NCBI RefSeq assembly: GCF_000025325.1
Contig: NC_013743.1
Location: forward strand, 2,976,001-3,040,000
Source of the DNA: Haloterrigena turkmenica DSM 5511
Lineage (GTDB): Archaea; Halobacteriota; Halobacteria; Halobacteriales; Natrialbaceae
Reading direction: 5' to 3'
Length of the DNA stretch: 64,000 nucleotides
Under the pieces are notes generated by a model. That model saw nothing but the letters and a program-made list of their open reading frames with translations. It was not told the DNA's origin and searched no databases. The position numbers were made by a program, and so were the translations under genes. Of the stretch, positions 1 through 64,000 are shown one piece after another (position 1 is the first letter of the stretch; each line of letters begins with the position of its first letter).

Positions 1-81
1 CCCTGTTGCCAGCGTGTGCAGAACACTCGAATGCCGTCTGCTACGAACCGAATCCGGCGGTTCCTTCCACCTCGCTGTACT

Positions 82-305
82 CTGGCAACGGGGGCTTCCA
101 CGTCCTCCCTAGCCGACTTCTGCTCGCGGGCCGTGCGCGGCGCGCAGCGCCGCGAACTCGAGGCGGTGAAACCGCCTCGTACGGCCCGCTCGCACGGTTC
201 GCGGAACCTCCGGTTCCGCGCTAACGCTCACTCACGCTGTTCGTTCGCACATCCCTCGCGATATTCGAACCGCGACTCCGTCGCGGTTCAGCGCGCCAGC
301 AGCGT
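82..305 (-). repeat. Palindrome-rich intergenic repeat, copy A
   Basis: Non-coding and rich in short palindromes. Read on the minus strand it shares blocks with copies near 36.1-36.5 and 44.1-44.5 kb: a GGCGCG-GCTGG-like end, GCGAGGGATG, AGCGTTAGCGCGG, then CGGCT-GGGAGG-CGTGG and CCCGTTGCCA. The block at 121-190 is an inverted, near-identical match to 36228-36295. The short reading frames here are repeat-derived and I do not call them genes. The rest of bases 1-360 holds no other feature I recognise. Confidence 0.7.
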
Positions 306-360
306 TCACTGCTGCGGCTGACCAACTCTCCACTGTAATCCAGCGGGAAGCGATCGCCGA

Positions 361-1422
361 TTACAGCGGTTCGTCGCCCTCGAGGATCCGCTTTGCGCGC
401 GCGGCCAGTGCCGGGACGCGGTCTTCCATCTTCGGGTACAGCGGGTTGTCCGCGTTGCCCTCGAGATGCCGGCGGAAGAACATCTCGCCGAGGCCGGCCA
501 GTTTATAGACCGCCAACGTCCGGTAGAACCGCTCGTGTTCGAACTCGAGGCCGGTGAGTTCCTCCCAGCGGTCGACGAGTTCGATGCGGGTCGGGTAGCC
601 CTCGCGTTCCATAAACCGCGTGACCAGTTCCGGAATCTCGGGGGCGGGATCCTTCGGATCGCGCCAGTAGGAGAGCATCCAGCCCAGATCGGCCCGCGGG
701 TCGCCCAGCGTCGCCATCTCCCAGTCGAAGACGGCGTTGAGTTCCGGCGGCGTGCCGGGGGCGAACATCACGTTATCGAGCTTGTAATCGCCGTGGACCA
801 GCGAGTGCGGGTGGTCCTCGGGGACGTTTGACTCGAGCCAGTCGCCGACCTCGTAGAGGACGGGCACCTCGCGCTCGTCCTCGGTGACCTCGAACGCCCA
901 CGAGAGCTGTTTGCCCCAGCGGTCGACCTGCCGTTGGGTGTAGCCCGTGGGACGGCCGAACTCGCCGAGGCCGAGTTCCTCGTAGTCCAGCCGGTGGATC
1001 TTCGCCAGCGTGTCGACGAGTTCCTCGCCGGTCCGCCGGCGGTGGGCGGGGTCGGCGAACCGCTCCGGTTCGTCCTCCCGGAGGACGTCGCCCTCGAGGC
1101 GTTCCATCACGTAGAAGTCGCTGCCGATGACGGCGTGGTCGTCGCAGGCCACCTTCGTCTCGGGGACAGGGACGTCGGTGTCCGTCAGGGCCGACGTCAC
1201 CCGATGCTCCCGGAGAACGTCGTGGGCGGTGTCGGCGGTCTCGCCCGGCGGCGGTCGCCGGATGACCAACTCCTCGCCGCCCCAAGTGACGAACAGCGTC
1301 TCGTTGGAGTGGCCCTCCTGGTGGCGCTCGATCTCGTAGCCGTCGACCTCGCCGAGGTGCTCCTCGAGGTAGGCGACTAGCGCGTCCTCGTCGACCAGCC
1401 GCTCGTAGTACTCGTCGCTCAT
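361..1422 (-). CDS. Phosphotransferase family protein (APH/ACAD10-11 kinase-like)
   Basis: 353 residues with the fold of aminoglycoside or choline kinase-like phosphotransferases. The catalytic loop HGDYKLDN is at residues 210-217 and the metal-binding FDWEMATLGDP begins at 232. The N-terminal strand LVIRRPPPG (about 52-60) and DLGWMLSYW (245-253) resemble the kinase domain of ACAD10/ACAD11, enzymes that phosphorylate 4-hydroxyacyl-CoAs, so an acyl or hydroxyacyl substrate is more likely than an antibiotic. That substrate is inferred from family resemblance. The start is the ATG at 1422. It appears to be a single gene: the upstream gap to the HAD gene (about 230 bases) is AT-richer and can hold its own promoter. 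Confidence 0.8.
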   Translation of the reverse strand: MSDEYYERLVDEDALVAYLEEHLGEVDGYEIERHQEGHSNETLFVTWGGEELVIRRPPPGETADTAHDVLREHRVTSALTDTDVPVPETKVACDDHAVIGSDFYVMERLEGDVLREDEPERFADPAHRRRTGEELVDTLAKIHRLDYEELGLGEFGRPTGYTQRQVDRWGKQLSWAFEVTEDEREVPVLYEVGDWLESNVPEDHPHSLVHGDYKLDNVMFAPGTPPELNAVFDWEMATLGDPRADLGWMLSYWRDPKDPAPEIPELVTRFMEREGYPTRIELVDRWEELTGLEFEHERFYRTLAVYKLAGLGEMFFRRHLEGNADNPLYPKMEDRVPALAARAKRILEGDEPL

Positions 1423-1652
1423 GGCGTACTGAGGGGAGCCGATACGGTGAATTCCGTCGGATCGCGATGCGCGCTCGACATTTGTGGACAGTACTAACGC
1501 GACTCTCCTTTACGAAAATAGTTTCGCTGGAAATTCTTTCTTACAATGTTCATACGATACGAGTTATCAATCCACGTGGCTACGACGGTCAGAAGTGATT
1601 CAGTCGCCGTCGCGGTTCCCAAATTTATGGCCGATGCCGAGTCGGCCCGCGT

Positions 1653-2369
1653 TCACGTCCCATCGACGATCTCGAGCACCTCCGCGGGCGATTCGATCCG
1701 GTAGGAGACGGCCGGGCCGTCCTCGGCGCCGAAGGCGACACCGCGGATTCCCATCTCGTCAGCGCCCTTCACGTCGTGGTCGTACCGGTCGCCGATCATC
1801 AGCGATCGTTCGGGGGCGACGCCGGCCTTCGCGAGCGCCGTCTCGAAGATTTCGGGATCGGGCTTGGTCCGGCCGACCTCCTCCGACGTGGTGATCGAAT
1901 CGAACCGTTCGCGGACGCCAAACTGCTCGAGCATCTCCTTTCCCGCCTCGTCGTCGACGTCGCTGATGACGCCGACGTGGATCTCGCGGTCGGCGAGTTT
2001 CGCGATGGTCTCCGGAGCGCCCGGGACTGGTTCGATCGACGAGTTGACGATTTCCTCGAAGTCGGGTTCCCATCGCTCTCGCGGGAGTTTCTCGCCGACG
2101 AGGGCCTCGACGCCCGCCGCGTACCCCTCGCGGGCCGAGCGAAACTCGGTGCCATCGCGCTCGCGGAAGTAGTCGCCGACGGCCGTCCGCCAGACGTCGA
2201 CGGCTTCCTCGACGCTCATCTCGAGGCCGTGCTCCTCGACCAGCCCCTCGACGAACGCCGCGTGGGCGCCCTGGACGGACTCGAGATCGAGGATGACGCC
2301 GCCGATGTCCCAGAAGACGGCCTCCCAGTCGGCGGATTCGTCGTCGATCGTGCGCTCATCGGCGCTCAT
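1653..2369 (-). CDS. HAD superfamily hydrolase
   Basis: 238 residues from the chosen ATG at 2369, which overlaps the stop of the upstream oxidase gene in an ATGA, so the two are probably translated together. Motif I is FWDIGGVILD with the nucleophile Asp at about residue 21. The residue two positions later is Gly rather than the usual Asp, as in the FDxGGV branch of HAD proteins. The conserved Lys region is GRTKPDPEIF and motif IV is MIGDRYDHD, about residues 195-203, followed by KGADEMGIRGV. A small phosphate ester such as phosphoglycolate or a sugar phosphate is plausible, but the substrate cannot be read from the sequence. An in-frame ATG at 2384 would add five residues. Confidence 0.8.
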   Translation of the reverse strand: MSADERTIDDESADWEAVFWDIGGVILDLESVQGAHAAFVEGLVEEHGLEMSVEEAVDVWRTAVGDYFRERDGTEFRSAREGYAAGVEALVGEKLPRERWEPDFEEIVNSSIEPVPGAPETIAKLADREIHVGVISDVDDEAGKEMLEQFGVRERFDSITTSEEVGRTKPDPEIFETALAKAGVAPERSLMIGDRYDHDVKGADEMGIRGVAFGAEDGPAVSYRIESPAEVLEIVDGT

Positions 2370-3661
2370 CGCTCCGCCCTCCAAAGGTTCGAGCGGTCGA
2401 CGTCGTCGATACTCGCACAGCCCGAGAGCCCCACCGTCAGGTCGACGTCGGCCAGCAGGTTCTCGAGAACCGCGCGCACACCGTCCTCGCCGCCGATTCC
2501 GAGACCGAGCGCGTAGGGTCGGCCCAGCAGGACCGCATCGGCGCCGAGCGCGACCGCGCGGAAGACGTCGCTCCCGCGGCGGATCCCGCTGTCGAAGAGG
2601 ACGGGGAACTCCTCGTCGGCCGCCGTGGTGTCGTCGACCGCGTCGACCACGTCAGGTAGCGCGTCGAGGGCCGGTATCGCGCCGTCGACCTGTCGGCCGC
2701 CGTGATTCGAGACGATCAGACCGTCCACACCGCGGTCGACCGCCTCGCGGGCGTCGTCGGGGTGGAGCACGCCCTTGAGAACGATCGGCAGGTCGGTCTG
2801 TTCGTCGAGCCAGTCGAGGTCCTCCCACGTCAGCGAGGCGTCGCCGAAACACTCCTTCCAGGAGCGGATCGCCGAGACGGGGTCGTCCTCGGGATCGGCC
2901 TCGAGCCGGGCTCGAAACGCGGGATCCGCGAAGTAGTTCTGTAGGCCCTGGGTCTCGAGGAAGGGGAGATAGCCGAGTTCGATGTCGCGCTCGCGCCAGC
3001 CCATCTTCGGCGTGTCGAGGGTGACGACGACGGCCTCGTAGCCCGCGTCTTCGGCGCGCTCGAGGAAGCTGGCGGCGACGTCCCGGTCGGCGCTCCAGTA
3101 GAGCTGGAACCAGCCCGGACTGTCGCCCAGCTCGTCCGCGACGTCCTCGAACGTGTACGAGGAGACCGAACTCAGGACCATCGGAATCCCGAACTCGCGG
3201 GCCGCGCGGGCGACGGCCAGTTCGGCCTCCTCGTGGAGGATCTCCTGGACGCCGATCGGCGCGAGCAGGACGGGCGCGGGGTACTCGGTTCCGAAGAGGT
3301 CGACCGAGAGGTCTCGGTCCGAGACGTCGCGCAGCATTCGAGGAACGATCTGCCACGTCTCGAAGGCGCGATCGTTCGCCCGGACCGTCGATTCGGAGCC
3401 GGCGCCGCCGACGACGTAGGCGAACGCCTCCTCGCTGAGCTCCTCGCGAGCGCGTTCGACGAGATCCTCGTAGGAAACGGGGAACTCGGGCGGTTCGTCC
3501 TCGAGCATCCCGCGGCTGTAGACCGCCTGCTGTCGGTTCGGTCCGTACCGCGGTACGTCGTCCGGCGTCTCGTCTATCGGTGCGTCGTTCGGGGCCTCGT
3601 TCGTCGGCGCGTCGTCCGGGACCTCGTCCGCTGGATCGTTCCGTGAGGTATCATCTGTCAT
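2366..3661 (-). CDS. FMN-dependent alpha-hydroxy-acid oxidizing protein (lactate oxidase/monooxygenase-like)
   Basis: 431 residues from the ATG at 3661. The open frame extends further upstream, but that part is a basic repeat translation (a 27-base tandem repeat), so I reject it. The enzyme oxidises a 2-hydroxy acid such as lactate to the 2-oxo acid with FMN. Seen in sequence: the N-terminal flavin-binding region APVLLAPIGVQ, the central LKGVLHPDDA with its FMN-contacting Lys, the active-site SNHGGRQVDG with catalytic His and Arg, and the phosphate loop DSGIRRGSDVFRA. The N-terminus is an acidic low-complexity stretch of Asp, Pro and Thr repeats. Its stop overlaps the HAD gene start (ATGA). 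Members differ in using O2 or another acceptor, so oxidase, dehydrogenase or monooxygenase remains open. Confidence 0.85.
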   Translation of the reverse strand: MTDDTSRNDPADEVPDDAPTNEAPNDAPIDETPDDVPRYGPNRQQAVYSRGMLEDEPPEFPVSYEDLVERAREELSEEAFAYVVGGAGSESTVRANDRAFETWQIVPRMLRDVSDRDLSVDLFGTEYPAPVLLAPIGVQEILHEEAELAVARAAREFGIPMVLSSVSSYTFEDVADELGDSPGWFQLYWSADRDVAASFLERAEDAGYEAVVVTLDTPKMGWRERDIELGYLPFLETQGLQNYFADPAFRARLEADPEDDPVSAIRSWKECFGDASLTWEDLDWLDEQTDLPIVLKGVLHPDDAREAVDRGVDGLIVSNHGGRQVDGAIPALDALPDVVDAVDDTTAADEEFPVLFDSGIRRGSDVFRAVALGADAVLLGRPYALGLGIGGEDGVRAVLENLLADVDLTVGLSGCASIDDVDRSNLWRAER

Positions 3662-3683
3662 ATCTGTGAGGTTTGCGAGCCGT

Positions 3684-3744
3684 CGCCGTCGATCTCCGCA
3701 TCCGACCCGCCGCCGTCGATCTCCGCATCCGACCCGCCGCTGTC
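3684..3744. repeat. 27-base tandem repeat, two full copies plus a partial third
   Basis: Two exact copies at 3684-3710 and 3711-3737 of a unit starting CGCCGTCGATCTCCG, then a partial third that diverges after CGCTGTC. It lies just upstream of the divergent oxidase start at 3661 and between it and the SDR promoter, in what should be leader or promoter DNA. Confidence 0.85.
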
Positions 3745-3800
3745 TGTATATCCGTGACACCGATTGCCATTCACTTAACGGTACGGTATCTATACCCAAC

Positions 3801-3808
3801 TTTATTAA
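3801..3808 (+). promoter_or_regulatory. Putative TATA box for the SDR gene
   Basis: TTTATTAA in an AT-rich patch. Transcription would start near 3830, just before the 12-codon frame at 3841-3879 and the SDR start at 3876. Confidence 0.45.
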
Positions 3809-3840
3809 CAAACTCTGCGTATGCCCTGGTGGAGCTAACA

Positions 3841-3879
3841 ATGGAAGAGAAACAGCGAGTTACGGGTGGTCGCGTATGA
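3841..3879 (+). CDS. Possible 12-residue leader ORF overlapping the SDR start
   Basis: The ATG at 3841 opens a 12-codon frame (MEEKQRVTGGRV) whose TGA overlaps the ATG of the SDR gene as ATGA. Its start sits about 33 bases after a TATA-like box, where a short-leader transcript would begin. It may be a translational coupling device or chance. There is no protein-level support. Confidence 0.25.
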   Translation: MEEKQRVTGGRV

Positions 3880-4652
3880 GTACCGATCAGTTCAGCGTCG
3901 ACGGCGACGTCGCCATCGTCACGGGTTCCTCGAGCGGCATCGGGCGGGGTATCGCCGAGCGGTTCGCCGCGGACGGCGTCGACGTCGTCGTCTGTTCGCG
4001 CGAACAGGAGAACGTCGATCCCGTCGCCGAGGAGATCAACGAGAGCGAACGTCCCGGTGAGGCGCTGGCCGTCGAGTGCGACGTGACCGACCGCGACGCC
4101 GTCGAGGCGCTGGTCGAGGCGACCGTCGAGGAGTTCGGCGGGCTGGACGTGCTGGTCAACAACGCCGGCGCGTCGTTCATGGCCGACTTCGACGACATCT
4201 CGCCGAACGGCTGGGAGACGATCATCGACATCAACGTCAACGGCACCTACCACTGCACCCACGCCGCCGCGGAGCACTTAAAAGACGACGGCGGCTGCGT
4301 GATCAACCTGGCCAGCGTCGCCGGCCAGCGGGGGTCGCCGATGATGAGCCCCTACGGCGCCGCCAAGGCCGCGGTCATCAACCTCACGACGACGCTCTCC
4401 TACGAGTGGGCCGACGACGACGTCCGCGTCAACTGCATCGCCCCCGGCTTCGTCGCCACGCCGGGCGTCGAGAGCCAGATGGGCGTCTCCGCCGACAACA
4501 TCGACCGCGAGGAGGTCGCCCGCCGCATCGGCACCGTCGAGGAGATCGCCGACCTCACGCAGTTCCTCGCCAGTCCGGCCTCGTCGTACATCATCGGCGA
4601 GACGATCACGGCCCAGGGCGTCCCGCAGATCAGCGAAGAGACCGACTTCTAG
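3876..4652 (+). CDS. SDR family NAD(P)-dependent oxidoreductase
   Basis: 258 residues, the usual size of classical short-chain dehydrogenases. The cofactor glycine motif is TGSSSGIG near residue 17, followed by NNAG near 90, the catalytic Ser in NLASVAGQRGS, and the Tyr-Lys pair in PYGAAKAAV. The C-terminal IAPGFVATPG and SSYIIGETITAQG are typical of 3-oxoacyl-ACP reductase or glucose-dehydrogenase-like members. Substrate is not predictable. Start ATG at 3876 is favoured because upstream in-frame sequence is repeat-like and basic. It is divergent from the hydroxy-acid oxidase gene, so a shared role in hydroxy or oxo acid metabolism is possible but unproven. Confidence 0.85.
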   Translation: MSTDQFSVDGDVAIVTGSSSGIGRGIAERFAADGVDVVVCSREQENVDPVAEEINESERPGEALAVECDVTDRDAVEALVEATVEEFGGLDVLVNNAGASFMADFDDISPNGWETIIDINVNGTYHCTHAAAEHLKDDGGCVINLASVAGQRGSPMMSPYGAAKAAVINLTTTLSYEWADDDVRVNCIAPGFVATPGVESQMGVSADNIDREEVARRIGTVEEIADLTQFLASPASSYIIGETITAQGVPQISEETDF

Positions 4653-4719
4653 GACGTCGCTTCCGTTCGATTGACTTCGCCCCCTCGCGGCCGGCGGACG
4701 GAGACGCCGTCACGCCCTA

Positions 4720-6324
4720 TTGGAAACGGCTGCACCGATCCAAACATTCACAACTCGATGGATGGCAACGGACGATATGTCCCCGTGGAGGCGTTTCGCG
4801 ACCGCGAACGGAATCCGCTCCATCTCGGCCCTCGGCGGACTGTTCGTCCTCGTGGGAGCAGTTCAGGTGAGCGAGGACGTGTTGGCGGATAGCTCCGTCA
4901 GGGAAGCGCTCGCCGATTTCGTTCTCTTCGCCGGACCGGCCGTCGTCCTCCTCTACGGGGGGTATCGGATACGACGAAGCGATCTCCCGCCCGATCGGTA
5001 TCCGCGTATCGCCGGCTGGTGTTTCGGTGGTCTGGTACTGCTGCTCGGCGTCACCGGCCTGCTCGCGCTCAATCCCGAGGCCACCCTCGGAGACCCGATA
5101 CGGGAGATCGGTCTGCAGACGGCGGTCGGTAGTATCGCCGGTCTGGGAGTCGGTGTGATGGAAGCACGGGCTCTCACGCGCGCGGCAGAAGCCGAGCGGA
5201 GCGAGCAGGCGCTGCGCGAGGAACGGAACTTCATCGAGGAACTCGTCGAGACGGCGCCGATCGGGATCGCGACGCTCGACGGCGACGGCGCGTTCGATTT
5301 CCTCAACGATCAGATTCGGGACCTCTTCGGATACACGTCGGACGATATCGGCGGCTACGAGGAGCGCACGGACCTGTTCGATCCGATCCGGTTGGACGGG
5401 ACGCCGCTCGCTCCGGAGGAGAGTCCGTCCTATCGAATCGTCGAGCACGGGGAGACCGTCCACGACGGCCCGATCGGGTTCGAACGACCCGACGGCGAGC
5501 GCGTGTGGCTACTGATCAGCGGCAAACCGTTGCAGGACGATGGGCGGCGAAAAGCCGTGCTCACCTGCACGGACGTCACCGAACGGGTGGAGTACGAACG
5601 CGACCTACAGGAATCGAACGAACGGCTGGAGCAGTTCGCCTACGCCGCCTCTCACGACCTGCAGGAACCGCTTCGGATGATCTCGAGTTACCTCCAACTG
5701 CTCGAGAACCGGTACGCCGACGAACTCGACGCCGAGGCCCGGGAGTTCATCGACTTCGCGGTGGACGGGGCCGATCGGATGCGCGGAATGATCGACGCCC
5801 TGCTCGACTACTCCCGGGTCGACAAGGAGACGGATACGTTCGAGACCGTCGAACTGGACAGCGTCCTGAGCGACGTCCGCGCGGACCTCCGGGCGAGAAT
5901 CGAAGCGAGCGACGCCGAGATCGCGGTCGACTCGCTCCCGCGGGTCTACGGCGACGGAGAGCAGCTCCGACAGGTGTTCCGGAACCTGCTGGACAACGCC
6001 ATCGAATACAGCGGCGAGGAGCCGCCGCGCGTACGCGTCTCGGCCGAACGGGACGAGGACGAGTGGGTGATCGCCGTCCGCGACGAGGGAATCGGAATCG
6101 ATACGGAGGAACTCGACCGCGTTTTCGAGGTGTTCGAGCGCCTCCATCCCCCCGACGAGCACGACGGGACGGGCATCGGACTGGCGCTCTGCGAACGGAT
6201 CGTCGAACGCCACAACGGAGAGATCTGGGCCGAGTCGGTACCGGGCGACGGTTCGACGTTTTACTTCACCGTTCCCGTCGAGGAGCGGCCGCCGAACTCC
6301 GTCGGTGAGCCGCTCACCGCGTAG
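4720..6324 (+). CDS. Membrane sensor histidine kinase with PAS domain
   Basis: Up to 534 residues; starts at 4720, 4762 or 4777 are possible and all precede the first membrane segment. About four hydrophobic helices fill residues 30-145, then a short coiled linker, a PAS domain (about 165-280, beginning ERNFIEELVETAPIGIATLD), a HisKA dimerisation domain with the phospho-acceptor His near 312 in AASHDLQEPLRM, and HATPase_c with N-box DNAIEYS, G1 DEGIGID and G2 GTGIGLALCERI. It senses an unknown signal at the membrane and would phosphorylate a response regulator. None is encoded nearby. The catalytic half is almost the same as in the kinases at 8976 and 33969. Confidence 0.9.
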   Translation: METAAPIQTFTTRWMATDDMSPWRRFATANGIRSISALGGLFVLVGAVQVSEDVLADSSVREALADFVLFAGPAVVLLYGGYRIRRSDLPPDRYPRIAGWCFGGLVLLLGVTGLLALNPEATLGDPIREIGLQTAVGSIAGLGVGVMEARALTRAAEAERSEQALREERNFIEELVETAPIGIATLDGDGAFDFLNDQIRDLFGYTSDDIGGYEERTDLFDPIRLDGTPLAPEESPSYRIVEHGETVHDGPIGFERPDGERVWLLISGKPLQDDGRRKAVLTCTDVTERVEYERDLQESNERLEQFAYAASHDLQEPLRMISSYLQLLENRYADELDAEAREFIDFAVDGADRMRGMIDALLDYSRVDKETDTFETVELDSVLSDVRADLRARIEASDAEIAVDSLPRVYGDGEQLRQVFRNLLDNAIEYSGEEPPRVRVSAERDEDEWVIAVRDEGIGIDTEELDRVFEVFERLHPPDEHDGTGIGLALCERIVERHNGEIWAESVPGDGSTFYFTVPVEERPPNSVGEPLTA

Positions 6325-6471
6325 CGACCGAAACCCCGTGGTTCGCTGGCGCGCTCAGTCGAGAGCGGATGACGGAACGACGACCGTCCGCCGGAGGCGA
6401 TCCGTAAACGGAAGTGATCGTGCTGCCAATTCCCATACACCCAAAAGGACGGCGCTGGTCTGTGACCTACG

Positions 6472-7473
6472 ATGACAGACCGAGACGTTCACCTGCCGGT
6501 CGCGGCCCAGCCGACCGTCGACTCGATCGTCGACTACACGCAACGCGCGGAGGAGGGCGGCTACGACTGCGCGTGGCTCCCCGAGACGTGGGGACGAGAC
6601 GGCGCCACCGTCCTGACGGCGATGGCCGAACGCACCGCGGAGATCGATATCGGCTCGAGCATCCTCAACACCTACTCCCGGTCGCCGGCGCTGCTCGGCC
6701 AGACCGCGGCGACGCTCCAGGAGGTCTCCGACGGGCGGTTCCGACTCGGACTCGGCCCTAGCGGCCCCGTGGTCATCGAGAACTGGCACGGAATGGAGTA
6801 CGGCAATCCGCTCCGGCGCACCCGCGAGACCGTCGAGATCGTCCGACAGGTCCTCTCGGGAGAGACCGTCGACTACGACGGCGACGACTTCCAGCTCTCG
6901 GGCTTCCGCCTGCGTTGCGAGGCTCCGGACCCCCAGCCGCCGGTCGAGGTCACTGGAATGGGACCGAAGGCCGTCGAACTCGCCGGCCGGTTCGCCGACG
7001 GCTGGCACGGGATCATGCTCACCCCCGAGGGGATGGCAGATCGCATCGAAGATATCGAACGGGGCGCCGATCTCGGCGACCGCGACCCCGACGAGGTGCA
7101 GGTCACCGCCGGCGTCACCTGCTGTGCCCTCGAGGATACCGAGCGCGCCCGCGAACTCGCCCGCCAGCACGTTGCCTTCTACGTCGGCGGGATGGGTACC
7201 TTCTATCGGGACGCCCTCGAGCGCCAGGGTTACGACGCGGCCGGGGAGATCCACGACGCCTGGCAAGCGGGCGACCGCGAGCGGGCCCTCGAACTGGTCG
7301 ACGAGACCGTCCTCGAGGATCTCTGTGCCTTCGGCGATCCCGAGACCGCACGGGAGCGACTCGAGCGCTACGAGGCGGTCGACGGGATCGACGCCGTCGC
7401 GGTCAGCTTCCCGCGGGGCGCCGACGAGGACGAGATCCGGCGGACGATGGACGCGGTGGCGCCCGACGCCTGA
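6472..7473 (+). CDS. LLM-class (luciferase-like) F420/FMN-dependent oxidoreductase
   Basis: 333 residues of the luciferase-like monooxygenase TIM barrel. The N-terminal strand with GGYDCAWLPETWGRDGATVL, then GSSILNTYSRSPALLGQTAA and DGRFRLGLGPSGP are characteristic of the F420-dependent branch (tetrahydromethanopterin reductase or glucose-6-phosphate dehydrogenase-like). In haloarchaea F420 is the likely cofactor, which is inference. The ATG at 6472 follows closely after GTGACCTACG. The next gene starts 55 bases downstream on the same strand, so the two may form a small operon. Confidence 0.8.
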   Translation: MTDRDVHLPVAAQPTVDSIVDYTQRAEEGGYDCAWLPETWGRDGATVLTAMAERTAEIDIGSSILNTYSRSPALLGQTAATLQEVSDGRFRLGLGPSGPVVIENWHGMEYGNPLRRTRETVEIVRQVLSGETVDYDGDDFQLSGFRLRCEAPDPQPPVEVTGMGPKAVELAGRFADGWHGIMLTPEGMADRIEDIERGADLGDRDPDEVQVTAGVTCCALEDTERARELARQHVAFYVGGMGTFYRDALERQGYDAAGEIHDAWQAGDRERALELVDETVLEDLCAFGDPETARERLERYEAVDGIDAVAVSFPRGADEDEIRRTMDAVAPDA

Positions 7474-7528
7474 GCGATCGCTCGTCCCCTTCGACAGCTA
7501 CAAACCGCGGATCGACGGAGTTCGTGGT

Positions 7529-8509
7529 ATGCCCGGCAAGGTGAGCCCGGACGACCTGCTCGCGCACGTCTTCGAGCGGACGGGAACCGACGACGAGACG
7601 GTCCTCCAGGGGCCGGCCAACGGGGAGGACGCCGCCGCCATCGCCCCGTTCGGCGGCGACGAGACGCTCGTGGTCAGCTCCGACCCGATCTCGCTGGCCG
7701 CGGAGGGCGTCGGCTCTCTCGCAGTACCGATCGCGTGCAACGACGTCGCCGCCTCCGGCGCCGATCCGCGGTGGCTGACCGTCGTCATCATGCTCCCCGA
7801 CGAGGAGACCGACCTCGAGGCGATCACTAGCGACCTCGACGCCGCGGCCCGGGACGTCGGCGCGACGATCGTCGGCGGCCACTCGGAGTACGTCGACCAG
7901 CTCGAGCGGCCCCTCCTGTCGCTGACCGCGATGGGGACCGCCGAGTCGTTCGTCCCGACCGGCGGCGCCGAACCCGGCGACAGCGTCGTCATCACGAAGG
8001 CCGCGGGGCTCGAGGGAACGGCCATCCTCGCGGCCGACTTCGGCGACGACCTCGGGATCGACGACGCCGTCCGCGAGCGCGCCGCGGCGTTCGTCGACGA
8101 GATCAGCGTGGTTCCGGACGCCCGCGCGGTCCGCGAGTACGCCACCGCGATGCACGACCCGACGGAGGGCGGCGTCGCGGCAGGCCTGCTCGAGATCGCC
8201 CGCGCGTCGGGCGTTCGGCTCGACGTCGATCGCGAGGCGATCCCGATCCGCGAGGAGACGGCGCAGTTGTGCGCGGCCGCCGGCGTCGACCCCCTGCGGA
8301 TCTTCGGCTCGGGCGCGCTGCTCGCGACGGTCCCGAGCGACGACGTCGCGGACTGTCTCGCGACGCTCGAGGCGGCCGGCCTCGAGGGGAGCGAGATCGG
8401 AACGGTCGACGAGGGCGACCCCGCGCTCGTACTCGACGGGGAGTCGATCACCGACCCGATCGAGGACGACCTCTACCCGCTCTGGGCGGACGCGGACGGT
8501 GAGGACTGA
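7529..8509 (+). CDS. AIR synthase-related protein (HypE/PurM/ThiL superfamily)
   Basis: 326 residues. The N-terminal half contains GEDAAAIAPF and VVSSDPISLAAEGVGSLAV, the ATP and metal-binding Asp-rich region of AIR synthase-like proteins, then ACNDVAASGADPRWL. The C-terminal half has HDPTEGGVAAGLLEIARASG, the phosphate-binding signature of HypE-like members, and FGSGALLATVP. No hydrogenase genes are present and the last residues are not the Cys-terminated tail of true HypE, so this is the stand-alone archaeal family. Its reaction, probably ATP-dependent activation of a small molecule, is unknown. Confidence 0.8.
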   Translation: MPGKVSPDDLLAHVFERTGTDDETVLQGPANGEDAAAIAPFGGDETLVVSSDPISLAAEGVGSLAVPIACNDVAASGADPRWLTVVIMLPDEETDLEAITSDLDAAARDVGATIVGGHSEYVDQLERPLLSLTAMGTAESFVPTGGAEPGDSVVITKAAGLEGTAILAADFGDDLGIDDAVRERAAAFVDEISVVPDARAVREYATAMHDPTEGGVAAGLLEIARASGVRLDVDREAIPIREETAQLCAAAGVDPLRIFGSGALLATVPSDDVADCLATLEAAGLEGSEIGTVDEGDPALVLDGESITDPIEDDLYPLWADADGED

Positions 8510-8594
8510 CGTCCGGACCGCACTCGGGCGATCGCGTGTGAGGGCCCGAATTCGCTTGCATGCGGCTTATTGGCACGGCCGCGCTTCTTCGGGC

Positions 8595-8789
8595 ATGGCG
8601 ACAGTCGCGTACGAGGGACCGGACGGGACCGCCGAGGAGACGGTCGACGCCGGCAACATCACCGATTCGGGCAAGGTTCAGGGCCTTCGGATCAAACTCG
8701 AGGACGGCTATATCCACCTTCCCTACACCCGCGTGTACTGGGTTCGGATGAGCAAGGACGAGGGGAGGGCAGACTACTCGTCGGCGTAG
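8595..8789 (+). CDS. Small conserved haloarchaeal protein
   Basis: 64 residues starting at the ATG at 8595 (MATVAYEGPDG). The frame is open further upstream but that part is basic and unlike the rest. The protein is compact, with alternating strands (VQGLRIKLEDGYIHLPYTRV), and looks like a small beta-rich domain. There are no cysteines, no membrane segment and no known catalytic motif. I do not recognise a function. It stands alone between the AIR-synthase-like gene and the kinase gene. Confidence 0.65.
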   Translation: MATVAYEGPDGTAEETVDAGNITDSGKVQGLRIKLEDGYIHLPYTRVYWVRMSKDEGRADYSSA

Positions 8790-8941
8790 GAACGGTCGCC
8801 GCTGCGATTCGCACTCGATTTTGCCGAGGTACTCGATCGGCGACTCGACGGCGGAACGGACGCCGTCCCGCGTTCCGCCGGGATCCGTCGAGCGCGGGTC
8901 GGCGACCCGTAATTCCTATCCCAGATGAAACTACGGTAGAA

Positions 8942-8951
8942 GGTTTTACCC
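8942..8951 (+). promoter_or_regulatory. Putative TATA box for the 8976 kinase
   Basis: GGTTTTACCC centred about 29 bases before the ATG at 8976, the spacing expected of a leaderless haloarchaeal transcript. Confidence 0.35.
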
Positions 8952-8975
8952 GGGCCTTCCCCCTATACGTCCCTA

Positions 8976-10904
8976 ATGGATTCGACGCCCGACGCCGACG
9001 CGGAGCTCCGCCGTCGGGTTCGGCAACAGGAAATCGTCGCGAAACTCGGACAGCAGGCCCTCGAGACCGACGACCTCGATCGGTTGCTCCACGAAGCCGT
9101 CGTCGCCGTCTCGGACGTCCTCGAGACCGAATACGTGGAACTGCTCGAGTTACTTCCCGAGGGTGACGAGTTCTTCCTACGCGACGGCGTCGGGTGGCAC
9201 GAGGGCCTGGTGGGATCGACGACGGTGCCCGCGGATACGAACTCGCAGGCGGGAATCACGCTCCGCACCGAGGCGCCGATCGTCGTCGACGACGTTCAAA
9301 GCGAGGACCGACTCTCCGAGCCCGCGTTGCTCACCGACCACGGCATCACCAGCGGCATCAGCGTGATCGTCGGCTCGGTCGACGAGCCGTGGGGCGTGCT
9401 GGGCACGTACGCGACCGAGCCCCGAGAGTTCACCGACCGCGACGCTACCTTCCTCCGGAGCGTCGCCAACGTCCTCGGATCGGCCCTCGAGAACGAGCGG
9501 ACCCGGCGGGAACTCGAGGAGATCTACGGCCGCATCTCGGACGCCTTCTTCGCGCTCGACGGGGACTGGAACTTCACGTACCTCAACGAGCGCGCCCACG
9601 AGCTGATCAACCCCGATGGAAAGACGCTCGTCGGCAAGCGCGTGTGGGACGAGTTCCCCGAGGCGATGGGCCAGCAGTTCAAGGCAGAATACGAGCGCGC
9701 GATGTACGACCAGGAGACCGTCTCGTTCGAGGAGTACTACCCGGATCCCCTCGGCCGCTGGTTCGAGGTCCGGGCGTACCCCTCGGAGACGGGGCTGTCG
9801 GTGTACTTCCGCGATATCACCGAGCGCAAGGAGCGCCAGCGGGAACTCGAGCTGTTTCGGACCCTCCTCGATCACTCCAACGACAGCGTGCTGGTCATCG
9901 ACCCGGGGTCGGGACGGTTCCTCGACGCCAACGAGACGGCCTGTCGGCGCCTCGGCTACGACCGCGAGGAACTGCTCGACCTGACGGTCCCCGAGATGGA
10001 TCACGTGTTCGACGACGTCGCGGACTGGCACACCCACGTCGAGGACGTGAAAGACGAGGGCTCCATGACGATCACCGGGGAACACGTGCGGAAAGACGGC
10101 ACCACCTACCCCGCGGAGGTCAACGTCGCCCACGTCGAACTGGACCGGGAGTACATGATCGCGATCGCCCGCGACATCACCGAGCATCGGGAGCGCGAGC
10201 GCGCGCTTGAGGAGTCGAACGAACGCCTCGAGCAGTTCGCCTACGCGGCCAGCCACGACCTGCAGGAACCGCTGCGGATGGTCTCGAGTTACCTCCAGTT
10301 GCTCGAGCGCCGGTACGCCGACGAGTTCGACGAGGACGGCGAGGAGTTTCTCGACTACGCCGTCGACGGCGCCGAACGGATGCGCGAGATGATCGATGGC
10401 CTGCTCGCGTACTCCCGGGTCGAAACGCGGGGCGATCCGTTCGAACCGGTCGACCTCGACTGCCTGCTCGAGGACGTCCTCGATGACCTCTCGCTCCAGC
10501 TCGAAGAGACCGACGCCGAGGTCGAGACCGAGCCGCTGCCCCGCGTGCGGGGCGACGCCAGCCAGTTGCGGCAGGTCTTCCAGAACCTGCTGGCGAACGC
10601 GCTCGAGTACAGCGGGCCGGAGCCGCCGCGGGTGCACCTCGAGGCCGCGCAACGCGAGGGGGCGATGTGGGAGGTTTCGGTCGTCGACGAGGGGATCGGG
10701 ATCGACCCCGAGGATCAGGACCGCGTCTTCGACGTCTTTCAGCGCCTGCACAGCCGCGAGGAGTACGACGGAACGGGCATCGGCCTCGCGCTCTGTGAAC
10801 GCATCGTCGAGCGCCACGACGGCGAGATCTGGGTCGAGTCGGAGCCGGGCGAGGGCTCGACGTTCTCGGTGACGCTGCCCGCGGCCGACGAGTCGGCGGC
10901 GTAA
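8976..10904 (+). CDS. Soluble sensor histidine kinase (GAF-PAS-PAS-HisKA-HATPase)
   Basis: 642 residues without a membrane segment. An N-terminal helix with RRRVRQQEIVAKLGQQALE leads into a GAF domain (about 20-175; FFLRDGVGWHEGLVG, SGISVIVGSVDEPWGVLGTY). PAS 1 follows (about 180-285; ISDAFFALDGDWNFTYLNE), then PAS 2 (about 290-405; LDHSNDSVLVIDPGSGRFLD), then HisKA with the acceptor His near 427 in AASHDLQEPLRM and HATPase_c with NALEYSG, DEGIGIDPED and GTGIGLALCERI. It probably reads cytoplasmic redox, light or ligand cues. The GAF region closely resembles that of the 33969-35993 kinase, so the two are paralogs. Confidence 0.9.
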   Translation: MDSTPDADAELRRRVRQQEIVAKLGQQALETDDLDRLLHEAVVAVSDVLETEYVELLELLPEGDEFFLRDGVGWHEGLVGSTTVPADTNSQAGITLRTEAPIVVDDVQSEDRLSEPALLTDHGITSGISVIVGSVDEPWGVLGTYATEPREFTDRDATFLRSVANVLGSALENERTRRELEEIYGRISDAFFALDGDWNFTYLNERAHELINPDGKTLVGKRVWDEFPEAMGQQFKAEYERAMYDQETVSFEEYYPDPLGRWFEVRAYPSETGLSVYFRDITERKERQRELELFRTLLDHSNDSVLVIDPGSGRFLDANETACRRLGYDREELLDLTVPEMDHVFDDVADWHTHVEDVKDEGSMTITGEHVRKDGTTYPAEVNVAHVELDREYMIAIARDITEHRERERALEESNERLEQFAYAASHDLQEPLRMVSSYLQLLERRYADEFDEDGEEFLDYAVDGAERMREMIDGLLAYSRVETRGDPFEPVDLDCLLEDVLDDLSLQLEETDAEVETEPLPRVRGDASQLRQVFQNLLANALEYSGPEPPRVHLEAAQREGAMWEVSVVDEGIGIDPEDQDRVFDVFQRLHSREEYDGTGIGLALCERIVERHDGEIWVESEPGEGSTFSVTLPAADESAA

Positions 10905-10935
10905 GGCTACTCGAGCGACCCGGCCGCGAAACCGC

Positions 10936-12162
10936 TCAGTCGACGAGCAGCGTGTTCAGGGCGTCCGGAATTACGAGGACCTCGCTACCGGGCTCGAGGG
11001 CGTCCACGACGCCGTCCGCGGCGTGCATGAGACACTCCTCGACGACTTCGGGGGCTTCGCTGTTCGTCACGGAGAGGTCGTGATCGCGGAGGACCCGCGC
11101 GACGACGAACGCCCGCTGGGCGCCGGGCTCGTACCCCGTACGCATCTGCTCGTAGAGCGATTCCGGATCGCTCGCGCCACTCAGACGTCGGTAGAACCGC
11201 TGCTCGCCGGTTCCGTCTCCGACTCCCTCCGGGAGCGCGGCGGGGACGACGATCCGGCCCCCCTCGCGGAGCGGATTTCGGTCGCCGAGCGCGACGTAGG
11301 TCGCGGCGCGGGTCGCCTGGTAGAGGTTCGCGTCCTTCGGCGCGCCGACGCCGCAGACGACGGCGTCGTATGCGCGGTCGATCGGCACCGAGAGGGCGTC
11401 GCGGGCGATCGACGCGAGTTCGCGGACGACGCGCCGTCCCTCGCCGGCGCGGACGCCGAGGACGCCCGACGGCCCGTAGCTCAGGTTGATCGAGAAGTCC
11501 AGTCCCGCGAGGTCGCCCGCTCGATCGATCGTCTCGCGGAAAGGGTTCCCCTCGACGCGGCCCAGGCGGACGCCCTCGCGGGCGAGCATCTCGGGACCGT
11601 GCGTGTAGCGGATGATCGACTCGCTGCCGGCCCCGATGACGACGGTCTTCGCGCCGCCGCTGAAGCCCGCGTACTGGTGGGGTTCGACGACGCCGGTCGA
11701 GAGCACCGTGTCGGCCTCGACGACTGGTTCGCCGATCTCGACGGGGACGTCGCCGTCGGCGACGGTACCGACCTCAACCACTGACTCGGGATCGTGATTG
11801 ATCGCCAGATCCGCGTGCGGACCCAGCATCGCCTCGATCTCCTCGTCGGTCATCGGTCGGTGCAGACCGAGTCCGATGACCACCGTCACCTGCCCTCGAG
11901 CCACGTCGCAGGCCTCGAGGCGCTCGAGCAAGACGTCCAGCAACACGTCGTCGGGCGCCTTGCGGGTGATGTCGGTGACGACGATCGCGACGTCGTCGTC
12001 GGGATCGACGCGGTCCGCGAGCGGTGCCCCGATCGAGTCCTCGAGCGCGCGTTCGGCGGCCGTACGGACGTCGACGGGGGTACTGCCGGCCGGTCGCGCA
12101 ACCGTGACCTCGCAGTCGGGCAGGGAGACGTCGATCGTGCCGGTTCCGAGGGGGAGATCCAT
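10936..12162 (-). CDS. larA: LarA family nickel-pincer racemase (lactate racemase-like)
   Basis: 408 residues from the ATG at 12162. The frame continues upstream but as arginine-rich shadow sequence. LarA enzymes interconvert stereoisomers of 2-hydroxy acids through hydride transfer to a nickel-pincer nucleotide. Seen: the DITRKAP loop, GLHRPMTDEE with the first conserved His, and EPHQYAGFSGGAKTVVIG with the second His and the Lys that carries the cofactor in characterised LarA. The cofactor-making proteins LarB, LarC and LarE are not in this window. Substrate may be lactate or another hydroxy acid; the window also holds an FMN hydroxy-acid oxidase and a D-hydroxyacid module. Confidence 0.8.
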   Translation of the reverse strand: MDLPLGTGTIDVSLPDCEVTVARPAGSTPVDVRTAAERALEDSIGAPLADRVDPDDDVAIVVTDITRKAPDDVLLDVLLERLEACDVARGQVTVVIGLGLHRPMTDEEIEAMLGPHADLAINHDPESVVEVGTVADGDVPVEIGEPVVEADTVLSTGVVEPHQYAGFSGGAKTVVIGAGSESIIRYTHGPEMLAREGVRLGRVEGNPFRETIDRAGDLAGLDFSINLSYGPSGVLGVRAGEGRRVVRELASIARDALSVPIDRAYDAVVCGVGAPKDANLYQATRAATYVALGDRNPLREGGRIVVPAALPEGVGDGTGEQRFYRRLSGASDPESLYEQMRTGYEPGAQRAFVVARVLRDHDLSVTNSEAPEVVEECLMHAADGVVDALEPGSEVLVIPDALNTLLVD

Positions 12163-12239
12163 GCGTTCGGTTCGCACGCGAATCGTGAAAAGCGTCGCCG
12201 GTTCTCGGCAGGGACAGACGGCGGCGAGGCGGAAGTCGA

Positions 12240-13082
12240 CTACGCCCGGAACGTCCCGACCGCGTCGATACCGAGCCGGCCGACCGCGATCGGCGCAAGG
12301 AACACCCACGCGACGAGCGCGGCGTAGAGCGCGACGAGCGCCGGCACGAAGGAGACGGCTGCCTCGGCGATCTGGATCGCGGCGACGCCGCCGCCGCCGA
12401 CGGCGACGAGGGCGCCCGTCTCGAGACGAGTGCGCAGTTCGGGGAGACGATCGATCCACCCCGCAGAACAGAGACCGCCGATCGCCCCGCCGAGGCCGAG
12501 CAGCGAGTCCTCGGTGGCCCCCGCGACGACGACGGCGACGAGCGCGAGTCCGACCGCGATCGCGAAGCCGCGGCGGGGATCGCCTCCCGTGAGGCGATCC
12601 ATGGCGGCGAGGAACGCGACGCCGAGGGCCGCACCGACGATCACGTCGCCGAGGTAGTGGACGCCGAGAACGACTCGAGAGAGCGAGACGAGCGCGACGA
12701 GCGCGCCGGCGGCCGCCAGCGCGCGGACGTCACGCGTTCGGTCGTGCGCGGCGACGAGCCCGCCGTAGACGACCGTTGCGGCGAAGGCGTGGCCGCTGGG
12801 GAAGCCATACCCCTCGCGTTCCTCCTCGAGGGCGACCAGCAGGGCGTCCTCCGGCGGCCGCGGCAGGCCCAACGAGGTCTTGATCGACAGCAGGAGGGCG
12901 AGCCCGGCGACCGCGTAACTGATCACGAGGGCGCTCCGGCGACGCTGCCCCGACCAGAACAGGACGGCGAGGACGACCATCAGCACCGTCGTTCCGCCGA
13001 GCTCCGTGACGGCCACGACGAGATCGGCGTACTCGACGGGAACCAGTTCGCGGACGATCGTGCTTTGCTCCTCGAGGCGCAT
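12240..13082 (-). CDS. PAP2 family membrane phosphatase
   Basis: 280 residues from the ATG at 13082; upstream in-frame sequence is unlikely to be coding. It has several membrane helices and the three PAP2 signatures: KTSLGLPRPP near residue 89, GFPSGHA near 114, and SRVVLGVHYLGDV near 155, supplying the catalytic His residues and the acid. Such enzymes hydrolyse lipid phosphates such as phosphatidic acid or polyprenyl diphosphate at the membrane surface. The C-terminal half adds about four more hydrophobic segments. A dolichyl-phosphate recycling role would fit the N-glycosylation genes far downstream but is speculation. Confidence 0.85.
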   Translation of the reverse strand: MRLEEQSTIVRELVPVEYADLVVAVTELGGTTVLMVVLAVLFWSGQRRRSALVISYAVAGLALLLSIKTSLGLPRPPEDALLVALEEEREGYGFPSGHAFAATVVYGGLVAAHDRTRDVRALAAAGALVALVSLSRVVLGVHYLGDVIVGAALGVAFLAAMDRLTGGDPRRGFAIAVGLALVAVVVAGATEDSLLGLGGAIGGLCSAGWIDRLPELRTRLETGALVAVGGGGVAAIQIAEAAVSFVPALVALYAALVAWVFLAPIAVGRLGIDAVGTFRA

Positions 13083-13193
13083 GTCGAGTGCCGTTTCTCG
13101 TCCCCGAAAGTAAACGTTCGTTTCTCCCCGCTCTCCGACCCCGGCTGCAAGCACCTTTTTTACTCCGTCTCTCGTGCCATCTGTTGACACGGA

Positions 13194-13853
13194 ATGCCCA
13201 CGTTCGTCGAGTTCGAACTGCCGGCGGCCGAAACCGCGCTGGGCGAGACGTTCGACCGCGTCCGATCGTGTTACTGCTACCTCGAACGGGCGGTCGTCAG
13301 CGAGACGCCGGGCTTCTGGTTCGGCGGCACCGAGCGATTGGCGATCGAAGCGGCCCTCGAGGCGGATCCCACCGTCGACGCGTACTCGCGGATGCGGGCG
13401 GCCTCCGACGAGTGGTTGTACGAGATTCGGTTCGCGGACGAGGTCTACGAGCTCGGGACGCTACCGCTCGAGGAGGGCGGTACGATACTCGCCGCCTCGG
13501 CCGATCGCGGCGTCTGGTCGCTTCGACTGCGATTCCCCGATCACGAGAGCGCCACCCGGACCTACCGTCGATTCCTCGAGCGAGACGTCGACGTCGACGT
13601 CGCAAGCGTCCGAAAGGGGCCGAAAACTGGGCCCGAACGGCCCGGGTTGACCGTCGTGCAGTACGAGACGCTCGTGGCGGCCATCGAACGCGGCTACTAC
13701 GAGGTCCCGCGGGAGGTGTCGGTACAGGAACTAGCCGACGAGTTCGGTATTTCGGACCAATCGGTCTCCGAACGCCTCCGGCGCGCGTCCTCGCAAATCC
13801 TGGCGACGGAACTGAACGTGGCCGACGCGAACGCCCGTCCCGACGATCGGTGA
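13194..13853 (+). CDS. HTH_10 (bacterio-opsin activator-like) transcription regulator
   Basis: 219 residues. The last about 60 residues are the haloarchaeal HTH_10 domain: TVVQYETLVAAIERGYYEVP, then SVQELADEFGISDQSVSERL, a classic helix-turn-helix of the Bat family, and LRRASSQIL. The N-terminal 150 residues form a mixed alpha/beta sensor-like region with EFELPAAETALGETF, seen in many single-domain members. A small molecule or redox cue is likely. The target is unknown, with the HalOD1 gene 120 bases downstream a candidate. A T-rich stretch at 13156-13162 lies upstream. Confidence 0.85.
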   Translation: MPTFVEFELPAAETALGETFDRVRSCYCYLERAVVSETPGFWFGGTERLAIEAALEADPTVDAYSRMRAASDEWLYEIRFADEVYELGTLPLEEGGTILAASADRGVWSLRLRFPDHESATRTYRRFLERDVDVDVASVRKGPKTGPERPGLTVVQYETLVAAIERGYYEVPREVSVQELADEFGISDQSVSERLRRASSQILATELNVADANARPDDR

Positions 13854-13973
13854 CGGCGACGCCCCTCGCATCGCAAATTCGAGCGCCGACGGCGGATCGT
13901 TTCTCAAGGGGACTTGAACACCCTGACCATCCGCATGATAGCATCACGGACGCGTGCCACGAACGGTTCGTAG

Positions 13974-14264
13974 ATGGCCACCGATCGCTGGCCCCCAACC
14001 GACGGAGACGGCTCGACCGTGATCGAATACGCGCCTGACGACGGGACGCCGATCAGCATCGCGATCGTCCGCACGATCGCCGCGATCGAGAACGTCGATC
14101 CGACCGCCCTCGAGTTCACGCTGTACGACTACGTGAATCCCGAAGCGCTCGATCTACTGGTCGAACACGAGGGGATCGGCGGAGCGGAGATCCGGTTCAC
14201 CGTCGACGACTATGAAATCTACGTCTCCGAAACGGGAGAGATCGTCGTGAGAGCCGCCGCGTGA
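13974..14264 (+). CDS. HalOD1 output domain protein
   Basis: 96 residues matching the short stand-alone HalOD1 pattern: an N-terminal strand with STVIEYAPDDGTPISIAIV, the helix VRTIAAIENVDPTAL, then LYDYVNPEALDLLVE and the strand IRFTVDDYEIYVSETGEIVV. HalOD1 is found almost only in haloarchaea, often as an output of response regulators. As a single domain its role is unknown. It sits between the HTH_10 regulator and the divergent Dna2-like gene. Confidence 0.8.
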   Translation: MATDRWPPTDGDGSTVIEYAPDDGTPISIAIVRTIAAIENVDPTALEFTLYDYVNPEALDLLVEHEGIGGAEIRFTVDDYEIYVSETGEIVVRAAA

Positions 14265-14280
14265 CTGTAACACCGCGCCG

Positions 14281-16989
14281 TCAGCGGGTCGCCCACTCGA
14301 GCATCCGCTCGTAGACGGGGTCCGTCGCCAGCGCGTTCGAATCGCCGACCAGCACCAGCGCGCGCTTGGGCCGCGTGAGCGCGACGTTGATTCGCCGGTA
14401 GTCCTCGAATATCGGCCCCTCGAGCGTCCCGGTCGCAGTGAAGGAGACGATAATAACCTCCTGACTCGAGCCCTGGAAGCGGTCGACGGTGTCGACGGCG
14501 ACCTCGTCGGGGACGTGTTTCGAGATCTCCGAGACCTGCGCGCGGAAGGGCGCGATGACGCCGATGTCGCTGCGCTCGAGCCCCGCGGCCTCGTAGGTCT
14601 CGATCAGGTCGGCGATTCGCGCGGCCTCCTGGCTGTCGGTGTACTGCCCGCCGTCGCCCTCGACGTCGACGAACGCGACTGGATCTCGGAGGTCGGCGGG
14701 GAGGGCCTCGCGGGCGACGCCCTCGAGGTCGTCCAGCGTCCGAGCGGCGACCTCTGGCTCGGCGGGCCGCAGTTGGCCGTCGTAGAACTCGTTCGAAGCG
14801 AAGGCCTGAATGCGCTGGTTCATCCGGTACTGGCGGTCGAGCATGACGCCGGCGTCGGGGTGGAGGTCGACGAGCCGCTCGAACAGCGACTCGGTGAGGT
14901 CGTTCTCCGCGCGCACGACGGGCGGTAGCTGCTCGTGGTCGCCGACGAGGACGAACCGCTCGGCCAGGTTCGTCGCCGCGTGCGTGCCGGGCTCGGTCAA
15001 CTGGGCGGCCTCGTCGACCAGCGCCGCGTCGAACGACTGCTCTTTCATGATTCGAGAGCCGCAGGTCGCCGTCGTCGCGGCCACGACCTGCGCGTTCTCG
15101 AGTTCGGCCACGCGGTCCTCGGGGTCGCCAGCGCGCTCGAGGCGGTACGGCTCCATGTCCTCGCGGACGCCGCTTTCGGAGCCGACGCGGACGACTCGCT
15201 CGTCGTCGACTACGTCGTCGAGTTGCTCGAGGAGGGCCTGGAGGGCGTTGTCGACGGCGCGATTCGTAAAGGCCGAGAGCAGGACGCGCTCGCCGCGTTC
15301 GACCATCGCGCGGATGGCCCGGGCGATGGTGTAGGTCTTGCCGGTTCCCGGCGGGCCGTGGATCAGGGCGAAGTCCTCGGCGCCGACGGCCAGCCGGACG
15401 GCCTCGTCCTGCGCGTCGTTGTTGCCGATGAAGGTCTCGTCGATGGCTTCGAACTCGGGTTCTGCCCGGTCGAAGAGGACGTCCTTGCGCCGATCGCTCC
15501 CCTTCAGGAGGAAGTCGTGCATGGCGACGAGCAGCCGGTCGGTCGTCAGCTCGGAGGGGTAGACGTCGAGCCGGGTGACCTCGACGGGCTCGTCGGCCGT
15601 GAGGACGATCTCGTCGTCCAGTCGTTCGATGCGGGCGAGTTCCGAATCACCACGCACCGGGTCGCCGTCGCTGGCCAGCACCAGATCCCCCTCCCGGAGC
15701 TTCGAGTTCGCGCCGCTGGTTCGCCGGGCGCGCAGTTCCCAGCGTCCCTCGGTGAGTTTCCGTCGCTCGAGGAACTCGAGGTCGATCAGCGCGCGGTCGT
15801 CGTCGGCCCGTTCTTGGGCGCTCTGCTCCCAGAGCTTGGCGTACTCGCGGTGGACCTCGCGGCGTTCCTCCTCGATGGCGCGATAGAAGCGATCGAAGTA
15901 GTCGCGTTCCTCCTCGGGGAGCGCCGTGCCGATCTGACCCGCTTTCGACTCCTGGTCGAGCCGCCCCGAGACGACCATGCAGGTGTCCTGCTCGAAGCAG
16001 TACTCGCACTTGGCCGACCCCTCGTAGCCGGTCGGGACGTCGCCCTTGATCTCCATCGCCGCGAGTTCGTTGCGCAGGCGGACGACGAACTTCAGCAGTC
16101 CCTTCCCCATCGAGAACTCCTTGGCCGGCGTGAGGTCGCCGGTCTCCTCGTTGCGCTCCAGCGTGGAGTTCTTGGTGTAGAGCAGCGTGCCGGTGTCGAC
16201 GTCTCCCCCGTGTTCCTCGAGCAAGAGCGCGTAACACGCGGCCTGCACCTTGTCCTTGAACCGGGGTTCCTTCTTCAGGTTCTTACCCGTCTTGAGTTCG
16301 ACCGGCGCGCCCCGGCGGATCGCGTCGGCGCGGCCCCGAATCCCGAAGGTCTCGCTGATGAGCAGTTGCTCCGAACGCCAACTATCCTCTTCTGTGAGCC
16401 GTCCCTGCTCGAGCCAGCCCTCGATCGCCTTCGCGTTCTCGCGGACGTCCTCCGCCACGGCGTCGGGGGTCTCGCCGAGCAATCCGAGCTGGAGACCCCG
16501 CTCCTCGACGCGGGCCTCGATGGATTCCTCGAGGTCGCGGCCCCGCAACAGGTCGCCGAAGACCTCGTGGACGAGCGTCCCCTTCACGACGGGGTAATTC
16601 AGCGGCACCCCCGAGAGCTTGTTCAGATAGTACAGCCGGGGGCACTCGACCCAGTTGCGCAGCGACGTCACGTTCACGAGGAAGGAGGGCTCGACGACGA
16701 CGTAGGAGTCGCCGGTCGTCTTATACTGCGTCTCGCCCCGAAACTCCGTCTCTTCGGCGTCCGTGACGAGCAGTTCCATCCCCGACTCGAGGTACTCGGC
16801 CGACTCGGTCCACTTCCCCCACAGCGTCACCCGCGTCGTCTCGTGTTCGCCGTCGAGGGCTGCCGTCGCCGCGCCGCCGTCTCGAGCCAGCGTCTCGTCG
16901 TCCGCGAGGCGCAACGGTACCTCGGCGAGTTCGCTCCCGCTGACCGACTTCGTCTCGACCTCGCCCGTGACGGTTCCGCGTACGTGCAC
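14281..16989 (-). CDS. Dna2-like nuclease-helicase (PD-(D/E)XK plus superfamily 1 helicase)
   Basis: 902 residues with a GTG start at 16989. The N-terminal about 100 residues may be an OB-like region. A Cas4/RecB-type nuclease follows: ECPRLYYLNKL (first Fe-S Cys), VVKGTLVHEVFGDLL, the catalytic ELKTGKN, and the CEYCFEQDTC cluster supplying the other Fe-S cysteines. The helicase half has Walker A HGPPGTGKTYTI near residue 545, Walker B ALVDEAAQ, GDHEQLPPVV, and the C-terminal ALTRPKRALVLVGDS. The architecture matches archaeal and eukaryal Dna2, which processes flaps and DNA ends in replication and repair. It is not a CRISPR Cas4, since no cas genes or repeats are near. The downstream neighbour is convergent. 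Confidence 0.88.
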   Translation of the reverse strand: MHVRGTVTGEVETKSVSGSELAEVPLRLADDETLARDGGAATAALDGEHETTRVTLWGKWTESAEYLESGMELLVTDAEETEFRGETQYKTTGDSYVVVEPSFLVNVTSLRNWVECPRLYYLNKLSGVPLNYPVVKGTLVHEVFGDLLRGRDLEESIEARVEERGLQLGLLGETPDAVAEDVRENAKAIEGWLEQGRLTEEDSWRSEQLLISETFGIRGRADAIRRGAPVELKTGKNLKKEPRFKDKVQAACYALLLEEHGGDVDTGTLLYTKNSTLERNEETGDLTPAKEFSMGKGLLKFVVRLRNELAAMEIKGDVPTGYEGSAKCEYCFEQDTCMVVSGRLDQESKAGQIGTALPEEERDYFDRFYRAIEEERREVHREYAKLWEQSAQERADDDRALIDLEFLERRKLTEGRWELRARRTSGANSKLREGDLVLASDGDPVRGDSELARIERLDDEIVLTADEPVEVTRLDVYPSELTTDRLLVAMHDFLLKGSDRRKDVLFDRAEPEFEAIDETFIGNNDAQDEAVRLAVGAEDFALIHGPPGTGKTYTIARAIRAMVERGERVLLSAFTNRAVDNALQALLEQLDDVVDDERVVRVGSESGVREDMEPYRLERAGDPEDRVAELENAQVVAATTATCGSRIMKEQSFDAALVDEAAQLTEPGTHAATNLAERFVLVGDHEQLPPVVRAENDLTESLFERLVDLHPDAGVMLDRQYRMNQRIQAFASNEFYDGQLRPAEPEVAARTLDDLEGVAREALPADLRDPVAFVDVEGDGGQYTDSQEAARIADLIETYEAAGLERSDIGVIAPFRAQVSEISKHVPDEVAVDTVDRFQGSSQEVIIVSFTATGTLEGPIFEDYRRINVALTRPKRALVLVGDSNALATDPVYERMLEWATR

Positions 16990-17178
16990 GGCTATCCGTC
17001 ACGGCCGAGCCGTCAAAAACGCTATCGGTCGCGACCGAGTTCCGCCGGGAAGCTATCTGTGCGCTGACCAATACATGCCCGATTACCGTCGTTCGCCAGT
17101 GTAACGACCGATTACCGACGAGTAGCATGTTCAGACGCTGGAACGGTCGTCGCCGTTTTTGCCGGCCCGATCGAATCG

Positions 17179-17763
17179 ATGACCGACATGAGCAACTCGA
17201 ACGACGACGACCGCGATCGAGACCGCCCGGACGGCGTCGAGGGGGGAGCCGACCGCGACGAGGGGATGCGATCACCGTCCGACGACGTCGACTCCGGGAC
17301 CGGGGTCGGAGACCGGGACGATCCCGGGCGAGACCGCCGCGACGAGACGACCCGGATCGCAAGCGAGGAGCGCCGACGGAAGATCTCGGTCATCAGCGTG
17401 ATCGTCGCCGTTATCGGCGCGTGGGTCGCCCTGTCGGTCGTGGTCCTCTACGACGTCTCGTCGGCCGCGTTCTGGAACAACGTCCTCGTCGGCGGCGTCG
17501 TCTTCGCCGCGGGGGTCTACAACTACTACCGGCTCGCCAACGACATCCCGCTCAGCGTCGGCGTCTCGGGACTGGTCGCGCTGCTCGGCATCTGGTTGAT
17601 CGTCGCGCCCGCGCTGCTGGGAATGTCGGCCGGGCTGGGACTATCTGAGAGTCCGTTCTGGAGCACGCTCGCCTCCGGGCTGCTCATCGCGGCCCTGGCC
17701 GGCTACAACGCCTACGACGCTCGCGAAGCGCGGTCGGTCGCGACGGACTCCGCGCGGGCCTGA
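17179..17763 (+). CDS. SPW-repeat membrane protein
   Basis: 194 residues. The first about 60 are a charged, low-complexity Asp/Arg linker. Then come four membrane helices (about 70-185) in two SPW-like units, AAFWNNVLVGGVVFAAGVYN and SGLVALLGIWLIVAPALLG, the second ending with SPFWSTLASGLLIAALAGYN. The SPW family is of unknown function. An internal ATG at 17188 is an alternative start. A T-run at 17155-17159 lies just upstream. Confidence 0.8.
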   Translation: MTDMSNSNDDDRDRDRPDGVEGGADRDEGMRSPSDDVDSGTGVGDRDDPGRDRRDETTRIASEERRRKISVISVIVAVIGAWVALSVVVLYDVSSAAFWNNVLVGGVVFAAGVYNYYRLANDIPLSVGVSGLVALLGIWLIVAPALLGMSAGLGLSESPFWSTLASGLLIAALAGYNAYDAREARSVATDSARA

Positions 17764-17820
17764 GTCCCGACGGTCCGATAGCAACAGGAGTACGAGAAAG
17801 GGTTCAACGCTAACTGCCGA

Positions 17821-18084
17821 TTACCGCGTCGATCGGAACTCGGACTCGAGGTCGGCCTCGAGTCGCTGGAGCCGGTGTTCGGCGGCGTGGTGGCGCGTCG
17901 CGACGACGGCGAAGCCGATCATGACGGCGGCGAAGCCGATCGAGACGGCGGGGGAGATGCCGTTCACGTAGCTGTTCCCGAGCTGGCCGAGAGCCAGCGC
18001 GAGCGGGGCGAGCGAGAGCAGGGAACTCTTCGCCGGCGCGGCGAGAAACAGTTCGACGATCGAGAGTGATTGGCGGACGGACAT
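17821..18084 (-). CDS. Small membrane protein
   Basis: 87 residues from the ATG at 18084 (MSVRQSLSIVELFLA). The frame stays open far upstream, but that part lies opposite the gene at 18244 and is a shadow. Two hydrophobic stretches (about 17-35 and 44-62, the latter GISPAVSIGFAAVMIGFAVV) are followed by a charged C-terminal helix, HRLQRLEADLESEF. I do not recognise a family. Confidence 0.6.
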   Translation of the reverse strand: MSVRQSLSIVELFLAAPAKSSLLSLAPLALALGQLGNSYVNGISPAVSIGFAAVMIGFAVVATRHHAAEHRLQRLEADLESEFRSTR

Positions 18085-18243
18085 GGGGAAAGCGTCGGTT
18101 ACGCTTCCTGCCGGGGGAGGCGTCGTATCCCTTTTGGTTCGTACCGATCGCCGGGACGGGTCGAAAGCGACGACGGATCGACGACAGTGGTGGCTTTCGG
18201 CGCGACCGATACGTTCATTCTGTCCGCGGCACAACGAACGCGT

Positions 18244-18795
18244 ATGCGGATTCGCGAGTGGCAGGACATACTCGAGGACGTCACGGAGCGAGACGTCGAC
18301 CCGGAGGACTGGCGCGCGGTCGCCGGCGATCGCGCCGCCGGCGTCGGCGAAGACATGTACCTCGCGCATCCCGGTGCGGGGGTCTTCTTCCTGAAGACCT
18401 ACGCGAAGAACCCGTTCGAGGTCAAGGGCGTCGGAACGCGAGTCGCCCGCAACCTCGACGACGAGATCGGCGCCTTCCTCCCCGAAGAGGACACCGGCGG
18501 TCGGTTCGCCGTCCAGTCGCCCCCCGAGGATGAGGACCAAGCCGAGACGGTCTCGAAGCGCCTCGAGACCGTCCTCGAGACCCACGCCGACGCGCCGACG
18601 CGACCGCAGGACCTGTTCGACGACGTCATGGAGGCCCTCGAAAGCCCCGCGTTCGGGCCGATGGAGTACGACCAGTACGACCGCCCCGACGAGCTCGAGG
18701 ACCTCTCGGAGCGGTTCGAGGAGGCCGACGACCTGCTGAACGCGGAACTCGAGGACCTGATCGAGACCGACGAGGTCGATCGGGGCTTTATGTAG
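18244..18795 (+). CDS. Uncharacterised acidic haloarchaeal protein
   Basis: 183 residues from the ATG at 18244 (MRIREWQDILEDV). Acidic throughout. The middle (EDMYLAHPGAGVFFLKTYAKN) looks folded, while the C-terminal third (about 115-180) is a helical Glu/Asp-rich region with LEDLSERFEEADDLLNAELE that could form a coiled coil. No catalytic motif is visible. It appears to be monocistronic, with a T-run 8 bases after its stop. Confidence 0.7.
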   Translation: MRIREWQDILEDVTERDVDPEDWRAVAGDRAAGVGEDMYLAHPGAGVFFLKTYAKNPFEVKGVGTRVARNLDDEIGAFLPEEDTGGRFAVQSPPEDEDQAETVSKRLETVLETHADAPTRPQDLFDDVMEALESPAFGPMEYDQYDRPDELEDLSERFEEADDLLNAELEDLIETDEVDRGFM

Positions 18796-18802
18796 ACCGA
18801 AC

Positions 18803-18807
18803 TTTTT
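18803..18807 (+). terminator. T-run terminator after the 18244 gene
   Basis: Five T residues 8 bases after the stop codon, the common archaeal termination signal. Other factors were not assessed. Confidence 0.4.
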
Positions 18808-18884
18808 CCGCCTCGGGTTCGTTCGCTGCACTCACTCACCACTCGGCGCAAAAACGTCCTCAGAAATCTTCGATTCCTGATGGG

Positions 18885-19030
18885 CCCGCGAGAGCGCCGC
18901 TCTCGCGGACTTCGATGAAAAAGGCCGCCTCCGCGGGGCGTTGCCCCGCTCCGGCGGGTAATCGCTCACTTCGTTCGCGAACGCTCACGCAGCGCTCTCG
19001 TCGCTTGACGAGCAGTTCCTAACTCGATCC
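18885..19030. repeat. Hairpin-rich intergenic island
   Basis: Contains perfect stems GCGAGAGCG/CGCTCTCGC around 18889-18909 and GCGGGGC/GCCCCGC around 18936-18952, then CACTTCGTTCGCGAACG. It differs from the repeat family at 0.1, 36 and 44 kb. No gene is visible between 18796 and 19090. Confidence 0.5.
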
Positions 19031-19090
19031 CCAAACGCGCCTGCGACTGCGTCCGGAGGCTCTATGGGAGCGGCTTCCGAGACCTCAGGT

Positions 19091-19528
19091 ATGAGCGACG
19101 GAGACGCTGACGGAGCCGAGGCCGCCGTCCGTGACTACTACGACGCACTCCGGAGCGGCGAGCCCCTCGAGCCGTACTTCCTCGAGGACGAGTCGACCGT
19201 CAAATTCGGGATCAGCGAGGCCCTGTTCGGCTTCGAGTCGGTCCGCGAGGCGCTGCGGGAACAGACCGCGACGACCGCGGACTGGACCGTCGAGAGCGAC
19301 CACCTCGTCGTCTCGGAGCGCGACGCATTCGCGACGTTCGCCGACGAGGTGACAATGACGTGGACGGACACCGAGACCGGCGCGAACCGGCGGTTCGAGA
19401 CGCGCTGGAGCGGGACGCTCGTTCGGGACGAGCGCAGCGACCGGGACGAACGGGGCGACGACGGGACCGAAGCGAAGCCTCCGTGGCGATTCGCCACGAT
19501 GCACGTCAGTACGGCCGACGAGCTATGA
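19091..19528 (+). CDS. SnoaL/NTF2-like fold protein
   Basis: 145 residues from the ATG at 19091. The layout is that of a small cone-shaped NTF2-like protein: an N-terminal helix AAVRDYYDALRSGEPLEPYF, FGFESVREALREQ, and then long strands WTVESDHLVVSERDAFATF and EVTMTWTDTETG, finally the catalytic-cavity strand RFETRWSGTLVRD and WRFATMHVS. Members serve as isomerases, cyclases or ligand binders, so the function is open. Its TGA overlaps the next gene's ATG (ATGA), indicating a two-gene operon. Confidence 0.75.
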   Translation: MSDGDADGAEAAVRDYYDALRSGEPLEPYFLEDESTVKFGISEALFGFESVREALREQTATTADWTVESDHLVVSERDAFATFADEVTMTWTDTETGANRRFETRWSGTLVRDERSDRDERGDDGTEAKPPWRFATMHVSTADEL

Positions 19529-19758
19529 GCCGCGGCCGGGGCCCCGACCGCGACCCGAGGCGGCGATCCGCCGACCCGAGTTCGGTGACGGAGCCGTCGG
19601 CCCGGCTCAAGGCCGTGTTCGTCCTGCTCGTCGGCCTCTCCGGCGGAACGATGGCGCTCGGCGGCGGCGCGTCGCCGCTCACCGTTGGGCTACTGACGGT
19701 CGGCGGCGCCGTCGCCGGCGGCGCGTTACTCTGGTATCTGCTCTGGATCCTCGGCTAG
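19525..19758 (+). CDS. Small two-helix membrane protein
   Basis: 77 residues, starting in the ATGA overlap with the SnoaL-like gene. An Arg/Asp-rich N-terminus of about 28 residues is followed by two membrane helices, KAVFVLLVGLSGGTMALGG and TVGLLTVGGAVAGGALLWYL. Coupled translation suggests it works with its upstream partner. Function unknown. Confidence 0.7.
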   Translation: MSRGRGPDRDPRRRSADPSSVTEPSARLKAVFVLLVGLSGGTMALGGGASPLTVGLLTVGGAVAGGALLWYLLWILG

Positions 19759-19898
19759 TCGGGAGCCTCGAGGAGGAACGGGTGCCTCGAGAAAGAACGA
19801 CTCGAAGGGATGGAAACCGGCGTCTCCGCGTCGGATCGGAGAACGGAATATCGATCGGTCAGCGATTACCAATCGACGCTGGCCCGGCCTGACGGTGC

Positions 19899-20861
19899 TC
19901 AGCGGTCGACGCGCTGGAGCCACATCGTCGGCGCGTCGAGTTCGTCCTGCGTCGGGAGGTTCTCGGGCCCTTCCCAGACGAGCGCCGCGGTCTCGAGGTC
20001 GCGGTTCTCGACGACCGTCTCGAAGAAGTGCTTCCCGCGCTCGTACTGCCGTTCCTTGAGTCCGAGGCCGAGCAGGCGACGGAACAGCTTCTGGAGCGGT
20101 CCTCGACCCTGCCGGCGAGCGTCGAGTTTCCGGCGGAGGTCCGCGTACTCGTCGTCGAAGGCGTGGTCCATCAGCAGTTCGGCGTACCCCTCGACGACGG
20201 TCATCGCGGCGTCGAGTTCCTGGAACGACGCGCGGTCCAGCGAGCCGTCCGAGAGCTTTGCGATGCCCTCCTCCATGCGCTCCTCTAAGTGGTCGGAGAG
20301 CCACGGCGCGGCGCCGAACTCCGCGGCGTGGGTCACCTCGTGGAAGGCGATCCAGCGGCGGAACCGGTTGGCGTCGACCTCGAGTTTCTCGGCGGCACCC
20401 AAGATGTTCGGCCGGACGAAGTACAGCGCGTGAGTCTCCTCGGGGTCGTTCGCCAGCAGCAGGGGATCGTACTGTCCGAGGACGTTCCGTCCGAGGAAGG
20501 CCAGCAGGACGGTCATCGTCCCCGTATTGATCGTTCGGGCGACGCCGGGGAAGGCGCCGGCCGGCACCTGCTCCTCGAGGGTGCCCATCACGCGCTCGAA
20601 GGTCGCGATGTTCGCGTCCATCCAGTGGTGACGGTTCTGAATCTCGATGGAATCGGGAACGTCGAAGTCGACGCCAGATACCGTGCGGATGGCCTCGCGG
20701 GCCTCCCGCACGTCGCGGGCGAACGCCTCCCGCTCGCCCGGCTCGAGCTCGAGGGAGCCGGGCTCGGTTACCGCCTTTGCGGCGTCTGCCGCAGACTGCC
20801 AGTCGATCATATCGTCACCGGACGCCCCGGCAACGGCCCGGGCGCTACGATAGAGATTCAC
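19899..20861 (-). CDS. DUF2342-type zinc-dependent protein (F420-associated family)
   Basis: About 320 residues. I chose the GTG at 20861 (MNLYRSARAVAGAS) because this N-terminus looks conserved with haloarchaeal relatives; an ATG at 20810 would be 17 residues shorter and a TTG lies at 20888. The zinc-binding motif HEVTHAAEF (HExxH) is near the middle, preceded by FRRWIAF, with GYAELLMDHAFD downstream giving a third ligand region. The family has been linked by co-occurrence to coenzyme F420 biosynthesis, but peptidase activity is unproven. The two strands flanking HExxH are typical of zincins. Confidence 0.8.
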   Translation of the reverse strand: MNLYRSARAVAGASGDDMIDWQSAADAAKAVTEPGSLELEPGEREAFARDVREAREAIRTVSGVDFDVPDSIEIQNRHHWMDANIATFERVMGTLEEQVPAGAFPGVARTINTGTMTVLLAFLGRNVLGQYDPLLLANDPEETHALYFVRPNILGAAEKLEVDANRFRRWIAFHEVTHAAEFGAAPWLSDHLEERMEEGIAKLSDGSLDRASFQELDAAMTVVEGYAELLMDHAFDDEYADLRRKLDARRQGRGPLQKLFRRLLGLGLKERQYERGKHFFETVVENRDLETAALVWEGPENLPTQDELDAPTMWLQRVDR

Positions 20862-20960
20862 ACCGAGGAGTACGGGCAGGAAGCGCAAAAGCGTTCTGTC
20901 GGACGGCGTCCGACAGTGGGTCGGTCGCCCGACACGTCACGGTGTCAGCGATCGGTCGAC

Positions 20961-21266
20961 TCAGTTGACGATGACGTCCGGCTCCTCTTCGGCCTCGAGG
21001 TCGTCCTCGTCGTCCCCGCTGAACTTCTTGGCGGCCGCAGCGATGGCCACGAGCGCGACGAGCGCGATGACGGCGCCGATAGCCTTGCTGCCGCCGGACT
21101 CCTCCGCTTCGGAGTCGTCGATGTCGGTTTCGGTCTCGTACTCCGGCGTCTCCTCGGACTCGCTCTCGCTGGAGCCGAACGGCAGCGCGCTGCCGATCGA
21201 TCCGGGTCCGAACTGGGTGTCGCCGTCCAGATGCAACTCGACGAGGGTGAACTTCGTGTCTCCCAT
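20961..21266 (-). CDS. Small acidic single-pass membrane protein
   Basis: 101 residues. The N-terminal 35 (MGDTKFTLVELHLDGDTQFG) look folded and beta-rich. A Ser/Glu/Asp-rich linker follows, then one membrane helix (about 62-80, AIGAVIALVALVAIAAAA) and an acidic C-terminal tail. Topology cannot be decided from sequence. It is divergent from the lsm-rpl37e operon, sharing a 210-base intergenic region. Confidence 0.7.
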   Translation of the reverse strand: MGDTKFTLVELHLDGDTQFGPGSIGSALPFGSSESESEETPEYETETDIDDSEAEESGGSKAIGAVIALVALVAIAAAAKKFSGDDEDDLEAEEEPDVIVN

Positions 21267-21443
21267 AGTGAGTGTTTCGTCGAGTAGCCACTTATAGTGT
21301 TTGCCGGATGTCGCACAGCGGATTCGAGTCAGTGGTCTCTTGAACTCGAGTCGTTCCGAATCGGTCCCGATAGGTGGCGTTTCGCGACGGACAATGGCGA
21401 CCGCATCTCCGTCGACGGCGAGAATGCGGACACAGGACCGGTA

Positions 21444-21451
21444 CGATTAAG
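21444..21451 (+). promoter_or_regulatory. Putative TATA box for lsm-rpl37e
   Basis: CGATTAAG about 28 bases before the ATG at 21476, consistent with a nearly leaderless transcript. Confidence 0.5.
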
Positions 21452-21475
21452 TGTCCGTCACCTGCGGTCTTTCGT

Positions 21476-21700
21476 ATGAGTGGACGACCGCTGGACGTCC
21501 TCGAGGCGTCGCTCGGCGAACGCGTCACGGTACGACTCAAGAGTGGCGGCGAGTACGTCGGCGATCTGGCCGGCTACGACCAGCACATGAACCTCGTGCT
21601 CGAGGACGTGACGATCCCCGAAGCCGGTGTCGACGAAGAGGCGCCGGTCGAAGACACAACGATTATACGCGGCGACAACGTCGTTTCGATCACTCCATGA
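21476..21700 (+). CDS. lsm: LSm (Sm-like) RNA-binding protein
   Basis: 74 residues, the length of archaeal Lsm/SmAP proteins, which form heptameric rings that bind U-rich and small RNAs. Sm1 is seen in [30 protein letters not shown] with the conserved Gly and the DxHMN segment at about 32-42 ([13 protein letters not shown]). Sm2 is [14 protein letters not shown] at the end (IRGxNV). The gene overlaps rpl37e by ATGA, a linkage widely conserved in archaea. Confidence 0.95.
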
Positions 21701-21873
21701 CTGGCGCAGGAACCCCAAGCCAAGGAAAGAAGAACAAGACGACCCACACCAAATGTCGTCGCTGCGGAGAGAAGTCCTACCACACCAGAAAGAAGGAGTG
21801 CTCGTCGTGTGGCTTCGGCAAGTCCGCCAAACGCCGCGACTACGAGTGGCAGTCGAAGACCGGCGACAACTGA
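21697..21873 (+). CDS. rpl37e: 50S ribosomal protein L37e
   Basis: 58 residues, the normal length. It starts inside the lsm stop (ATGA). Zinc ribbon: [12 protein letters not shown] and [15 protein letters not shown], giving C-x2-C and C-x2-C. It binds 23S rRNA in the large subunit. Pyrimidine-rich sequence at 21879-21898 may terminate the operon. Confidence 0.97.
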
Positions 21874-22088
21874 CGGATCTTCTCTTTCCTCCTTCCAACC
21901 GTCCGTTCCCTAGCGGTGCGACTCGAGCCGTCGACACGGAGTGACATCGATCGACACGGTACGAGTCGGACTCGAGACGTGAGCGAGTTGCTCGCAACAC
22001 TGTTGTTTTCCTGACTAATATACATCTCTAATAATCTGGTTCCGACACCATACACCTCAGATCTATCGAATTTCGTGCCTAACGCACG

Positions 22089-22096
22089 TTTATATA
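22089..22096 (+). promoter_or_regulatory. Putative TATA box for the DUF4013 gene
   Basis: TTTATATA, a strong archaeal TATA match. Transcription would start near 22120, giving a leader of about 35 bases before the ATG at 22156. Confidence 0.5.
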
Positions 22097-22155
22097 GTTA
22101 TCAAGCGTATACTATGACGACCACGCTGGAAACGGCAGTCGGTCGAGGCTGAGTC

Positions 22156-22854
22156 ATGATCACTACCGCGGTAACCTACTTGAAGAACAGCGACGACGTC
22201 TGGAAGACGACGATCATCGGCGGGCTGCTCGTACTGGCGAGCGTCCTGGTGCTCCCCGCCGTTCTCGTCTGGGGCTACGTCGTCCGAGTGCTCGAGCGAA
22301 CGAGTCGCGGCGACGACGAGGCGCCACGGTTCGACGACTGGCGGGCACTAACGGTCGACGGCGCGAAAGCCGTCGCGATCCTCCTGGCGTACGGCCTGCT
22401 TCCGTTCGTCGTCGGTGGGCTCCTGTTCGGGGGCGTCTGGCTGGCGGTCGGCGGCGACCCGGGAGCGATCGGGACCGTGGCGTTCGGCATCGCGAGCCTG
22501 CTGACGCTCGCGGCCATGCTCGCGGTCGCCTACACCGTCCCCGCCGCGCTGGCCCGCTTCGCGACGGAGGGCCGACTCGGCGCCGGCTTCGAGTTCGGCG
22601 CGCTGCGGCCGAGCCTCGCGACCGGGACGTACGCGGTCGGCTGGCTGCAGGCCGTCGGGATCGTCTTCGCGGGCGCGCTGCTCTCTGGGCTGCTCACCGA
22701 GATCCCGATTCTCGGGGCCGTCCTCGGAGCAGTCGTGTCGTTCTACGCGCTCGTGAGCGCCTACTACGTCATCGGGCGGACCTGGGAGCGGCTCCACCCC
22801 GTCTCGCTCGAGGAGACTCGAGAGCAGCCGTCAGCCGAACGCCCGGCGATCTGA
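22156..22854 (+). CDS. DUF4013 membrane protein
   Basis: 232 residues. The start MITTAVTYLKNSDDVWKTTI and the following hydrophobic stretches, about five helices in total, match DUF4013, a family with paired helical repeats that is common in haloarchaea and methanogens. The loop RTSRGDDEAPRFDDWRALTV and YYVIGRTWERLHPV near the end are characteristic. Function unknown; a role in membrane organisation has been assumed but not shown. A T-run at 22865-22870 follows the stop. Confidence 0.8.
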   Translation: MITTAVTYLKNSDDVWKTTIIGGLLVLASVLVLPAVLVWGYVVRVLERTSRGDDEAPRFDDWRALTVDGAKAVAILLAYGLLPFVVGGLLFGGVWLAVGGDPGAIGTVAFGIASLLTLAAMLAVAYTVPAALARFATEGRLGAGFEFGALRPSLATGTYAVGWLQAVGIVFAGALLSGLLTEIPILGAVLGAVVSFYALVSAYYVIGRTWERLHPVSLEETREQPSAERPAI

Positions 22855-22864
22855 GCCCAACTCG

Positions 22865-22870
22865 TTTTTT
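22865..22870 (+). terminator. T-run terminator after the DUF4013 gene
   Basis: Six T residues 11 bases after the stop codon. Confidence 0.45.
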
Positions 22871-22971
22871 CGCCGTCGAACACAGTGCCCCGTCAAACGA
22901 CGGTCAGCCGCGGCGAACGACAGTCGTCTACCGATGAACAGCCATTAGTCCGATCCCGCGAACACTCGCAT

Positions 22972-24165
22972 ATGGAGACGACCGACGCCTTCGCCGGACT
23001 CGAGTGTGTCGACTGCGGGGCTACCTACGACGCCGAGGCGGTCTCGCACCGCTGTCCCGACTGCGACGGCTTTCTCGATCCGAGCTACGAGTACGACGCG
23101 ATCGACCTCGACCGCGAGACCCTCGCGGACCGACCGTTCGACTCGCAGTGGCGCTACGAGGAACTGCTCCCGTTCCCCCGCGAGTCGGCGGTGACAACCA
23201 ACGAGGGGGCGACGCCGTTGGTCGACTGCCCCGACCTGGCCGACGAACTCGGCGTCGAACGCGTGGTGATCAAGGACGATAGTCGAAATCCGACGGGGTC
23301 GACGACCGACCGCGGGGCATCGGTCGCCGCGACGGCCGCTTCCCAACACGGGACGACCGACGTCGCGCTCGCGTCGACGGGCAACGGCGGACAGGCGGCC
23401 GCGGCCTACGCCGGCCGGGCCGACCTCGAGTCGCACGTCTACGTCCCCTCGCGCTCGAGTTTCACGAACAAGGCGATGATCAACGTCCACGGCGGCGACA
23501 TGAACGTCGTCGGCGGCCGGTTCGACGACGCCGTCGGCGCCTACGAGGAGGGGATGGGCGAGCACGACGACTGGTACTCGCTGCAGCCCTTCGAGACGCC
23601 CTACCGCCACGAGGGGGCGAAGACGACCCTCTTCGAGATCCTCGAGTCCCTCGAGTGGGAGGTCCCCGACGCGATCTGTTACCCGACCGGCATCGGCGTC
23701 GGGCTGGTGGGGGCGTACAAGGGAGCGACGGAACTTCGCGAACTCGGACTCATCGACGAGCTTCCACCGCTGTACGCCGCCCAGGCCGCGGGCTGTGCGC
23801 CGATCGTCGACGCCGTCGAGAACGACCGCGACGAACACGAGCCGGTCGACCGTCCCGACACGATCTGCGGCGAGATCGAAATCGCCGATCCGCCGGCGGG
23901 GTCGCGAGTCCTCGAGGCCGTCCGCGAGACCGACGGCGGGGCGGTCGCGACCGAGGACCGGGACATCCTCGAGTCCGGCGTTCGCGTCGCAACTCACGAG
24001 GGTCTCGAACTGGCGCCGAGCCCGGCCGCGGCGGCCAGCGGCGCGTGGGAGTTAGCCGAGCGCGGCGAGTTCGACGGCGACGAGACGGTCGTCATCGTCA
24101 ACACGACCGCCGGCAACAAGGAGGGCGACGTACTGCGCAGCCACCTGATGAGTCAGGGCGTTTAG
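22972..24165 (+). CDS. Threonine synthase-like protein lacking the PLP lysine
   Basis: 397 residues from the ATG at 22972. The N-terminal ribbon has LECVDCGATYD and HRCPDCDGFL (two C-x2-C pairs), normal in archaeal ThrC. The substrate region NEGATPLVDCPDLADELG and the phosphate loop STGNGGQAAAAYAG (135-148) are present. However, the cofactor motif reads NPTGSTTDRG where active enzymes have NPTGSFKDRG: the expected Schiff-base Lys at residue 112 is Thr. The codons are clear (tcg acg acc gac). A lysine in FTNKAMINVHGG is the one normally conserved for another purpose. So it is either catalytically dead with a regulatory role, or uses a different chemistry. A frameshift is not indicated. Confidence 0.8.
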   Translation: METTDAFAGLECVDCGATYDAEAVSHRCPDCDGFLDPSYEYDAIDLDRETLADRPFDSQWRYEELLPFPRESAVTTNEGATPLVDCPDLADELGVERVVIKDDSRNPTGSTTDRGASVAATAASQHGTTDVALASTGNGGQAAAAYAGRADLESHVYVPSRSSFTNKAMINVHGGDMNVVGGRFDDAVGAYEEGMGEHDDWYSLQPFETPYRHEGAKTTLFEILESLEWEVPDAICYPTGIGVGLVGAYKGATELRELGLIDELPPLYAAQAAGCAPIVDAVENDRDEHEPVDRPDTICGEIEIADPPAGSRVLEAVRETDGGAVATEDRDILESGVRVATHEGLELAPSPAAAASGAWELAERGEFDGDETVVIVNTTAGNKEGDVLRSHLMSQGV

Positions 24166-24258
24166 TCGCCGATCGAACCGCACTGTGCCGAGGCCGTACT
24201 GACCGCCGTCCGACCTCGCGTTGATGCGCGTCTGATCGTCGAAACGGCCACGTCGGCA

Positions 24259-24975
24259 TCAGTCGTCGTCGGCCCGCTCGGTGCCGGCGTCCTCGAGCGA
24301 GCCGGCGTTCGTCTCGTCGACGACGTCGATCGAGACACCGGCGTCCATCCCGCGGTTGCGGCTCGCATCGCCGAACCCGGCGCTGAGCACCCGCGTCAGG
24401 GCGTCCTCGACGTCCTCGTCGAGTTCCGTGATCCGGTCTGATTCGACCTCGACGACGAATCCCGTCGTGATGTTCGGCGACGTCGGCAAGAAGAGCACCT
24501 CGCGGCCGTCGTCGGTCACCTTTCCCGTCTTGAACGCGGTCATCCGAAGTCCGTTCCAGGTCTCGATTTTGACCGGTTTCTGCAGCGAGTCCTGTTCGCC
24601 GAAGGCGGTCTCGGCGGCCATTTTCGAGGCGTTGTAGACGACCCGCATCACGGGAACGCGGTTCGCGACGTTGTCGACGACCCGTTCGACGAGCCCGCCG
24701 ACGGTCGTCCGCATGAGATAGCCGATGGAGAAGGTAAGGATCGTGAAGACGGTCAGCGCGACGACGACCCGGAGGAACTGCGCGAGTTGCTCGCGGGTCT
24801 GCTGGGCTTGCTCCCCGGTACCCGGGATAAACGGCTCGAGCGCCTCGGGCTGGAGAATGAGCCCTGGCGTCAGCCCGGCGACGAGGCCGTAGAGCCAGTA
24901 GATGACGTAGAGAGTGACCAGGATCGGGCCGAGGACGATCAGCCCGCTCGCGAAATCCCGCTTCCACGAAGCCAT
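24259..24975 (-). CDS. DUF502 membrane protein
   Basis: 238 residues from the ATG at 24975. It has an N-terminal helix LIVLGPILVTLYVIYWLYG, a second helix LRVVVALTVFTILTFSIGYL (about residues 67-90), and the DUF502 soluble region with PVMRVVYNASKMAAE, KTGKVTDDGREVLFLPTSPN and TTGFVVEVES. The C-terminus is acidic. DUF502 proteins are of unknown function and are widespread in bacteria, plants and haloarchaea. It stands between a convergent gene and proline dehydrogenase. Confidence 0.85.
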   Translation of the reverse strand: MASWKRDFASGLIVLGPILVTLYVIYWLYGLVAGLTPGLILQPEALEPFIPGTGEQAQQTREQLAQFLRVVVALTVFTILTFSIGYLMRTTVGGLVERVVDNVANRVPVMRVVYNASKMAAETAFGEQDSLQKPVKIETWNGLRMTAFKTGKVTDDGREVLFLPTSPNITTGFVVEVESDRITELDEDVEDALTRVLSAGFGDASRNRGMDAGVSIDVVDETNAGSLEDAGTERADDD

Positions 24976-25014
24976 GTGGAGCACCTCTCACTAGTGGCTA
25001 ATGAGCCCTTCCCT

Positions 25015-25851
25015 TTAGCGATCGAGGACCGCACGGAGCGCGAAGCGAACGTTCGCCGTCCGTTCGGTCATCCGCCGATAGAAGTACGATTTCCACCGGT
25101 CGCCGTAGGGGACGTACTGGTAGACGGGATACTCCGCGGCGAGGTCGTCCTGGGCGTCCTCGCGGACGCCCATCAACATCTGGAGCTCGAAGTCCGTGCC
25201 GTGGGTCTCGTGACAGTCGATCGCGTGCTCGATCATCTCGGGGTCGTGGCTACCGACCGCGATGCCGCCGCCGTAGTGTTCGAAGGCGTACTCGAGCAGC
25301 GCCTCGTACTCTCGGTCGATCCGGTCGGTGTCGCGGTAGGCGATATCGGCCGGTTCGTCGTAGGCGCCCTTGACGAACCGGACCTTGCCCGGCACGTCCG
25401 CGAGCCGTTCGACGTCCTCGCGGGTTCGTTTGAGGTTCGCTTGGACGCAGACGCCGACGCCACCCGCGTGTGCTCGAGCGAGATCCTCGTACGCCTCGAG
25501 CGTCGCGTCGGTCGTCGTGTGGTCTTCCATATCGATCCAGACGAAGACGCCGTGGTCGGCGGCCACCTCGACGACGTCCGCGAGCGTCTCTCGGAACACG
25601 TCCTCGCCCAGATCCAGCCCCAGTTGCGACGGCTTGACCGAGATGCAGGCCTCGAGATGCGAGTTCGCGATATCCCGAACCAGCGCGCGGTACTCCGCCG
25701 CGTCCGAGCGGACGGGCGGACGCGCCGTGTAGTGTTCGCCGAGCAGGTTGACGATCCCCGCGATGTTGCGGTCGTTCAGTCGCCGAACGTGCTCGAGGGC
25801 CCGCGCCGGCGACTCTCCGGCGACGAAACGGTTCGCGATCGGCGGAATCAT
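25015..25851 (-). CDS. Proline dehydrogenase (FAD-dependent ProDH)
   Basis: 278 residues, the single-domain ProDH size. It oxidises proline to pyrroline-5-carboxylate with FAD, passing electrons to the respiratory chain. The barrel carries ISVKPSQLGLDLG, FVWIDMEDHTTTD (FAD and substrate contacts), VQANLKRTRED, RFVKGAYDEPADIAYRD, and the end motif YVPYGDRWKSYFYRRMTER with the Arg pair that binds the carboxylate. The next enzyme, pyrroline-5-carboxylate dehydrogenase, is not in the window. Confidence 0.92.
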   Translation of the reverse strand: MIPPIANRFVAGESPARALEHVRRLNDRNIAGIVNLLGEHYTARPPVRSDAAEYRALVRDIANSHLEACISVKPSQLGLDLGEDVFRETLADVVEVAADHGVFVWIDMEDHTTTDATLEAYEDLARAHAGGVGVCVQANLKRTREDVERLADVPGKVRFVKGAYDEPADIAYRDTDRIDREYEALLEYAFEHYGGGIAVGSHDPEMIEHAIDCHETHGTDFELQMLMGVREDAQDDLAAEYPVYQYVPYGDRWKSYFYRRMTERTANVRFALRAVLDR

Positions 25852-26166
25852 GGCCGGACATTGAACCGCTAGTCATAAGGGATTTTGTACGTCTCTCAGG
25901 ACGATCTGTCGGCCCCGATGGGATCGAAGCCCGCGTCGACGGACGCGCGGTCTCGCTGTCGGGATCGTCGGTGACGGAGAGACGGATCGACTCGCTCGAG
26001 TTGGTTCCCCGAACCACCGGGTCGATATTGAGTAACGACTTGCAACCGTTGGTGCACGAGTGAAATCCGACGGCTCGTCGGGTTTCGATCGTCGTATCGG
26101 CACCTTCGCAGGAGCGACGCGTGGAGACCGCACCGATCCGCGCGCCCCTATTTGTTATCGGTATCT
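25852..26166. other. Intergenic region between proline dehydrogenase and the aminotransferase
   Basis: No convincing gene. Short frames here have the arginine-rich composition of shadows. The last part holds the promoter described separately. Confidence 0.4.
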
Positions 26167-26196
26167 GTGTATGGGAAGTATGGATACTGTGGACAA
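26167..26196 (+). promoter_or_regulatory. Shared 30-base motif upstream of the aminotransferase
   Basis: Matches 24 of 30 positions with the element at 47274-47303 near the ectoine hydrolase. Blocks in common are GTGTAT at the start, GGATACTGT at positions 16-24, and ACA near the end. It lies 33 to 62 bases before the ATG, just ahead of the TATA box, where an activator or repressor would bind. Confidence 0.55.
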
Positions 26197-26197
26197 G

Positions 26198-26205
26198 TTA
26201 TTAAT
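26198..26205 (+). promoter_or_regulatory. Putative TATA box for the aminotransferase
   Basis: TTATTAAT centred 27 bases before the ATG at 26229, fitting a leaderless transcript. Confidence 0.55.
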
Positions 26206-26228
26206 ATCTGTTTCACCTGTGGTGACGT

Positions 26229-27611
26229 ATGACGGCAGGACCGCCGATCGACGAACTCCACTTCGATGACGCACCGAACGTCGACTCCGTCCCGGGGCCG
26301 AACACCCGAGAGCTGCTCGAGAAACAGCGCGAGATCGACAGCAGCGCGGTCGCGTACCCGAACGACATCCCGATCGCCTTCGAGGAGGGGAAGGGCGCGA
26401 CGGTTCGGGACGCCGACGGCAACACCTACATCGACCTCTTCGCGGGGATCGGCGTGCTCAACGTCGGCCACTCGAACCCGTACGTGCTCGAGGCCGTCCA
26501 CGAGCAGGCCGACAAGTTCGTCCACACGGTCGACTTCCCGACGGAGGCCCGACTCGAGTTAATCGAGAAACTCGACGAGATCGCGCCCGACGGCCTGCAG
26601 GGCAACAACCGAGTGGTCTTCGGCGGCCCGACGGGCAGTGACGCCATCGAGGCGTCGATCAAGCTCTCTAAATACAACACCGGCGGTGACGGCCTCATCG
26701 CGTTCCGCGGCGGCTACCACGGCGCGACCACCGGCGCGATGAGCGTCACGTCGAACAAGAAGTTCAAGGGCCACTACACGCCGCTGCTCTCGGACGTCGT
26801 CCACGCGCCGTACCCCTACCCCTTCCGGCAGGGGAAGACCCCCGAGGAGGCGGTCGATCACGCCTTAGAGGAGGTCCAGGCGATCGTCGAGGACCCCTAC
26901 GGCGGGCTTGCCAATCCGGCCGGCATGATCGTCGAACCGATCCAGGGCGAGGGCGGCATCGTCACGCCGCCGGAGGGCTTCCTCCAGGGACTGCGCGACA
27001 TCGCCGACGACAACGACATCACGCTCGTCTTCGACGAGATCCAGAGCGGCCTCGGTCGAACGGGCCAGTGGTGGGCCAGCGACTGGGAGGGCGTCACCCC
27101 CGACGTGATGACCTCCGCGAAGGCGCTGGGCGGCGTCGGCTTCCCCCTCTCGGCGACGATGTACAAGGAGGAACTCGACACGTGGGGCTCGGGCGACCAC
27201 GCCGGTACCTACCGCGGCCACGTCGTCGGAATGCGCGCCGGTACCCGCGCCATCGAGTACATCCAAGATCACGACCTGCTCACCCACGCCCGCGACCTCG
27301 GCGAGTACATCCAGGGCCGACTACAGGAGGCCGCCGACGGAACCGAACGGCTCGCCGACATCCGCGGCAAGGGCCTGTTCATCGGCGCCGAGTTCGTCGA
27401 CGCGGACGGGAAGCCCGACGGCGACCTCGTCGACGCGATCCAGCAGTACTGCTTCGAGCACGGCGTCCTCGTCTGGACGGCCGGGCGCCACGGCAACATC
27501 CTGCGGTTCCTCCCGCCGCTCGTGCTCACCCACGACCTCGCGGAGACCGCGCTGGACGTCGTCGTGGAGGCGATCGAGCACGCGACCGCGAAAGCGAAAC
27601 AGACCGCCTGA
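26229..27611 (+). CDS. Class III aminotransferase, diaminobutyrate type (DoeD-like candidate)
   Basis: 460 residues, PLP fold type I. The N-terminal phosphate loop [14 protein letters not shown], then [14 protein letters not shown], the cofactor Asp in [14 protein letters not shown], and the Schiff-base Lys near residue 298 in [12 protein letters not shown]. The GPTG-x-DA(V/I)EA motif and [14 protein letters not shown] resemble diaminobutyrate aminotransferases (EctB, Dat, DoeD) more than GABA or ornithine enzymes. In ectoine catabolism DoeD converts L-2,4-diaminobutyrate to aspartate semialdehyde, which fits a role beside the DoeA-like gene at 46046. A GABA transaminase remains possible. RidA follows 20 bases later. 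Confidence 0.85.
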
Positions 27612-27631
27612 AACCTCGAGCGAACAGAGCC

Positions 27632-28021
27632 ATGGCAGACACCGACCCCATCGAGACCGACGGCGCACCGAGCAACGACAACCCCTACTCCCAGGGCGTG
27701 CTGGCCGGCGACACCTGCTACGTCTCCGGCTACGGGCCCGTCGACCCCGAAACGGGCGAGCCCGTCGAAGGCGACATCCAGGATCAGACCGACCGCGTCC
27801 TCGAGAACATCGCCGCCGTAGTCGACGAGGCCGGCGGTGACGGCCTCGAGGACGTCGTCAAGGTGACCGTCTACCTGACCGACCTCGAAGACTACGAGCG
27901 AGTTAACGAGGCCTACGGCGCGCGGGTCGGCGACGAGCCGCCGGCCCGCGTCTGCGTGGAGGTCTCGCGGCTCCCCGATGACGTCCGGGTCGAGATGGAC
28001 GCGACGGCGTACATCGGCTGA
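27632..28021 (+). CDS. RidA family enamine/imine deaminase
   Basis: 129 residues. RidA hydrolyses reactive 2-aminoacrylate-type enamines released by PLP enzymes. Conserved elements: NPYSQGVLAGDTCYVSGYG, the TDRVLENIAAVVDEAG helix, LEDVVKVTVYLTDLEDYERV, and PPARVCVEVSRLP with the catalytic Arg. It starts 20 bases after the aminotransferase and is probably in the same operon. The threonine-dehydratase-like enzyme at 36632 would generate just such an enamine, which makes RidA sensible here. Confidence 0.9.
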   Translation: MADTDPIETDGAPSNDNPYSQGVLAGDTCYVSGYGPVDPETGEPVEGDIQDQTDRVLENIAAVVDEAGGDGLEDVVKVTVYLTDLEDYERVNEAYGARVGDEPPARVCVEVSRLPDDVRVEMDATAYIG

Positions 28022-28168
28022 GGCGATCGCGTCCGTCGCTCGTCGCTGCCGGCAGCGATCGGACGTCGAGACCGCTCGCGGAGAGAACGTCCGAGACCAT
28101 CCGTCGAATCCGGTTTGTCTGCGCGAGCGTACACCGTCTGCGAGTAGTATATATACAATTATTGATCA

Positions 28169-28176
28169 CGATTAAG
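28169..28176 (+). promoter_or_regulatory. Putative TATA box for the first M20 gene
   Basis: CGATTAAG about 30 bases before the ATG at 28204. A palindromic GTATATATAC at 28147-28156 lies just upstream and could be an additional site. Confidence 0.45.
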
Positions 28177-28203
28177 TAGTTCGGCCGTCTAGATGCGGCA
28201 ATA

Positions 28204-29484
28204 ATGGCCTACGACGTGCGAACCAGACTGCGTGATCTCCGCCGAGAGTTTCACCGCCACCCCGAACCGGGGTGGCGCGAGTTCAAGACGACCGCTCGCG
28301 TCGTCTCCGAACTCGAGCGACTCGGCGTCGACGAGATCGCCGTCGGGCGGGAGGCGCTGGCGACCGACGACCGCATGGCCGTCCCCGACGACGACGAACT
28401 CGAGCCCTGGCTCGAGCGGGCCCGCGAGGCGGGCGTTCGCGAGGACATCCTCGAGCGAACCGCGGGGGGCCACACCGGCGTCGTCGCGGTTGTCGACGGC
28501 GGGGAGGGACCGACCGTGGGGCTGCGGGTCGATCTCGACGCGATCTCGATGGCGGAGTCGTCGGCCGACGACCACCGACCGGTCGCGGAGGGCTTTCGCT
28601 CGGAGCACGACGGCTACATGCACGCCTGCGGGCACGACGCCCACATCGCGATGGCTCTCGGGACGATCGAAGCCGTCCAGAACAGTGAGTTCTCGGGAAC
28701 GCTGAAGGTGTTCTTCCAGCCCGCCGAGGAGATCTCTGGCGGGGGGAAGGCGATGGCCGAGGGCGGCTACGTCGACGACGTCGACTACCTGCTCGCCGTC
28801 CACATCGGCCTCGGTCATCCGACCGGCGAGATCGTCGCCGGCGTCGAGAAGCCGCTGGCGATGGCCCACCTGACGGCGACCTTCGAGGGCGCGAGCGCCC
28901 ACGCGGGGAAGGCACCCAACGAGGGCGGCAACGCGATGCAGGCGGCCGCGACCGCGATCCAGAACGCGTACGGCATCCCCCGCCACAGCGACGGCATGAC
29001 CCGAGTCAACGTCGGCCGTATCGAGGGCGGCACCGCGAGCAACGTCATCGCCGAGGAGGTCACGATCGAGGCCGAGGTGCGCGGCGAGACGACCGGCCTG
29101 ATGGAGTACATGCGGACAGAACTCGAGCGAGTCTGCTACGCGGCGGCGGAGATGCACGACTGTGACGTGACGCCGCGGGTCATCAGCGAGTCGCCGCGGG
29201 CGGACAGCCACCCCGCGCTGCGGGATCTCGTCGGCGGCGTCGCCCGCGAGGTTGACGGCGTCGAGCGCATCGTGCCGACGGAGGAGTTCGGCGTCAGCGA
29301 GGACGTCACCTACCTCATGGACCGCGTCCAGGACGGCGGCGGCCTCGCGTCGTACGTCCTCGTCGGCACGGATCACCCGACCAACCACCACACGCCGACG
29401 TTCGACATCGACGAGGCGAGCCTCGGAATCGGCGTCTCAGTGCTGGCCGAGACCGCGATCGAACTCTCGAAGCGGCCGGTGTGA
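28204..29484 (+). CDS. M20 family amidohydrolase/deacylase (first paralog)
   Basis: 426 residues of the M20D metallo-amidohydrolase fold. Metal-binding HACGHDAH is at 140-147 and the Glu pair QPAEE at 172-176; the dimerisation insert spans about 225-330. The N-terminal LRREFHRHPEPGWREFKT is typical. Such enzymes cleave N-acyl amino acids. In the ectoine setting it is a candidate to remove acetate from N-alpha-acetyl-diaminobutyrate, a job done elsewhere by DoeB of a different fold. This is inference. A paralog is at 37885, with similar blocks (HPEPAWREFSTTARLVEE). Confidence 0.85.
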   Translation: MAYDVRTRLRDLRREFHRHPEPGWREFKTTARVVSELERLGVDEIAVGREALATDDRMAVPDDDELEPWLERAREAGVREDILERTAGGHTGVVAVVDGGEGPTVGLRVDLDAISMAESSADDHRPVAEGFRSEHDGYMHACGHDAHIAMALGTIEAVQNSEFSGTLKVFFQPAEEISGGGKAMAEGGYVDDVDYLLAVHIGLGHPTGEIVAGVEKPLAMAHLTATFEGASAHAGKAPNEGGNAMQAAATAIQNAYGIPRHSDGMTRVNVGRIEGGTASNVIAEEVTIEAEVRGETTGLMEYMRTELERVCYAAAEMHDCDVTPRVISESPRADSHPALRDLVGGVAREVDGVERIVPTEEFGVSEDVTYLMDRVQDGGGLASYVLVGTDHPTNHHTPTFDIDEASLGIGVSVLAETAIELSKRPV

Positions 29485-29503
29485 ACGACGCCTCGAGCCG
29501 CGA

Positions 29504-29555
29504 TCCTGTGAATTCAGCGTCACGTTCTTCACAGCAGAAACGTTAATTCACAGGA
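29504..29555. promoter_or_regulatory. Long-spaced inverted repeat upstream of 29572
   Basis: TCCTGTGAATT at 29504-29514 and its exact complement AATTCACAGGA at 29545-29555, 30 bases apart. A TATA-like TTAATTC at 29543-29549 lies inside the right arm, about 25 bases before the ATG at 29572. A second stem, CAGGAC with GTCCTG, follows at 29551-29570. It could be an operator or an intergenic hairpin. Confidence 0.55.
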
Positions 29556-29571
29556 CCACTGTGTGTCCTGT

Positions 29572-30219
29572 ATGAGCCAGGACGACGTGCCGGAGTCACT
29601 TCGGACGGCGGCCGACTCGGATCGACCGCGCGGCATCCTCACGCCCTCCGATCGCGATTTCCTGCTGGGCCGGAAGACCGACTACACGGACCACTCGAAG
29701 AAACAGAAGCGAAATCGCATCCGGCGGCGGGTGCGCAACGCGATTCTCGATTTCAGCATCCTCTTCGAGTACATGGAGGAACGCGACCGCGAGACGGTGT
29801 TCGATCCCGACGACGAGGACCGCGACGCCTACACGCAGGGGATCACCGACATGCTCGCCTTTCTCCACCTCGGGACGATGGGGTATCACACCCCGTTCAA
29901 GGACATGCTCTCCGAGGGCGTCGGCAAGGCCGAACAGCGGCTCGCGGGCTCGAACTACCGGATGGTCAACGTCGAGTTCAACGTCGAACCGGTCGGCCAG
30001 ATCGACGTCGACGAGGTCATCGAGAAACTCGATAACGAGGAGTTCGCACAGCTCACCGACGAAGAGCTCCGAGCGTTCGTCCGCCTGCTAACGATGTCCG
30101 ACGGGTTCTCGCCGGAGGCGACCCGCGATGAGATCAAGGATCGGGTCAACGAGTTCTCCGAGCGCGTCAGCGAGAGCGCCGAGACGCGCGAGCGGAACCT
30201 CGAGGAACTGACGAACTAG
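29572..30219 (+). CDS. Uncharacterised haloarchaeal protein
   Basis: 215 residues from the ATG at 29572; a frame opening at 29563 adds three. A basic block KKQKRNRIRRRVRNAILD at about 44-61 is followed by ILFEYMEERDRETVF, and the C-terminal half is helical and acidic (LTDEELRAFVRLLTMSDGFS). No catalytic motif. The basic helix could contact nucleic acid. I cannot name a family with certainty. It sits between the first M20 gene and the BCCT transporter, so a link with this locus, even regulatory, deserves checking. Confidence 0.7.
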   Translation: MSQDDVPESLRTAADSDRPRGILTPSDRDFLLGRKTDYTDHSKKQKRNRIRRRVRNAILDFSILFEYMEERDRETVFDPDDEDRDAYTQGITDMLAFLHLGTMGYHTPFKDMLSEGVGKAEQRLAGSNYRMVNVEFNVEPVGQIDVDEVIEKLDNEEFAQLTDEELRAFVRLLTMSDGFSPEATRDEIKDRVNEFSERVSESAETRERNLEELTN

Positions 30220-30577
30220 CGGATACGATCACCGTTGACCGTCGGCCGATCGACGCCGCCCGTCTCCGAATCGGCTCCCGGCCGCTCGGCCGACTCGAGG
30301 ACGGCCGGGTCGTCGGCCGGTACGCCCTCGCTGGCGGCGGTTGTCGTAACGACGTACCGGATCCTTCGACCGTCAATCGTTCTGTAGGTCGTGGATTCGA
30401 AACCACACCACCACTCTGGTAGCGGTTTGTGAAGCTCATTTTTGAGGCGTATCGCATAATGAATATACTCCAATCCCGACTGCAGTGGACGAACATCTAA
30501 AATTACGATAGAGAGTCCGATCTTCACGAGTGATCGTCCAATAAACACAATTTGTAGATCTATTTGGACAGTGAGAA
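30220..30577. other. AT-rich intergenic region with no confident gene
   Basis: Notably AT-richer than flanking DNA after 30400. A minus-strand open frame at 30216-30581 has mixed composition and poor coding character, so I do not call it. It probably contains the BCCT control region or a decayed gene. Confidence 0.4.
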
Positions 30578-30590
30578 ACACTTATTGTGT
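30578..30590 (+). promoter_or_regulatory. ACAC-N5-GTGT operator-like element upstream of the BCCT gene
   Basis: ACACTTATTGTGT, a perfect 4-base inverted repeat around TTATT. Its complement differs by one base from the element at 39302-39314 before the second M20 gene. It lies about 100 bases before the ATG at 30691. Confidence 0.5.
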
Positions 30591-30690
30591 ACGCGGTCGA
30601 TTGACCCGGTATGCCATCACGCAGCATGGCGGTTGGCAGGTGGAGGCACGCTCAATCAGCACGCTGTCGGTCGATCGCAGGGGTGACACG

Positions 30691-32328
30691 ATGAGCGACG
30701 CCGAGAAGGGGGCGGTCGGTACGTTCCTCGAGGAGATCGATCCGATCGTCTTCGCATTCGGAGCGTTGTTGACCGTCGGTGTCATCGGGACGTTCTTCAT
30801 CAACCAGAGCCTCGTCGAGAACACGATTTCGACGCTCAACACCGTGATGCTCGAGTACCTGAACTGGGCACTGCTGGCGATCGTGTTCGCGATCGTCGTC
30901 TTCCTGTTGTTCCTGATCGTCAGTCCGTGGGGGAAGCTTCGCTTCGGCGACGATCCGCCCGAGTACAGCTTCCTCTCGTTCTTCGCGATGTTGTACTCCG
31001 CAGGCTTCGCGGCGGGCGTCGTGTTCTGGGGACCGACCGAGGCGCTGTTCTACTACGATAATCCGTCGCCGCTGTTCGACGTCGGCAGTCAGACCGGTCC
31101 GGCGATGAGCGTGGCCATCCAGCAGACGCTCTTCCACTGGGCGCTGCCGCAGCTGGCCGTGTTCACGATCATGGGGATCGCGATCGGGTACTTCGCGTAC
31201 AACTACGAGAACGTCCCCCTCCGCGTGTCCTCGGCGCTCACACCGGTCCTCGGGAAGGAGAACCTGGACGGGCCGGCCGCGAAGGTCATCGACATCCTCG
31301 CCGTCTTCGCGACGATCGGCGGCGTCGCGACGTCGCTCGGCTTCATCGGGAGCCAGTTCGTCAGCGGCCTCAACTACCAGTGGGGGATCGACCTGGGTAA
31401 CGCCGGAATCATCCTCGTGGTGACGACGATGACGCTCCTGTTCACGCTCTCGATGGTGCTCGGGGTCGATAAGGGGATCCGGCGGCTCTCGAACTTCAAC
31501 ATGATCCTCTTCGTCACCTTGCTGCTCGCGACCTTCATTCTCGGTCCGTCGATCTTCCTCGTCATGCTCGGAACGCAGGCGATCGGTGGGATGATCACCG
31601 ACTTCGTCGCGATGAGCCTCTTTACCGGTGCCGGCGTCGAAGGTGGCACCGAGTGGGCCAACACCTGGACCGTTTTCTACTGGGCGTGGGCGCTCTCGTG
31701 GTCTCCGTTCGCGGGACTGTTCATCGCGCGAATTTCCCGCGGTCGAAGCGTCCGCGAGGTCGCGTTCACCGGTATCGTCGCGACCTCAGCAGCGACGATT
31801 CCGTGGTTCATTTCGCTCGGCGGAACGGCCGTCTGGATGCAGCACAACGGGATCGCCGACTTCAGTGAGGTGATGGCGTTCGAACTCGGCGCCGAAACGA
31901 CCGGCTTCATCATGTTCGACGCGTTCCCCCTCGGGACAGTGTTCATGATCGCGTTCATGTTCCTCGTCACGACGTTCTTCATCACGTCCGCCGACTCCTC
32001 GACGCTCGCCGTCTCGATGATGACGACCGGCGGGAAGGCACACCCCTCGAACATCAACCGGATCTTCTGGGGCGTGGTCCTCGGGATGACCGCCGCGATC
32101 CTCATGATCCTCGGCGGCGTCGACGCCCTGCAGTCGGCGGCGATCATCACCGGCGCGCCGTTCGCGTTCGTCTGCTTTATCGCCATGCTCGGGCTGATCA
32201 AACACTTCAGTTCGACCGAGGGTCGGCTGTTACTCCAGGAGGAAACCGTCCTCATCGGCTCGAGTCGGAAGCCGGAAACGGAATCGCCGTCCGGTCCCGG
32301 CGGTGCCGTCGAGACGGACGACGACTAG
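30691..32328 (+). CDS. BCCT family transporter (betaine/carnitine/choline or ectoine)
   Basis: 545 residues from the ATG at 30691, preceded by AGGGGTGA. About 12 membrane helices. BCCT hallmarks: AGFAAGVVFWGPTEALFYY in the TM3 region and, near residues 330-350, YWAWALSWSPFAGLFIARIS, the family signature in TM8-9, then GRSVREVAFTGIVATSAATI and the TSADSSTLAVSM helix. The TM3 glycine-rich GMGIG seen in sodium-coupled members is altered to GFAAG, so coupling is uncertain. It imports quaternary amines or ectoines. With the DoeA-like gene in the same region, ectoine or hydroxyectoine import is attractive but not shown. A short acidic C-tail follows. Confidence 0.88.
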   Translation: MSDAEKGAVGTFLEEIDPIVFAFGALLTVGVIGTFFINQSLVENTISTLNTVMLEYLNWALLAIVFAIVVFLLFLIVSPWGKLRFGDDPPEYSFLSFFAMLYSAGFAAGVVFWGPTEALFYYDNPSPLFDVGSQTGPAMSVAIQQTLFHWALPQLAVFTIMGIAIGYFAYNYENVPLRVSSALTPVLGKENLDGPAAKVIDILAVFATIGGVATSLGFIGSQFVSGLNYQWGIDLGNAGIILVVTTMTLLFTLSMVLGVDKGIRRLSNFNMILFVTLLLATFILGPSIFLVMLGTQAIGGMITDFVAMSLFTGAGVEGGTEWANTWTVFYWAWALSWSPFAGLFIARISRGRSVREVAFTGIVATSAATIPWFISLGGTAVWMQHNGIADFSEVMAFELGAETTGFIMFDAFPLGTVFMIAFMFLVTTFFITSADSSTLAVSMMTTGGKAHPSNINRIFWGVVLGMTAAILMILGGVDALQSAAIITGAPFAFVCFIAMLGLIKHFSSTEGRLLLQEETVLIGSSRKPETESPSGPGGAVETDDD

Positions 32329-32383
32329 CCGCTTCGGCCCTCCGCCGCGCCGACCGATCCGCGGCGGCCGTCATGCTGTTCGA

Positions 32384-32388
32384 TTTTT
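32384..32388 (+). terminator. T-run after the BCCT gene
   Basis: Five T residues about 55 bases after the stop at 32328, preceded by GC-rich sequence. Confidence 0.3.
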
Positions 32389-32440
32389 CGCGGGCGATTC
32401 GCTCGCGGTTCATGCCGCACTCCCCGCTAACCGATAACAA

Positions 32441-32448
32441 GATTTAAT
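32441..32448 (+). promoter_or_regulatory. Putative TATA box for the second aminotransferase
   Basis: GATTTAAT about 28 bases before the ATG at 32473, the spacing for a leaderless transcript. Confidence 0.55.
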
Positions 32449-32456
32449 GTACGAGG

Positions 32457-32473
32457 TACACATAAACTGTGTA
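32457..32473 (+). promoter_or_regulatory. Palindrome overlapping the transcription and translation start
   Basis: TACACATAAACTGTGTA: perfect 6-base arms around five bases. Its last base is the A of the ATG. A protein bound here would directly block initiation. ACAC and GTGT half-sites are shared with elements at 30578 and 39302, but the spacer is 7 rather than 5. Confidence 0.5.
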
Positions 32474-33837
32474 TGGATAGGGACACGGCGGAACCCGACA
32501 CGGACGCGCTTCCGGGTCCGAACGCCCAGCAGTGGGTCGACTTCCACCAGGAGTACTCCGCGCCCAGCGAGTACTCCCACGAGTTCGTCTGGGACGTGAC
32601 GCGGGAAGCCGATGGGCCGTTCGTCACCGACGTCGACGGGAACGTCTTGCTCGATTTCACCTGTCACATCGGCGCGGCGCCGCTGGGGTACAACAACGAG
32701 AAGGTCCTCGAGAAAGTCCGCGAGTTCGACCTCGTCGAACCGATGAAGATCGCGGGCCAAGACATGTACTTCGGCTCCGGTCCGAACCCGGAGGAGGCCG
32801 AGTTCCCCGGCTCGAGTCACCTCATGGAGAAGCTGACCGAGGTCTCGAGTCAGTACGGGATGGACACGGTCTTCCTCTCGAACTCCGGCGCGGAGGCGAT
32901 GGAGAACGCGATGAAGATCACGAACGACTATCGGGCGCCATCAAAATACGGCATCTCCTTCGCCGGCAGCTTCCACGGGCGCACGCTCGGCACCCTCTCG
33001 CTGACGAAATCCAAGGAGGTCTATACGCGTCACTACCCTGAGATCAGCGGGATCGAGACGGTCCCGTTCTGCGCCGATCGCGGCTGCGACGCCGACAGCT
33101 GTGACTGCGGCTTCTTCGCGGGCGGCGGCTCGCAGCTCCGCTCGATGCTCTCGCCGGAGGGCGGCCACGTCAACCCCGACGAGATCGCCTTCCTCACGCT
33201 CGAGCCCATTCAAGGCGTCGGCGGCTACCGGTTCCCCAGCGAGGCGTTCATGCAGGAAGTGGCCGACGTCACCGACGAGTACGACATCCCGCTGGTCGTC
33301 GACGAGATCCAGTCCGGGGTCGGCCGCACCGGCGAGATCTGGGCGTCCGACCACTACCCGATCGAACCCGACGTCATCGCCAGCGCGAAGGCGCTGCGCG
33401 TCGGTGCGACGATCTCGCGCTCCGAGGTCTTCCCCAGCGAGAAGAACCGGCTGGGATCGACCTTCGGCGGCGGCGACCTGCTGGGGTCGATGATGGGCGC
33501 GTTCACCCTCGAAGCCATCGACGAGTACGACCTGCTGGACAACGCCACCAGACGGGGCGAGCAGGCCACGGAACTCCTGCGCGACGACGCGCCCGACCAC
33601 GTCGAGGACGTCCGCGGCAAGGGCCTGATGCTCGCCGTCGAGTTCGACACCCCCGAGCGTCGGTCCGACGTGGTCAAGGCTGCCCTCGAGCGCGGCCTGC
33701 TCACCCTCGGCTGCGGGAAGAAGACGATCCGACTGCTCCCGCCGCTGGACTCGACCGAACGCGAGATCGAACTGGGGATCGGGATCTTCCTGGAGGCCAT
33801 CGAGGCCGTCGGCCCGAGCGCGAAAGTCGCCGACTGA
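32473..33837 (+). CDS. Class III aminotransferase with a cysteine-rich insert
   Basis: 454 residues, PLP fold type I. Phosphate loop SNSGAEAMENAMK, GSFHGRTLGTLSLT, cofactor Asp in VVDEIQSGVGRTGE, Schiff-base Lys near 306 in ASAKALRVGA. Closest in style to GABA, ornithine or acetylornithine aminotransferases. A cysteine-rich loop with Cys200, Cys205, Cys210 and Cys212 (CADRGCDADSCDC) is inserted in the middle, close enough to bind a metal. Haloarchaeal proteins are usually cysteine-poor, so this stands out. Substrate unknown; it has its own promoter with a start-site palindrome. Confidence 0.85.
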   Translation: MDRDTAEPDTDALPGPNAQQWVDFHQEYSAPSEYSHEFVWDVTREADGPFVTDVDGNVLLDFTCHIGAAPLGYNNEKVLEKVREFDLVEPMKIAGQDMYFGSGPNPEEAEFPGSSHLMEKLTEVSSQYGMDTVFLSNSGAEAMENAMKITNDYRAPSKYGISFAGSFHGRTLGTLSLTKSKEVYTRHYPEISGIETVPFCADRGCDADSCDCGFFAGGGSQLRSMLSPEGGHVNPDEIAFLTLEPIQGVGGYRFPSEAFMQEVADVTDEYDIPLVVDEIQSGVGRTGEIWASDHYPIEPDVIASAKALRVGATISRSEVFPSEKNRLGSTFGGGDLLGSMMGAFTLEAIDEYDLLDNATRRGEQATELLRDDAPDHVEDVRGKGLMLAVEFDTPERRSDVVKAALERGLLTLGCGKKTIRLLPPLDSTEREIELGIGIFLEAIEAVGPSAKVAD

Positions 33838-33840
33838 TCC

Positions 33841-33863
33841 GTTTGTTTTCGATTTTCGTTTTC
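33841..33863 (+). terminator. T-rich tract after the second aminotransferase
   Basis: Several runs of three or four T residues just after the stop at 33837. The convergent kinase ends at 33969. Confidence 0.4.
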
Positions 33864-33968
33864 GCGGCCGACTCGAGCGCGGTCGCCGATCGTCTCGAGG
33901 AGATTCATAAACGAATCCTGTGATGTCGGATGGTTGCCGGTTCCTGTGGGCCGCAGTTGATGCGATCC

Positions 33969-35993
33969 TTAGTCGGAATCGCTCGCTGCCGGCAGCGTGA
34001 ACGTAAACGTCGAGCCTTCGCCCGGTTCGCTGGTAACCCGGATTTCCCCGCCGTGTCGCTCGATGATCCGCTCGCAGATCGCGAGTCCGATCCCGGTTCC
34101 GTTGTACCCCTCCCCCTCGTGATAGCTCTGGAAGACGTCGAAGATCTGGTCGCTGTACTCCGAATCGATGCCGATTCCGTCGTCGCTGACCGAGATCTCC
34201 CAGGCGTCGTCTCCGGACCGGCGCTCGGCCGAGACGCGGATGCGCGGCGGGCCGTCTCCGCTGTACTCGATGGCATTGTCCAGTAGATTCTGGAAGATCT
34301 GTCGTAACTGCCCGCTGTCGCCCTCGACGGTCGGGAGGGACTCGGTAGTCACCTCGCCGTTACTCTCTTCGAACCGAAGTTGGAGATCGTCGAGAACGTC
34401 CTCGAGGACCGCGTTCAGATCGACCGGCTCGAAGGGATCGCCTTCGGTCTCGACGCGAGAGTACTTGAGCAGCCCGTCGATCATCTCGCGCATGCGATCA
34501 GCGCCGTCGACCGCGAACTGGAGAAACTCTCTCCCCTCGGCGTCGAGCTCGTCACCGTACCGCCTCTCGACGAGTTGCAGGTAACTCGAGACCATCCGCA
34601 GGGGCTCCTGGAGGTCGTGGCTGGCGGCATAGGCGAACTGCTCCAAGCGATCGTTCGAGGTCTCCAGCCGTTCGACGAGCTCCTCCAGCCGCCGTTCGCG
34701 CTCCACTCGTTCGGTGACGTCCGTGAAGAGGACCCCCACTTGTGCGTCTGATTCGTCACCGACCGGAAACGCGTAGCACTCGAGGAACCGCCCCTGCGTC
34801 GTCAGTTCGCGCTCGAACCTGACCGGGTCGCCGGTCTCCACGACGGAATCGTAGGTCTCGAACCACTCCTCTTGCTCTTCCGGCACCAGTTCTCGGATCG
34901 TCTTTCCGACGACGTCGGCCAATCCCGTGTGCTCCTCGAACGCCGGGTTCGCCTCGATATAGCGGAAATCGATCGGCTCCGCTGGCGGCGTGTCGACCCG
35001 CTCGATGACGCAGTACCCCTCGGACATCGAGGTGAACAGGTCCCGATACCGCGCCTCTCGCTCCTTGAGTTGCTGCTCGCGGCGCTTTCGCTCCGTGATA
35101 TCGGTGACGGCGCCGTGCATCCGAACCGGGTCGCCGCTCGCGTCGTACTCCACCTCGCCGCGAGAGACGACCCACATGACGTCGCCGTCGCCGTTTTCGA
35201 TGCGGTATTCGGCGCTGAACACGCCCGTCTCCAGCGCTCGGTCGAGTCGGTCCCAAATTCCGTCCTCGTCGGTCTCGGGGACCGGTTCGAAGAACGCCTC
35301 GATCGGCGCGCCCGTCGTCACTATCTCCGGATCCATTCCGTACGCTTCCGCGAGAAACTCGTCGGCGGTGAAGACGTTTTCCCGTACGTCCCACAGCCAG
35401 AGTCCGATCGACGCGGCGTCGGTCGCGACGCTCAGTTGGGCTTCGCGCTCGCGGAGCTGATCTTCCTTGTTCGCGCGCTCGATCGCCGCCGCCAGGATAT
35501 TCGCGGCGCTTTGCACGAAATTGGCTTCGTGCGTGGTGAACTCCTTGCGGTCGGTCGTATGCGTGCCGAGCACCCCCCACGGCTCCTCGACCGACCCGAT
35601 GATGACGCTGACGCCGCTGACCACGTCGTGGTTCGTGAGCAACTCGGGGCCGGAGAAGCGCTCCTCCTCGCGGAGATCGTCGACGATGACCGGTTCCTCG
35701 CTGAGGAGCGTGTAGCCGGCCTGCGAATCGAGATCCGTTGACACCGTCGCCGTTCCGACGAGACCGTCTCGCCAGCCGACGCCCTGTCGCAGGAAGACTT
35801 CGTCGCCGCCCGGTAACCGCTCGAGCACCTTGCAGTACTCGTTGTCGAGCGTCTCGGCGACGGCGACCGAGACGTCGTGCATCAACTGATCGAGGTCGTC
35901 TGTCTCCAACGCTCGCTGTCCGAGTTCCGCGATGACCTCTTGCTGTCGGATTCGGGCCTGAACCCCGGGGTCGGTCGAGGAGGGCGATCCCAT
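33969..35993 (-). CDS. Soluble sensor histidine kinase (GAF-PAS-PAS-HisKA-HATPase)
   Basis: 674 residues, no membrane helices. GAF about 20-175 (EVFLRQGVGWRDGLVG, SGVSVIIGSVEEPWGVLGTH), a first PAS about 185-310 (ATDAASIGLWLWDVRENVFT, ending HGAVTDITERK), a second PAS about 320-430 (FTSMSEGYCVIERVD, VGVLFTDVTERV), HisKA with the acceptor His near 459, and HATPase_c (LLDNAIEYSG, DDGIGIDSE, GTGIGLAICERI). It is the paralog of the 8976 kinase. It lies inside the amino-acid/ectoine region without a response regulator, and may be unrelated to it. Confidence 0.9.
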   Translation of the reverse strand: MGSPSSTDPGVQARIRQQEVIAELGQRALETDDLDQLMHDVSVAVAETLDNEYCKVLERLPGGDEVFLRQGVGWRDGLVGTATVSTDLDSQAGYTLLSEEPVIVDDLREEERFSGPELLTNHDVVSGVSVIIGSVEEPWGVLGTHTTDRKEFTTHEANFVQSAANILAAAIERANKEDQLREREAQLSVATDAASIGLWLWDVRENVFTADEFLAEAYGMDPEIVTTGAPIEAFFEPVPETDEDGIWDRLDRALETGVFSAEYRIENGDGDVMWVVSRGEVEYDASGDPVRMHGAVTDITERKRREQQLKEREARYRDLFTSMSEGYCVIERVDTPPAEPIDFRYIEANPAFEEHTGLADVVGKTIRELVPEEQEEWFETYDSVVETGDPVRFERELTTQGRFLECYAFPVGDESDAQVGVLFTDVTERVERERRLEELVERLETSNDRLEQFAYAASHDLQEPLRMVSSYLQLVERRYGDELDAEGREFLQFAVDGADRMREMIDGLLKYSRVETEGDPFEPVDLNAVLEDVLDDLQLRFEESNGEVTTESLPTVEGDSGQLRQIFQNLLDNAIEYSGDGPPRIRVSAERRSGDDAWEISVSDDGIGIDSEYSDQIFDVFQSYHEGEGYNGTGIGLAICERIIERHGGEIRVTSEPGEGSTFTFTLPAASDSD

Positions 35994-36123
35994 TCTACTC
36001 CTGTCTTTCGGCGCGGGCTACAAAGCCACTCGGTTACCGCAGATGAACGGTTCGTCGCGACTGATTACCGACCTCGTTTCCGCTTCCGTTTCTTCGATCT
36101 CTCGTGATGAGACACCTCCCATG

Positions 36124-36525
36124 CGGTGGCGCGCGCTGGCGACCAGCCGAGCACTTGCGGGTCGACGAAACCGTGCGAGGTCTTCACGAGTAGTGCGAGA
36201 CCGGGGTCTCGCATACCATGCGAATGGGCCGTACGAGACGGTTTCACCGCCTCGAATTCGCGGCGCTGCGCGCCGCGCATGGCCCGTGAGCAGACGTAGC
36301 GAGTGACGGCTCGGAAGACGCGGAGCGTCTTCCGGTGGATGAGCGAATAGTGCGGGACCTTCGGTCCCGCATACCATGCGAACGTCGCTTCGCGCCGTGA
36401 GCAGACGAAGTGAGCGTTAGTGCGGGACCTCTGGTCCCGCGAACCATCAGAACGGGTGCTTCGCACCCGTGAGGAGAAATCGGCTGGGGAGGGCGTGGCG
36501 ATTCCCGTTGCCACGATAACAGGAC
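36124..36525 (+). repeat. Palindrome-rich intergenic repeat, copy B
   Basis: Longest copy of the family. It runs from GGTGGCGCGCGCTGG to CGGCTGGGGAGGGCGTGGCG (36481-36500), CCCGTTGCCACGATA and AGGAC. Between are stems such as GGGACC with GGTCCC and ACGGGTGC with GCACCCGT. Copies A (82-305) and D (44320-44550) run in the opposite orientation. No gene is called between 35994 and 36631. Confidence 0.75.
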
Positions 36526-36631
36526 ACAGCTCTTCGACGCCGTTCTCCTCGAGCACACCGATCAACGAACACAGAGACGAGCGGAGGTAGTCGACCGTTC
36601 GGCCGAGGTCGTCGAGCCCTCGCCGAATTGC

Positions 36632-37888
36632 TCAGTCGAACGATCGCTCGAGCACCGAAACGCCCTCGAGCGAGTTCAGCCCGTCCAGAACCCCCTCGAG
36701 ATGCTCCGGGCCGCTGCCCTCGAGGCCGACGGTCACGGGCACTCGATTCGGCTCGTCGACCGACGTCCGACGGGCGCGCTCTAAGACGTCCAGTTCCGCG
36801 CCTTCGGATTCGATCGTTTCGACCACCTCGCTTACCCTCGTCGGCCACCCCGAGACGGCCAGTCTGGCTTCGACGTAGCGCTCGAGTTCGTGGAGTCCGG
36901 TCCGTGCGAGTTCCGCGTGCTCGGTAAGGTTCACGTTTCCGCCGGAGACGACGACGCCGACGTGCTCGCCCTCGAGATTCAGGTCCGTCTCGTCCGACAG
37001 CGCGGCCGCCAGCGGCGTCGCGCCGGCGCTCTCCGCGACCGTCTTCGCGCGCTCGGCCAGTAGCGCTACGGCGGCAGCGATCTCCCGGTCGCTCACGCTG
37101 ACGACGTCGTCGACGACCTCGCGGGCGATCGCGAACGTGGTCTCGAGCATCCGGGTGTCGGCGATCCCCTCGGCGACGGTGTCGACGTCCGAGAGTTCGC
37201 GGATCTCGCCGGCCTCGAACGACGGCTTCGCGTGGGCCGCGCCCTCGGGCTGGACGCCGATCACGCGGACATCCTTCTCGGCAGCTTTCAGCACTGTCCC
37301 AATCCCCGAGATGAGCCCCCCGCCGCCGATCGCGACGAGGACGGTGTCGAGGTCGGGATACTGCTCTAGCAACTCCAGACCAATCGTTCCCTGGCCGGCG
37401 ACGATCGCCTCGTCGTCGAAGGGGTGGACGAAGGTTGCGCCGGTCTCGTCGGCGCGCTCGAGGGCATACTCGTAGGAGCGCTCGTAGATGTCGCCCTCGA
37501 CGACGACCTCGGCGCCGTAGCCGCGGGTGGCCTCGATCTTCGCGGCGGGCGTCACCTCGGGGACGACGATCGTCGTGTCGATACCGAGCAACTGGCCGGC
37601 GAGCGCCACGCCCTGGGCGTGGTTGCCCGCGCTCGAGGAGATGACGCCGGCCTCTCGCTCCGCCGCCGAGAGCTGGGCCATCTTGTTGTACGCGCCGCGG
37701 ATCTTGAACGAGCCCGTCCGCTGGACGTTCTCGAGTTTGAGTCCGACCGAGGCCGCCCCGCTCAGGTCGGCGAACGTCCGCGAGGTGTCCAGCGGGGTCC
37801 GGTGGACGACGTCGTCGATGCGCTCGCGGGCGTCTTCAACGTCCTCGCGGGTGACCAGTTCCTCGTCAATCTCGTTCGCCTCGTTCAT
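36632..37888 (-). CDS. Threonine dehydratase-like PLP lyase with ACT domain
   Basis: 418 residues. Schiff-base Lys62 is in TGSFKIRGAYNK. The PLP phosphate glycine loop is AIGGGGLISG (near 187), with SSAGNHAQGVALAGQ near 107 and VVSGGNVNL near the end of the domain. A C-terminal ACT domain fills about 345-418. It deaminates threonine or serine to 2-oxobutyrate or pyruvate through an enamine. In hydroxyectoine catabolism EutB belongs to this family, but characterised EutB lacks an obvious ACT domain, so plain threonine ammonia-lyase is equally likely. Its ATG overlaps the stop of the upstream M20 gene (ATGA), so the two are co-translated. Confidence 0.88.
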   Translation of the reverse strand: MNEANEIDEELVTREDVEDARERIDDVVHRTPLDTSRTFADLSGAASVGLKLENVQRTGSFKIRGAYNKMAQLSAAEREAGVISSSAGNHAQGVALAGQLLGIDTTIVVPEVTPAAKIEATRGYGAEVVVEGDIYERSYEYALERADETGATFVHPFDDEAIVAGQGTIGLELLEQYPDLDTVLVAIGGGGLISGIGTVLKAAEKDVRVIGVQPEGAAHAKPSFEAGEIRELSDVDTVAEGIADTRMLETTFAIAREVVDDVVSVSDREIAAAVALLAERAKTVAESAGATPLAAALSDETDLNLEGEHVGVVVSGGNVNLTEHAELARTGLHELERYVEARLAVSGWPTRVSEVVETIESEGAELDVLERARRTSVDEPNRVPVTVGLEGSGPEHLEGVLDGLNSLEGVSVLERSFD

Positions 37889-39267
37889 CCGTCGTCCTCC
37901 CCGATCGCTCCGTCCTCCCCGATCGCTCCGCTCTCCCCGATCGGCCCCCCTTCCCCGTGCGCCACTTCCGCTCCGTCCCCGACGTGTGGAACGGGATGCC
38001 GGCGCTCGAGTTCTCGGATGGAATTGACGAGGACGTCGACCCCGTGCTCGAGACTGCGCTCGTCGACGTCGAACGTCGTCGTGTGGTGACTCGTCGGGTG
38101 GTCAGTGCCGACGATCATGTACGTCGCCAGGCCGCCATCTCTCTGGACGCGGTCCATCAGGAAGGTCGCGTCCTCGCTCGCGCCGAAGTCGGCGGCCGGA
38201 ATCACGTGATCGATCCCCCTGACCTCGCCCGCCACCTCGCTGACCAGCGACTGCAGTTCGGGGTCGCTGTCGGCTCGAGGCGACTCGCTGACGACGTCGA
38301 ACTCGGCCCGACAGCCGTGCATCCGGGCCGCGTTCTTCACCGTTCGCTCGAGTCGGTCCCGCATATACTCCATCAGTTCGGTCGTCTCGCCGCGGGCCTC
38401 GGCCTCCATGGTGGCGCGCTCGGCGATGACGTTGCTCGCCGTCCCCGCCTCGGCCTTGCCGATGTTCACCCGGGTCATCCCGTCGCTGTGGCGGGGGATG
38501 CCGTAGGCGTTCTCGATCGCCGTCCCCATCGCCTGCATCGCGTTGTCGCCCTCGTTGGGCGCCTTCCCCGCGTGGGCGGAGGTGCCTTCGATCGTCAGAT
38601 CGACGTGGCACATCGCCAGCGGCTTCTCGATCCCCGCGACCACTTCGCCCGTCGGGTGGTCGAGGCCGACGTGGACGGCGAGCAGGTAGTCCAGTCCGTC
38701 CGCGAACTCGCTCTTCGCCATCGGACACCCCCCGCCGCCGGTCTCCTCGGCGGGCTGGAAGAAGACCACGAATCGGCCCGAGAAGTCGCTCTCGGCGATC
38801 GCCTCGAGGACGGCCAGCCCCCAGGTCATGTGGGCGTCGTGGCCGCAGGCGTGCATCGTGCCCTCGATTTCGGAGCGGAAGCCTTCGTCGGCGGGATCGT
38901 GGTCCGCGTCGGTCGATTCCTCGATAAACAGCCCGTCGATGTCGACGCGCAGCCCGATCGACGGCCCCTCGCCGCGCTCGAGCACCGCGACGGCGCCGGT
39001 GTTGCCGCCGGTCATCCGTTCTAAGAGGGCCGGATCTGCGCCGCGCTCGCGGGCGTGTTCGATCCACGGCTCGAGGTCGTCGTCGGTGACGGCCATCCGA
39101 TCGGCGGGGTCGTAGGCGTCCGGTCCGACGGCGAGTTCGTCGACGCCGATGGCCCGGATCTCCTCGACGAGGCGGGCCGTGGTGGAGAACTCGCGCCACG
39201 CGGGTTCGGGGTGGCGGTGCAGGCTCCGGCGGAGGCTGACGAGGCGGTCCCGTATCGGCTCGGTCAT
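37885..39267 (-). CDS. M20 family amidohydrolase/deacylase (second paralog)
   Basis: 460 residues from the ATG at 39267; a GTG at 39276 is less likely. Features match the first paralog: SLRRSLHRHPEPAWREFS, MHACGHDAHMTW with the metal ligands, and FFQPAEETGGG. It has an extra C-terminal tail of about 25 Gly/Glu/Asp-rich residues in a near-repeat (GESGAIGEDGAIGEDDG) matching short DNA repeats at 37895-37950. It forms an operon with the dehydratase-like gene. It probably cleaves an N-acyl amino acid; the hydroxyectoine-derived N-acetyl diamino acid is one candidate. Confidence 0.83.
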   Translation of the reverse strand: MTEPIRDRLVSLRRSLHRHPEPAWREFSTTARLVEEIRAIGVDELAVGPDAYDPADRMAVTDDDLEPWIEHARERGADPALLERMTGGNTGAVAVLERGEGPSIGLRVDIDGLFIEESTDADHDPADEGFRSEIEGTMHACGHDAHMTWGLAVLEAIAESDFSGRFVVFFQPAEETGGGGCPMAKSEFADGLDYLLAVHVGLDHPTGEVVAGIEKPLAMCHVDLTIEGTSAHAGKAPNEGDNAMQAMGTAIENAYGIPRHSDGMTRVNIGKAEAGTASNVIAERATMEAEARGETTELMEYMRDRLERTVKNAARMHGCRAEFDVVSESPRADSDPELQSLVSEVAGEVRGIDHVIPAADFGASEDATFLMDRVQRDGGLATYMIVGTDHPTSHHTTTFDVDERSLEHGVDVLVNSIRELERRHPVPHVGDGAEVAHGEGGPIGESGAIGEDGAIGEDDG

Positions 39268-39293
39268 GCGAGACACTGACGCGCTCCAGCGAC

Positions 39294-39301
39294 TTAATTA
39301 T
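39294..39301 (-). promoter_or_regulatory. Putative TATA box for the second M20 gene
   Basis: Minus strand reads ATAATTAA about 27 to 34 bases before the ATG at 39267, so a leaderless start is plausible. Confidence 0.5.
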
Positions 39302-39314
39302 ACACAATCAGTGT
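39302..39314 (-). promoter_or_regulatory. ACAC-N5-GTGT operator-like element upstream of the second M20 gene
   Basis: ACACAATCAGTGT on the plus strand, 12 of 13 bases identical to the complement of the BCCT element at 30578-30590. It adjoins the TATA box of the minus-strand M20 gene and lies between it and the divergent D-2-hydroxyacid dehydrogenase gene. Confidence 0.5.
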
Positions 39315-39415
39315 TGACGCCGACTACACAAAAAGGATAAGAGAATCGCTGACAATCATCACGTATAGTTGCGCTGCAGCGGCGACGCGCCGATGTGGCG
39401 CGCACACTCATCACT

Positions 39416-40393
39416 ATGAGCACGAATCCAGACGTCGTCGTTCTGAGAGAGGGAACGGAAGGGCTGTCGATGGAATCGTACGCCGAGACCCTCCGCGAGC
39501 GGTTGCCCGAGCACACCGTCGCGCTCGCGCGGACGCCGAAGGAAGAGCGCGAGTTCGTCCCGCAGGCGCGGGTCGTGACCGGCATCACGATCGACGAGGC
39601 GCTGCTCGCCGAGGCCGACCGCCTCGAGCTGTTCGCCTGCACGTTCGCCGGCACCGACCACGTGCCGATGGACGCGCTGGCGGATCACGGCGTCGCCGTC
39701 ACGAACGCGGGCGGGATCCACGCGCCCGGCATCGCCGAGCAGACGATCGCCAACATGCTCGTCTTCGCGCGGAACCTCCACGAGGGCTGGCGCCGCAAGC
39801 AGAACGGTGAGTGGCGTCACTTCCAGTCCCACGAATTCACCGACAGCACGGTCACGGTCGTCGGCCTCGGCTCAATCGGCCAGGCGGTCGTCCAACGCCT
39901 CGAGGGGTTCGAGGTCGAGACGATCGGGATCCGGTACACGCCCGAGAAGGACGGCCCGACCGACGAGGTGCTGGGCTTCGACGAGGACGATATCCACGAG
40001 GCCTTCTCCCGCAGCGACTACGTCGTCCTCGCCTGCCCGCTGAACGATCTGACCCGTAATCTCGTCGACGAGGACGCGCTGGCGACGCTGCCGCCCGAGG
40101 CCGTGCTCGTCAACGCGGCCCGCGGGGGCATCGTCGACACCGACGCGCTCGTCTCGGCGCTGCAGTACGAGGGGATCCGCGGGGCCGCCCTCGACGTGAC
40201 CGACCCCGAACCGCTCCCGAACGACCACGAGCTCTGGGACCTCGAGAACTGCCTGATCACGCCCCACACCGGCGGCCACACGCCGAAACACTGGGATCGG
40301 CTGGCCGACATCGTCGCGACCAACCTCCGGGCGCTCGAGGCGGGCGAGGGAGACGACCTCGAGAACGCCGTCTATCAGCCCGACGGGAGCTAA
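39416..40393 (+). CDS. D-2-hydroxyacid dehydrogenase (NAD-dependent)
   Basis: 325 residues from the ATG at 39416. NAD-binding loop VVGLGSIGQAV (glycines near 150-155), the catalytic Arg in NAARGGIVDTDAL, the acidic residue in DVTDPEPLP, and the catalytic His in LITPHTGGHTPKHWD. It reduces a 2-oxo acid to a D-2-hydroxy acid or the reverse. It stops 7 bases before the FAD/Fe-S oxidoreductase, so the two form an operon. A glyoxylate, hydroxypyruvate or hydroxybutyrate substrate cannot be chosen from sequence. Confidence 0.88.
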   Translation: MSTNPDVVVLREGTEGLSMESYAETLRERLPEHTVALARTPKEEREFVPQARVVTGITIDEALLAEADRLELFACTFAGTDHVPMDALADHGVAVTNAGGIHAPGIAEQTIANMLVFARNLHEGWRRKQNGEWRHFQSHEFTDSTVTVVGLGSIGQAVVQRLEGFEVETIGIRYTPEKDGPTDEVLGFDEDDIHEAFSRSDYVVLACPLNDLTRNLVDEDALATLPPEAVLVNAARGGIVDTDALVSALQYEGIRGAALDVTDPEPLPNDHELWDLENCLITPHTGGHTPKHWDRLADIVATNLRALEAGEGDDLENAVYQPDGS

Positions 40394-40400
40394 CAGCACG

Positions 40401-43400
40401 ATGGCCACAGAAGAGACGCGTTCCACGACCGACCACAGCGACCAGACGTCGACTCCGGACGAGAGCCAACTCGGGCCGCCGGCGGATCCCCGCGAGGGAG
40501 ATCCGGCAGCGGATCCGCGGGCCGATTACGACTACGTCGGCGGCGACGTCGACCGTCCCGCGCTCGTGGCGGCGCTGCGCGAGCGGATCGACGGCGAGGT
40601 GCGCTTCGACGAGTACAGCAGACAGCTGTACGCGACCGACGCGAGCGCCTACGAGATGACGCCCGTCGGCGTCGTCCTCCCGCGCTCGACCGACGACGTC
40701 GCGAGCGTCGTCGGCTACTGCGCCGAGAACGGTATCCCGGTGCTCCCGCGCGGCGGCGGAACGAGCCTCGCCGGACAGGCGGTCAACGAGGCCGTCGTCC
40801 TCGATTTCACGGCGCACATGGGCGACGTTCTCGAGATCGACCCCGACGGGCAGCGGGCGACCGTACAGGGCGGAGCCGTCCTCGCCGACCTGAACGGCGC
40901 CCTCGAGTCCCACGGACTGAAGTTCGCGCCGGATCCCGCGGCGGGCAACCGCAGCACCGTCGGCGGCGCCATCGGGAACAACTCGACGGGCGCCCACTCG
41001 CTGCAGTACGGGAAGACCGACGCCTACGTCGAGGCGTGCGAGGTCGTCCTCGCCGACGGCTCCGTCGAGCGCTTCGGCGAGGTGACGGTCGGCGAACTCC
41101 GCGAGCGGGCCGATCCGGACGGCGACCTGCTCGAGCGAATCCACGAGGCGCTGCGCCGCGTGATCGACGAAGAGGCCGCCGCGATCCGCGAGGTCTTCCC
41201 GCGACTGAAGCGCAACGTCTCGGGCTACAACCTCGATCGGCTGGTCGCGGAAGCCTACGGGACACCCGAGGCCTTCGACGAGAACGCCGCGGACTCGATC
41301 TCGATCGACGCCGACTCCGACCCAGACCCCGACGCGACCGTCAACCTCGCCCGCGTCTTCGCCGGCAGCGAGGGGACCCTCGGCGTTGTCACGGCGGCGA
41401 CAGTCTCGCTCGAGTCCGTTCCCGAGACCACGTCGGTGGTGCTGTTGACCTACCGCGACCTGCTCGAGGCGATGGCCGACGTCGACACCATCGTCAGGAA
41501 CCACGACCCGGCGGCCGTCGAGGCGATCGACGACGTCCTGATCGAACTCGCGGAAAATACTGAAGAGTTCGCCGCCGTCGCCGAGCGACTCCCCGCGGGC
41601 ACCGAGACCGCGCTGCTCGTGGAGTTCTACGCCGAGGACGACGACCACGGCCGCGAGCAGGTCGCGGACCTGCTGGCCGATCGGCTGCCGGACGAGGAAG
41701 TTCCGGATCCGAGCGACTCCGAGACCGGCAGTTCGGCGCCGGTCCGTGCTTTCGACGCCCTCGAGGCCCACGACCCCGAGGGGATCGCCGAACTCTGGAA
41801 GCTCCGCAAGAGCGCGGCGCCCATTCTGCTCTCGCGGACGTCCGACGAGAAGCACATCTCGTTCATCGAGGACACCGCCGTCCCCACCGAGAATCTCGCG
41901 GACTACGTGGCGGACTTTCAGGAAGTCCTCGAGGAGTACGACACGTTCGCGAGCTTCTACGCCCACGCCGGCCCCGGCTGTATGCACATGCGGCCGCTGG
42001 TCAGCACCAAGAGCACGGCCGGCCTCGAGGCGTTCGAGTCGCTGGCCGACGACGTGACCGACCTCGTCGTCGAGTACGGCGGGAGCGTGTCGGGCGAGCA
42101 CGGCGACGGTCGCGCCCGCACCCAGTGGAATCGCAAGCTCTACGGCGACGACGTCTGGGAGCTCTTCCGCGACCTGAAGACGGCGTTCGACCCCGACTGG
42201 CTCCTGAATCCGGGCAACGTCTGCGGCGACCACCGCATGATCGAACAGCTCCGGTTCGATCCCGACTACGAGTTCGAGGCCGGCTTTGAGCCCGCACTCG
42301 AGTGGGACAACGATAACGGCTTCCAGGGGATGGTCGAGCTCTGTCACGGCTGCGGCGGCTGTCGCAGCGAGCAGGAGACCACCGGCGGCGTGATGTGTCC
42401 GACCTACCGCGCCGCCGAAGAGGAGAGCCTGAGTACCCGCGGGCGGGCGAACATGCTCCGACAGGCGATGAGCGGCGACCTTGAGACCGATGCCATCGAC
42501 GAGGAGTTCCTGGCGGAGATCATGGACCTCTGTGTCGGCTGCAAGGGCTGTGCGCGGGACTGCCCGAGCGAGGTCGACATGGCGAAGCTCAAGGCCGAAG
42601 TGGAGCACGCCGCCCATCAGAAGAACGGTGCCAGCTTGCGCGATCGGCTCTTCGCGAACGTCGATCGACTGAACGCCGTCGGGAGCGCGCTCGCGCCGCT
42701 ATCGAACTGGGCGGCGTCGCTTCCCGGGTCGGGTGCTATCGCCGAGAAGACCCTCGGGATCGCCCGCGAGCGTGAGCTGCCGACGTTCGCGAGCGAGAGC
42801 CTCGAGGACTGGTTTAAATCGCGGGGCGGTGCGACGGTGCCCCGCGAGTCGGCCAGCCGACGGGTCGTGCTCGTCCCCGACACGTACACGAATTACAACC
42901 ATCCCGACGCGGGGAAGGCCGCGGTTCGGGTGCTCGAGGCTGCGGGCGTTCACGTGACGATCCCCGACGCGATCACGTCGACGGGCCGGCCGGCCCACTC
43001 GAAGGGCTTCCTCGACCGCTCGCGAGAGCGCGCGCGGACGAACGTCGACGCCCTCGAGCCGTTCGTCGCGAACGGCTGGGAGGTCGTCCTCGTCGAGCCC
43101 TCCGACGCCGTGATGCTCCAGTCGGACTACCTGGACCTGCTCTCCGGGCCCGACGTCGAGCGGGTGGCGGCGAACACCTACGGCGTCATGGAGTACGTCG
43201 ACCGGTTCGATCTGCTCGCGGAGGTCGGTGTCGACGAGTCGGCCGCCCGCGAGCGGCTGACCTACCACGGCCACTGCCACCAGAAGGCGACGAAGAAGGA
43301 CGGCCACGCCGCGACGGTGCTCGAGGCCGCCGGCTACGAGGTCGACGCCCTCGACTCGGGCTGTTGCGGGATGGCCGGGAGCTTCGGCTATGAGGCCGAA

Positions 43401-43568
43401 CACTACTCGCTCAGTCGGAAGATCGGGTCGATCCTCTTCGAACAAGTCGACGACAGCGACGGTGACGAAGTCGTCGCGCCCGGCGCCTCCTGTCGGACCC
43501 AACTCGAGGGCCACGAGGGCGACTATCCGGCCCACCCGGTCGAGAAACTCGCGGCCGTGGTCCGCTGA
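40401..43568 (+). CDS. FAD-linked oxidase fused to Fe-S reductase (D-lactate/glycolate dehydrogenase type)
   Basis: 1055 residues. The N-terminal two thirds are a GlcD-like VAO-fold flavoprotein: LPRGGGTSLAGQAVNEAVV, DPAAGNRSTVGGAIGNNSTGAHS, AGSEGTLGVVTAATV, and SVSGEHGDGRARTQW with the conserved His. The C-terminal third is GlpC/GlcF-like, with two 4Fe-4S sets beginning at Cys648 (CHGCGGCRSE) and Cys711 (CVGCKGCARDCP) and CCG-domain motifs (HGHCHQKA, then GCCGMAGSFGY near 988). It oxidises a D-2-hydroxy acid and passes electrons to the membrane quinone pool. The GlcD-GlpC fusion is common in archaea. Linked to the dehydrogenase just upstream. Confidence 0.92.
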   Translation: MATEETRSTTDHSDQTSTPDESQLGPPADPREGDPAADPRADYDYVGGDVDRPALVAALRERIDGEVRFDEYSRQLYATDASAYEMTPVGVVLPRSTDDVASVVGYCAENGIPVLPRGGGTSLAGQAVNEAVVLDFTAHMGDVLEIDPDGQRATVQGGAVLADLNGALESHGLKFAPDPAAGNRSTVGGAIGNNSTGAHSLQYGKTDAYVEACEVVLADGSVERFGEVTVGELRERADPDGDLLERIHEALRRVIDEEAAAIREVFPRLKRNVSGYNLDRLVAEAYGTPEAFDENAADSISIDADSDPDPDATVNLARVFAGSEGTLGVVTAATVSLESVPETTSVVLLTYRDLLEAMADVDTIVRNHDPAAVEAIDDVLIELAENTEEFAAVAERLPAGTETALLVEFYAEDDDHGREQVADLLADRLPDEEVPDPSDSETGSSAPVRAFDALEAHDPEGIAELWKLRKSAAPILLSRTSDEKHISFIEDTAVPTENLADYVADFQEVLEEYDTFASFYAHAGPGCMHMRPLVSTKSTAGLEAFESLADDVTDLVVEYGGSVSGEHGDGRARTQWNRKLYGDDVWELFRDLKTAFDPDWLLNPGNVCGDHRMIEQLRFDPDYEFEAGFEPALEWDNDNGFQGMVELCHGCGGCRSEQETTGGVMCPTYRAAEEESLSTRGRANMLRQAMSGDLETDAIDEEFLAEIMDLCVGCKGCARDCPSEVDMAKLKAEVEHAAHQKNGASLRDRLFANVDRLNAVGSALAPLSNWAASLPGSGAIAEKTLGIARERELPTFASESLEDWFKSRGGATVPRESASRRVVLVPDTYTNYNHPDAGKAAVRVLEAAGVHVTIPDAITSTGRPAHSKGFLDRSRERARTNVDALEPFVANGWEVVLVEPSDAVMLQSDYLDLLSGPDVERVAANTYGVMEYVDRFDLLAEVGVDESAARERLTYHGHCHQKATKKDGHAATVLEAAGYEVDALDSGCCGMAGSFGYEAEHYSLSRKIGSILFEQVDDSDGDEVVAPGASCRTQLEGHEGDYPAHPVEKLAAVVR

Positions 43569-43610
43569 CTCGAACCAGCGACGTCGCGACTCGAGGACAG
43601 TTCCGACTCG

Positions 43611-43943
43611 CTACGACTCCCGCTTTCGGTCGACGACGTCGAAGACCAGCGAGCCGATGCCGACGCCGCTCCCGACCGAGTAGTTGCCCGACTCGTCGTC
43701 CATCGGGAGGACGGCTCTCGTGATAGCGAGCCACAGCGATAGAAAGGTCAGGTATCGCAGCGGGTGTTCCCGGAACCGGCCGACGTACTCCCCCTCGAGG
43801 ATTCGGTACGCCATGCCGAGGCTGAACCCTAAGACGAGGTGCTCGCGGTCGATTCCGCGGTCGGTTCGGCGGGCGACCTCGAGGGTGCCGACTGCGGTGG
43901 CGAGTTCGAACCCCTTCGCGAGGTATCCAGTGAGGCTATCCAT
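43611..43943 (-). CDS. Small hypothetical protein, possibly membrane associated
   Basis: 110 residues. It has a moderately hydrophobic helix LRYLTFLSLWLAITRAVLP (about 60-78) and GVGIGSLVFDVVD near the end. No motif recognised. Its stop is 43 bases from the end of the convergent oxidoreductase gene. Confidence 0.6.
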   Translation of the reverse strand: MDSLTGYLAKGFELATAVGTLEVARRTDRGIDREHLVLGFSLGMAYRILEGEYVGRFREHPLRYLTFLSLWLAITRAVLPMDDESGNYSVGSGVGIGSLVFDVVDRKRES

Positions 43944-44077
43944 GTCGAAATTTCAACGATCGTACTGATCATCCTTTCGCTCACGGTAATATGGTTGTGA
44001 CCGGTACTGTTCTCGAATCACGGTTCGTCTGGCTCACAGAGATCCTCCCTATCGCTTCGGCGACGCATCCGATACTG

Positions 44078-44214
44078 GATGGCGCGTGCTGGGACGCGAC
44101 GAACGGATAGTGAGTCGCGTTTCGAAGTCGCGCGAGGGATGAGCGAGCGATCGCAGAGAGTGAGCGAATCGGCTGGGGAGGGCGTGGCGCTCCCCGTTGC
44201 CACGATAGCAGGAC
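44078..44214 (+). repeat. Palindrome-rich intergenic repeat, copy C
   Basis: Begins with GATGGCGCGTGCTGGGACG and ends with CGGCTGGGGAGGGCGTGGCG, CCCGTTGCCACGATA and GCAGGAC (44170-44214). Same orientation as copy B, short form without the long stems. Confidence 0.7.
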
Positions 44215-44319
44215 GAATATTCTATTCCACTCTATCACGAGTCAGCTATTCAGTTATTGAACGAATCCATCCGAACGTGGTCGTGAAAATGAAGCGTGCT
44301 GCTACCCCTGGCGGCGAGG

Positions 44320-44550
44320 ATTTACCACTCCCTCCCCAGCCGATTTCTCCTTACGGGTGCAAAGCACCCGTTCGGATGGTTCGCGGGACCAGAAGTCCCG
44401 CGCTAACGCTCACTTCGTCTGCTCACGGCGTTTCGCGCCGTTCGCATGGTATGCGGGACCGAAGGTCCCGCACTATTCGCTCATCCCTCGCACGGCTTCG
44501 GGACGCGGTTCGTCAACGACTCACCGCGTCCCAGCGCGCGCCACCGTAGA
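44320..44550 (-). repeat. Palindrome-rich intergenic repeat, copy D
   Basis: Inverted relative to copies B and C. It carries stems GGGACC and the ACGGGTGC pair, and ends with CCAGCGCGCGCCACC. With copy C it forms an inverted pair around 44215-44319. No gene is convincing between 43944 and 44686; open frames here are made of repeat sequence. Confidence 0.7.
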
Positions 44551-44686
44551 TGGTGTTTCGGTCCGGAGTTAGTGGTAGCAGAGGCGACGCGAGCAGTCCG
44601 GTAGTGGTGTCGATTGACGAACGCGGCTGCGAGCGGATCGTGCGCGATACGAACGAAACGGAATCCGAAAAACCGACGCGAACGAC

Positions 44687-45982
44687 TTACGGCCAGAGTC
44701 CGCGCGTCGCCTTCGCCTCGGCGATCCGTGAGAGCGCGACAACGTAGGCCGCGTCGCGCCACGTCAGGTCCTTCGCCTCGACCTCCTCGCGGACGTCGGC
44801 CCACGCCTCGAGCATGTGCTCCTCGAGTTCCTCGTTGACGCGTTCGAGGGACCACTGCCGGCGGTTGATGTCCTGGAGCCACTCGAAGTACGAGACGGTG
44901 ACGCCGCCGGCGTTGGCGAGGATGTCCGGAATGACGTGGACGCCGCGCTCTGCGAGGATGGCGTCGGCGGCGAACGTGGTCGGGCCGTTGGCGCCCTCGA
45001 CGACGATGTCCGCGTCGATCGCGTCGGCGTTGTCGGCGGTGATGACGTTGCCGACGGCCGCGGGGATCAGCACGTCGACGTCGAGCTCGAGGATCGCCTC
45101 GTTGGAGAGCGTTTCGGGGGCGTCCTGCTCGAGGACGGCTTCGGGCTCCTCCTCGTGGGTCGGGACCGCGTGGGTGTCGAGCCCGTCGGGATCGTAGATC
45201 GCGCCGTTGACGTCGCTCACGGCGACGACGGTCGCGCCCCAGTCCTCGAGCAGGCGCGCCGCGTTGGCGCCGACGCTGCCGAAGCCCTGGACGGCGATCG
45301 TGGTGTCCTCGAGGTCGCGGTCGTAGTAGTCGACGGCCTCGCGCGCGGCGATGGCGGTCGAGCGACCGGGCGCCTCCTCGCGGCCGTAGGAGCCGCCGAC
45401 GACGGGCGGTTTGCCGGTGACGACGCCGGGGATGGTCTCGCCCTGTTGCATCGAGTAGGCGTCCATGAACCAGGCCATCGTCTGGGCGTCGGTACCCATG
45501 TCCGGCGCGGGGACGTCCTTCGTCGGTCCGACGACGTCACGCAGTTCCTCGGCGAACCGGCGGGTGAGTCGCTCGGTCTCGTCCGCGGTCAGTTGCTTCG
45601 GGTCGACGGCGACGCCGCCCTTCCCGCCGCCGAAGGGGAGGTCCATCACGGCGCACTTCCAGGTCATCCACATCGAGAGCCCGGTGCACTCCTCGGCGGT
45701 CACCTCGGGGTGAAAGCGCAGTCCGCCCTTGTACGGGCCGCGAACGTCGTCGTGCTGGGCGCGGTAGCCGGTGAAGACCTCGACGGAGCCGTCCTCGCGC
45801 TCGAGGGGTACCGAGACCTGCTGGACCTTGGTCGGGTGTTTTAATCGCTCTATCACGCCGGAATCGACGTCGACGTGGGTCGCCGCCCGCTCGAGTTGGC
45901 GACGCGCCGTGACGAGCGCCGATGCTGGGGCATCGTCCGATCCGGTGTCGGCTTCGGCTTCTTCTGGGGGTGTCGTAGTCAT
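44687..45982 (-). CDS. gdhA: Glutamate dehydrogenase (Glu/Leu/Phe/Val dehydrogenase family)
   Basis: 431 residues. Substrate and cofactor motifs: [11 protein letters not shown], the catalytic lysine region [49 protein letters not shown] (Rossmann glycines) and VEGANGPTT. It converts glutamate and NAD(P) to 2-oxoglutarate and ammonia or the reverse. An N-terminal extension of about 20 residues is Ser/Ala/Asp-rich. Neighbouring a catabolic aminotransferase cluster, it would regenerate the 2-oxoglutarate acceptor. Haloarchaea usually carry several paralogs; which cofactor this one uses cannot be told. Confidence 0.93.
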
Positions 45983-46045
45983 CTATCGGCTAGTGATATC
46001 GGTGACAGTAGTATGTCGACGGTACCATGGTCGGTGTGAGCCGGG

Positions 46046-47224
46046 TTAGGTCGTGAACAGTTCCCGCGGGAAGTCGGCCAGCGTCTCCGCACCGCAGCCG
46101 GTGACGCGGAACGTCTCGCTGATCTCCATGCCGACCTCCTCGGTCCAGATGCCCGGGATCATGTGGAACGTCATGTCCTCCTCGAGGACGGTCTCGTCGC
46201 CGGGCCGGATGCTGGCCGTGTGCTCGCCCCAGTCCGGCGGGTAGCCCAGCCCCATCGAGTAGCCGATGCGGTCCTCCTTCTCGAGGCCGTACTGGGCGAT
46301 GGTGTCGCGCCAGGCCTTCTCGACGGACTCGCAGGTGACGCCCGGTTCGACGGCGTCGAGTGCGGCCTCGATCCCCTCGACGACGATATCGGCGGTCTCC
46401 TCGAGTTCGGCGGGCGGGTCGCCGACGAACGTGGTGCGGGCCAGCGGCGAGTGATAGCGGTGGCGACAGCCCGAGAGCTCGATGATGACCGGATCGCCGT
46501 CCTCGAACTCGCGGTCGGTCCAGGTCAGGTGAGGCGTGTCGGTGTGGTCGCCGGACGGCATCAGCGGAACGATCGAGGGGTAGTCGCCGCCGTACTCGTC
46601 GGTGCCCGCGATGAGGGCGTCGTAGATCGCCCTGGCGGCCTCGTACTCCGGGACGCCCTCCTCGATGGCATCGAGGCCGGCCTGCATCGCGTTCTCGGAG
46701 ATACGCGCGGCCTCGCGCATGTACTCGAGTTCCTGTTCGGACTTCTTGATCCGCACCCAGCCGACCAGCAGCGTCGCGTCCTCGAACTCGGCCTCGGGGA
46801 GGTTCTTCTGGAGTCGGGTGTAGGACTTCGCGGTGAAGTACGAGGCGTCCATCTCGAGGCCGATGCGGCCGTCGGCGACGTCTAAGTCCTCGAGGACGCC
46901 CGCGACGTAGTCCATCGGGTGGAGGTCGTGGGGCGAGTGGACGTGGTCGTCGCTGTAGGACAGGATGCTCTCGTCGGAGAGGGACGTGGTCGCTCGAGCG
47001 CCGCCGCCGTCCATCTCGCGGCCGATCCAGACCGGTTCGTCGCGGTCGGGGGTGACGACGACCGCCTGGTGGACGTAGAACGACCAGCCGTCGTAGCCGG
47101 TGAGGTAGTTCATGTTGGCCGGATCCGAGACGACGATCGCGTCGAGGTCCTCCTCGCGCAACCGCTCTTTCGTCCGGGAGACTCGGCGTTCGTATTCGGC
47201 GTCGTCGAAAATATCTCGGGGCAT
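46046..47224 (-). CDS. doeA: Ectoine hydrolase (DoeA/EutD type)
   Basis: 392 residues from the ATG at 47224 (a TTG at 47251 would add nine). It opens the pyrimidine ring of ectoine to N-acetyl-L-2,4-diaminobutyrate. The fold is M24 creatinase-like, but the blocks match DoeA: SDPANMNYLTGYDGWSFYVH (33-52), GGDYPSIVPLMPSG (212-225), TPHLTW (230-235), GYPPDWGEHT and RPGDETVLEEDMTFHMIPG. Typical M24 metal ligands are gone: the first Asp is Glu249 (IIELSGC), the next is Pro260 (YHSPLART), and the glycine-His motif is missing, as in bacterial DoeA/EutD, where metal-free chemistry is used. This is the strongest evidence for ectoine use in the window. Confidence 0.88.
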   Translation of the reverse strand: MPRDIFDDAEYERRVSRTKERLREEDLDAIVVSDPANMNYLTGYDGWSFYVHQAVVVTPDRDEPVWIGREMDGGGARATTSLSDESILSYSDDHVHSPHDLHPMDYVAGVLEDLDVADGRIGLEMDASYFTAKSYTRLQKNLPEAEFEDATLLVGWVRIKKSEQELEYMREAARISENAMQAGLDAIEEGVPEYEAARAIYDALIAGTDEYGGDYPSIVPLMPSGDHTDTPHLTWTDREFEDGDPVIIELSGCRHRYHSPLARTTFVGDPPAELEETADIVVEGIEAALDAVEPGVTCESVEKAWRDTIAQYGLEKEDRIGYSMGLGYPPDWGEHTASIRPGDETVLEEDMTFHMIPGIWTEEVGMEISETFRVTGCGAETLADFPRELFTT

Positions 47225-47273
47225 GATAACAGACCCTGCGAAGAGGGTCAACGAGGAATGCTAAAAGTTTTTC

Positions 47274-47303
47274 GTGTATAGTAGATACGGATACTGTTTA
47301 CAC
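47274..47303 (+). promoter_or_regulatory. Shared 30-base motif upstream of the ectoine hydrolase
   Basis: 24 of 30 bases match 26167-26196. It begins GTGTAT and ends TTTACAC, so its outermost bases (GTGTA and TACAC) are an inverted pair, which could explain why it is reversed relative to its gene. It lies 50 to 79 bases from the ATG at 47224, in a region shared with the divergent carS gene. Confidence 0.55.
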
Positions 47304-47428
47304 TTGGTGTGGGACGGGAGCGGGTTGGTGGAACGTGTACGCGTCACCGTCCGCGGCGCAGCGATCGCGCTCACGGGAGCCACGCCGGCGGACCCGTCGA
47401 CGCGCCCGTTCGCCCCAAACCACCGGCG

Positions 47429-47436
47429 GTTAAGAG
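47429..47436 (+). promoter_or_regulatory. Putative TATA box for carS
   Basis: GGTTAAGA about 27 bases before the ATG at 47459. Confidence 0.45.
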
Positions 47437-47458
47437 ACCCGGGTTCGTTCCGGCGGAT

Positions 47459-48004
47459 ATGGCAATCCTCGAGACAATCGTGATCGCGTTCTGGGCGATG
47501 TTGCCCGCATACGTTCCCAACAACGCCGCGGTGTTGGCCGGCGGCGGGCGACCGATCGACGGCGGCCGAACGTGGGGCGACAAACGCATGCTGGGCGACG
47601 GCAAGACCTGGCGGGGCACCGCCGCCGGAATCGTCGCTGGCCTCGCGCTGGCGGGCCTCCTGACGGTGCTCGCGCCGGCCGTCGCCGACGCGACCGGGAT
47701 CGACGTCCCCGAGTTCGAACCCCTCGCGGCGCTGGGTCTCGCCGCCGGGGCCATGCTCGGCGACATCCTCGCGTCGTTTCTCAAACGCCGCACCGGTCGC
47801 CAGCGCGGCGCGATGTTCCCTGGGCTCGATCAACTGGACTTCGTCGTCGTCTCGCTTCCCCTGACGGCGCTGCTGGCGCGGGAGTGGTTCTTCGAGGTCT
47901 TCACAGTGGGGGTCGTCGCCGTCGTCGTGATCCTCACGCCGATCCTGCACGTGACGACCAACATGATCGCGTACAAACTCGGGCTGAAGAACGAGCCCTG
48001 GTAG
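47459..48004 (+). CDS. carS: CDP-archaeol synthase CarS
   Basis: 181 residues with about four or five membrane helices. It transfers CTP to 2,3-di-O-geranylgeranylglyceryl phosphate to make CDP-archaeol, a precursor of ether phospholipids. Typical start AILETIVIAFWAMLPAYVPN, the cytosolic loop GRTWGDKRMLGDGKTWRG (GDGKT), then GAMLGDILASFLKRRTGRQR, PGLDQLDFVV, and the C-terminal HVTTNMIAYKLGLKNEPW, which is diagnostic. The frame opens upstream, but this ATG with its TATA box fits best. Confidence 0.95.
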   Translation: MAILETIVIAFWAMLPAYVPNNAAVLAGGGRPIDGGRTWGDKRMLGDGKTWRGTAAGIVAGLALAGLLTVLAPAVADATGIDVPEFEPLAALGLAAGAMLGDILASFLKRRTGRQRGAMFPGLDQLDFVVVSLPLTALLAREWFFEVFTVGVVAVVVILTPILHVTTNMIAYKLGLKNEPW

Positions 48005-48168
48005 GTGGGCGTTTGGTTGTCTTCTCGAGTCACGGGCGTGTCTCGTACGGTATTCGTTGGTGTGGTTCCTCGAGGACGTCGTCACTCGGCTGGAGAGTGT
48101 CGGTGCAGGAGAATTCTTCCGTATGATGCGATCTGGTTCGACCGGACCGAGCGGTCCGAATCACGTTT

Positions 48169-48915
48169 TCACTCGGCCGTTACTGCTGCTTCGACCGCCT
48201 TGCCGTCGTCCTGTAGGCGTTCTTCGGCGGCCTCGCGGTCCTCGGGGTAGCCCACGTCGATGCGCCAGCCGTCCATCCGGATCGCGTCGATGGTCCGCCC
48301 CGACTGGATCAGCAGGTCGATCGCGTCCGGCAGTTCGTACTCGCCGCGGTCGCTGGGCTGGACGAGGTGACAGGCGTGGAAGATCGCCGGCGTGAACGTG
48401 TAAAAGCCCGTCATGACGAGGTTCGACGGCGGGTCGTCGGGCTTCTCGACGACCTCGACGATCTCGCCGTACTCGTTCGTGTCGAGCACGCCGTAGCGGG
48501 AGGCCTCCTCGTAGGGCACCTCCTCGACGAGGAACGCGGCGTCCGCGCGATCCTCCTGCTGGCGGTTGACGACGTCCCCGAGGTTCCCGCGGAAGACGTT
48601 GTCCCCGAGCATGAGGACGAAGTCCTCGTCGATGTGGGGTTCGGCCTGGAGGATCGCGTGAGCGAGGCCGAGCTGTTTGCGCTGGTGAGCGTAGGTGATC
48701 GGAACGCCCTCGTACTCGTCGCCGTAGCGCTCGATGATCTGTTCCTTCTGGTAGCCGACGACGACGACGATGTCGTTGACGCCGATCTCGAGGAGGTTAT
48801 CGAAGACGTCCTCGATGAGGGGTTTGTCGTTTACCTCGACGAGGACCTTCGGTTTGTCGTCGGTGAGCGGCCGGAGGCGGGTGCCTTTTCCGGCTGCTAA
48901 AACGACTGCTTGCAT
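48169..48915 (-). CDS. Sugar-1-phosphate nucleotidyltransferase (AglF/RfbA-like)
   Basis: 248 residues. Nucleotide-binding AAGKGTRLRPLTDDKPKVL at the N-terminus, LGLAHAILQAEP, the metal Asp region LMLGDNVFRGNL, and SRYGVLDTNEYGEIVEVVEK, typical of glucose-1-phosphate uridylyl or thymidylyltransferases. In Haloferax the AglF homolog makes UDP-glucose for N-glycans. The ATG at 48915 faces a flippase gene on the same strand, so it likely supplies an activated sugar for the glycan locus. UTP or dTTP preference is not decidable. Confidence 0.85.
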   Translation of the reverse strand: MQAVVLAAGKGTRLRPLTDDKPKVLVEVNDKPLIEDVFDNLLEIGVNDIVVVVGYQKEQIIERYGDEYEGVPITYAHQRKQLGLAHAILQAEPHIDEDFVLMLGDNVFRGNLGDVVNRQQEDRADAAFLVEEVPYEEASRYGVLDTNEYGEIVEVVEKPDDPPSNLVMTGFYTFTPAIFHACHLVQPSDRGEYELPDAIDLLIQSGRTIDAIRMDGWRIDVGYPEDREAAEERLQDDGKAVEAAVTAE

Positions 48916-48949
48916 ATGCCATACGATTTCTGTGGGGGATTATATGTCT

Positions 48950-49243
48950 TGTGAGCGACTCGACGGTCGTTTCACCGGGAATCTCGGCGTTCCGCGGGAG
49001 GATCAGCCGGCGTTCGGTGTACTCGAGGCCGTTCTTGCGCTGGGTGCGTTTGCGGACCGCTAGTCGGTGTTTGGAGAGCTCGAGGATCGCGTTGATCGTC
49101 CTTGAGACGAGTTTCTTGGCATAGGTCTCGCTGATGCCTGACTCTCGCCGGTGGATCCAGTGTTTCAGATTGTACCGGTCGAAAGAGCGGGACAAATGCT
49201 TCGGGAAAGGGCAACAGTCGCGGCCGGTATTGACCGGGTTCGA
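48950..49243 (-). pseudogene. Unrecognised protein-like remnant
   Basis: A minus-strand frame between the flippase stop and the nucleotidyltransferase gene translates as a coherent basic protein fragment, with DCCPFPKHLSRSFDRYNLKH near its start and TYAKKLVSRTINAILELSKH later. It has no convincing ATG, and the frame runs on into the nucleotidyltransferase gene, so it may be the decayed end of a transposase, DNA-binding or glycan gene. I cannot name a family. Base composition is lower in GC than the flanks. Confidence 0.3.
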
Positions 49244-50698
49244 TTAGCCGCTTGAGAGGATTGGGAGGCCGAACGGGACGTTCTGGTCGACGACCGTTCG
49301 GAACTCCGTCGAAATCGCCAGTAGCACAGTGAAGTAGACGCCCGCGCCGAGGCTGACAAGCAACACGACGGTCGCGACGTTGTGATTAAGCAGTCTATAG
49401 GTCGACTCCGTCCAGAGCCCGGCGTACACCACGCCAGCCATGAGGACGGCAGCGAACCACTGTTTGGCGATCTCGCCCGTCGGGACCGCGAAGTCGATGA
49501 TCGTGTCCACGTGGTAGTACGCCAGCACGAGGCTGGCCGCGACCGAGACCGTCGTTGCCACCGCCGCACCGAGCCAGCCGTACAGAGAGATCAACCCGAC
49601 GTTGAGCGTGACGTTGATCGCGACGAACACGACGTTGACTCTGAATGCGAGATCGGGACGGTCGATCGCATTGAGGGTGTTCAACAGCTGGTTCTGATAC
49701 CCCATGAGGAGGTTCGCGACGATCAGCACCGTTAGAATGGTCGACCCTTTCGGGAACTCTGGGCCGTAGATCCGGAGAATGCGCTCGCCGAGCAACGCTC
49801 CGCCGAACAACCCGGGAACCAGAAAGAGCCCGCCGAACGAAAGCGACTGTTCGACTATTCGTGCGACGACCTGTGAGTCCTCCTCCGCCGAGAGCGAACT
49901 TATTTCGGGAAACAGGGTTGAGCTGAGCGCGCCGCTAAAGAGGATGAGAAACTCCGCGATATTCCAGGCCGCCGCGTAGACGCCGATCAGCCCCGAGGAC
50001 ACGAACACCCCGAGGACGATAATATCGGTATAGCTGAACATCTTCGACTGGAGACTACCAAGCCAGGAGAACTTCGCGAAGTCGACGAGCCGTTCGAAAT
50101 GTCGGCGCTTAGGTCGGGAAAGGTCCGGTAAGTTTCGAGCGATAAAGAAACCGCCGATGCCAATGACGAGACAGTATCCGACGATGTGTCCTGTAAACAG
50201 TCCAGCTGTGCCCGCACCGGTGGCGATGAGAGCGATTTGAAGCAGCGCTCGGCCTCCAGTCCGCACCGGAGATAACACGCCGCTTACGTGTACCAAATGT
50301 AGTCCGACGAGGAGCGAGTTTATCAGACTATTGAGGAGGACTACCAACAGGATCAACACGATATATCCTGTGGCGGGATACCCGATGTAGTCGGCGACCT
50401 GCGTTCGAAACAATACGAGTCCACAGGCGACAAGAACGAACAGACTGAAGATGATAGTCGTCCCCGCGAGTGCGTACTCGCCCCGGTCTTCTCCCTCCGA
50501 GACCCGTTTCGATATCGCTCCAGACAGACCGACTTTCCCTGCGATGGCGAGCCATGAAACGAGTCCGATGGCAACGCTGTAAACGCCGAGCGGACCCGGA
50601 CCAAGCATTCTGGCGATGTAGATGGTCGCCAGAAATCCGAGCCCCGATGCGAAGAGTTTCGAAAGGAAATATATGATAGAGGTTTGGCCGAGACGCAT
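49244..50698 (-). CDS. Flippase of the MATE/Wzx (MOP) superfamily
   Basis: 484 residues, about 14 membrane helices. The start MRLGQTSIIYFLSKLFASGLG with IYIARMLGPGPLGVYSV, then SGAISKRVSEGEDRGEY, SSLSAEEDSQVV and IAEFLILFSGALSSTLFPE are typical of polysaccharide-unit exporters (Wzx, AglR-like). It would move the lipid-linked glycan to the outer face of the membrane. It precedes and runs with the nucleotidyltransferase gene, and its codon usage is less GC-biased than that of the housekeeping genes. Confidence 0.88.
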   Translation of the reverse strand: MRLGQTSIIYFLSKLFASGLGFLATIYIARMLGPGPLGVYSVAIGLVSWLAIAGKVGLSGAISKRVSEGEDRGEYALAGTTIIFSLFVLVACGLVLFRTQVADYIGYPATGYIVLILLVVLLNSLINSLLVGLHLVHVSGVLSPVRTGGRALLQIALIATGAGTAGLFTGHIVGYCLVIGIGGFFIARNLPDLSRPKRRHFERLVDFAKFSWLGSLQSKMFSYTDIIVLGVFVSSGLIGVYAAAWNIAEFLILFSGALSSTLFPEISSLSAEEDSQVVARIVEQSLSFGGLFLVPGLFGGALLGERILRIYGPEFPKGSTILTVLIVANLLMGYQNQLLNTLNAIDRPDLAFRVNVVFVAINVTLNVGLISLYGWLGAAVATTVSVAASLVLAYYHVDTIIDFAVPTGEIAKQWFAAVLMAGVVYAGLWTESTYRLLNHNVATVVLLVSLGAGVYFTVLLAISTEFRTVVDQNVPFGLPILSSG

Positions 50699-50861
50699 AT
50701 GTAATCACTGAGAGGGCGTTGATTCGACCTATTCGCGTATGGATTCTTCGATCCGTCGATTCGGGTTCGAGTTTTCGCACGTCCGTCGTGACGGATCCAA
50801 CCGTATACTGAACCGGGACCGCTCTCGTGGTGCGTCGGTGGTCGCTATCGCACTCGCACCG

Positions 50862-51809
50862 TTAATCCGCGTACCCCAGCGCCTCCAATCGATCCGCTAT
50901 CTCGTCGTCGTCCAAATCTCCTTCGGACTCGATGGGATCCGAACTACGGATCTCGCGACGTTCGTCCGCATCGATGACCAGCCACGGGACCTCGCGGAGC
51001 GTCGGCGTACTGAACCCTTCCATGTGGCCCCAAACACGGCTCGTGAACGGGAAGACCCGCTCACCGAGCATCTCCCCATGATCGGCGGTGACAACGGACT
51101 TTCCGGAGACCTCCTCGAGCAGTTCCTCGACGTGATCGAGCGCTATCTCGAGGCTTTCGGTATAGGCATCACGGATCTCCTGAAACGTTACGTCCCGCTG
51201 TTTGACTGCGCCCCAGATCTGGATTCCCTCCTCGTGTTTCCCGTATCCCTGAAGGTCCAGTCGACGCCGCAGTTCGTCCGCCGTTTCCCCGAGGTAAGGA
51301 CGATGAGGCTGCATGAAATGAACGATAAGTCGCTTGTCGGGATACTGCTCGTGGGCTTCGATCGCCGCGCTGACGACATCGTCCGGCTGGACCGTTCCGA
51401 TGTCTTCATCCCATCGATCGGCGTGTAGGTGATCGATGTGATAGAACGTGTCCTCATCGAGATCGGTCGAAAACGGGTTCGCCGTCACGTAAACGGTATC
51501 GTGAAATTCTCCGATCGCGAAGTTCTCCCGCATGAATTCCCAGCTTTTCTTCCCTTTCGACGGCGCCTTATAAAGCGTCCCGTCGACCGTGTTGAGACGC
51601 TCGAAATAGTCGTACCGACAGGCATCGAGAATGAACAGGTTGTCCCAATCCTCTGCCATCACATCGATCCCCTCCCCGTATTTTCGATCGGTGTATTTTC
51701 CGTATCCCTTATGGATTGGCCAGCTAGTCAACCTAACGGCCTCTCGGCCAATCAGAACTGGGTTTCGTATCGCCCGTTTTAAGTTCTCAAATGTGTAGTG
51801 ATTCTTCAT
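50862..51809 (-). CDS. AlkP-superfamily sulfatase/phosphatase-like enzyme, paralog 1
   Basis: 315 residues from the ATG at 51809 (MKNHYTFENLKRAIRNP), chosen because it aligns with the start of paralog 4; an ATG at 51842 is also open. Metal ligands of the alkaline-phosphatase fold are seen: Asp62 in FILDACRYD, TADHGEMLGE with Asp243 and His244, and WGHMEG with His262. Another conserved His169 is in FMQPHRPYLG. A candidate nucleophile is Ser89 (KKSWEF), 27 residues after Asp62. There is no CxPSR sulfatase signature. It may remove or transfer a phosphate or sulfate group on the glycan. Confidence 0.8.
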   Translation of the reverse strand: MKNHYTFENLKRAIRNPVLIGREAVRLTSWPIHKGYGKYTDRKYGEGIDVMAEDWDNLFILDACRYDYFERLNTVDGTLYKAPSKGKKSWEFMRENFAIGEFHDTVYVTANPFSTDLDEDTFYHIDHLHADRWDEDIGTVQPDDVVSAAIEAHEQYPDKRLIVHFMQPHRPYLGETADELRRRLDLQGYGKHEEGIQIWGAVKQRDVTFQEIRDAYTESLEIALDHVEELLEEVSGKSVVTADHGEMLGERVFPFTSRVWGHMEGFSTPTLREVPWLVIDADERREIRSSDPIESEGDLDDDEIADRLEALGYAD

Positions 51810-51912
51810 AATACTGGTGTGGAAGGGTGTCTGAATGGACATTGCCCCTACTCAAGGCACTTTCGTCATTCCAACACTGTCCGCTTTGCGGCCGACAGCC
51901 GATCGTAAGACG

Positions 51913-53067
51913 CTACTGACTCTGCATCTCTCGAAGCGTCTCTTCTAGCGTCGTAGTGTCGACGACGATGTCGGCCGACTCCGCACGACAATACATCGGT
52001 TCGTAGGACACGCCGAGTGTCGCCGCCAATAGCCGATAGGGCTGCTTGACCTTATCGCCGAACAGTTCTACGAGCGTACAGCCGTCGGCGAAGACAATAT
52101 CAGTGAGGCCGGCTCCATGAGGTCCGACAACGATATCCGCATCTGCGAACAGCCGCGCGTTCCGCTCGAGCGACTGCTCCTCGAGCAGATAGCACGAGAA
52201 ACCGAACCGTGATAGGACGTCCATGACCTCATCCTCGTTTACCACGCGTCGTTCGACGGCGTTGGCCCGCGAGACGTAGACGTTGTCGCCGCTCTTCGGC
52301 GTCGTTTCGGGCGCACTGTCGAGGACCGCTCGGCGGAGCCACCCGAAGTCCTCGGCGCGTCGCTCCGGGAACGAGGGAACGACGAGCCGCGAGACGTCGT
52401 AGGCCGGCGCCGTCGCGTACTCGATCCGCGACTCGGGCCACTCGAGCAACTCGAGCGTTTCATCGACAAACGGCGGCGCGTCTGGCGGCACCAACAGCGT
52501 TACGCGCTCGCCGGTTGCCTCCTCGAACGCCCGGATGTAGCGGATCTTTGGGACTGTCTCGACGATCCAGTGATAGTAGTTCGGATATCGGGGAACGAGC
52601 GGTGCGGCGATGTCCAGCGAGCCCGCGGCCCCGCGGGTGCTGCCCGGGCGCGGTCCCGACAACAGGTCACGGAGCGGGGCGTCGCCGTAGAACAGCTGTC
52701 TGGAGAGCATCGCCATCATCGCCTGCTGGGCCTGGTCCGGCGCGGCGGCGCTTTCCTCGACGATTTCGAGTTGTGGGGTCAGCACCAGTCCAGTCTCCGA
52801 GAGGATGCGCCCGTTTTCTATGAGCGCGACGAACGGAGGGGACTGCTCCTCGTCATCTCCCGGAACGGTGACCGTTTCGCTCGCGACCGACTCGAGGGTG
52901 TCCCGGGAGACGGTCCGAACGACGCCGTGTTCGACAAGCGGGTCGAAGACGGGTCGGCCAAGGCGTTTCCGGGTTAGCAGATCACCAGCCGCGACGATCG
53001 ATTCCCGAACCCCGTCGGCCGCGAACTTCCGCCTGAGCTTTCGAGAGGCAAACTCCGTCGAGATCAT
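51913..53067 (-). CDS. GT61-family (DUF563) glycosyltransferase
   Basis: 384 residues from the ATG at 53067. The PF04577 core is clear: PRYPNYYHWIVETVPKIRYI, the donor region VYVSRANAVERRVVNEDEV (R-R-x-x-N), SRFGFSCYLLEEQSLERNAR, then DIVVGPHGAGLTDIVFADG, in which GPHGAGLTN-like is diagnostic. Members transfer xylose or GlcNAc in eukaryotes; in archaea they are found in surface-glycan loci and acceptors are unknown. It lies between two AlkP-like genes on the same strand. Confidence 0.8.
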   Translation of the reverse strand: MISTEFASRKLRRKFAADGVRESIVAAGDLLTRKRLGRPVFDPLVEHGVVRTVSRDTLESVASETVTVPGDDEEQSPPFVALIENGRILSETGLVLTPQLEIVEESAAAPDQAQQAMMAMLSRQLFYGDAPLRDLLSGPRPGSTRGAAGSLDIAAPLVPRYPNYYHWIVETVPKIRYIRAFEEATGERVTLLVPPDAPPFVDETLELLEWPESRIEYATAPAYDVSRLVVPSFPERRAEDFGWLRRAVLDSAPETTPKSGDNVYVSRANAVERRVVNEDEVMDVLSRFGFSCYLLEEQSLERNARLFADADIVVGPHGAGLTDIVFADGCTLVELFGDKVKQPYRLLAATLGVSYEPMYCRAESADIVVDTTTLEETLREMQSQ

Positions 53068-53137
53068 GGTTCTGTGGGCGAGTACGCTATCGGTTCCGAC
53101 GGCTCGGATCGCCGTCCGCACGGGGCGAAAACTCCGG

Positions 53138-54097
53138 TCATCGATACCCCAGCGCCTCGAGACGCTCGTCGACGGTGTCCTCGTCAACGCTCTCTCGCTC
53201 GACCGGCGGTTCCGGCCGCACCTCCCTGTGATCGTCACCCTCGACGACGAACCAGGGGACTTTGACCAGTTCCTCAGCGTGGACGCCGTACGGATGCCCG
53301 TACTTCCGGCGGCTCGGGATTGGCGACAGCCGCTCCCCAACGAGGTTGCCGTGGTCAGCCGTAATTACCGACTTGCCGTCGAGCGTCTCGAGGAGGTCGG
53401 CGACCTCCTCGAGTACGACGTCGAGATTCTCCAAATACGCCTCCCAGACCGTCTCTAGGTCCACGTCAGTGGTATCATCGCGAAGCTGGTGCCAGATGCC
53501 CGGTTCCGTCTCTACGCCGTGTTGCGGCTCTCCATCGTGGTCCATCGTCCACCCGCCGCCAACCATGTTCCGGCCGAGTTCCCCGATGAACGGCGCGTGT
53601 GGCTGCATGAAGTGGACGATGAGGCGCTTGTCAGGGTAGGTTTCGTGGGCGTCTGCCGCAGCTCGAGCGACGGTTTCCGGGGTCACGGTCTGTAACTCCG
53701 TGTCCCAATCGCCCAGACAGTCTACGACGGCATGGAAAGTGCCTTCATCGAGATCCAGACGCGGAATGTAGGGATTCGCGTTGACGTAGACGGTATCGTG
53801 GAACTCCACGGTGGCGAAATTCCGTTCGAGGAACTCCTCGCTACTGGACCCTAACGAGATCCGCGACTCCAAGCTACCGTCGATATCGATCCGGTCCGCG
53901 AACATATCGTATCGACAGGCGTCCAAAATCAACAGATTGTCCCAGTCTTCGGACATAATGCGAGTTCCTTTTCCGTGTCGGAGCCGAAAAGCGAGGTTAT
54001 TGAGTTCGATAGGAACGTATCGTAACACACTCTTAGAGGTCCGGAGTAGCCCTCCGCTGGCGTAGAGTTCCTTCGCTTTGCGGAGATGGTGACGCAT
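53138..54097 (-). CDS. AlkP-superfamily sulfatase/phosphatase-like enzyme, paralog 2
   Basis: 319 residues. Asp59 in LILDACRYD, candidate nucleophile Ser86 in GSSSEEFLERNF, TADHGNLVGERLSP and KYGHPYG for metal binding, HFMQPHAPFIG. Here the position after TADHG is Asn rather than the Glu seen in the others. It ends ERLEALGYR, the same C-terminal signature as paralog 1 (LEALGY). No membrane segment is obvious; a substrate among glycan or lipid phosphates or sulfates is inferred from the locus. Confidence 0.8.
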   Translation of the reverse strand: MRHHLRKAKELYASGGLLRTSKSVLRYVPIELNNLAFRLRHGKGTRIMSEDWDNLLILDACRYDMFADRIDIDGSLESRISLGSSSEEFLERNFATVEFHDTVYVNANPYIPRLDLDEGTFHAVVDCLGDWDTELQTVTPETVARAAADAHETYPDKRLIVHFMQPHAPFIGELGRNMVGGGWTMDHDGEPQHGVETEPGIWHQLRDDTTDVDLETVWEAYLENLDVVLEEVADLLETLDGKSVITADHGNLVGERLSPIPSRRKYGHPYGVHAEELVKVPWFVVEGDDHREVRPEPPVERESVDEDTVDERLEALGYR

Positions 54098-54158
54098 ACG
54101 ATGTGGAACTTCCCTCCGGGGAAATAACGTTTCGGTTCAGAGAGCGGCCATTAGTTGT

Positions 54159-55166
54159 TCAAACTTTGTAACCCAATGCCTCTAGTTGTTCATCGAGCTC
54201 TTCCCGAGACATCCGTGCATTATTCGGTTCCTCGACTGTCGGTTCGTGGGTTTCGTTGTCTTCCGCGGACGTAATTACCCACGGGACCTTCCGGATCTGA
54301 GGGTGAAGGCTTCCGAGTTTGTGGCCGAGGATTCCGTACTCGCCGAACGCTTCGCCGTGGTCGGAAGAGATTGCCACTCGGTTCGCGTTCAAATTATTCA
54401 GGAGGAGTCCAATGTCATCCAAGACGTATCGAAGATCGCTCATGTACGCCTCCCAAATGCTGTCGAGGTCCCCTGTTTCGTAGTAATAGTTCCACCAGTC
54501 GTACTCGTGATACTCCAAGTCACGATCCTCTTCGAGTGCTTTCGAAAACCAAGGCGTATGCGGTTGGTGATACTGGAGGATAAGACGATCAAAGTCACGT
54601 TCGCGCCCAACCGAGATCGCGCGGTCGGTCACGTATCTCGGTGGCGTGTTTCCTTCCGTATGTCCGAACGGCCCCTCTTCTCCGATGGTTTCGAATTTAA
54701 AAAGATACTCCGCCTTACCGAGTTCGCTTATATCTACGGACGGAAAGAGGCGAAGCGTCTTAAATGGCAACGGTCTATCGCTATCGGTCTCGTGGACCTT
54801 TGTGTCTAACACCTCTTGGATATGGCTCTGAGCCGATAGGAACGCAGTTTCCCGGATTTGATCGAGATGTTGTTCGTCGAACGTACGGGCGAGCCATTCG
54901 GCGGACGCACCCCCTACCGACCAGATACTGTCGACGGTATTGATAAAGTCGTACTCATCTTGGACGATGCGCATAGCGTCCACTCGACACGTATCGAGTA
55001 GGATCAGAACGTCCCACTTACGATCAAATACGTTCGTTCCGATCGTTCGGTGGCCGTTGACGGCGATTGCTGGAACTCTGTATAGATAGTCAAGTAAGAC
55101 CGAATCAACCACTCGAGACGGATTTTTCAGTCCTTTCAGTATATTCTCCTGATTGAGATCCGGCAT
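54159..55166 (-). CDS. AlkP-superfamily sulfatase/phosphatase-like enzyme, paralog 3 (divergent)
   Basis: 335 residues from the ATG at 55166 (MPDLNQENILKGL); the frame opens to 55241. The fold is kept but the motifs vary: ILLDTCRVD (Asp58), candidate Ser88 in GGASAEW, YHQPHTPWFS, and SSDHGEAFGEYGILGHK for the metal site. It ends LEALGYKV. The DNA is AT-richer than the neighbours, with many A/T-ending codons, which suggests a separate origin by transfer. Confidence 0.75.
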   Translation of the reverse strand: MPDLNQENILKGLKNPSRVVDSVLLDYLYRVPAIAVNGHRTIGTNVFDRKWDVLILLDTCRVDAMRIVQDEYDFINTVDSIWSVGGASAEWLARTFDEQHLDQIRETAFLSAQSHIQEVLDTKVHETDSDRPLPFKTLRLFPSVDISELGKAEYLFKFETIGEEGPFGHTEGNTPPRYVTDRAISVGRERDFDRLILQYHQPHTPWFSKALEEDRDLEYHEYDWWNYYYETGDLDSIWEAYMSDLRYVLDDIGLLLNNLNANRVAISSDHGEAFGEYGILGHKLGSLHPQIRKVPWVITSAEDNETHEPTVEEPNNARMSREELDEQLEALGYKV

Positions 55167-55329
55167 AGTGTTTAAGTGTTCGGTTGTGAGTCTCCCCTTC
55201 TCAATCTTAATGCTATCGGTCAGAACGACCCCGGGTATCATCGCAAAAGCATACTGACGTATGTTAGCTTGTCATGTGAATCGCAACTACCAAACTAGAG
55301 TTTAAAGTAGCCGAAATTTGACCCAGTAC

Positions 55330-56265
55330 ATGATGGAACGATACACGCTTGAGAATATCAAAAAAGTGCTTCAGAGACCGGAATACGTCCTCTGGGAACT
55401 CCAACGAATCGCGTTCGATCTGCGCCACAGCGGTGACTCAGTTGACGTGATGGAACAAGACTGGGACAATCTTATTCTCCTTGACGCCTGCCGTTACGAC
55501 CGTTTTGAAGCGCAAAATACGATGTCTGGCGATCTCTCGGCCGTCGTCTCACATGGGGGCCGAAGCTGGGAGTTCATGAAAGGGAACTTCGTTGGCGAGC
55601 AGTACCATGACACCGTCTATGTGACCGCTAATCCCCACACTGAAAAGTTGGCCGACGACGTGTTCCACGCAGTTCATCCCCTCTATATCGATGAATGGAA
55701 CGAAGAGCGCGAAACTGTGCTTCCGGGCGACGTCGTCGACGCGGTACTGGACGCATACGAGCGGTACCCGAACAAACGGATCATCGCGCACTTCATGCAG
55801 CCCCACCGTCCCTATCTTGGTCCGACTGCGGAAACGCTACAGGAGGAGTACAATATCCGCGGGTTCAACCGAAACATCGCCCACATCGGGGCACGGACGG
55901 ACCAACCCTCGTACGCGACGCTCCTCGAGCGGGGCGAAATCCCGATCGACAAGACCCGCCAGGCCTATCGCGAGACGCTCGACATCGTACTTGACCACGT
56001 GACGTCGCTCACCGAGCAACTCACCGGCAAGACCGTCGTTTCGGCAGACCACGGCGAAATGCTCGGTGAGCGACTGACTCCGTTGACAAAGCCCAAGTTC
56101 GGCCATTCATTCAAATACATCCGCAATCGGACGCTGTACGTCGTCCCGTGGCTAGAGTTGGAGGCAGACGCTCGACGCGACATCACGAGCGACGAACCGA
56201 TCGCCTTCGAGCGGGCCGAGTCCGCCACGGTCGAAGAACGTCTTCGGTCGCTGGGATACAAGTGA
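55330..56265 (+). CDS. AlkP-superfamily sulfatase/phosphatase-like enzyme, paralog 4
   Basis: 311 residues from the ATG at 55330 (55333 is equally possible; a TTG at 55318 is less so). Asp52 in LLDACRYD, candidate Ser79 in GGRSWEF, HFMQPHRPYLG, SADHGEMLGERLTP and FGHSFKY. It is closest to paralog 1 in the N-terminal MERYTLENIKK block. It runs divergently from the other three paralogs, with a 163-base gap containing a TTTAAAG sequence near 55301, about 27 bases before a leaderless start. Confidence 0.8.
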   Translation: MMERYTLENIKKVLQRPEYVLWELQRIAFDLRHSGDSVDVMEQDWDNLILLDACRYDRFEAQNTMSGDLSAVVSHGGRSWEFMKGNFVGEQYHDTVYVTANPHTEKLADDVFHAVHPLYIDEWNEERETVLPGDVVDAVLDAYERYPNKRIIAHFMQPHRPYLGPTAETLQEEYNIRGFNRNIAHIGARTDQPSYATLLERGEIPIDKTRQAYRETLDIVLDHVTSLTEQLTGKTVVSADHGEMLGERLTPLTKPKFGHSFKYIRNRTLYVVPWLELEADARRDITSDEPIAFERAESATVEERLRSLGYK

Positions 56266-56596
56266 ACCCGCATCCGAAACTCCCGGACTCCGTGTCATCA
56301 GACGGCTCGATACTATCGCAGCCATGGATGAGGAGTCGCGACCATCCACCCCGATTCGACTGTCGATGCTTGCGAGTGGCCAACAGGGGAGCTGACATCA
56401 CTCCCGCTGGGGACTTCGAACGGGTCATTCGACACTGTCTCCGCTCTGTTCGCCTTCCCGAAGCGTGCGTTCAGGGAGACCCAGGGCATTCGGCGAATGT
56501 CGGGGGGCCAACGATAACCGTTCCGAACGACGCGAGGCGCCTGGCAAGCCATAGAGCGTCAGGTACTTGTAGTACACGCAGCATTATGAGGCAACT
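56266..56596. other. Intergenic region, no confident gene
   Basis: Open frames here are shadows with mixed composition. A GTAC-N5-GTAC inverted repeat at 56563-56575 lies 22 to 34 bases before the FkbM gene start at 56597 and could be a binding site. Some of the region may be decayed coding sequence. Confidence 0.35.
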
Positions 56597-57412
56597 ATGA
56601 CCCTTCTACACCGGGCGTATCGACTGTTCCGCTCGGAGGGCGCTGGAGCGGTCGCGAGCGGGGCCCGAAAGAAGATCCTCGCTCGGTTCGATCCGATCTA
56701 TCAGCGGACAAAGCCCGAGTACAAGCGGTATTCGGTCGGCGACGCGAGTGCCGAGTTCGACATGTCCCGCCGCCGGCTGGGTCGACACGACTTCGCCGAC
56801 GACATCCGCTCCGAACGGTCGCTCATTGAACGCGTCCTCTCGGCCGTTGAGGCGGACGACGTGTTCTACGATGTCGGCGCGAACGTCGGTATCTACTCCT
56901 GTCTGGTCGGAAGCCGGCTAGGATCAGGGCACGTTGTCGCCTTCGAGCCGACGCCGGACGCCTACAACGTCCTCCGCCGGAACGTCGACCGAAACGACGC
57001 GCCGGTCGAGACGTTCAACGTCGCGCTGTCCGACACGAACGGAACGACCCGAATGGCCGTGAACGGACGGACAGGCCACCAGTTCGCCGACGGCCGCGAC
57101 GGGACCCTCGAGATCGAGACGCGACGCGGCGACGACCTCGTCAGCGAACGTGACCTCCGGCCGCCGAATGTCTGCAAGATCGATATCGAAGGGGCGGAGT
57201 ATCTCGCGCTCGAGGGGCTTCGCGAGACACTCAACGATCCGGCCTGTCGTCGCGTCTTCTGTGAGATACACACGGAGAAGATACGGGAGATCGGGGGCAG
57301 TGCCGACGAGGTGGAAACGCTCTTTCGGGAACTGGGCTTCGAACTCAAGTTCCGCGGCGACCGGCGCGCGAACTATTTCATCGAGGCGAGTCGGTCGGCC
57401 GAACACCGATGA
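56597..57412 (+). CDS. FkbM family methyltransferase
   Basis: 271 residues. SAM-binding motif VFYDVGANVGIYSC near residue 95, AFEPTPDAYNVLRRNVD, and CKIDIEGAEYLALEG (D-x-E-G-x-E) are characteristic of FkbM proteins, which often O-methylate a sugar. Within this locus it could methylate a hexose or hexuronic acid of the glycan. The start ATG at 56597 follows the inverted repeat described above. The GT4 gene begins 10 bases downstream, so they form an operon. Confidence 0.88.
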   Translation: MTLLHRAYRLFRSEGAGAVASGARKKILARFDPIYQRTKPEYKRYSVGDASAEFDMSRRRLGRHDFADDIRSERSLIERVLSAVEADDVFYDVGANVGIYSCLVGSRLGSGHVVAFEPTPDAYNVLRRNVDRNDAPVETFNVALSDTNGTTRMAVNGRTGHQFADGRDGTLEIETRRGDDLVSERDLRPPNVCKIDIEGAEYLALEGLRETLNDPACRRVFCEIHTEKIREIGGSADEVETLFRELGFELKFRGDRRANYFIEASRSAEHR

Positions 57413-57422
57413 GAAGAGACGA

Positions 57423-58553
57423 ATGACGCGAATCGCCCTCGTCACCCCACGATACCCGCCGACCCACGCCGGCGGCGGAGAGATCAGCGCTCGGCTGCTC
57501 GCCGAGCAGCTCCACGCTCGAGACGCCGTCGACGAAGTGGTCGTCTACTCGTTCGACGGCGAGTCCACGGAGACGGTCGGGGGGGTTCCGGTCTTCCGGC
57601 TCGCGGACGTTCCGCAGTACCCCTACACCCTGCCGAACGAGATCGCCTACCGGAAGCTCAGGGCGGTCGGGCCAGACCCTGACGTGATCCACGCGTACAA
57701 CATGCACCTCCATCCCGCCGTGGGACGGCTCTCCGCGACGCTCGACGTTCCCGCGGTGGCGACGCTGAACGCGTACCCGCTCGTCGACTGGGCAGAGGTG
57801 AACGTGAGCCCCTCGCTCAAGCGCCGACTGTACGAACGAACACTGCTGCGCCTCGAACGGCCTCGTCTACTGGAGCAGATGGCGAACATCGGCCTATTTC
57901 TGCCGCTTAGCAGCGCTGTCGAGCGGGTCTACCGGAGCCACGGGCTCGAGACTGCCGACTACGAAGTGATCCCAAATATGCTCGATCCGTCCTTCGAGGT
58001 CCCCGCCGATGGGACCGAGGAGACGGATCAGGTGGAGCTGCTGTATGTCGGCTATCTCCGGGACACGAAGGGGGTACGGTATCTCGTCGACGCGATGGAT
58101 CGCCTCCCGGAGCAGATCGAACTGACGGTCGTCGGCGACGGGCCGGAGCGGGACGCGCTGGAAGCCCGCGCCGCGAAAGCTGCCGCATTCGACAGGATCG
58201 AGTTCACCGGCTCGGTCCCCTACGAGGAGGTTACTCGAGCGTACGCGGACGCGGACGTGTTCGTCCACCCCGGCGTCTGGCCGGAGCCGTTCGGTCGGAC
58301 GATTCTCGAGGCGATGCAGGCCGGACTCCCGGTTGTTGCGACGGACATCGGCGGTCCCGCGGAAACCGTCCCCCAGTCGGAACTGCTGGCCGAACCCGGC
58401 GATCCGGCGAGCCTGAGCGAGAGCATCGAATACGCCGTCACGAACCGCGACCGGATCGGCCGTGAGAACCGACAGTTCGTCGAAGAGCAGTATCATCCGG
58501 ATGTTGTCGTTCCGCGGTTTCACGACGTCTACGAGCGCGTCCGCCGGGACTGA
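57423..58553 (+). CDS. GT4-family glycosyltransferase (first)
   Basis: 376 residues from the ATG at 57423. GT-B fold: N-terminal RIALVTPRYPPTHAGGGEIS, central EVIPNMLD, the donor-binding TVVGDGPERDALE, and HPGVWPEPFGRTILEAMQAG with the conserved EPFG...E motif, then GLPVVATDIGGPAETV. It transfers a sugar from a nucleotide donor to the lipid-linked glycan, retaining anomeric configuration. Acceptor and sugar unknown. It overlaps nothing but is packed behind FkbM and 76 bases before the next GT4 gene. Confidence 0.9.
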   Translation: MTRIALVTPRYPPTHAGGGEISARLLAEQLHARDAVDEVVVYSFDGESTETVGGVPVFRLADVPQYPYTLPNEIAYRKLRAVGPDPDVIHAYNMHLHPAVGRLSATLDVPAVATLNAYPLVDWAEVNVSPSLKRRLYERTLLRLERPRLLEQMANIGLFLPLSSAVERVYRSHGLETADYEVIPNMLDPSFEVPADGTEETDQVELLYVGYLRDTKGVRYLVDAMDRLPEQIELTVVGDGPERDALEARAAKAAAFDRIEFTGSVPYEEVTRAYADADVFVHPGVWPEPFGRTILEAMQAGLPVVATDIGGPAETVPQSELLAEPGDPASLSESIEYAVTNRDRIGRENRQFVEEQYHPDVVVPRFHDVYERVRRD

Positions 58554-58629
58554 CGCCGAACGGACGCGCTCTCAGTCACCGACGGGAGACCCGTGAAGGA
58601 TATGGCCGTTGGTCAACGAAACGAACGTA

Positions 58630-59796
58630 ATGACCGATTTCGGAGCGGCCGATCGAGAGCTGGCGGTCGCCCACTGGGGCGAACACGCTAACGGTGGCGG
58701 CGATCGCCTCGCTTGGGAACTCGCACGGGTCTTCGAGGACGCACCGTTCTACGTCGGCTGGCGCGACGAATCCATCGAGCCGGCCGATATCGAGGCCGAA
58801 CAGCTCATCCAAGATCGGCTGCTGAACCGCGCCCTCGAACAGGGTGGACTGGCACGCCAGCTCGCCCATCTCGTGGGGTGGCAGCTCGCGTCGCCGCTGC
58901 GGGAGTACGACATCCTCGTCACGAGCGGGAACGAGCCGCTGTTTTACGTCGCTCCAACCGAGCAGACGTGGGTCGCGTATATTCATCACACGAACCGCAG
59001 ACAATCGGATCAGATCACCGAGATCGAATCTGCACGGTTCCCTCGGCTCCAATTGCTCGTTTACTACGCGATCCGTGTCCTGTTCGATCACAACACTCAT
59101 CGACCCGATCTCTATGTCGTCAACTCCGAACTCGTCAAGCGTCGAGTCGAGCGGTACTGGGGCGTCCCGAGTGAGAAGATCCGCGTTGTGTATCCGCCCG
59201 TCGATACCCACAAATACAATCCGACCGACGAGGAGACGGAAGAGTACTACGTGACCCTATCGCGGCTGGATTGGCACAAAGATATCGACGGGATCGTCAG
59301 AGCATTCAACGAACTTGAGCAGCGACTACTCGTCGCCGGTGACGGGCCCGAGCGCGAGCGCCTCGAACGCATGGCCGGCGACAACGTCGAGTTTCTGGGG
59401 TTCGTCGACGAGGCCGAGAAACAGCGCCTACTATCGGGTGCGAAAGCGTTTGTATTCAACGGCCGTGACGAGGACTTCGGGATTGCTCCAGTCGAAGCGC
59501 TGGCGGCCGGTACGCCACTGCTCGGGGTCAAGGAGGGAATGACACAGTTTCAGGTCGTCGACGGGAAGAACGGCTATCGACACACTCGAACAGGAGAGAC
59601 CGGACCGTCCCTTACCGAGACGATTCGCCGGTTCGAGAAAGAAGGGGTCGATTGGTCTGCGTCGGAGATTGCCACTTTCGCCGACCGCTTCTCCGTAGAT
59701 GCGTTCCATGACAGTATGCGAGACGCAGTCGATACGGCGGTCTCGAACGCTGACATCACCCCCTCCTGGTACGAACAGTACGAATCGGACAACTGA
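58630..59796 (+). CDS. GT4-family glycosyltransferase (second)
   Basis: 388 residues from the ATG at 58630; a TTG at 58609 is less likely. GT-B: VAHWGEHANGGGDRLAWELA, SELVKRRVERYWGVPSEKIR, VVYPPVDTHKYNP, LSRLDWHKDIDGIVRAFNEL, VAGDGPERERLERMAGDNVE, and FNGRDEDFGIAPVEALAAGT (E-D-F-G-I-...E). It is similar to mannosyltransferases of archaeal and bacterial glycans. It would add another sugar to the same glycan as the upstream GT4. Confidence 0.9.
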   Translation: MTDFGAADRELAVAHWGEHANGGGDRLAWELARVFEDAPFYVGWRDESIEPADIEAEQLIQDRLLNRALEQGGLARQLAHLVGWQLASPLREYDILVTSGNEPLFYVAPTEQTWVAYIHHTNRRQSDQITEIESARFPRLQLLVYYAIRVLFDHNTHRPDLYVVNSELVKRRVERYWGVPSEKIRVVYPPVDTHKYNPTDEETEEYYVTLSRLDWHKDIDGIVRAFNELEQRLLVAGDGPERERLERMAGDNVEFLGFVDEAEKQRLLSGAKAFVFNGRDEDFGIAPVEALAAGTPLLGVKEGMTQFQVVDGKNGYRHTRTGETGPSLTETIRRFEKEGVDWSASEIATFADRFSVDAFHDSMRDAVDTAVSNADITPSWYEQYESDN

Positions 59797-59817
59797 GTCG
59801 TTTACAATTCGTAACGG

Positions 59818-60777
59818 TTACGTGCTACTTACGGTGTCGCTCTCAACGGTCAGTTCTGTTCGATCCATTTCGATTAACCCGTACAGGTAACCGAACCCGA
59901 CCGCCGCGGTAAAAATAAAGATCGTCACGAGCTGCTTCGCTTTCGCACTCGAGGGCCGTCGCACGAGATCCGACAGCCGCTCCGGAACGAACTCGAGCAT
60001 GAGATCCCGTAGATACTCGTTTTTATCACCCTTCGCCTCGGGCAGCAGCAGATCCATGATCCGTTTCGAGTATCCCTGCCAGAACGATCGGAATACCAGC
60101 CACTGGAAGTCCCCACGATAGTCGAACAGTTTGTGATGGACCACCGCATCCGTGTTGTAGATCACGCCCCGTCCGTACTTGTTCGCGATTCGAATGCAGA
60201 CGGGCGCCTCGTGGGCCTGGATGTGGCGATCGCCGTGGCGGCCCGTGTTCTCGTCGTAGCCGCCGACGTTCAAGAACACCTCGCGGCGAAACGAGATGTT
60301 CGAGCCGTACGTGTTCCGCAGTTCTTCCATGTGCTCGCCCATGCCGCGCTCGTCACAGCCGACAAGCCAGTAGAACTCCGCCGGGAAGAAGTCGGGTTTC
60401 TCGGTCACCCAATCAGGAGCGACGTGGCCGCCGACGGCGAGGGCGTCGGTCTCCTCGTAGACGCGAGCCAGTTCCGCGACCCAGTCGTCCTCGGCCACGG
60501 CGTCGTCGTCGATGAACGCGACGACGTCGCCGGTGGCGATCTCGGCGCCTCGAGTCCGACTGTGCGAAATTCCCTGATTCTCGTCGTTACAGTGCAAGAC
60601 GACGTCATCGAGGCCCCCGTAATCGTTTTGGACTTGTTCGAAGACCGGTTCGTTCCCGTCGACGAGGATGACAACCTCGAGCGGGTCGTAGGTTTGTGAG
60701 AGGACGCTGTCGACGCACTCGGAGAAGACGTCGTAGCGATCCATCGCGTAGGTACAGATAACGACGGAGACCTTCAT
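59818..60777 (-). CDS. GT2-family glycosyltransferase (AglG/AglI-like)
   Basis: 319 residues from the ATG at 60777. GT-A domain: MKVSVVICTYAMDRYDVFSE, SQTYDPLEVVILVDGNEP, the DxD-like VAFIDDDAVAEDDWVAELA, and RREVFLNVGGYDENTGRHGD. A C-terminal hydrophobic stretch (about 283-300, LVTIFIFTAAVGFGYLYGL) would anchor it to the membrane. The style matches haloarchaeal AglG and AglI (hexuronic acid transferases acting on dolichol phosphate). It is convergent with the second GT4 and divergent from aglB. Confidence 0.87.
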   Translation of the reverse strand: MKVSVVICTYAMDRYDVFSECVDSVLSQTYDPLEVVILVDGNEPVFEQVQNDYGGLDDVVLHCNDENQGISHSRTRGAEIATGDVVAFIDDDAVAEDDWVAELARVYEETDALAVGGHVAPDWVTEKPDFFPAEFYWLVGCDERGMGEHMEELRNTYGSNISFRREVFLNVGGYDENTGRHGDRHIQAHEAPVCIRIANKYGRGVIYNTDAVVHHKLFDYRGDFQWLVFRSFWQGYSKRIMDLLLPEAKGDKNEYLRDLMLEFVPERLSDLVRRPSSAKAKQLVTIFIFTAAVGFGYLYGLIEMDRTELTVESDTVSST

Positions 60778-60947
60778 CGAGACTCGATTGCGATGACCGC
60801 AGAATAAGCTTTTTCCTTCAAACACCTCGAACGGTCGTTCTCGAACGCGAATAGCAATCCGATAGCGATAGTCAACGAGACCGAAAACTGCCGGAGGTGT
60901 GGGTGTTAGGGCTCCCGGATATCAAACGTCGGTCGGTAGATGACAAG

Positions 60948-60955
60948 GCTTATTC
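60948..60955 (+). promoter_or_regulatory. Putative TATA box for aglB
   Basis: GCTTATTC about 29 bases before the ATG at 60980, with a purine-rich GGTGGAACC just before the start. Confidence 0.4.
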
Positions 60956-60979
60956 TCCACTTGTGTCTGGTGGAACCTA

Positions 60980-63976
60980 ATGAGTACGGACACCGAACAC
61001 GTCGAGGAGGACTCCGAGACGTCATCCTCCCTCCTCGAGACGTGGTCTGACTGGTATCACATCCCCGTGCTCGGGGCTGTGATGCTGTTTATGTTCTGGG
61101 TGCGGACCCAGGCGTACGACCGATTCGTTACCGAAGACGGGAGTCCCGCCCTCGCGGGCGTCGACTCGTGGTATCACTGGCGAACAATCGAATGGACGGC
61201 GGAGAACTACCCGAACACGATGCCCTACGAGGTGTGGACCGGGTTTCCGGAAGGCAACTACGTCGGCCAGTTCGGTACCCTGTTCGACCAACTAATCGTC
61301 ACGGTCGCGATGATCGTCGGGCTCGGCAATCCGTCGACTGAGACCGTCTACACCGTCGCACTACTGATGATCCCGGCGATGGCCGCGCTCGTGGCGATTC
61401 CGGTCTTCTACGCGGGTCGGCGCCTCGGCGGCACGCTCGGGGGCATCGTCTCCGTGCTCGTGCTCGCACTCGCGAAAGGGCAGTTCCTGACGCGGTCGAC
61501 GGTCGGCCAGCTCGACCACCACGTCGGCGAGGTGCTGTTCATGGCGATCGCCGTCGTCGCGATGATGGTCGCGCTCACCGTCGCCGAGCGCGACCAGCCG
61601 ATCTACGAACTGGTCGTCGACAGGGACTGGGACGCGCTGCGAACGTCGACCATCTACAGCGTCCTCGCCGGGGTCGCGCTCACGCTGTACATCTGGGTCT
61701 GGCCCTCGGCGGTCCTCCTGGTCGGTATCTTCGGCGTCTTCTTCGCCGTGCAACTCTGCTTCGACTACCTCCGCGGGATCTCGCCGGACCACGTCGCCTT
61801 CGTCGGCGCGGTGAGCCTCGGCGTGACCGCGATCCTGACGCTCCTCCTGATGGAACAGCCCGGAAGCACGAGTTCGACGAGCTTCGGACTGCTCCAGCCC
61901 CTCGCCGCCTTCCTCGTGGCCGTCGGCTGCGTCTTCATGGCCTGGGTCGCCCGCCAGTGGAACGATCGCGATATCGAGCGGCGGTACTACCCCGTTGCCA
62001 TCGCCGGCCTCATCGCCGCGGCGCTGCTGGCGATGTGGCTTCTCCTGCCCAGCCTGTTCGACTCGATCGTCGGGAACGCGACGCGGCGCATGCTCCCGTT
62101 TGGCGGAACGGCCACCGACCTCACGATTTCCGAGGCCCAACCCCCGGAGAACTTCCTCGACAGCGTCTTTAGCGAGTTCGGAAGCGCGTTCTACACGATG
62201 CTCGCCGGCCTCGCTTTCATCGTCATTCGCCCGCTGTTCGGCCGCAAGATCCGCGCCGAGCACACGCTGGTCGTCGTCTGGACGCTGTTCCTGATCAGCA
62301 TGGCGGCGACGCAGGTTCGCTTCTCGTACTACCTCGTGCTCGGCGTCGCGGTCGTCAACGCCGCGTTCGTCGCGGAGTTCGTTCGCCTCTTCGATCTGGA
62401 CCTTCAGGCGAGCCTCGAGTCGATTCGCGGAATCGAGACCTATCAGGTGATCGTGCTTTTCCTCGTCGTGATCCTGCTGTTCGCGCCGCTACTCCCGCCG
62501 ATCGCCGCCGACGATACGACCTCTTGGGAACAAGCCAATAGCACCGGCCCGTCCTACGACGCCACCATGGTCTGGGAGGGGTCGAACGAGTGGCTCGCCA
62601 ACAACACGCCCGCGCCGGGCAACTGGGGCGAGCACGAAAACGCCGATCAGCTCGAGTACTTCGGATCGTACGACCGCCCCGCCGACGGGGATTACGACTA
62701 TCCCGAAGGCTCCTACGGCGTGATGTCGTGGTGGGACTACGGCCACCTGATAACGACGCAGGGCGAGCGGATCCCCCACGCGAACCCGTTCCAGCAGAAC
62801 GCGCCGTCCGCCTCGGCGTTCCTGACCGCCGAGTCCGAGGAACGCGGCGAACTGGTCCTCGATACCATCGCCGCCGGCGAGAACCCGGCCGACAAGTCCA
62901 CCGAGGAACTCGAGTCGCTGTCCGAGGGCGCCACCCACGAGCAGATGCGGTACGTGATGGTCGACTACGAGATGGCGGCCGGGAAGTTCTCCGCGATCAC
63001 CGCGTGGTCCGGGCCGAACTACGAACACTACGTGACGCCGTCGGGCCACGAGGACGGAGAGCCGGTGAACATCAATGACTACCAGAACGGGACCATCCCC
63101 TACTACGACACGATGCAGTCCCAGCTGTACTTCGACGACGCGGACGGGCTCGAGCACTACCGGACCGTCCACGAAAACGCCGACGCTGGGACGGCGACGA
63201 TCGCCACCTACGCGAATGTGTTCGTCCCCGGCGCCATTCAGGGACAGGTCGCCCAGGAGCTGCAGGAACTGGGCTACCAGGAGGGTGACGTGATCTACTA
63301 CCAGGACGGCGAGTTCGCGGCGCCCGGCGAGGGACGTCCGTCGGTAGCGATACAGCAGATGGGATTCCAGCGGATTCAGAGCATCCAACAGAACCCGACC
63401 CAGCAGCTACTGGGCGTCCGGAGCGCCGCCGCGGTGAAGACGTTCGAACGCGTCGAGGGCGCGACGCTCACTGGCACCGTCGACGACGCAGACGACGTGC
63501 TCGGAAACGAGACGACGGCCACCGTCGAGGTCGAACTCGAGACGAACGCCGGTCGGACGTTCAACTACACGCAGGAGACCGAAGTCGCCGAGGACGGCTC
63601 GTTCGAACTGACCGTTCCCTACGCGACCAACGACGAACTCGGCGTCGAGGACGGCTACACGGACAGCGCCGTCGAAGCGACCGGCGAGTACGACGTGACC
63701 GTCGGCGAACCGGGCGAAACCGGCTACGCGGCGGAGACGGCCGTCCCCGAGACCGCAGTGGTTCAGGGCGAGACCATCACCGTCGACGGGTTCGAGCAGA
63801 CCGAACTCGAGGACCCCGACGAGTCGGAAGACGGCAACGAGACCGACGGCAACGAAACCGACGGCGGCTCGACGGACGGAAACGAAACCGACGGCGGGAA
63901 CGAAACCGACGACGGCAACCAGACCGACGGCGGCAACGAAACCGGTTCGGACGGCGCCGAAGCCGAGGACAACTAA
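60980..63976 (+). CDS. aglB: Oligosaccharyltransferase AglB (STT3 family)
   Basis: 998 residues. It moves the lipid-linked glycan to asparagine in N-x-S/T sequons of exported proteins. About 12 or 13 membrane helices occupy residues 30-515. The first metal Asp62 is in AGVDSWYHWRT, and STT3 hallmark WWDYGH is at 584-589 in the soluble domain. A beta-rich C-terminal domain follows. The last about 60 residues are a low-complexity Gly/Asp/Glu tail with six closely packed N-E/Q-T sequons. The start is ATG at 60980. It ends 24 bases before the window edge, complete. Confidence 0.95.
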   Translation: MSTDTEHVEEDSETSSSLLETWSDWYHIPVLGAVMLFMFWVRTQAYDRFVTEDGSPALAGVDSWYHWRTIEWTAENYPNTMPYEVWTGFPEGNYVGQFGTLFDQLIVTVAMIVGLGNPSTETVYTVALLMIPAMAALVAIPVFYAGRRLGGTLGGIVSVLVLALAKGQFLTRSTVGQLDHHVGEVLFMAIAVVAMMVALTVAERDQPIYELVVDRDWDALRTSTIYSVLAGVALTLYIWVWPSAVLLVGIFGVFFAVQLCFDYLRGISPDHVAFVGAVSLGVTAILTLLLMEQPGSTSSTSFGLLQPLAAFLVAVGCVFMAWVARQWNDRDIERRYYPVAIAGLIAAALLAMWLLLPSLFDSIVGNATRRMLPFGGTATDLTISEAQPPENFLDSVFSEFGSAFYTMLAGLAFIVIRPLFGRKIRAEHTLVVVWTLFLISMAATQVRFSYYLVLGVAVVNAAFVAEFVRLFDLDLQASLESIRGIETYQVIVLFLVVILLFAPLLPPIAADDTTSWEQANSTGPSYDATMVWEGSNEWLANNTPAPGNWGEHENADQLEYFGSYDRPADGDYDYPEGSYGVMSWWDYGHLITTQGERIPHANPFQQNAPSASAFLTAESEERGELVLDTIAAGENPADKSTEELESLSEGATHEQMRYVMVDYEMAAGKFSAITAWSGPNYEHYVTPSGHEDGEPVNINDYQNGTIPYYDTMQSQLYFDDADGLEHYRTVHENADAGTATIATYANVFVPGAIQGQVAQELQELGYQEGDVIYYQDGEFAAPGEGRPSVAIQQMGFQRIQSIQQNPTQQLLGVRSAAAVKTFERVEGATLTGTVDDADDVLGNETTATVEVELETNAGRTFNYTQETEVAEDGSFELTVPYATNDELGVEDGYTDSAVEATGEYDVTVGEPGETGYAAETAVPETAVVQGETITVDGFEQTELEDPDESEDGNETDGNETDGGSTDGNETDGGNETDDGNQTDGGNETGSDGAEAEDN
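63835..63950 (+). repeat. Short tandem repeats encoding the AglB sequon-rich tail
   Basis: Repeated 12- to 15-base units of the form GGCAACGAAACCGACGG, six of which encode N-E-T or N-Q-T. Such repeats often vary in copy number between strains. Confidence 0.8.
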
Positions 63977-64000
63977 CGGCCAACGGATCCCCGTCGTCGC

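Follow-up and report, generated by a model that had tools for sequence, protein, structure and literature searches.

Four AlkP-type paralogs in an AglB-anchored N-glycosylation locus of Haloterrigena turkmenica are probable N-glycan sulfotransferases

The window analyzed here is a 64,000-nucleotide stretch of Haloterrigena turkmenica DSM 5511 (contig NC_013743.1, positions 2,976,001 to 3,040,000), and all coordinates below refer to it unless another locus is named. The section from 48.2 to 64.0 kb constitutes an N-glycosylation locus with the AglB oligosaccharyltransferase at its end, larger than the region of 50862-56265 to which an earlier note had drawn attention. On the minus strand it contains a sugar nucleotidyltransferase (48169..48915; PF00483, 156.5 bits), which starts with MQAVVLA as VNG1055 does (judged from the fw-1055 primer, PMC11980604), a flippase-like polysaccharide exporter of the MATE/MurJ/Wzx type (49244..50698; PF01943, PF13440), and a GT61 glycosyltransferase (51913..53067; Pfam PF04577, 81.9 bits, 6.6e-23), whose ORF extends to 53340 with the probable start ATG, by reading, at 53067. 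Further along lie two GT4 glycosyltransferases on the plus strand (57423..58553, PF00534, 124.9 bits, with an ORF from 57150 and a likely start, by reading, at 57423; and 58609..59796, PF00534, 82.7 bits), a GT2 glycosyltransferase on the minus strand (59818..60825; PF00535, 82 bits), and AglB itself on the plus strand (60980..63976; STT3, AglB_core-like and AglB_L1 domains). An FkbM-family methyltransferase on the plus strand (56597..57412; PF05050, 79.4 bits; TIGR01444, 111.7 bits) is a candidate for sugar methylation. The enzyme methylating the terminal uronic acid of the dolichol-phosphate (DolP)-linked Halobacterium glycan has been stated to be undefined (PMC11980604), and this FkbM protein is a candidate for a methylation of that type. 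In addition, a CDP-archaeol synthase (CarS-like) gene (47309-48004) directly flanks the glycan locus, and an M24 peptidase gene (46046-47251) lies near it.

Within this locus are four paralogous genes, all full-length ORFs: A (50862..51842, minus strand, 326 aa), B (53138..54097, minus strand, 319 aa), C (54159..55241, minus strand, 360 aa), and D (55318..56265, plus strand, 315 aa). The description of three minus-strand copies and one plus-strand copy, interleaved with a GT61 enzyme, was therefore correct, the GT61 gene sitting between A and B. Pairwise identities are 38-45% among A, B and D and 24-26% between C, the most divergent copy, and the others. Even for the distant pair A and C, the likeness is not due to chance, because BLASTP aligned the greater part of the two proteins with E = 2e-14. 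The four proteins could be aligned over their full length with 45 invariant columns, including D73, R76, S95, S100, H180, D254, H255, H273, and a terminal LxxLGY (numbering of A). Among 127 homologs, W66, D67, D73, R76, P179, D254 and H255 are present in all, H273 in 126 and H180 in 122, and the LxxLGY tail, found in all four paralogs as the earlier note had claimed, recurs in 119 of the 127 homologs and in 41 of 46 relatives of ~500 aa. Some of the proposed motifs had to be adjusted. The Asp assigned to LLD(A/T)CR is invariant and the motif around it reads (I/L)LD(A/T)CR; the TADHG-type metal site has this exact form in A and B only, with SSDHG in C and SADHG in D; and the single invariant Ser proved to be one of two such serines, S95 and S100.

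None of A-D passed the Pfam and NCBIfam cut-offs. For Pfam Sulfatase (PF00884, gathering score 25 bits), three copies scored 17.2, 11.5 and 18.8 bits and one had no match; for PglZ (PF08665, cut-off 25 bits), A, B and D reached only 11.8, 15.0 and 13.1 bits; and the STM4013/SEN3800 family hydrolase model (NF038075) matched C weakly at 28.9 bits, far below its 250-bit cut-off. The P-loop families of PAPS-dependent sulfotransferases (PF00685/PF13469) had no match in A-D, whose fold is of the AlkP type instead. The formylglycine activation signature C/S-x-P-x-R is absent from all four, and the relaxed pattern [CS]x[PA]xR, allowed at any position, is found in 12 of the 127 homologs. Neither transmembrane nor export signals were found in A-D (maximal 19-residue hydropathy 0.42-1.08, with no lipobox or Tat motif), nor was an N-terminal multi-pass membrane domain of the EptA/MCR or LtaS kind. 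A search of solved structures with A by sequence alone returned nothing relevant.

Structure prediction, which had been proposed as a check, was run on A and C, while B and D were placed by alignment. The AlphaFold2 models were confident for both A (94 natural homologs; pLDDT 91.7, pTM 0.90) and C (63 natural homologs; pLDDT 84.6, pTM 0.85) and matched AlkP enzymes at Z 13-16. Hence the assignment to the AlkP superfamily held, and models without an AlkP fold, the contrary outcome named beforehand, did not appear. The best structural match was EptA in both cases (A: Z 15.8, rmsd 4.0, 209 aligned residues; C: Z 14.7, rmsd 3.1, 215 aligned residues), followed for A, at Z 14-15, by arylsulfatases, phosphonate monoester hydrolases and iduronate-2-sulfatase. 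The result for C was alike, and the top matches of the two models comprise Thr-nucleophile transferases (EptA, ICR, MCR) and glycan sulfatases. Since Z differences below 1 are treated as ties, the fold is AlkP and the chemistry is not readable from the rank of the matches. According to these models, A and C have an AlkP fold, and the conserved D73, D254, H255 and H273 correspond to its Asp/His metal site. The EptA/MCR phosphoethanolamine transferases share with A-D the fold, a hydroxyl nucleophile and metal-binding acidic/His residues, but differ in having an N-terminal membrane domain, a site outside the cytoplasmic membrane, and phosphoethanolamine as the moved group. Formylglycine sulfatases (PF00884; for example iduronate-2-sulfatase 5fql and the GAG 2-O-sulfatase BT1596) likewise have the fold in common (Z 13.5-14.3) as well as a D/H metal site, whereas A-D are much smaller, lack CxPxR and fall below the Pfam cut-off.

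The putative active site was located by profile-profile alignment to the ~500-aa PF00884 proteins (probability 99.2, E 6e-20). Proteins of this type in related loci mostly lack CxPxR, and their nucleophile column holds Thr in 31, Ser in 11 and Cys in 3 of 46 sequences. S100 of A, which is Ser or Thr in 127/127 homologs, falls on this column, D73 aligns with the first metal Asp, and D254-H255 with the second metal site. S95 is less likely than S100 to be the nucleophile because it is Ser in 124 of the 127 homologs, Thr in 2 and Ala in 1, and lies off the nucleophile column. What is new here is that the formylglycine sulfatase signature is missing and Ser/Thr occupies the nucleophile column, and the alignment points to an intermediate bound covalently to Ser/Thr, comparable to that of EptA.

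The cassette was found again in six relatives, namely Natrinema thermotolerans, N. mahii, Halorubrum kocurii, a Haloquadratum MAG and two Haloarchaeobius, which span Natrialbaceae, Haloferacaceae and Halorubellaceae; AglB is in view in three of the six. Orthologs of A and B occur in all six and still neighbour GT61 and the flippase when other families are compared, while D orthologs (56-82% identity) are present in four and C proper in three (N. thermotolerans, Haloquadratum and one Haloarchaeobius). An additional C-like copy, 54-56% identical to C, exists in five of the six relatives and is missing from the window. In N. thermotolerans, this fifth paralog (L023:4511-5527) lies between the methyltransferase and D, and the window has a gap at 56266-56596. 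In the tree, each window protein falls into a separate clade that it shares with proteins of three families (SH-aLRT 98-100), for example B in a clade of 8 rows (SH-aLRT 100) and D in one of 5 rows (SH-aLRT 99). A recent tandem duplication was rejected on this basis, because the separate, well-supported clades are common to three families. Judged by the tree, the four copies are old and separately maintained. Beyond the locus, other family members are encoded elsewhere in the same genome, several adjoining larger PF00884-like proteins or glycosyltransferases. A bacterial member was also detected in Candidatus Aminicenantes (CP070825.1; L096:9908-10825) within a flippase/glycosyltransferase locus, which suggests transfer between domains; the same locus also carries a canonical Sulfotransfer_3 gene (L096:14535-15407).

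A functional precedent comes from Halobacterium salinarum, in which Agl30 (VNG1056C) and Agl31 (VNG1057C), AlkP-domain proteins encoded in an AglB-anchored cluster, were identified in 2025 as N-glycan sulfotransferases required for sulfation of IdoA-3 and GlcA-4 (PMC11980604). Deletion lowers and expression raises sulfation, and expression of either gene in Hfx. volcanii leads to sulfation of its pentasaccharide (PMC11980604). Sulfation takes place on the DolP-linked glycan (PMC11980604), a stage that fits the lack of membrane or export signals in A-D. Besides the AlkP class and the AglB-anchored cluster, the two groups share the C-terminal LxxLGY: the Agl30/31 reverse primers of PMC11980604, translated here, end in ...HLEDLGYL and ...LEELGYT, so that the tail may be a mark of the Agl30/Agl31 group. 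InterPro gives Agl30 no family beyond the AlkP-like superfamily, just as A-D have no Pfam family, and Agl31 is soluble and cytosolic, in keeping with the lack of a membrane segment in A-D. In contrast to A-D, Agl30 is membrane-associated, and Agl31 belongs to InterPro's arylsulfatase family while A-D remain below the Pfam cut-off. The Halobacterium cluster has two copies plus VNG1063H, a third AlkP gene with no detectable effect on the glycan (PMC11980604), compared with four copies in the window. Primer sites of Agl30/Agl31 were found in none of 13 Halobacterium genomes, and we infer the homology of A-D to Agl30/31 from the common tail, domain class and context. Another gene of an N-glycan locus, agl7 (HVO_2046) of Haloferax volcanii, is needed to sulfate a lipid-linked hexose of the low-salt N-glycan (PMC3871713). 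With a precedent in another species, the hypothesis of the earlier note was largely anticipated by published work.

We also examined the supply of activated sulfate. Neither ATP sulfurylase (PF01747) nor APS kinase was found in the genome of the window (99.99% complete), where the apparent APS-kinase hit was FtsY instead (TIGR00064, 305 bits); therefore, no PAPS donor route is visible. Among 116 haloarchaeal genomes of at least 95% completeness, 104 contain the AlkP-type family (E <= 1e-20) and only six (G021, G039, G054, G080, G085 and G106) encode a full-length APS kinase (at least 149 bits), the other listed hits scoring 30 bits or less. As G021 has no member of the family, APS kinase accompanies it in 5 of the 104 carriers, and 99 have no recognisable one. 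No full APS kinase was detected in 13 Halobacterium genomes other than that of Hbt. salinarum and one Haloferax genome, and a ~180-aa Halobacterium hit was a general AAA_33 kinase. The CysD cut-off was reached by none of the 116 genomes. The PF01747 search covered the genome of the window and the wider survey covered APS kinase and CysD; a non-homologous APS kinase would escape it. A CysD-like PP-loop protein of the PAPS_reduct family (L134:616-1587), nearly universal in haloarchaea and scoring 85 bits to NF003587 (cut-off 195), may represent a diverged ATP sulfurylase; its neighbours, inspected by eye in the ORF list, offered no clue. Two of the rare haloarchaeal APS kinases (L139:1592-2443 and L140:4143-5003) each adjoin a YqcI/YcgG-family gene, the first being followed by a cytidylyltransferase-like domain. 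Of these two loci, the APS-kinase loci that were inspected, L140 also has a PF13469/PF00685-like sulfotransferase gene in its neighbourhood, which would agree with a distinct PAPS system. Among the literature searched, no paper on PAPS as the halobacterial sulfate donor was found, and PAPS is unmentioned in the 2025 and 2026 papers on the N-glycan sulfation pathway.

The fold, the motifs, the genomic context and the conservation of four distinct groups, which this analysis shows, are best accounted for if A-D are position-specific N-glycan sulfotransferases, each modifying a different hydroxyl, and we consider this reading probable. The earlier note had left it undecided whether phosphate or sulfate is added or removed. 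These options can now be narrowed: addition of sulfate, on the cytoplasmic side, is favoured by the published precedent (PMC11980604), the absent formylglycine signature, the lack of an export signal and the Ser/Thr nucleophile. The suggestion in the earlier note of several modified glycan positions receives indirect support from the linkage to AglB and the four separately conserved ortholog groups.

It is somewhat unlikely that at least one copy is non-catalytic or acts on another glycan, a lipid or an O-glycan, in which case copy number would not equal the number of N-glycan positions; this would be compatible with a sulfotransferase role for the other copies. VNG1063H, with no detectable role in its cluster (PMC11980604), and the family members lying away from AglB in the same genome speak for such a division, but every conserved active-site residue is kept in all four copies, and the position of A and B next to the GT61 and flippase genes is conserved across other families, that of C and D in a subset. 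Transfer of a phosphate-containing group to glycan hydroxyls in the manner of EptA or LtaS, for example of glycerophosphate with archaeal phospholipids or nucleotide precursors as its source, appears unlikely. It would agree with the highest structural scores, which belong to phosphoethanolamine transferases and are near or tied with those of sulfatases, with a hydroxyl rather than formylglycine nucleophile, and with the PAPS pathway not found in the genome. However, EptA-type enzymes work extracellularly and possess membrane domains, which A-D lack, and to our knowledge no phosphodiester-bearing haloarchaeal N-glycan is known. Moreover, the sole functional precedent in such loci is sulfation (PMC11980604). 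That A-D are hydrolases that strip the glycan or sugar precursors of sulfate or phosphate, in trimming or quality control, is improbable: the fold is common to sulfatases and phosphonate monoester hydrolases and there is weak Pfam Sulfatase similarity, but the formylglycine signature is present in none of A-D, a cluster that conserves four removing enzymes but has no adding one is unlikely, and the precedent enzymes add sulfate (PMC11980604).

For A-D as sulfotransferases, the chemistry, the donor, the acceptor positions and the order of action are deduced rather than observed. The metal site formed by D73, D254 and H255 (with H180 and H273) would activate the Ser/Thr nucleophile S100, and the sulfuryl group would pass from an activated donor to a covalent enzyme intermediate and then to the sugar, comparable to Thr with phosphoethanolamine in EptA. 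Acting in the cytoplasm, each of A-D would decorate a different hydroxyl of the DolP-linked N-glycan, which would then be flipped and transferred to protein by AglB. More tentatively, haloarchaeal N-glycan sulfation might in general depend on PAPS-independent AlkP-fold transferases that use a sulfo-Ser/Thr intermediate and a non-PAPS donor, for example APS supplied by the divergent CysD-like PP-loop protein or an as yet undescribed compound. In such a scheme, the family would have grown to at least four position-specific copies per locus; we regard it as possible, though not the likelier case.

A-D are ordinary in kind, being probable additions to the AlkP-type archaeal N-glycan sulfotransferase group, and their four-fold diversification and the missing PAPS route are of greater note. 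The present analysis supplies residues to mutate and, with 99 of 104 carriers having no recognisable APS kinase, raises the donor of the archaeal AlkP-type sulfotransferases as a question. Loci with four copies, which differ among related genomes, make position specificity testable gene by gene. Compared with the Halobacterium tetrasaccharide and its two sulfates, the N-glycan of this organism is predicted to carry more decorations or different ones.
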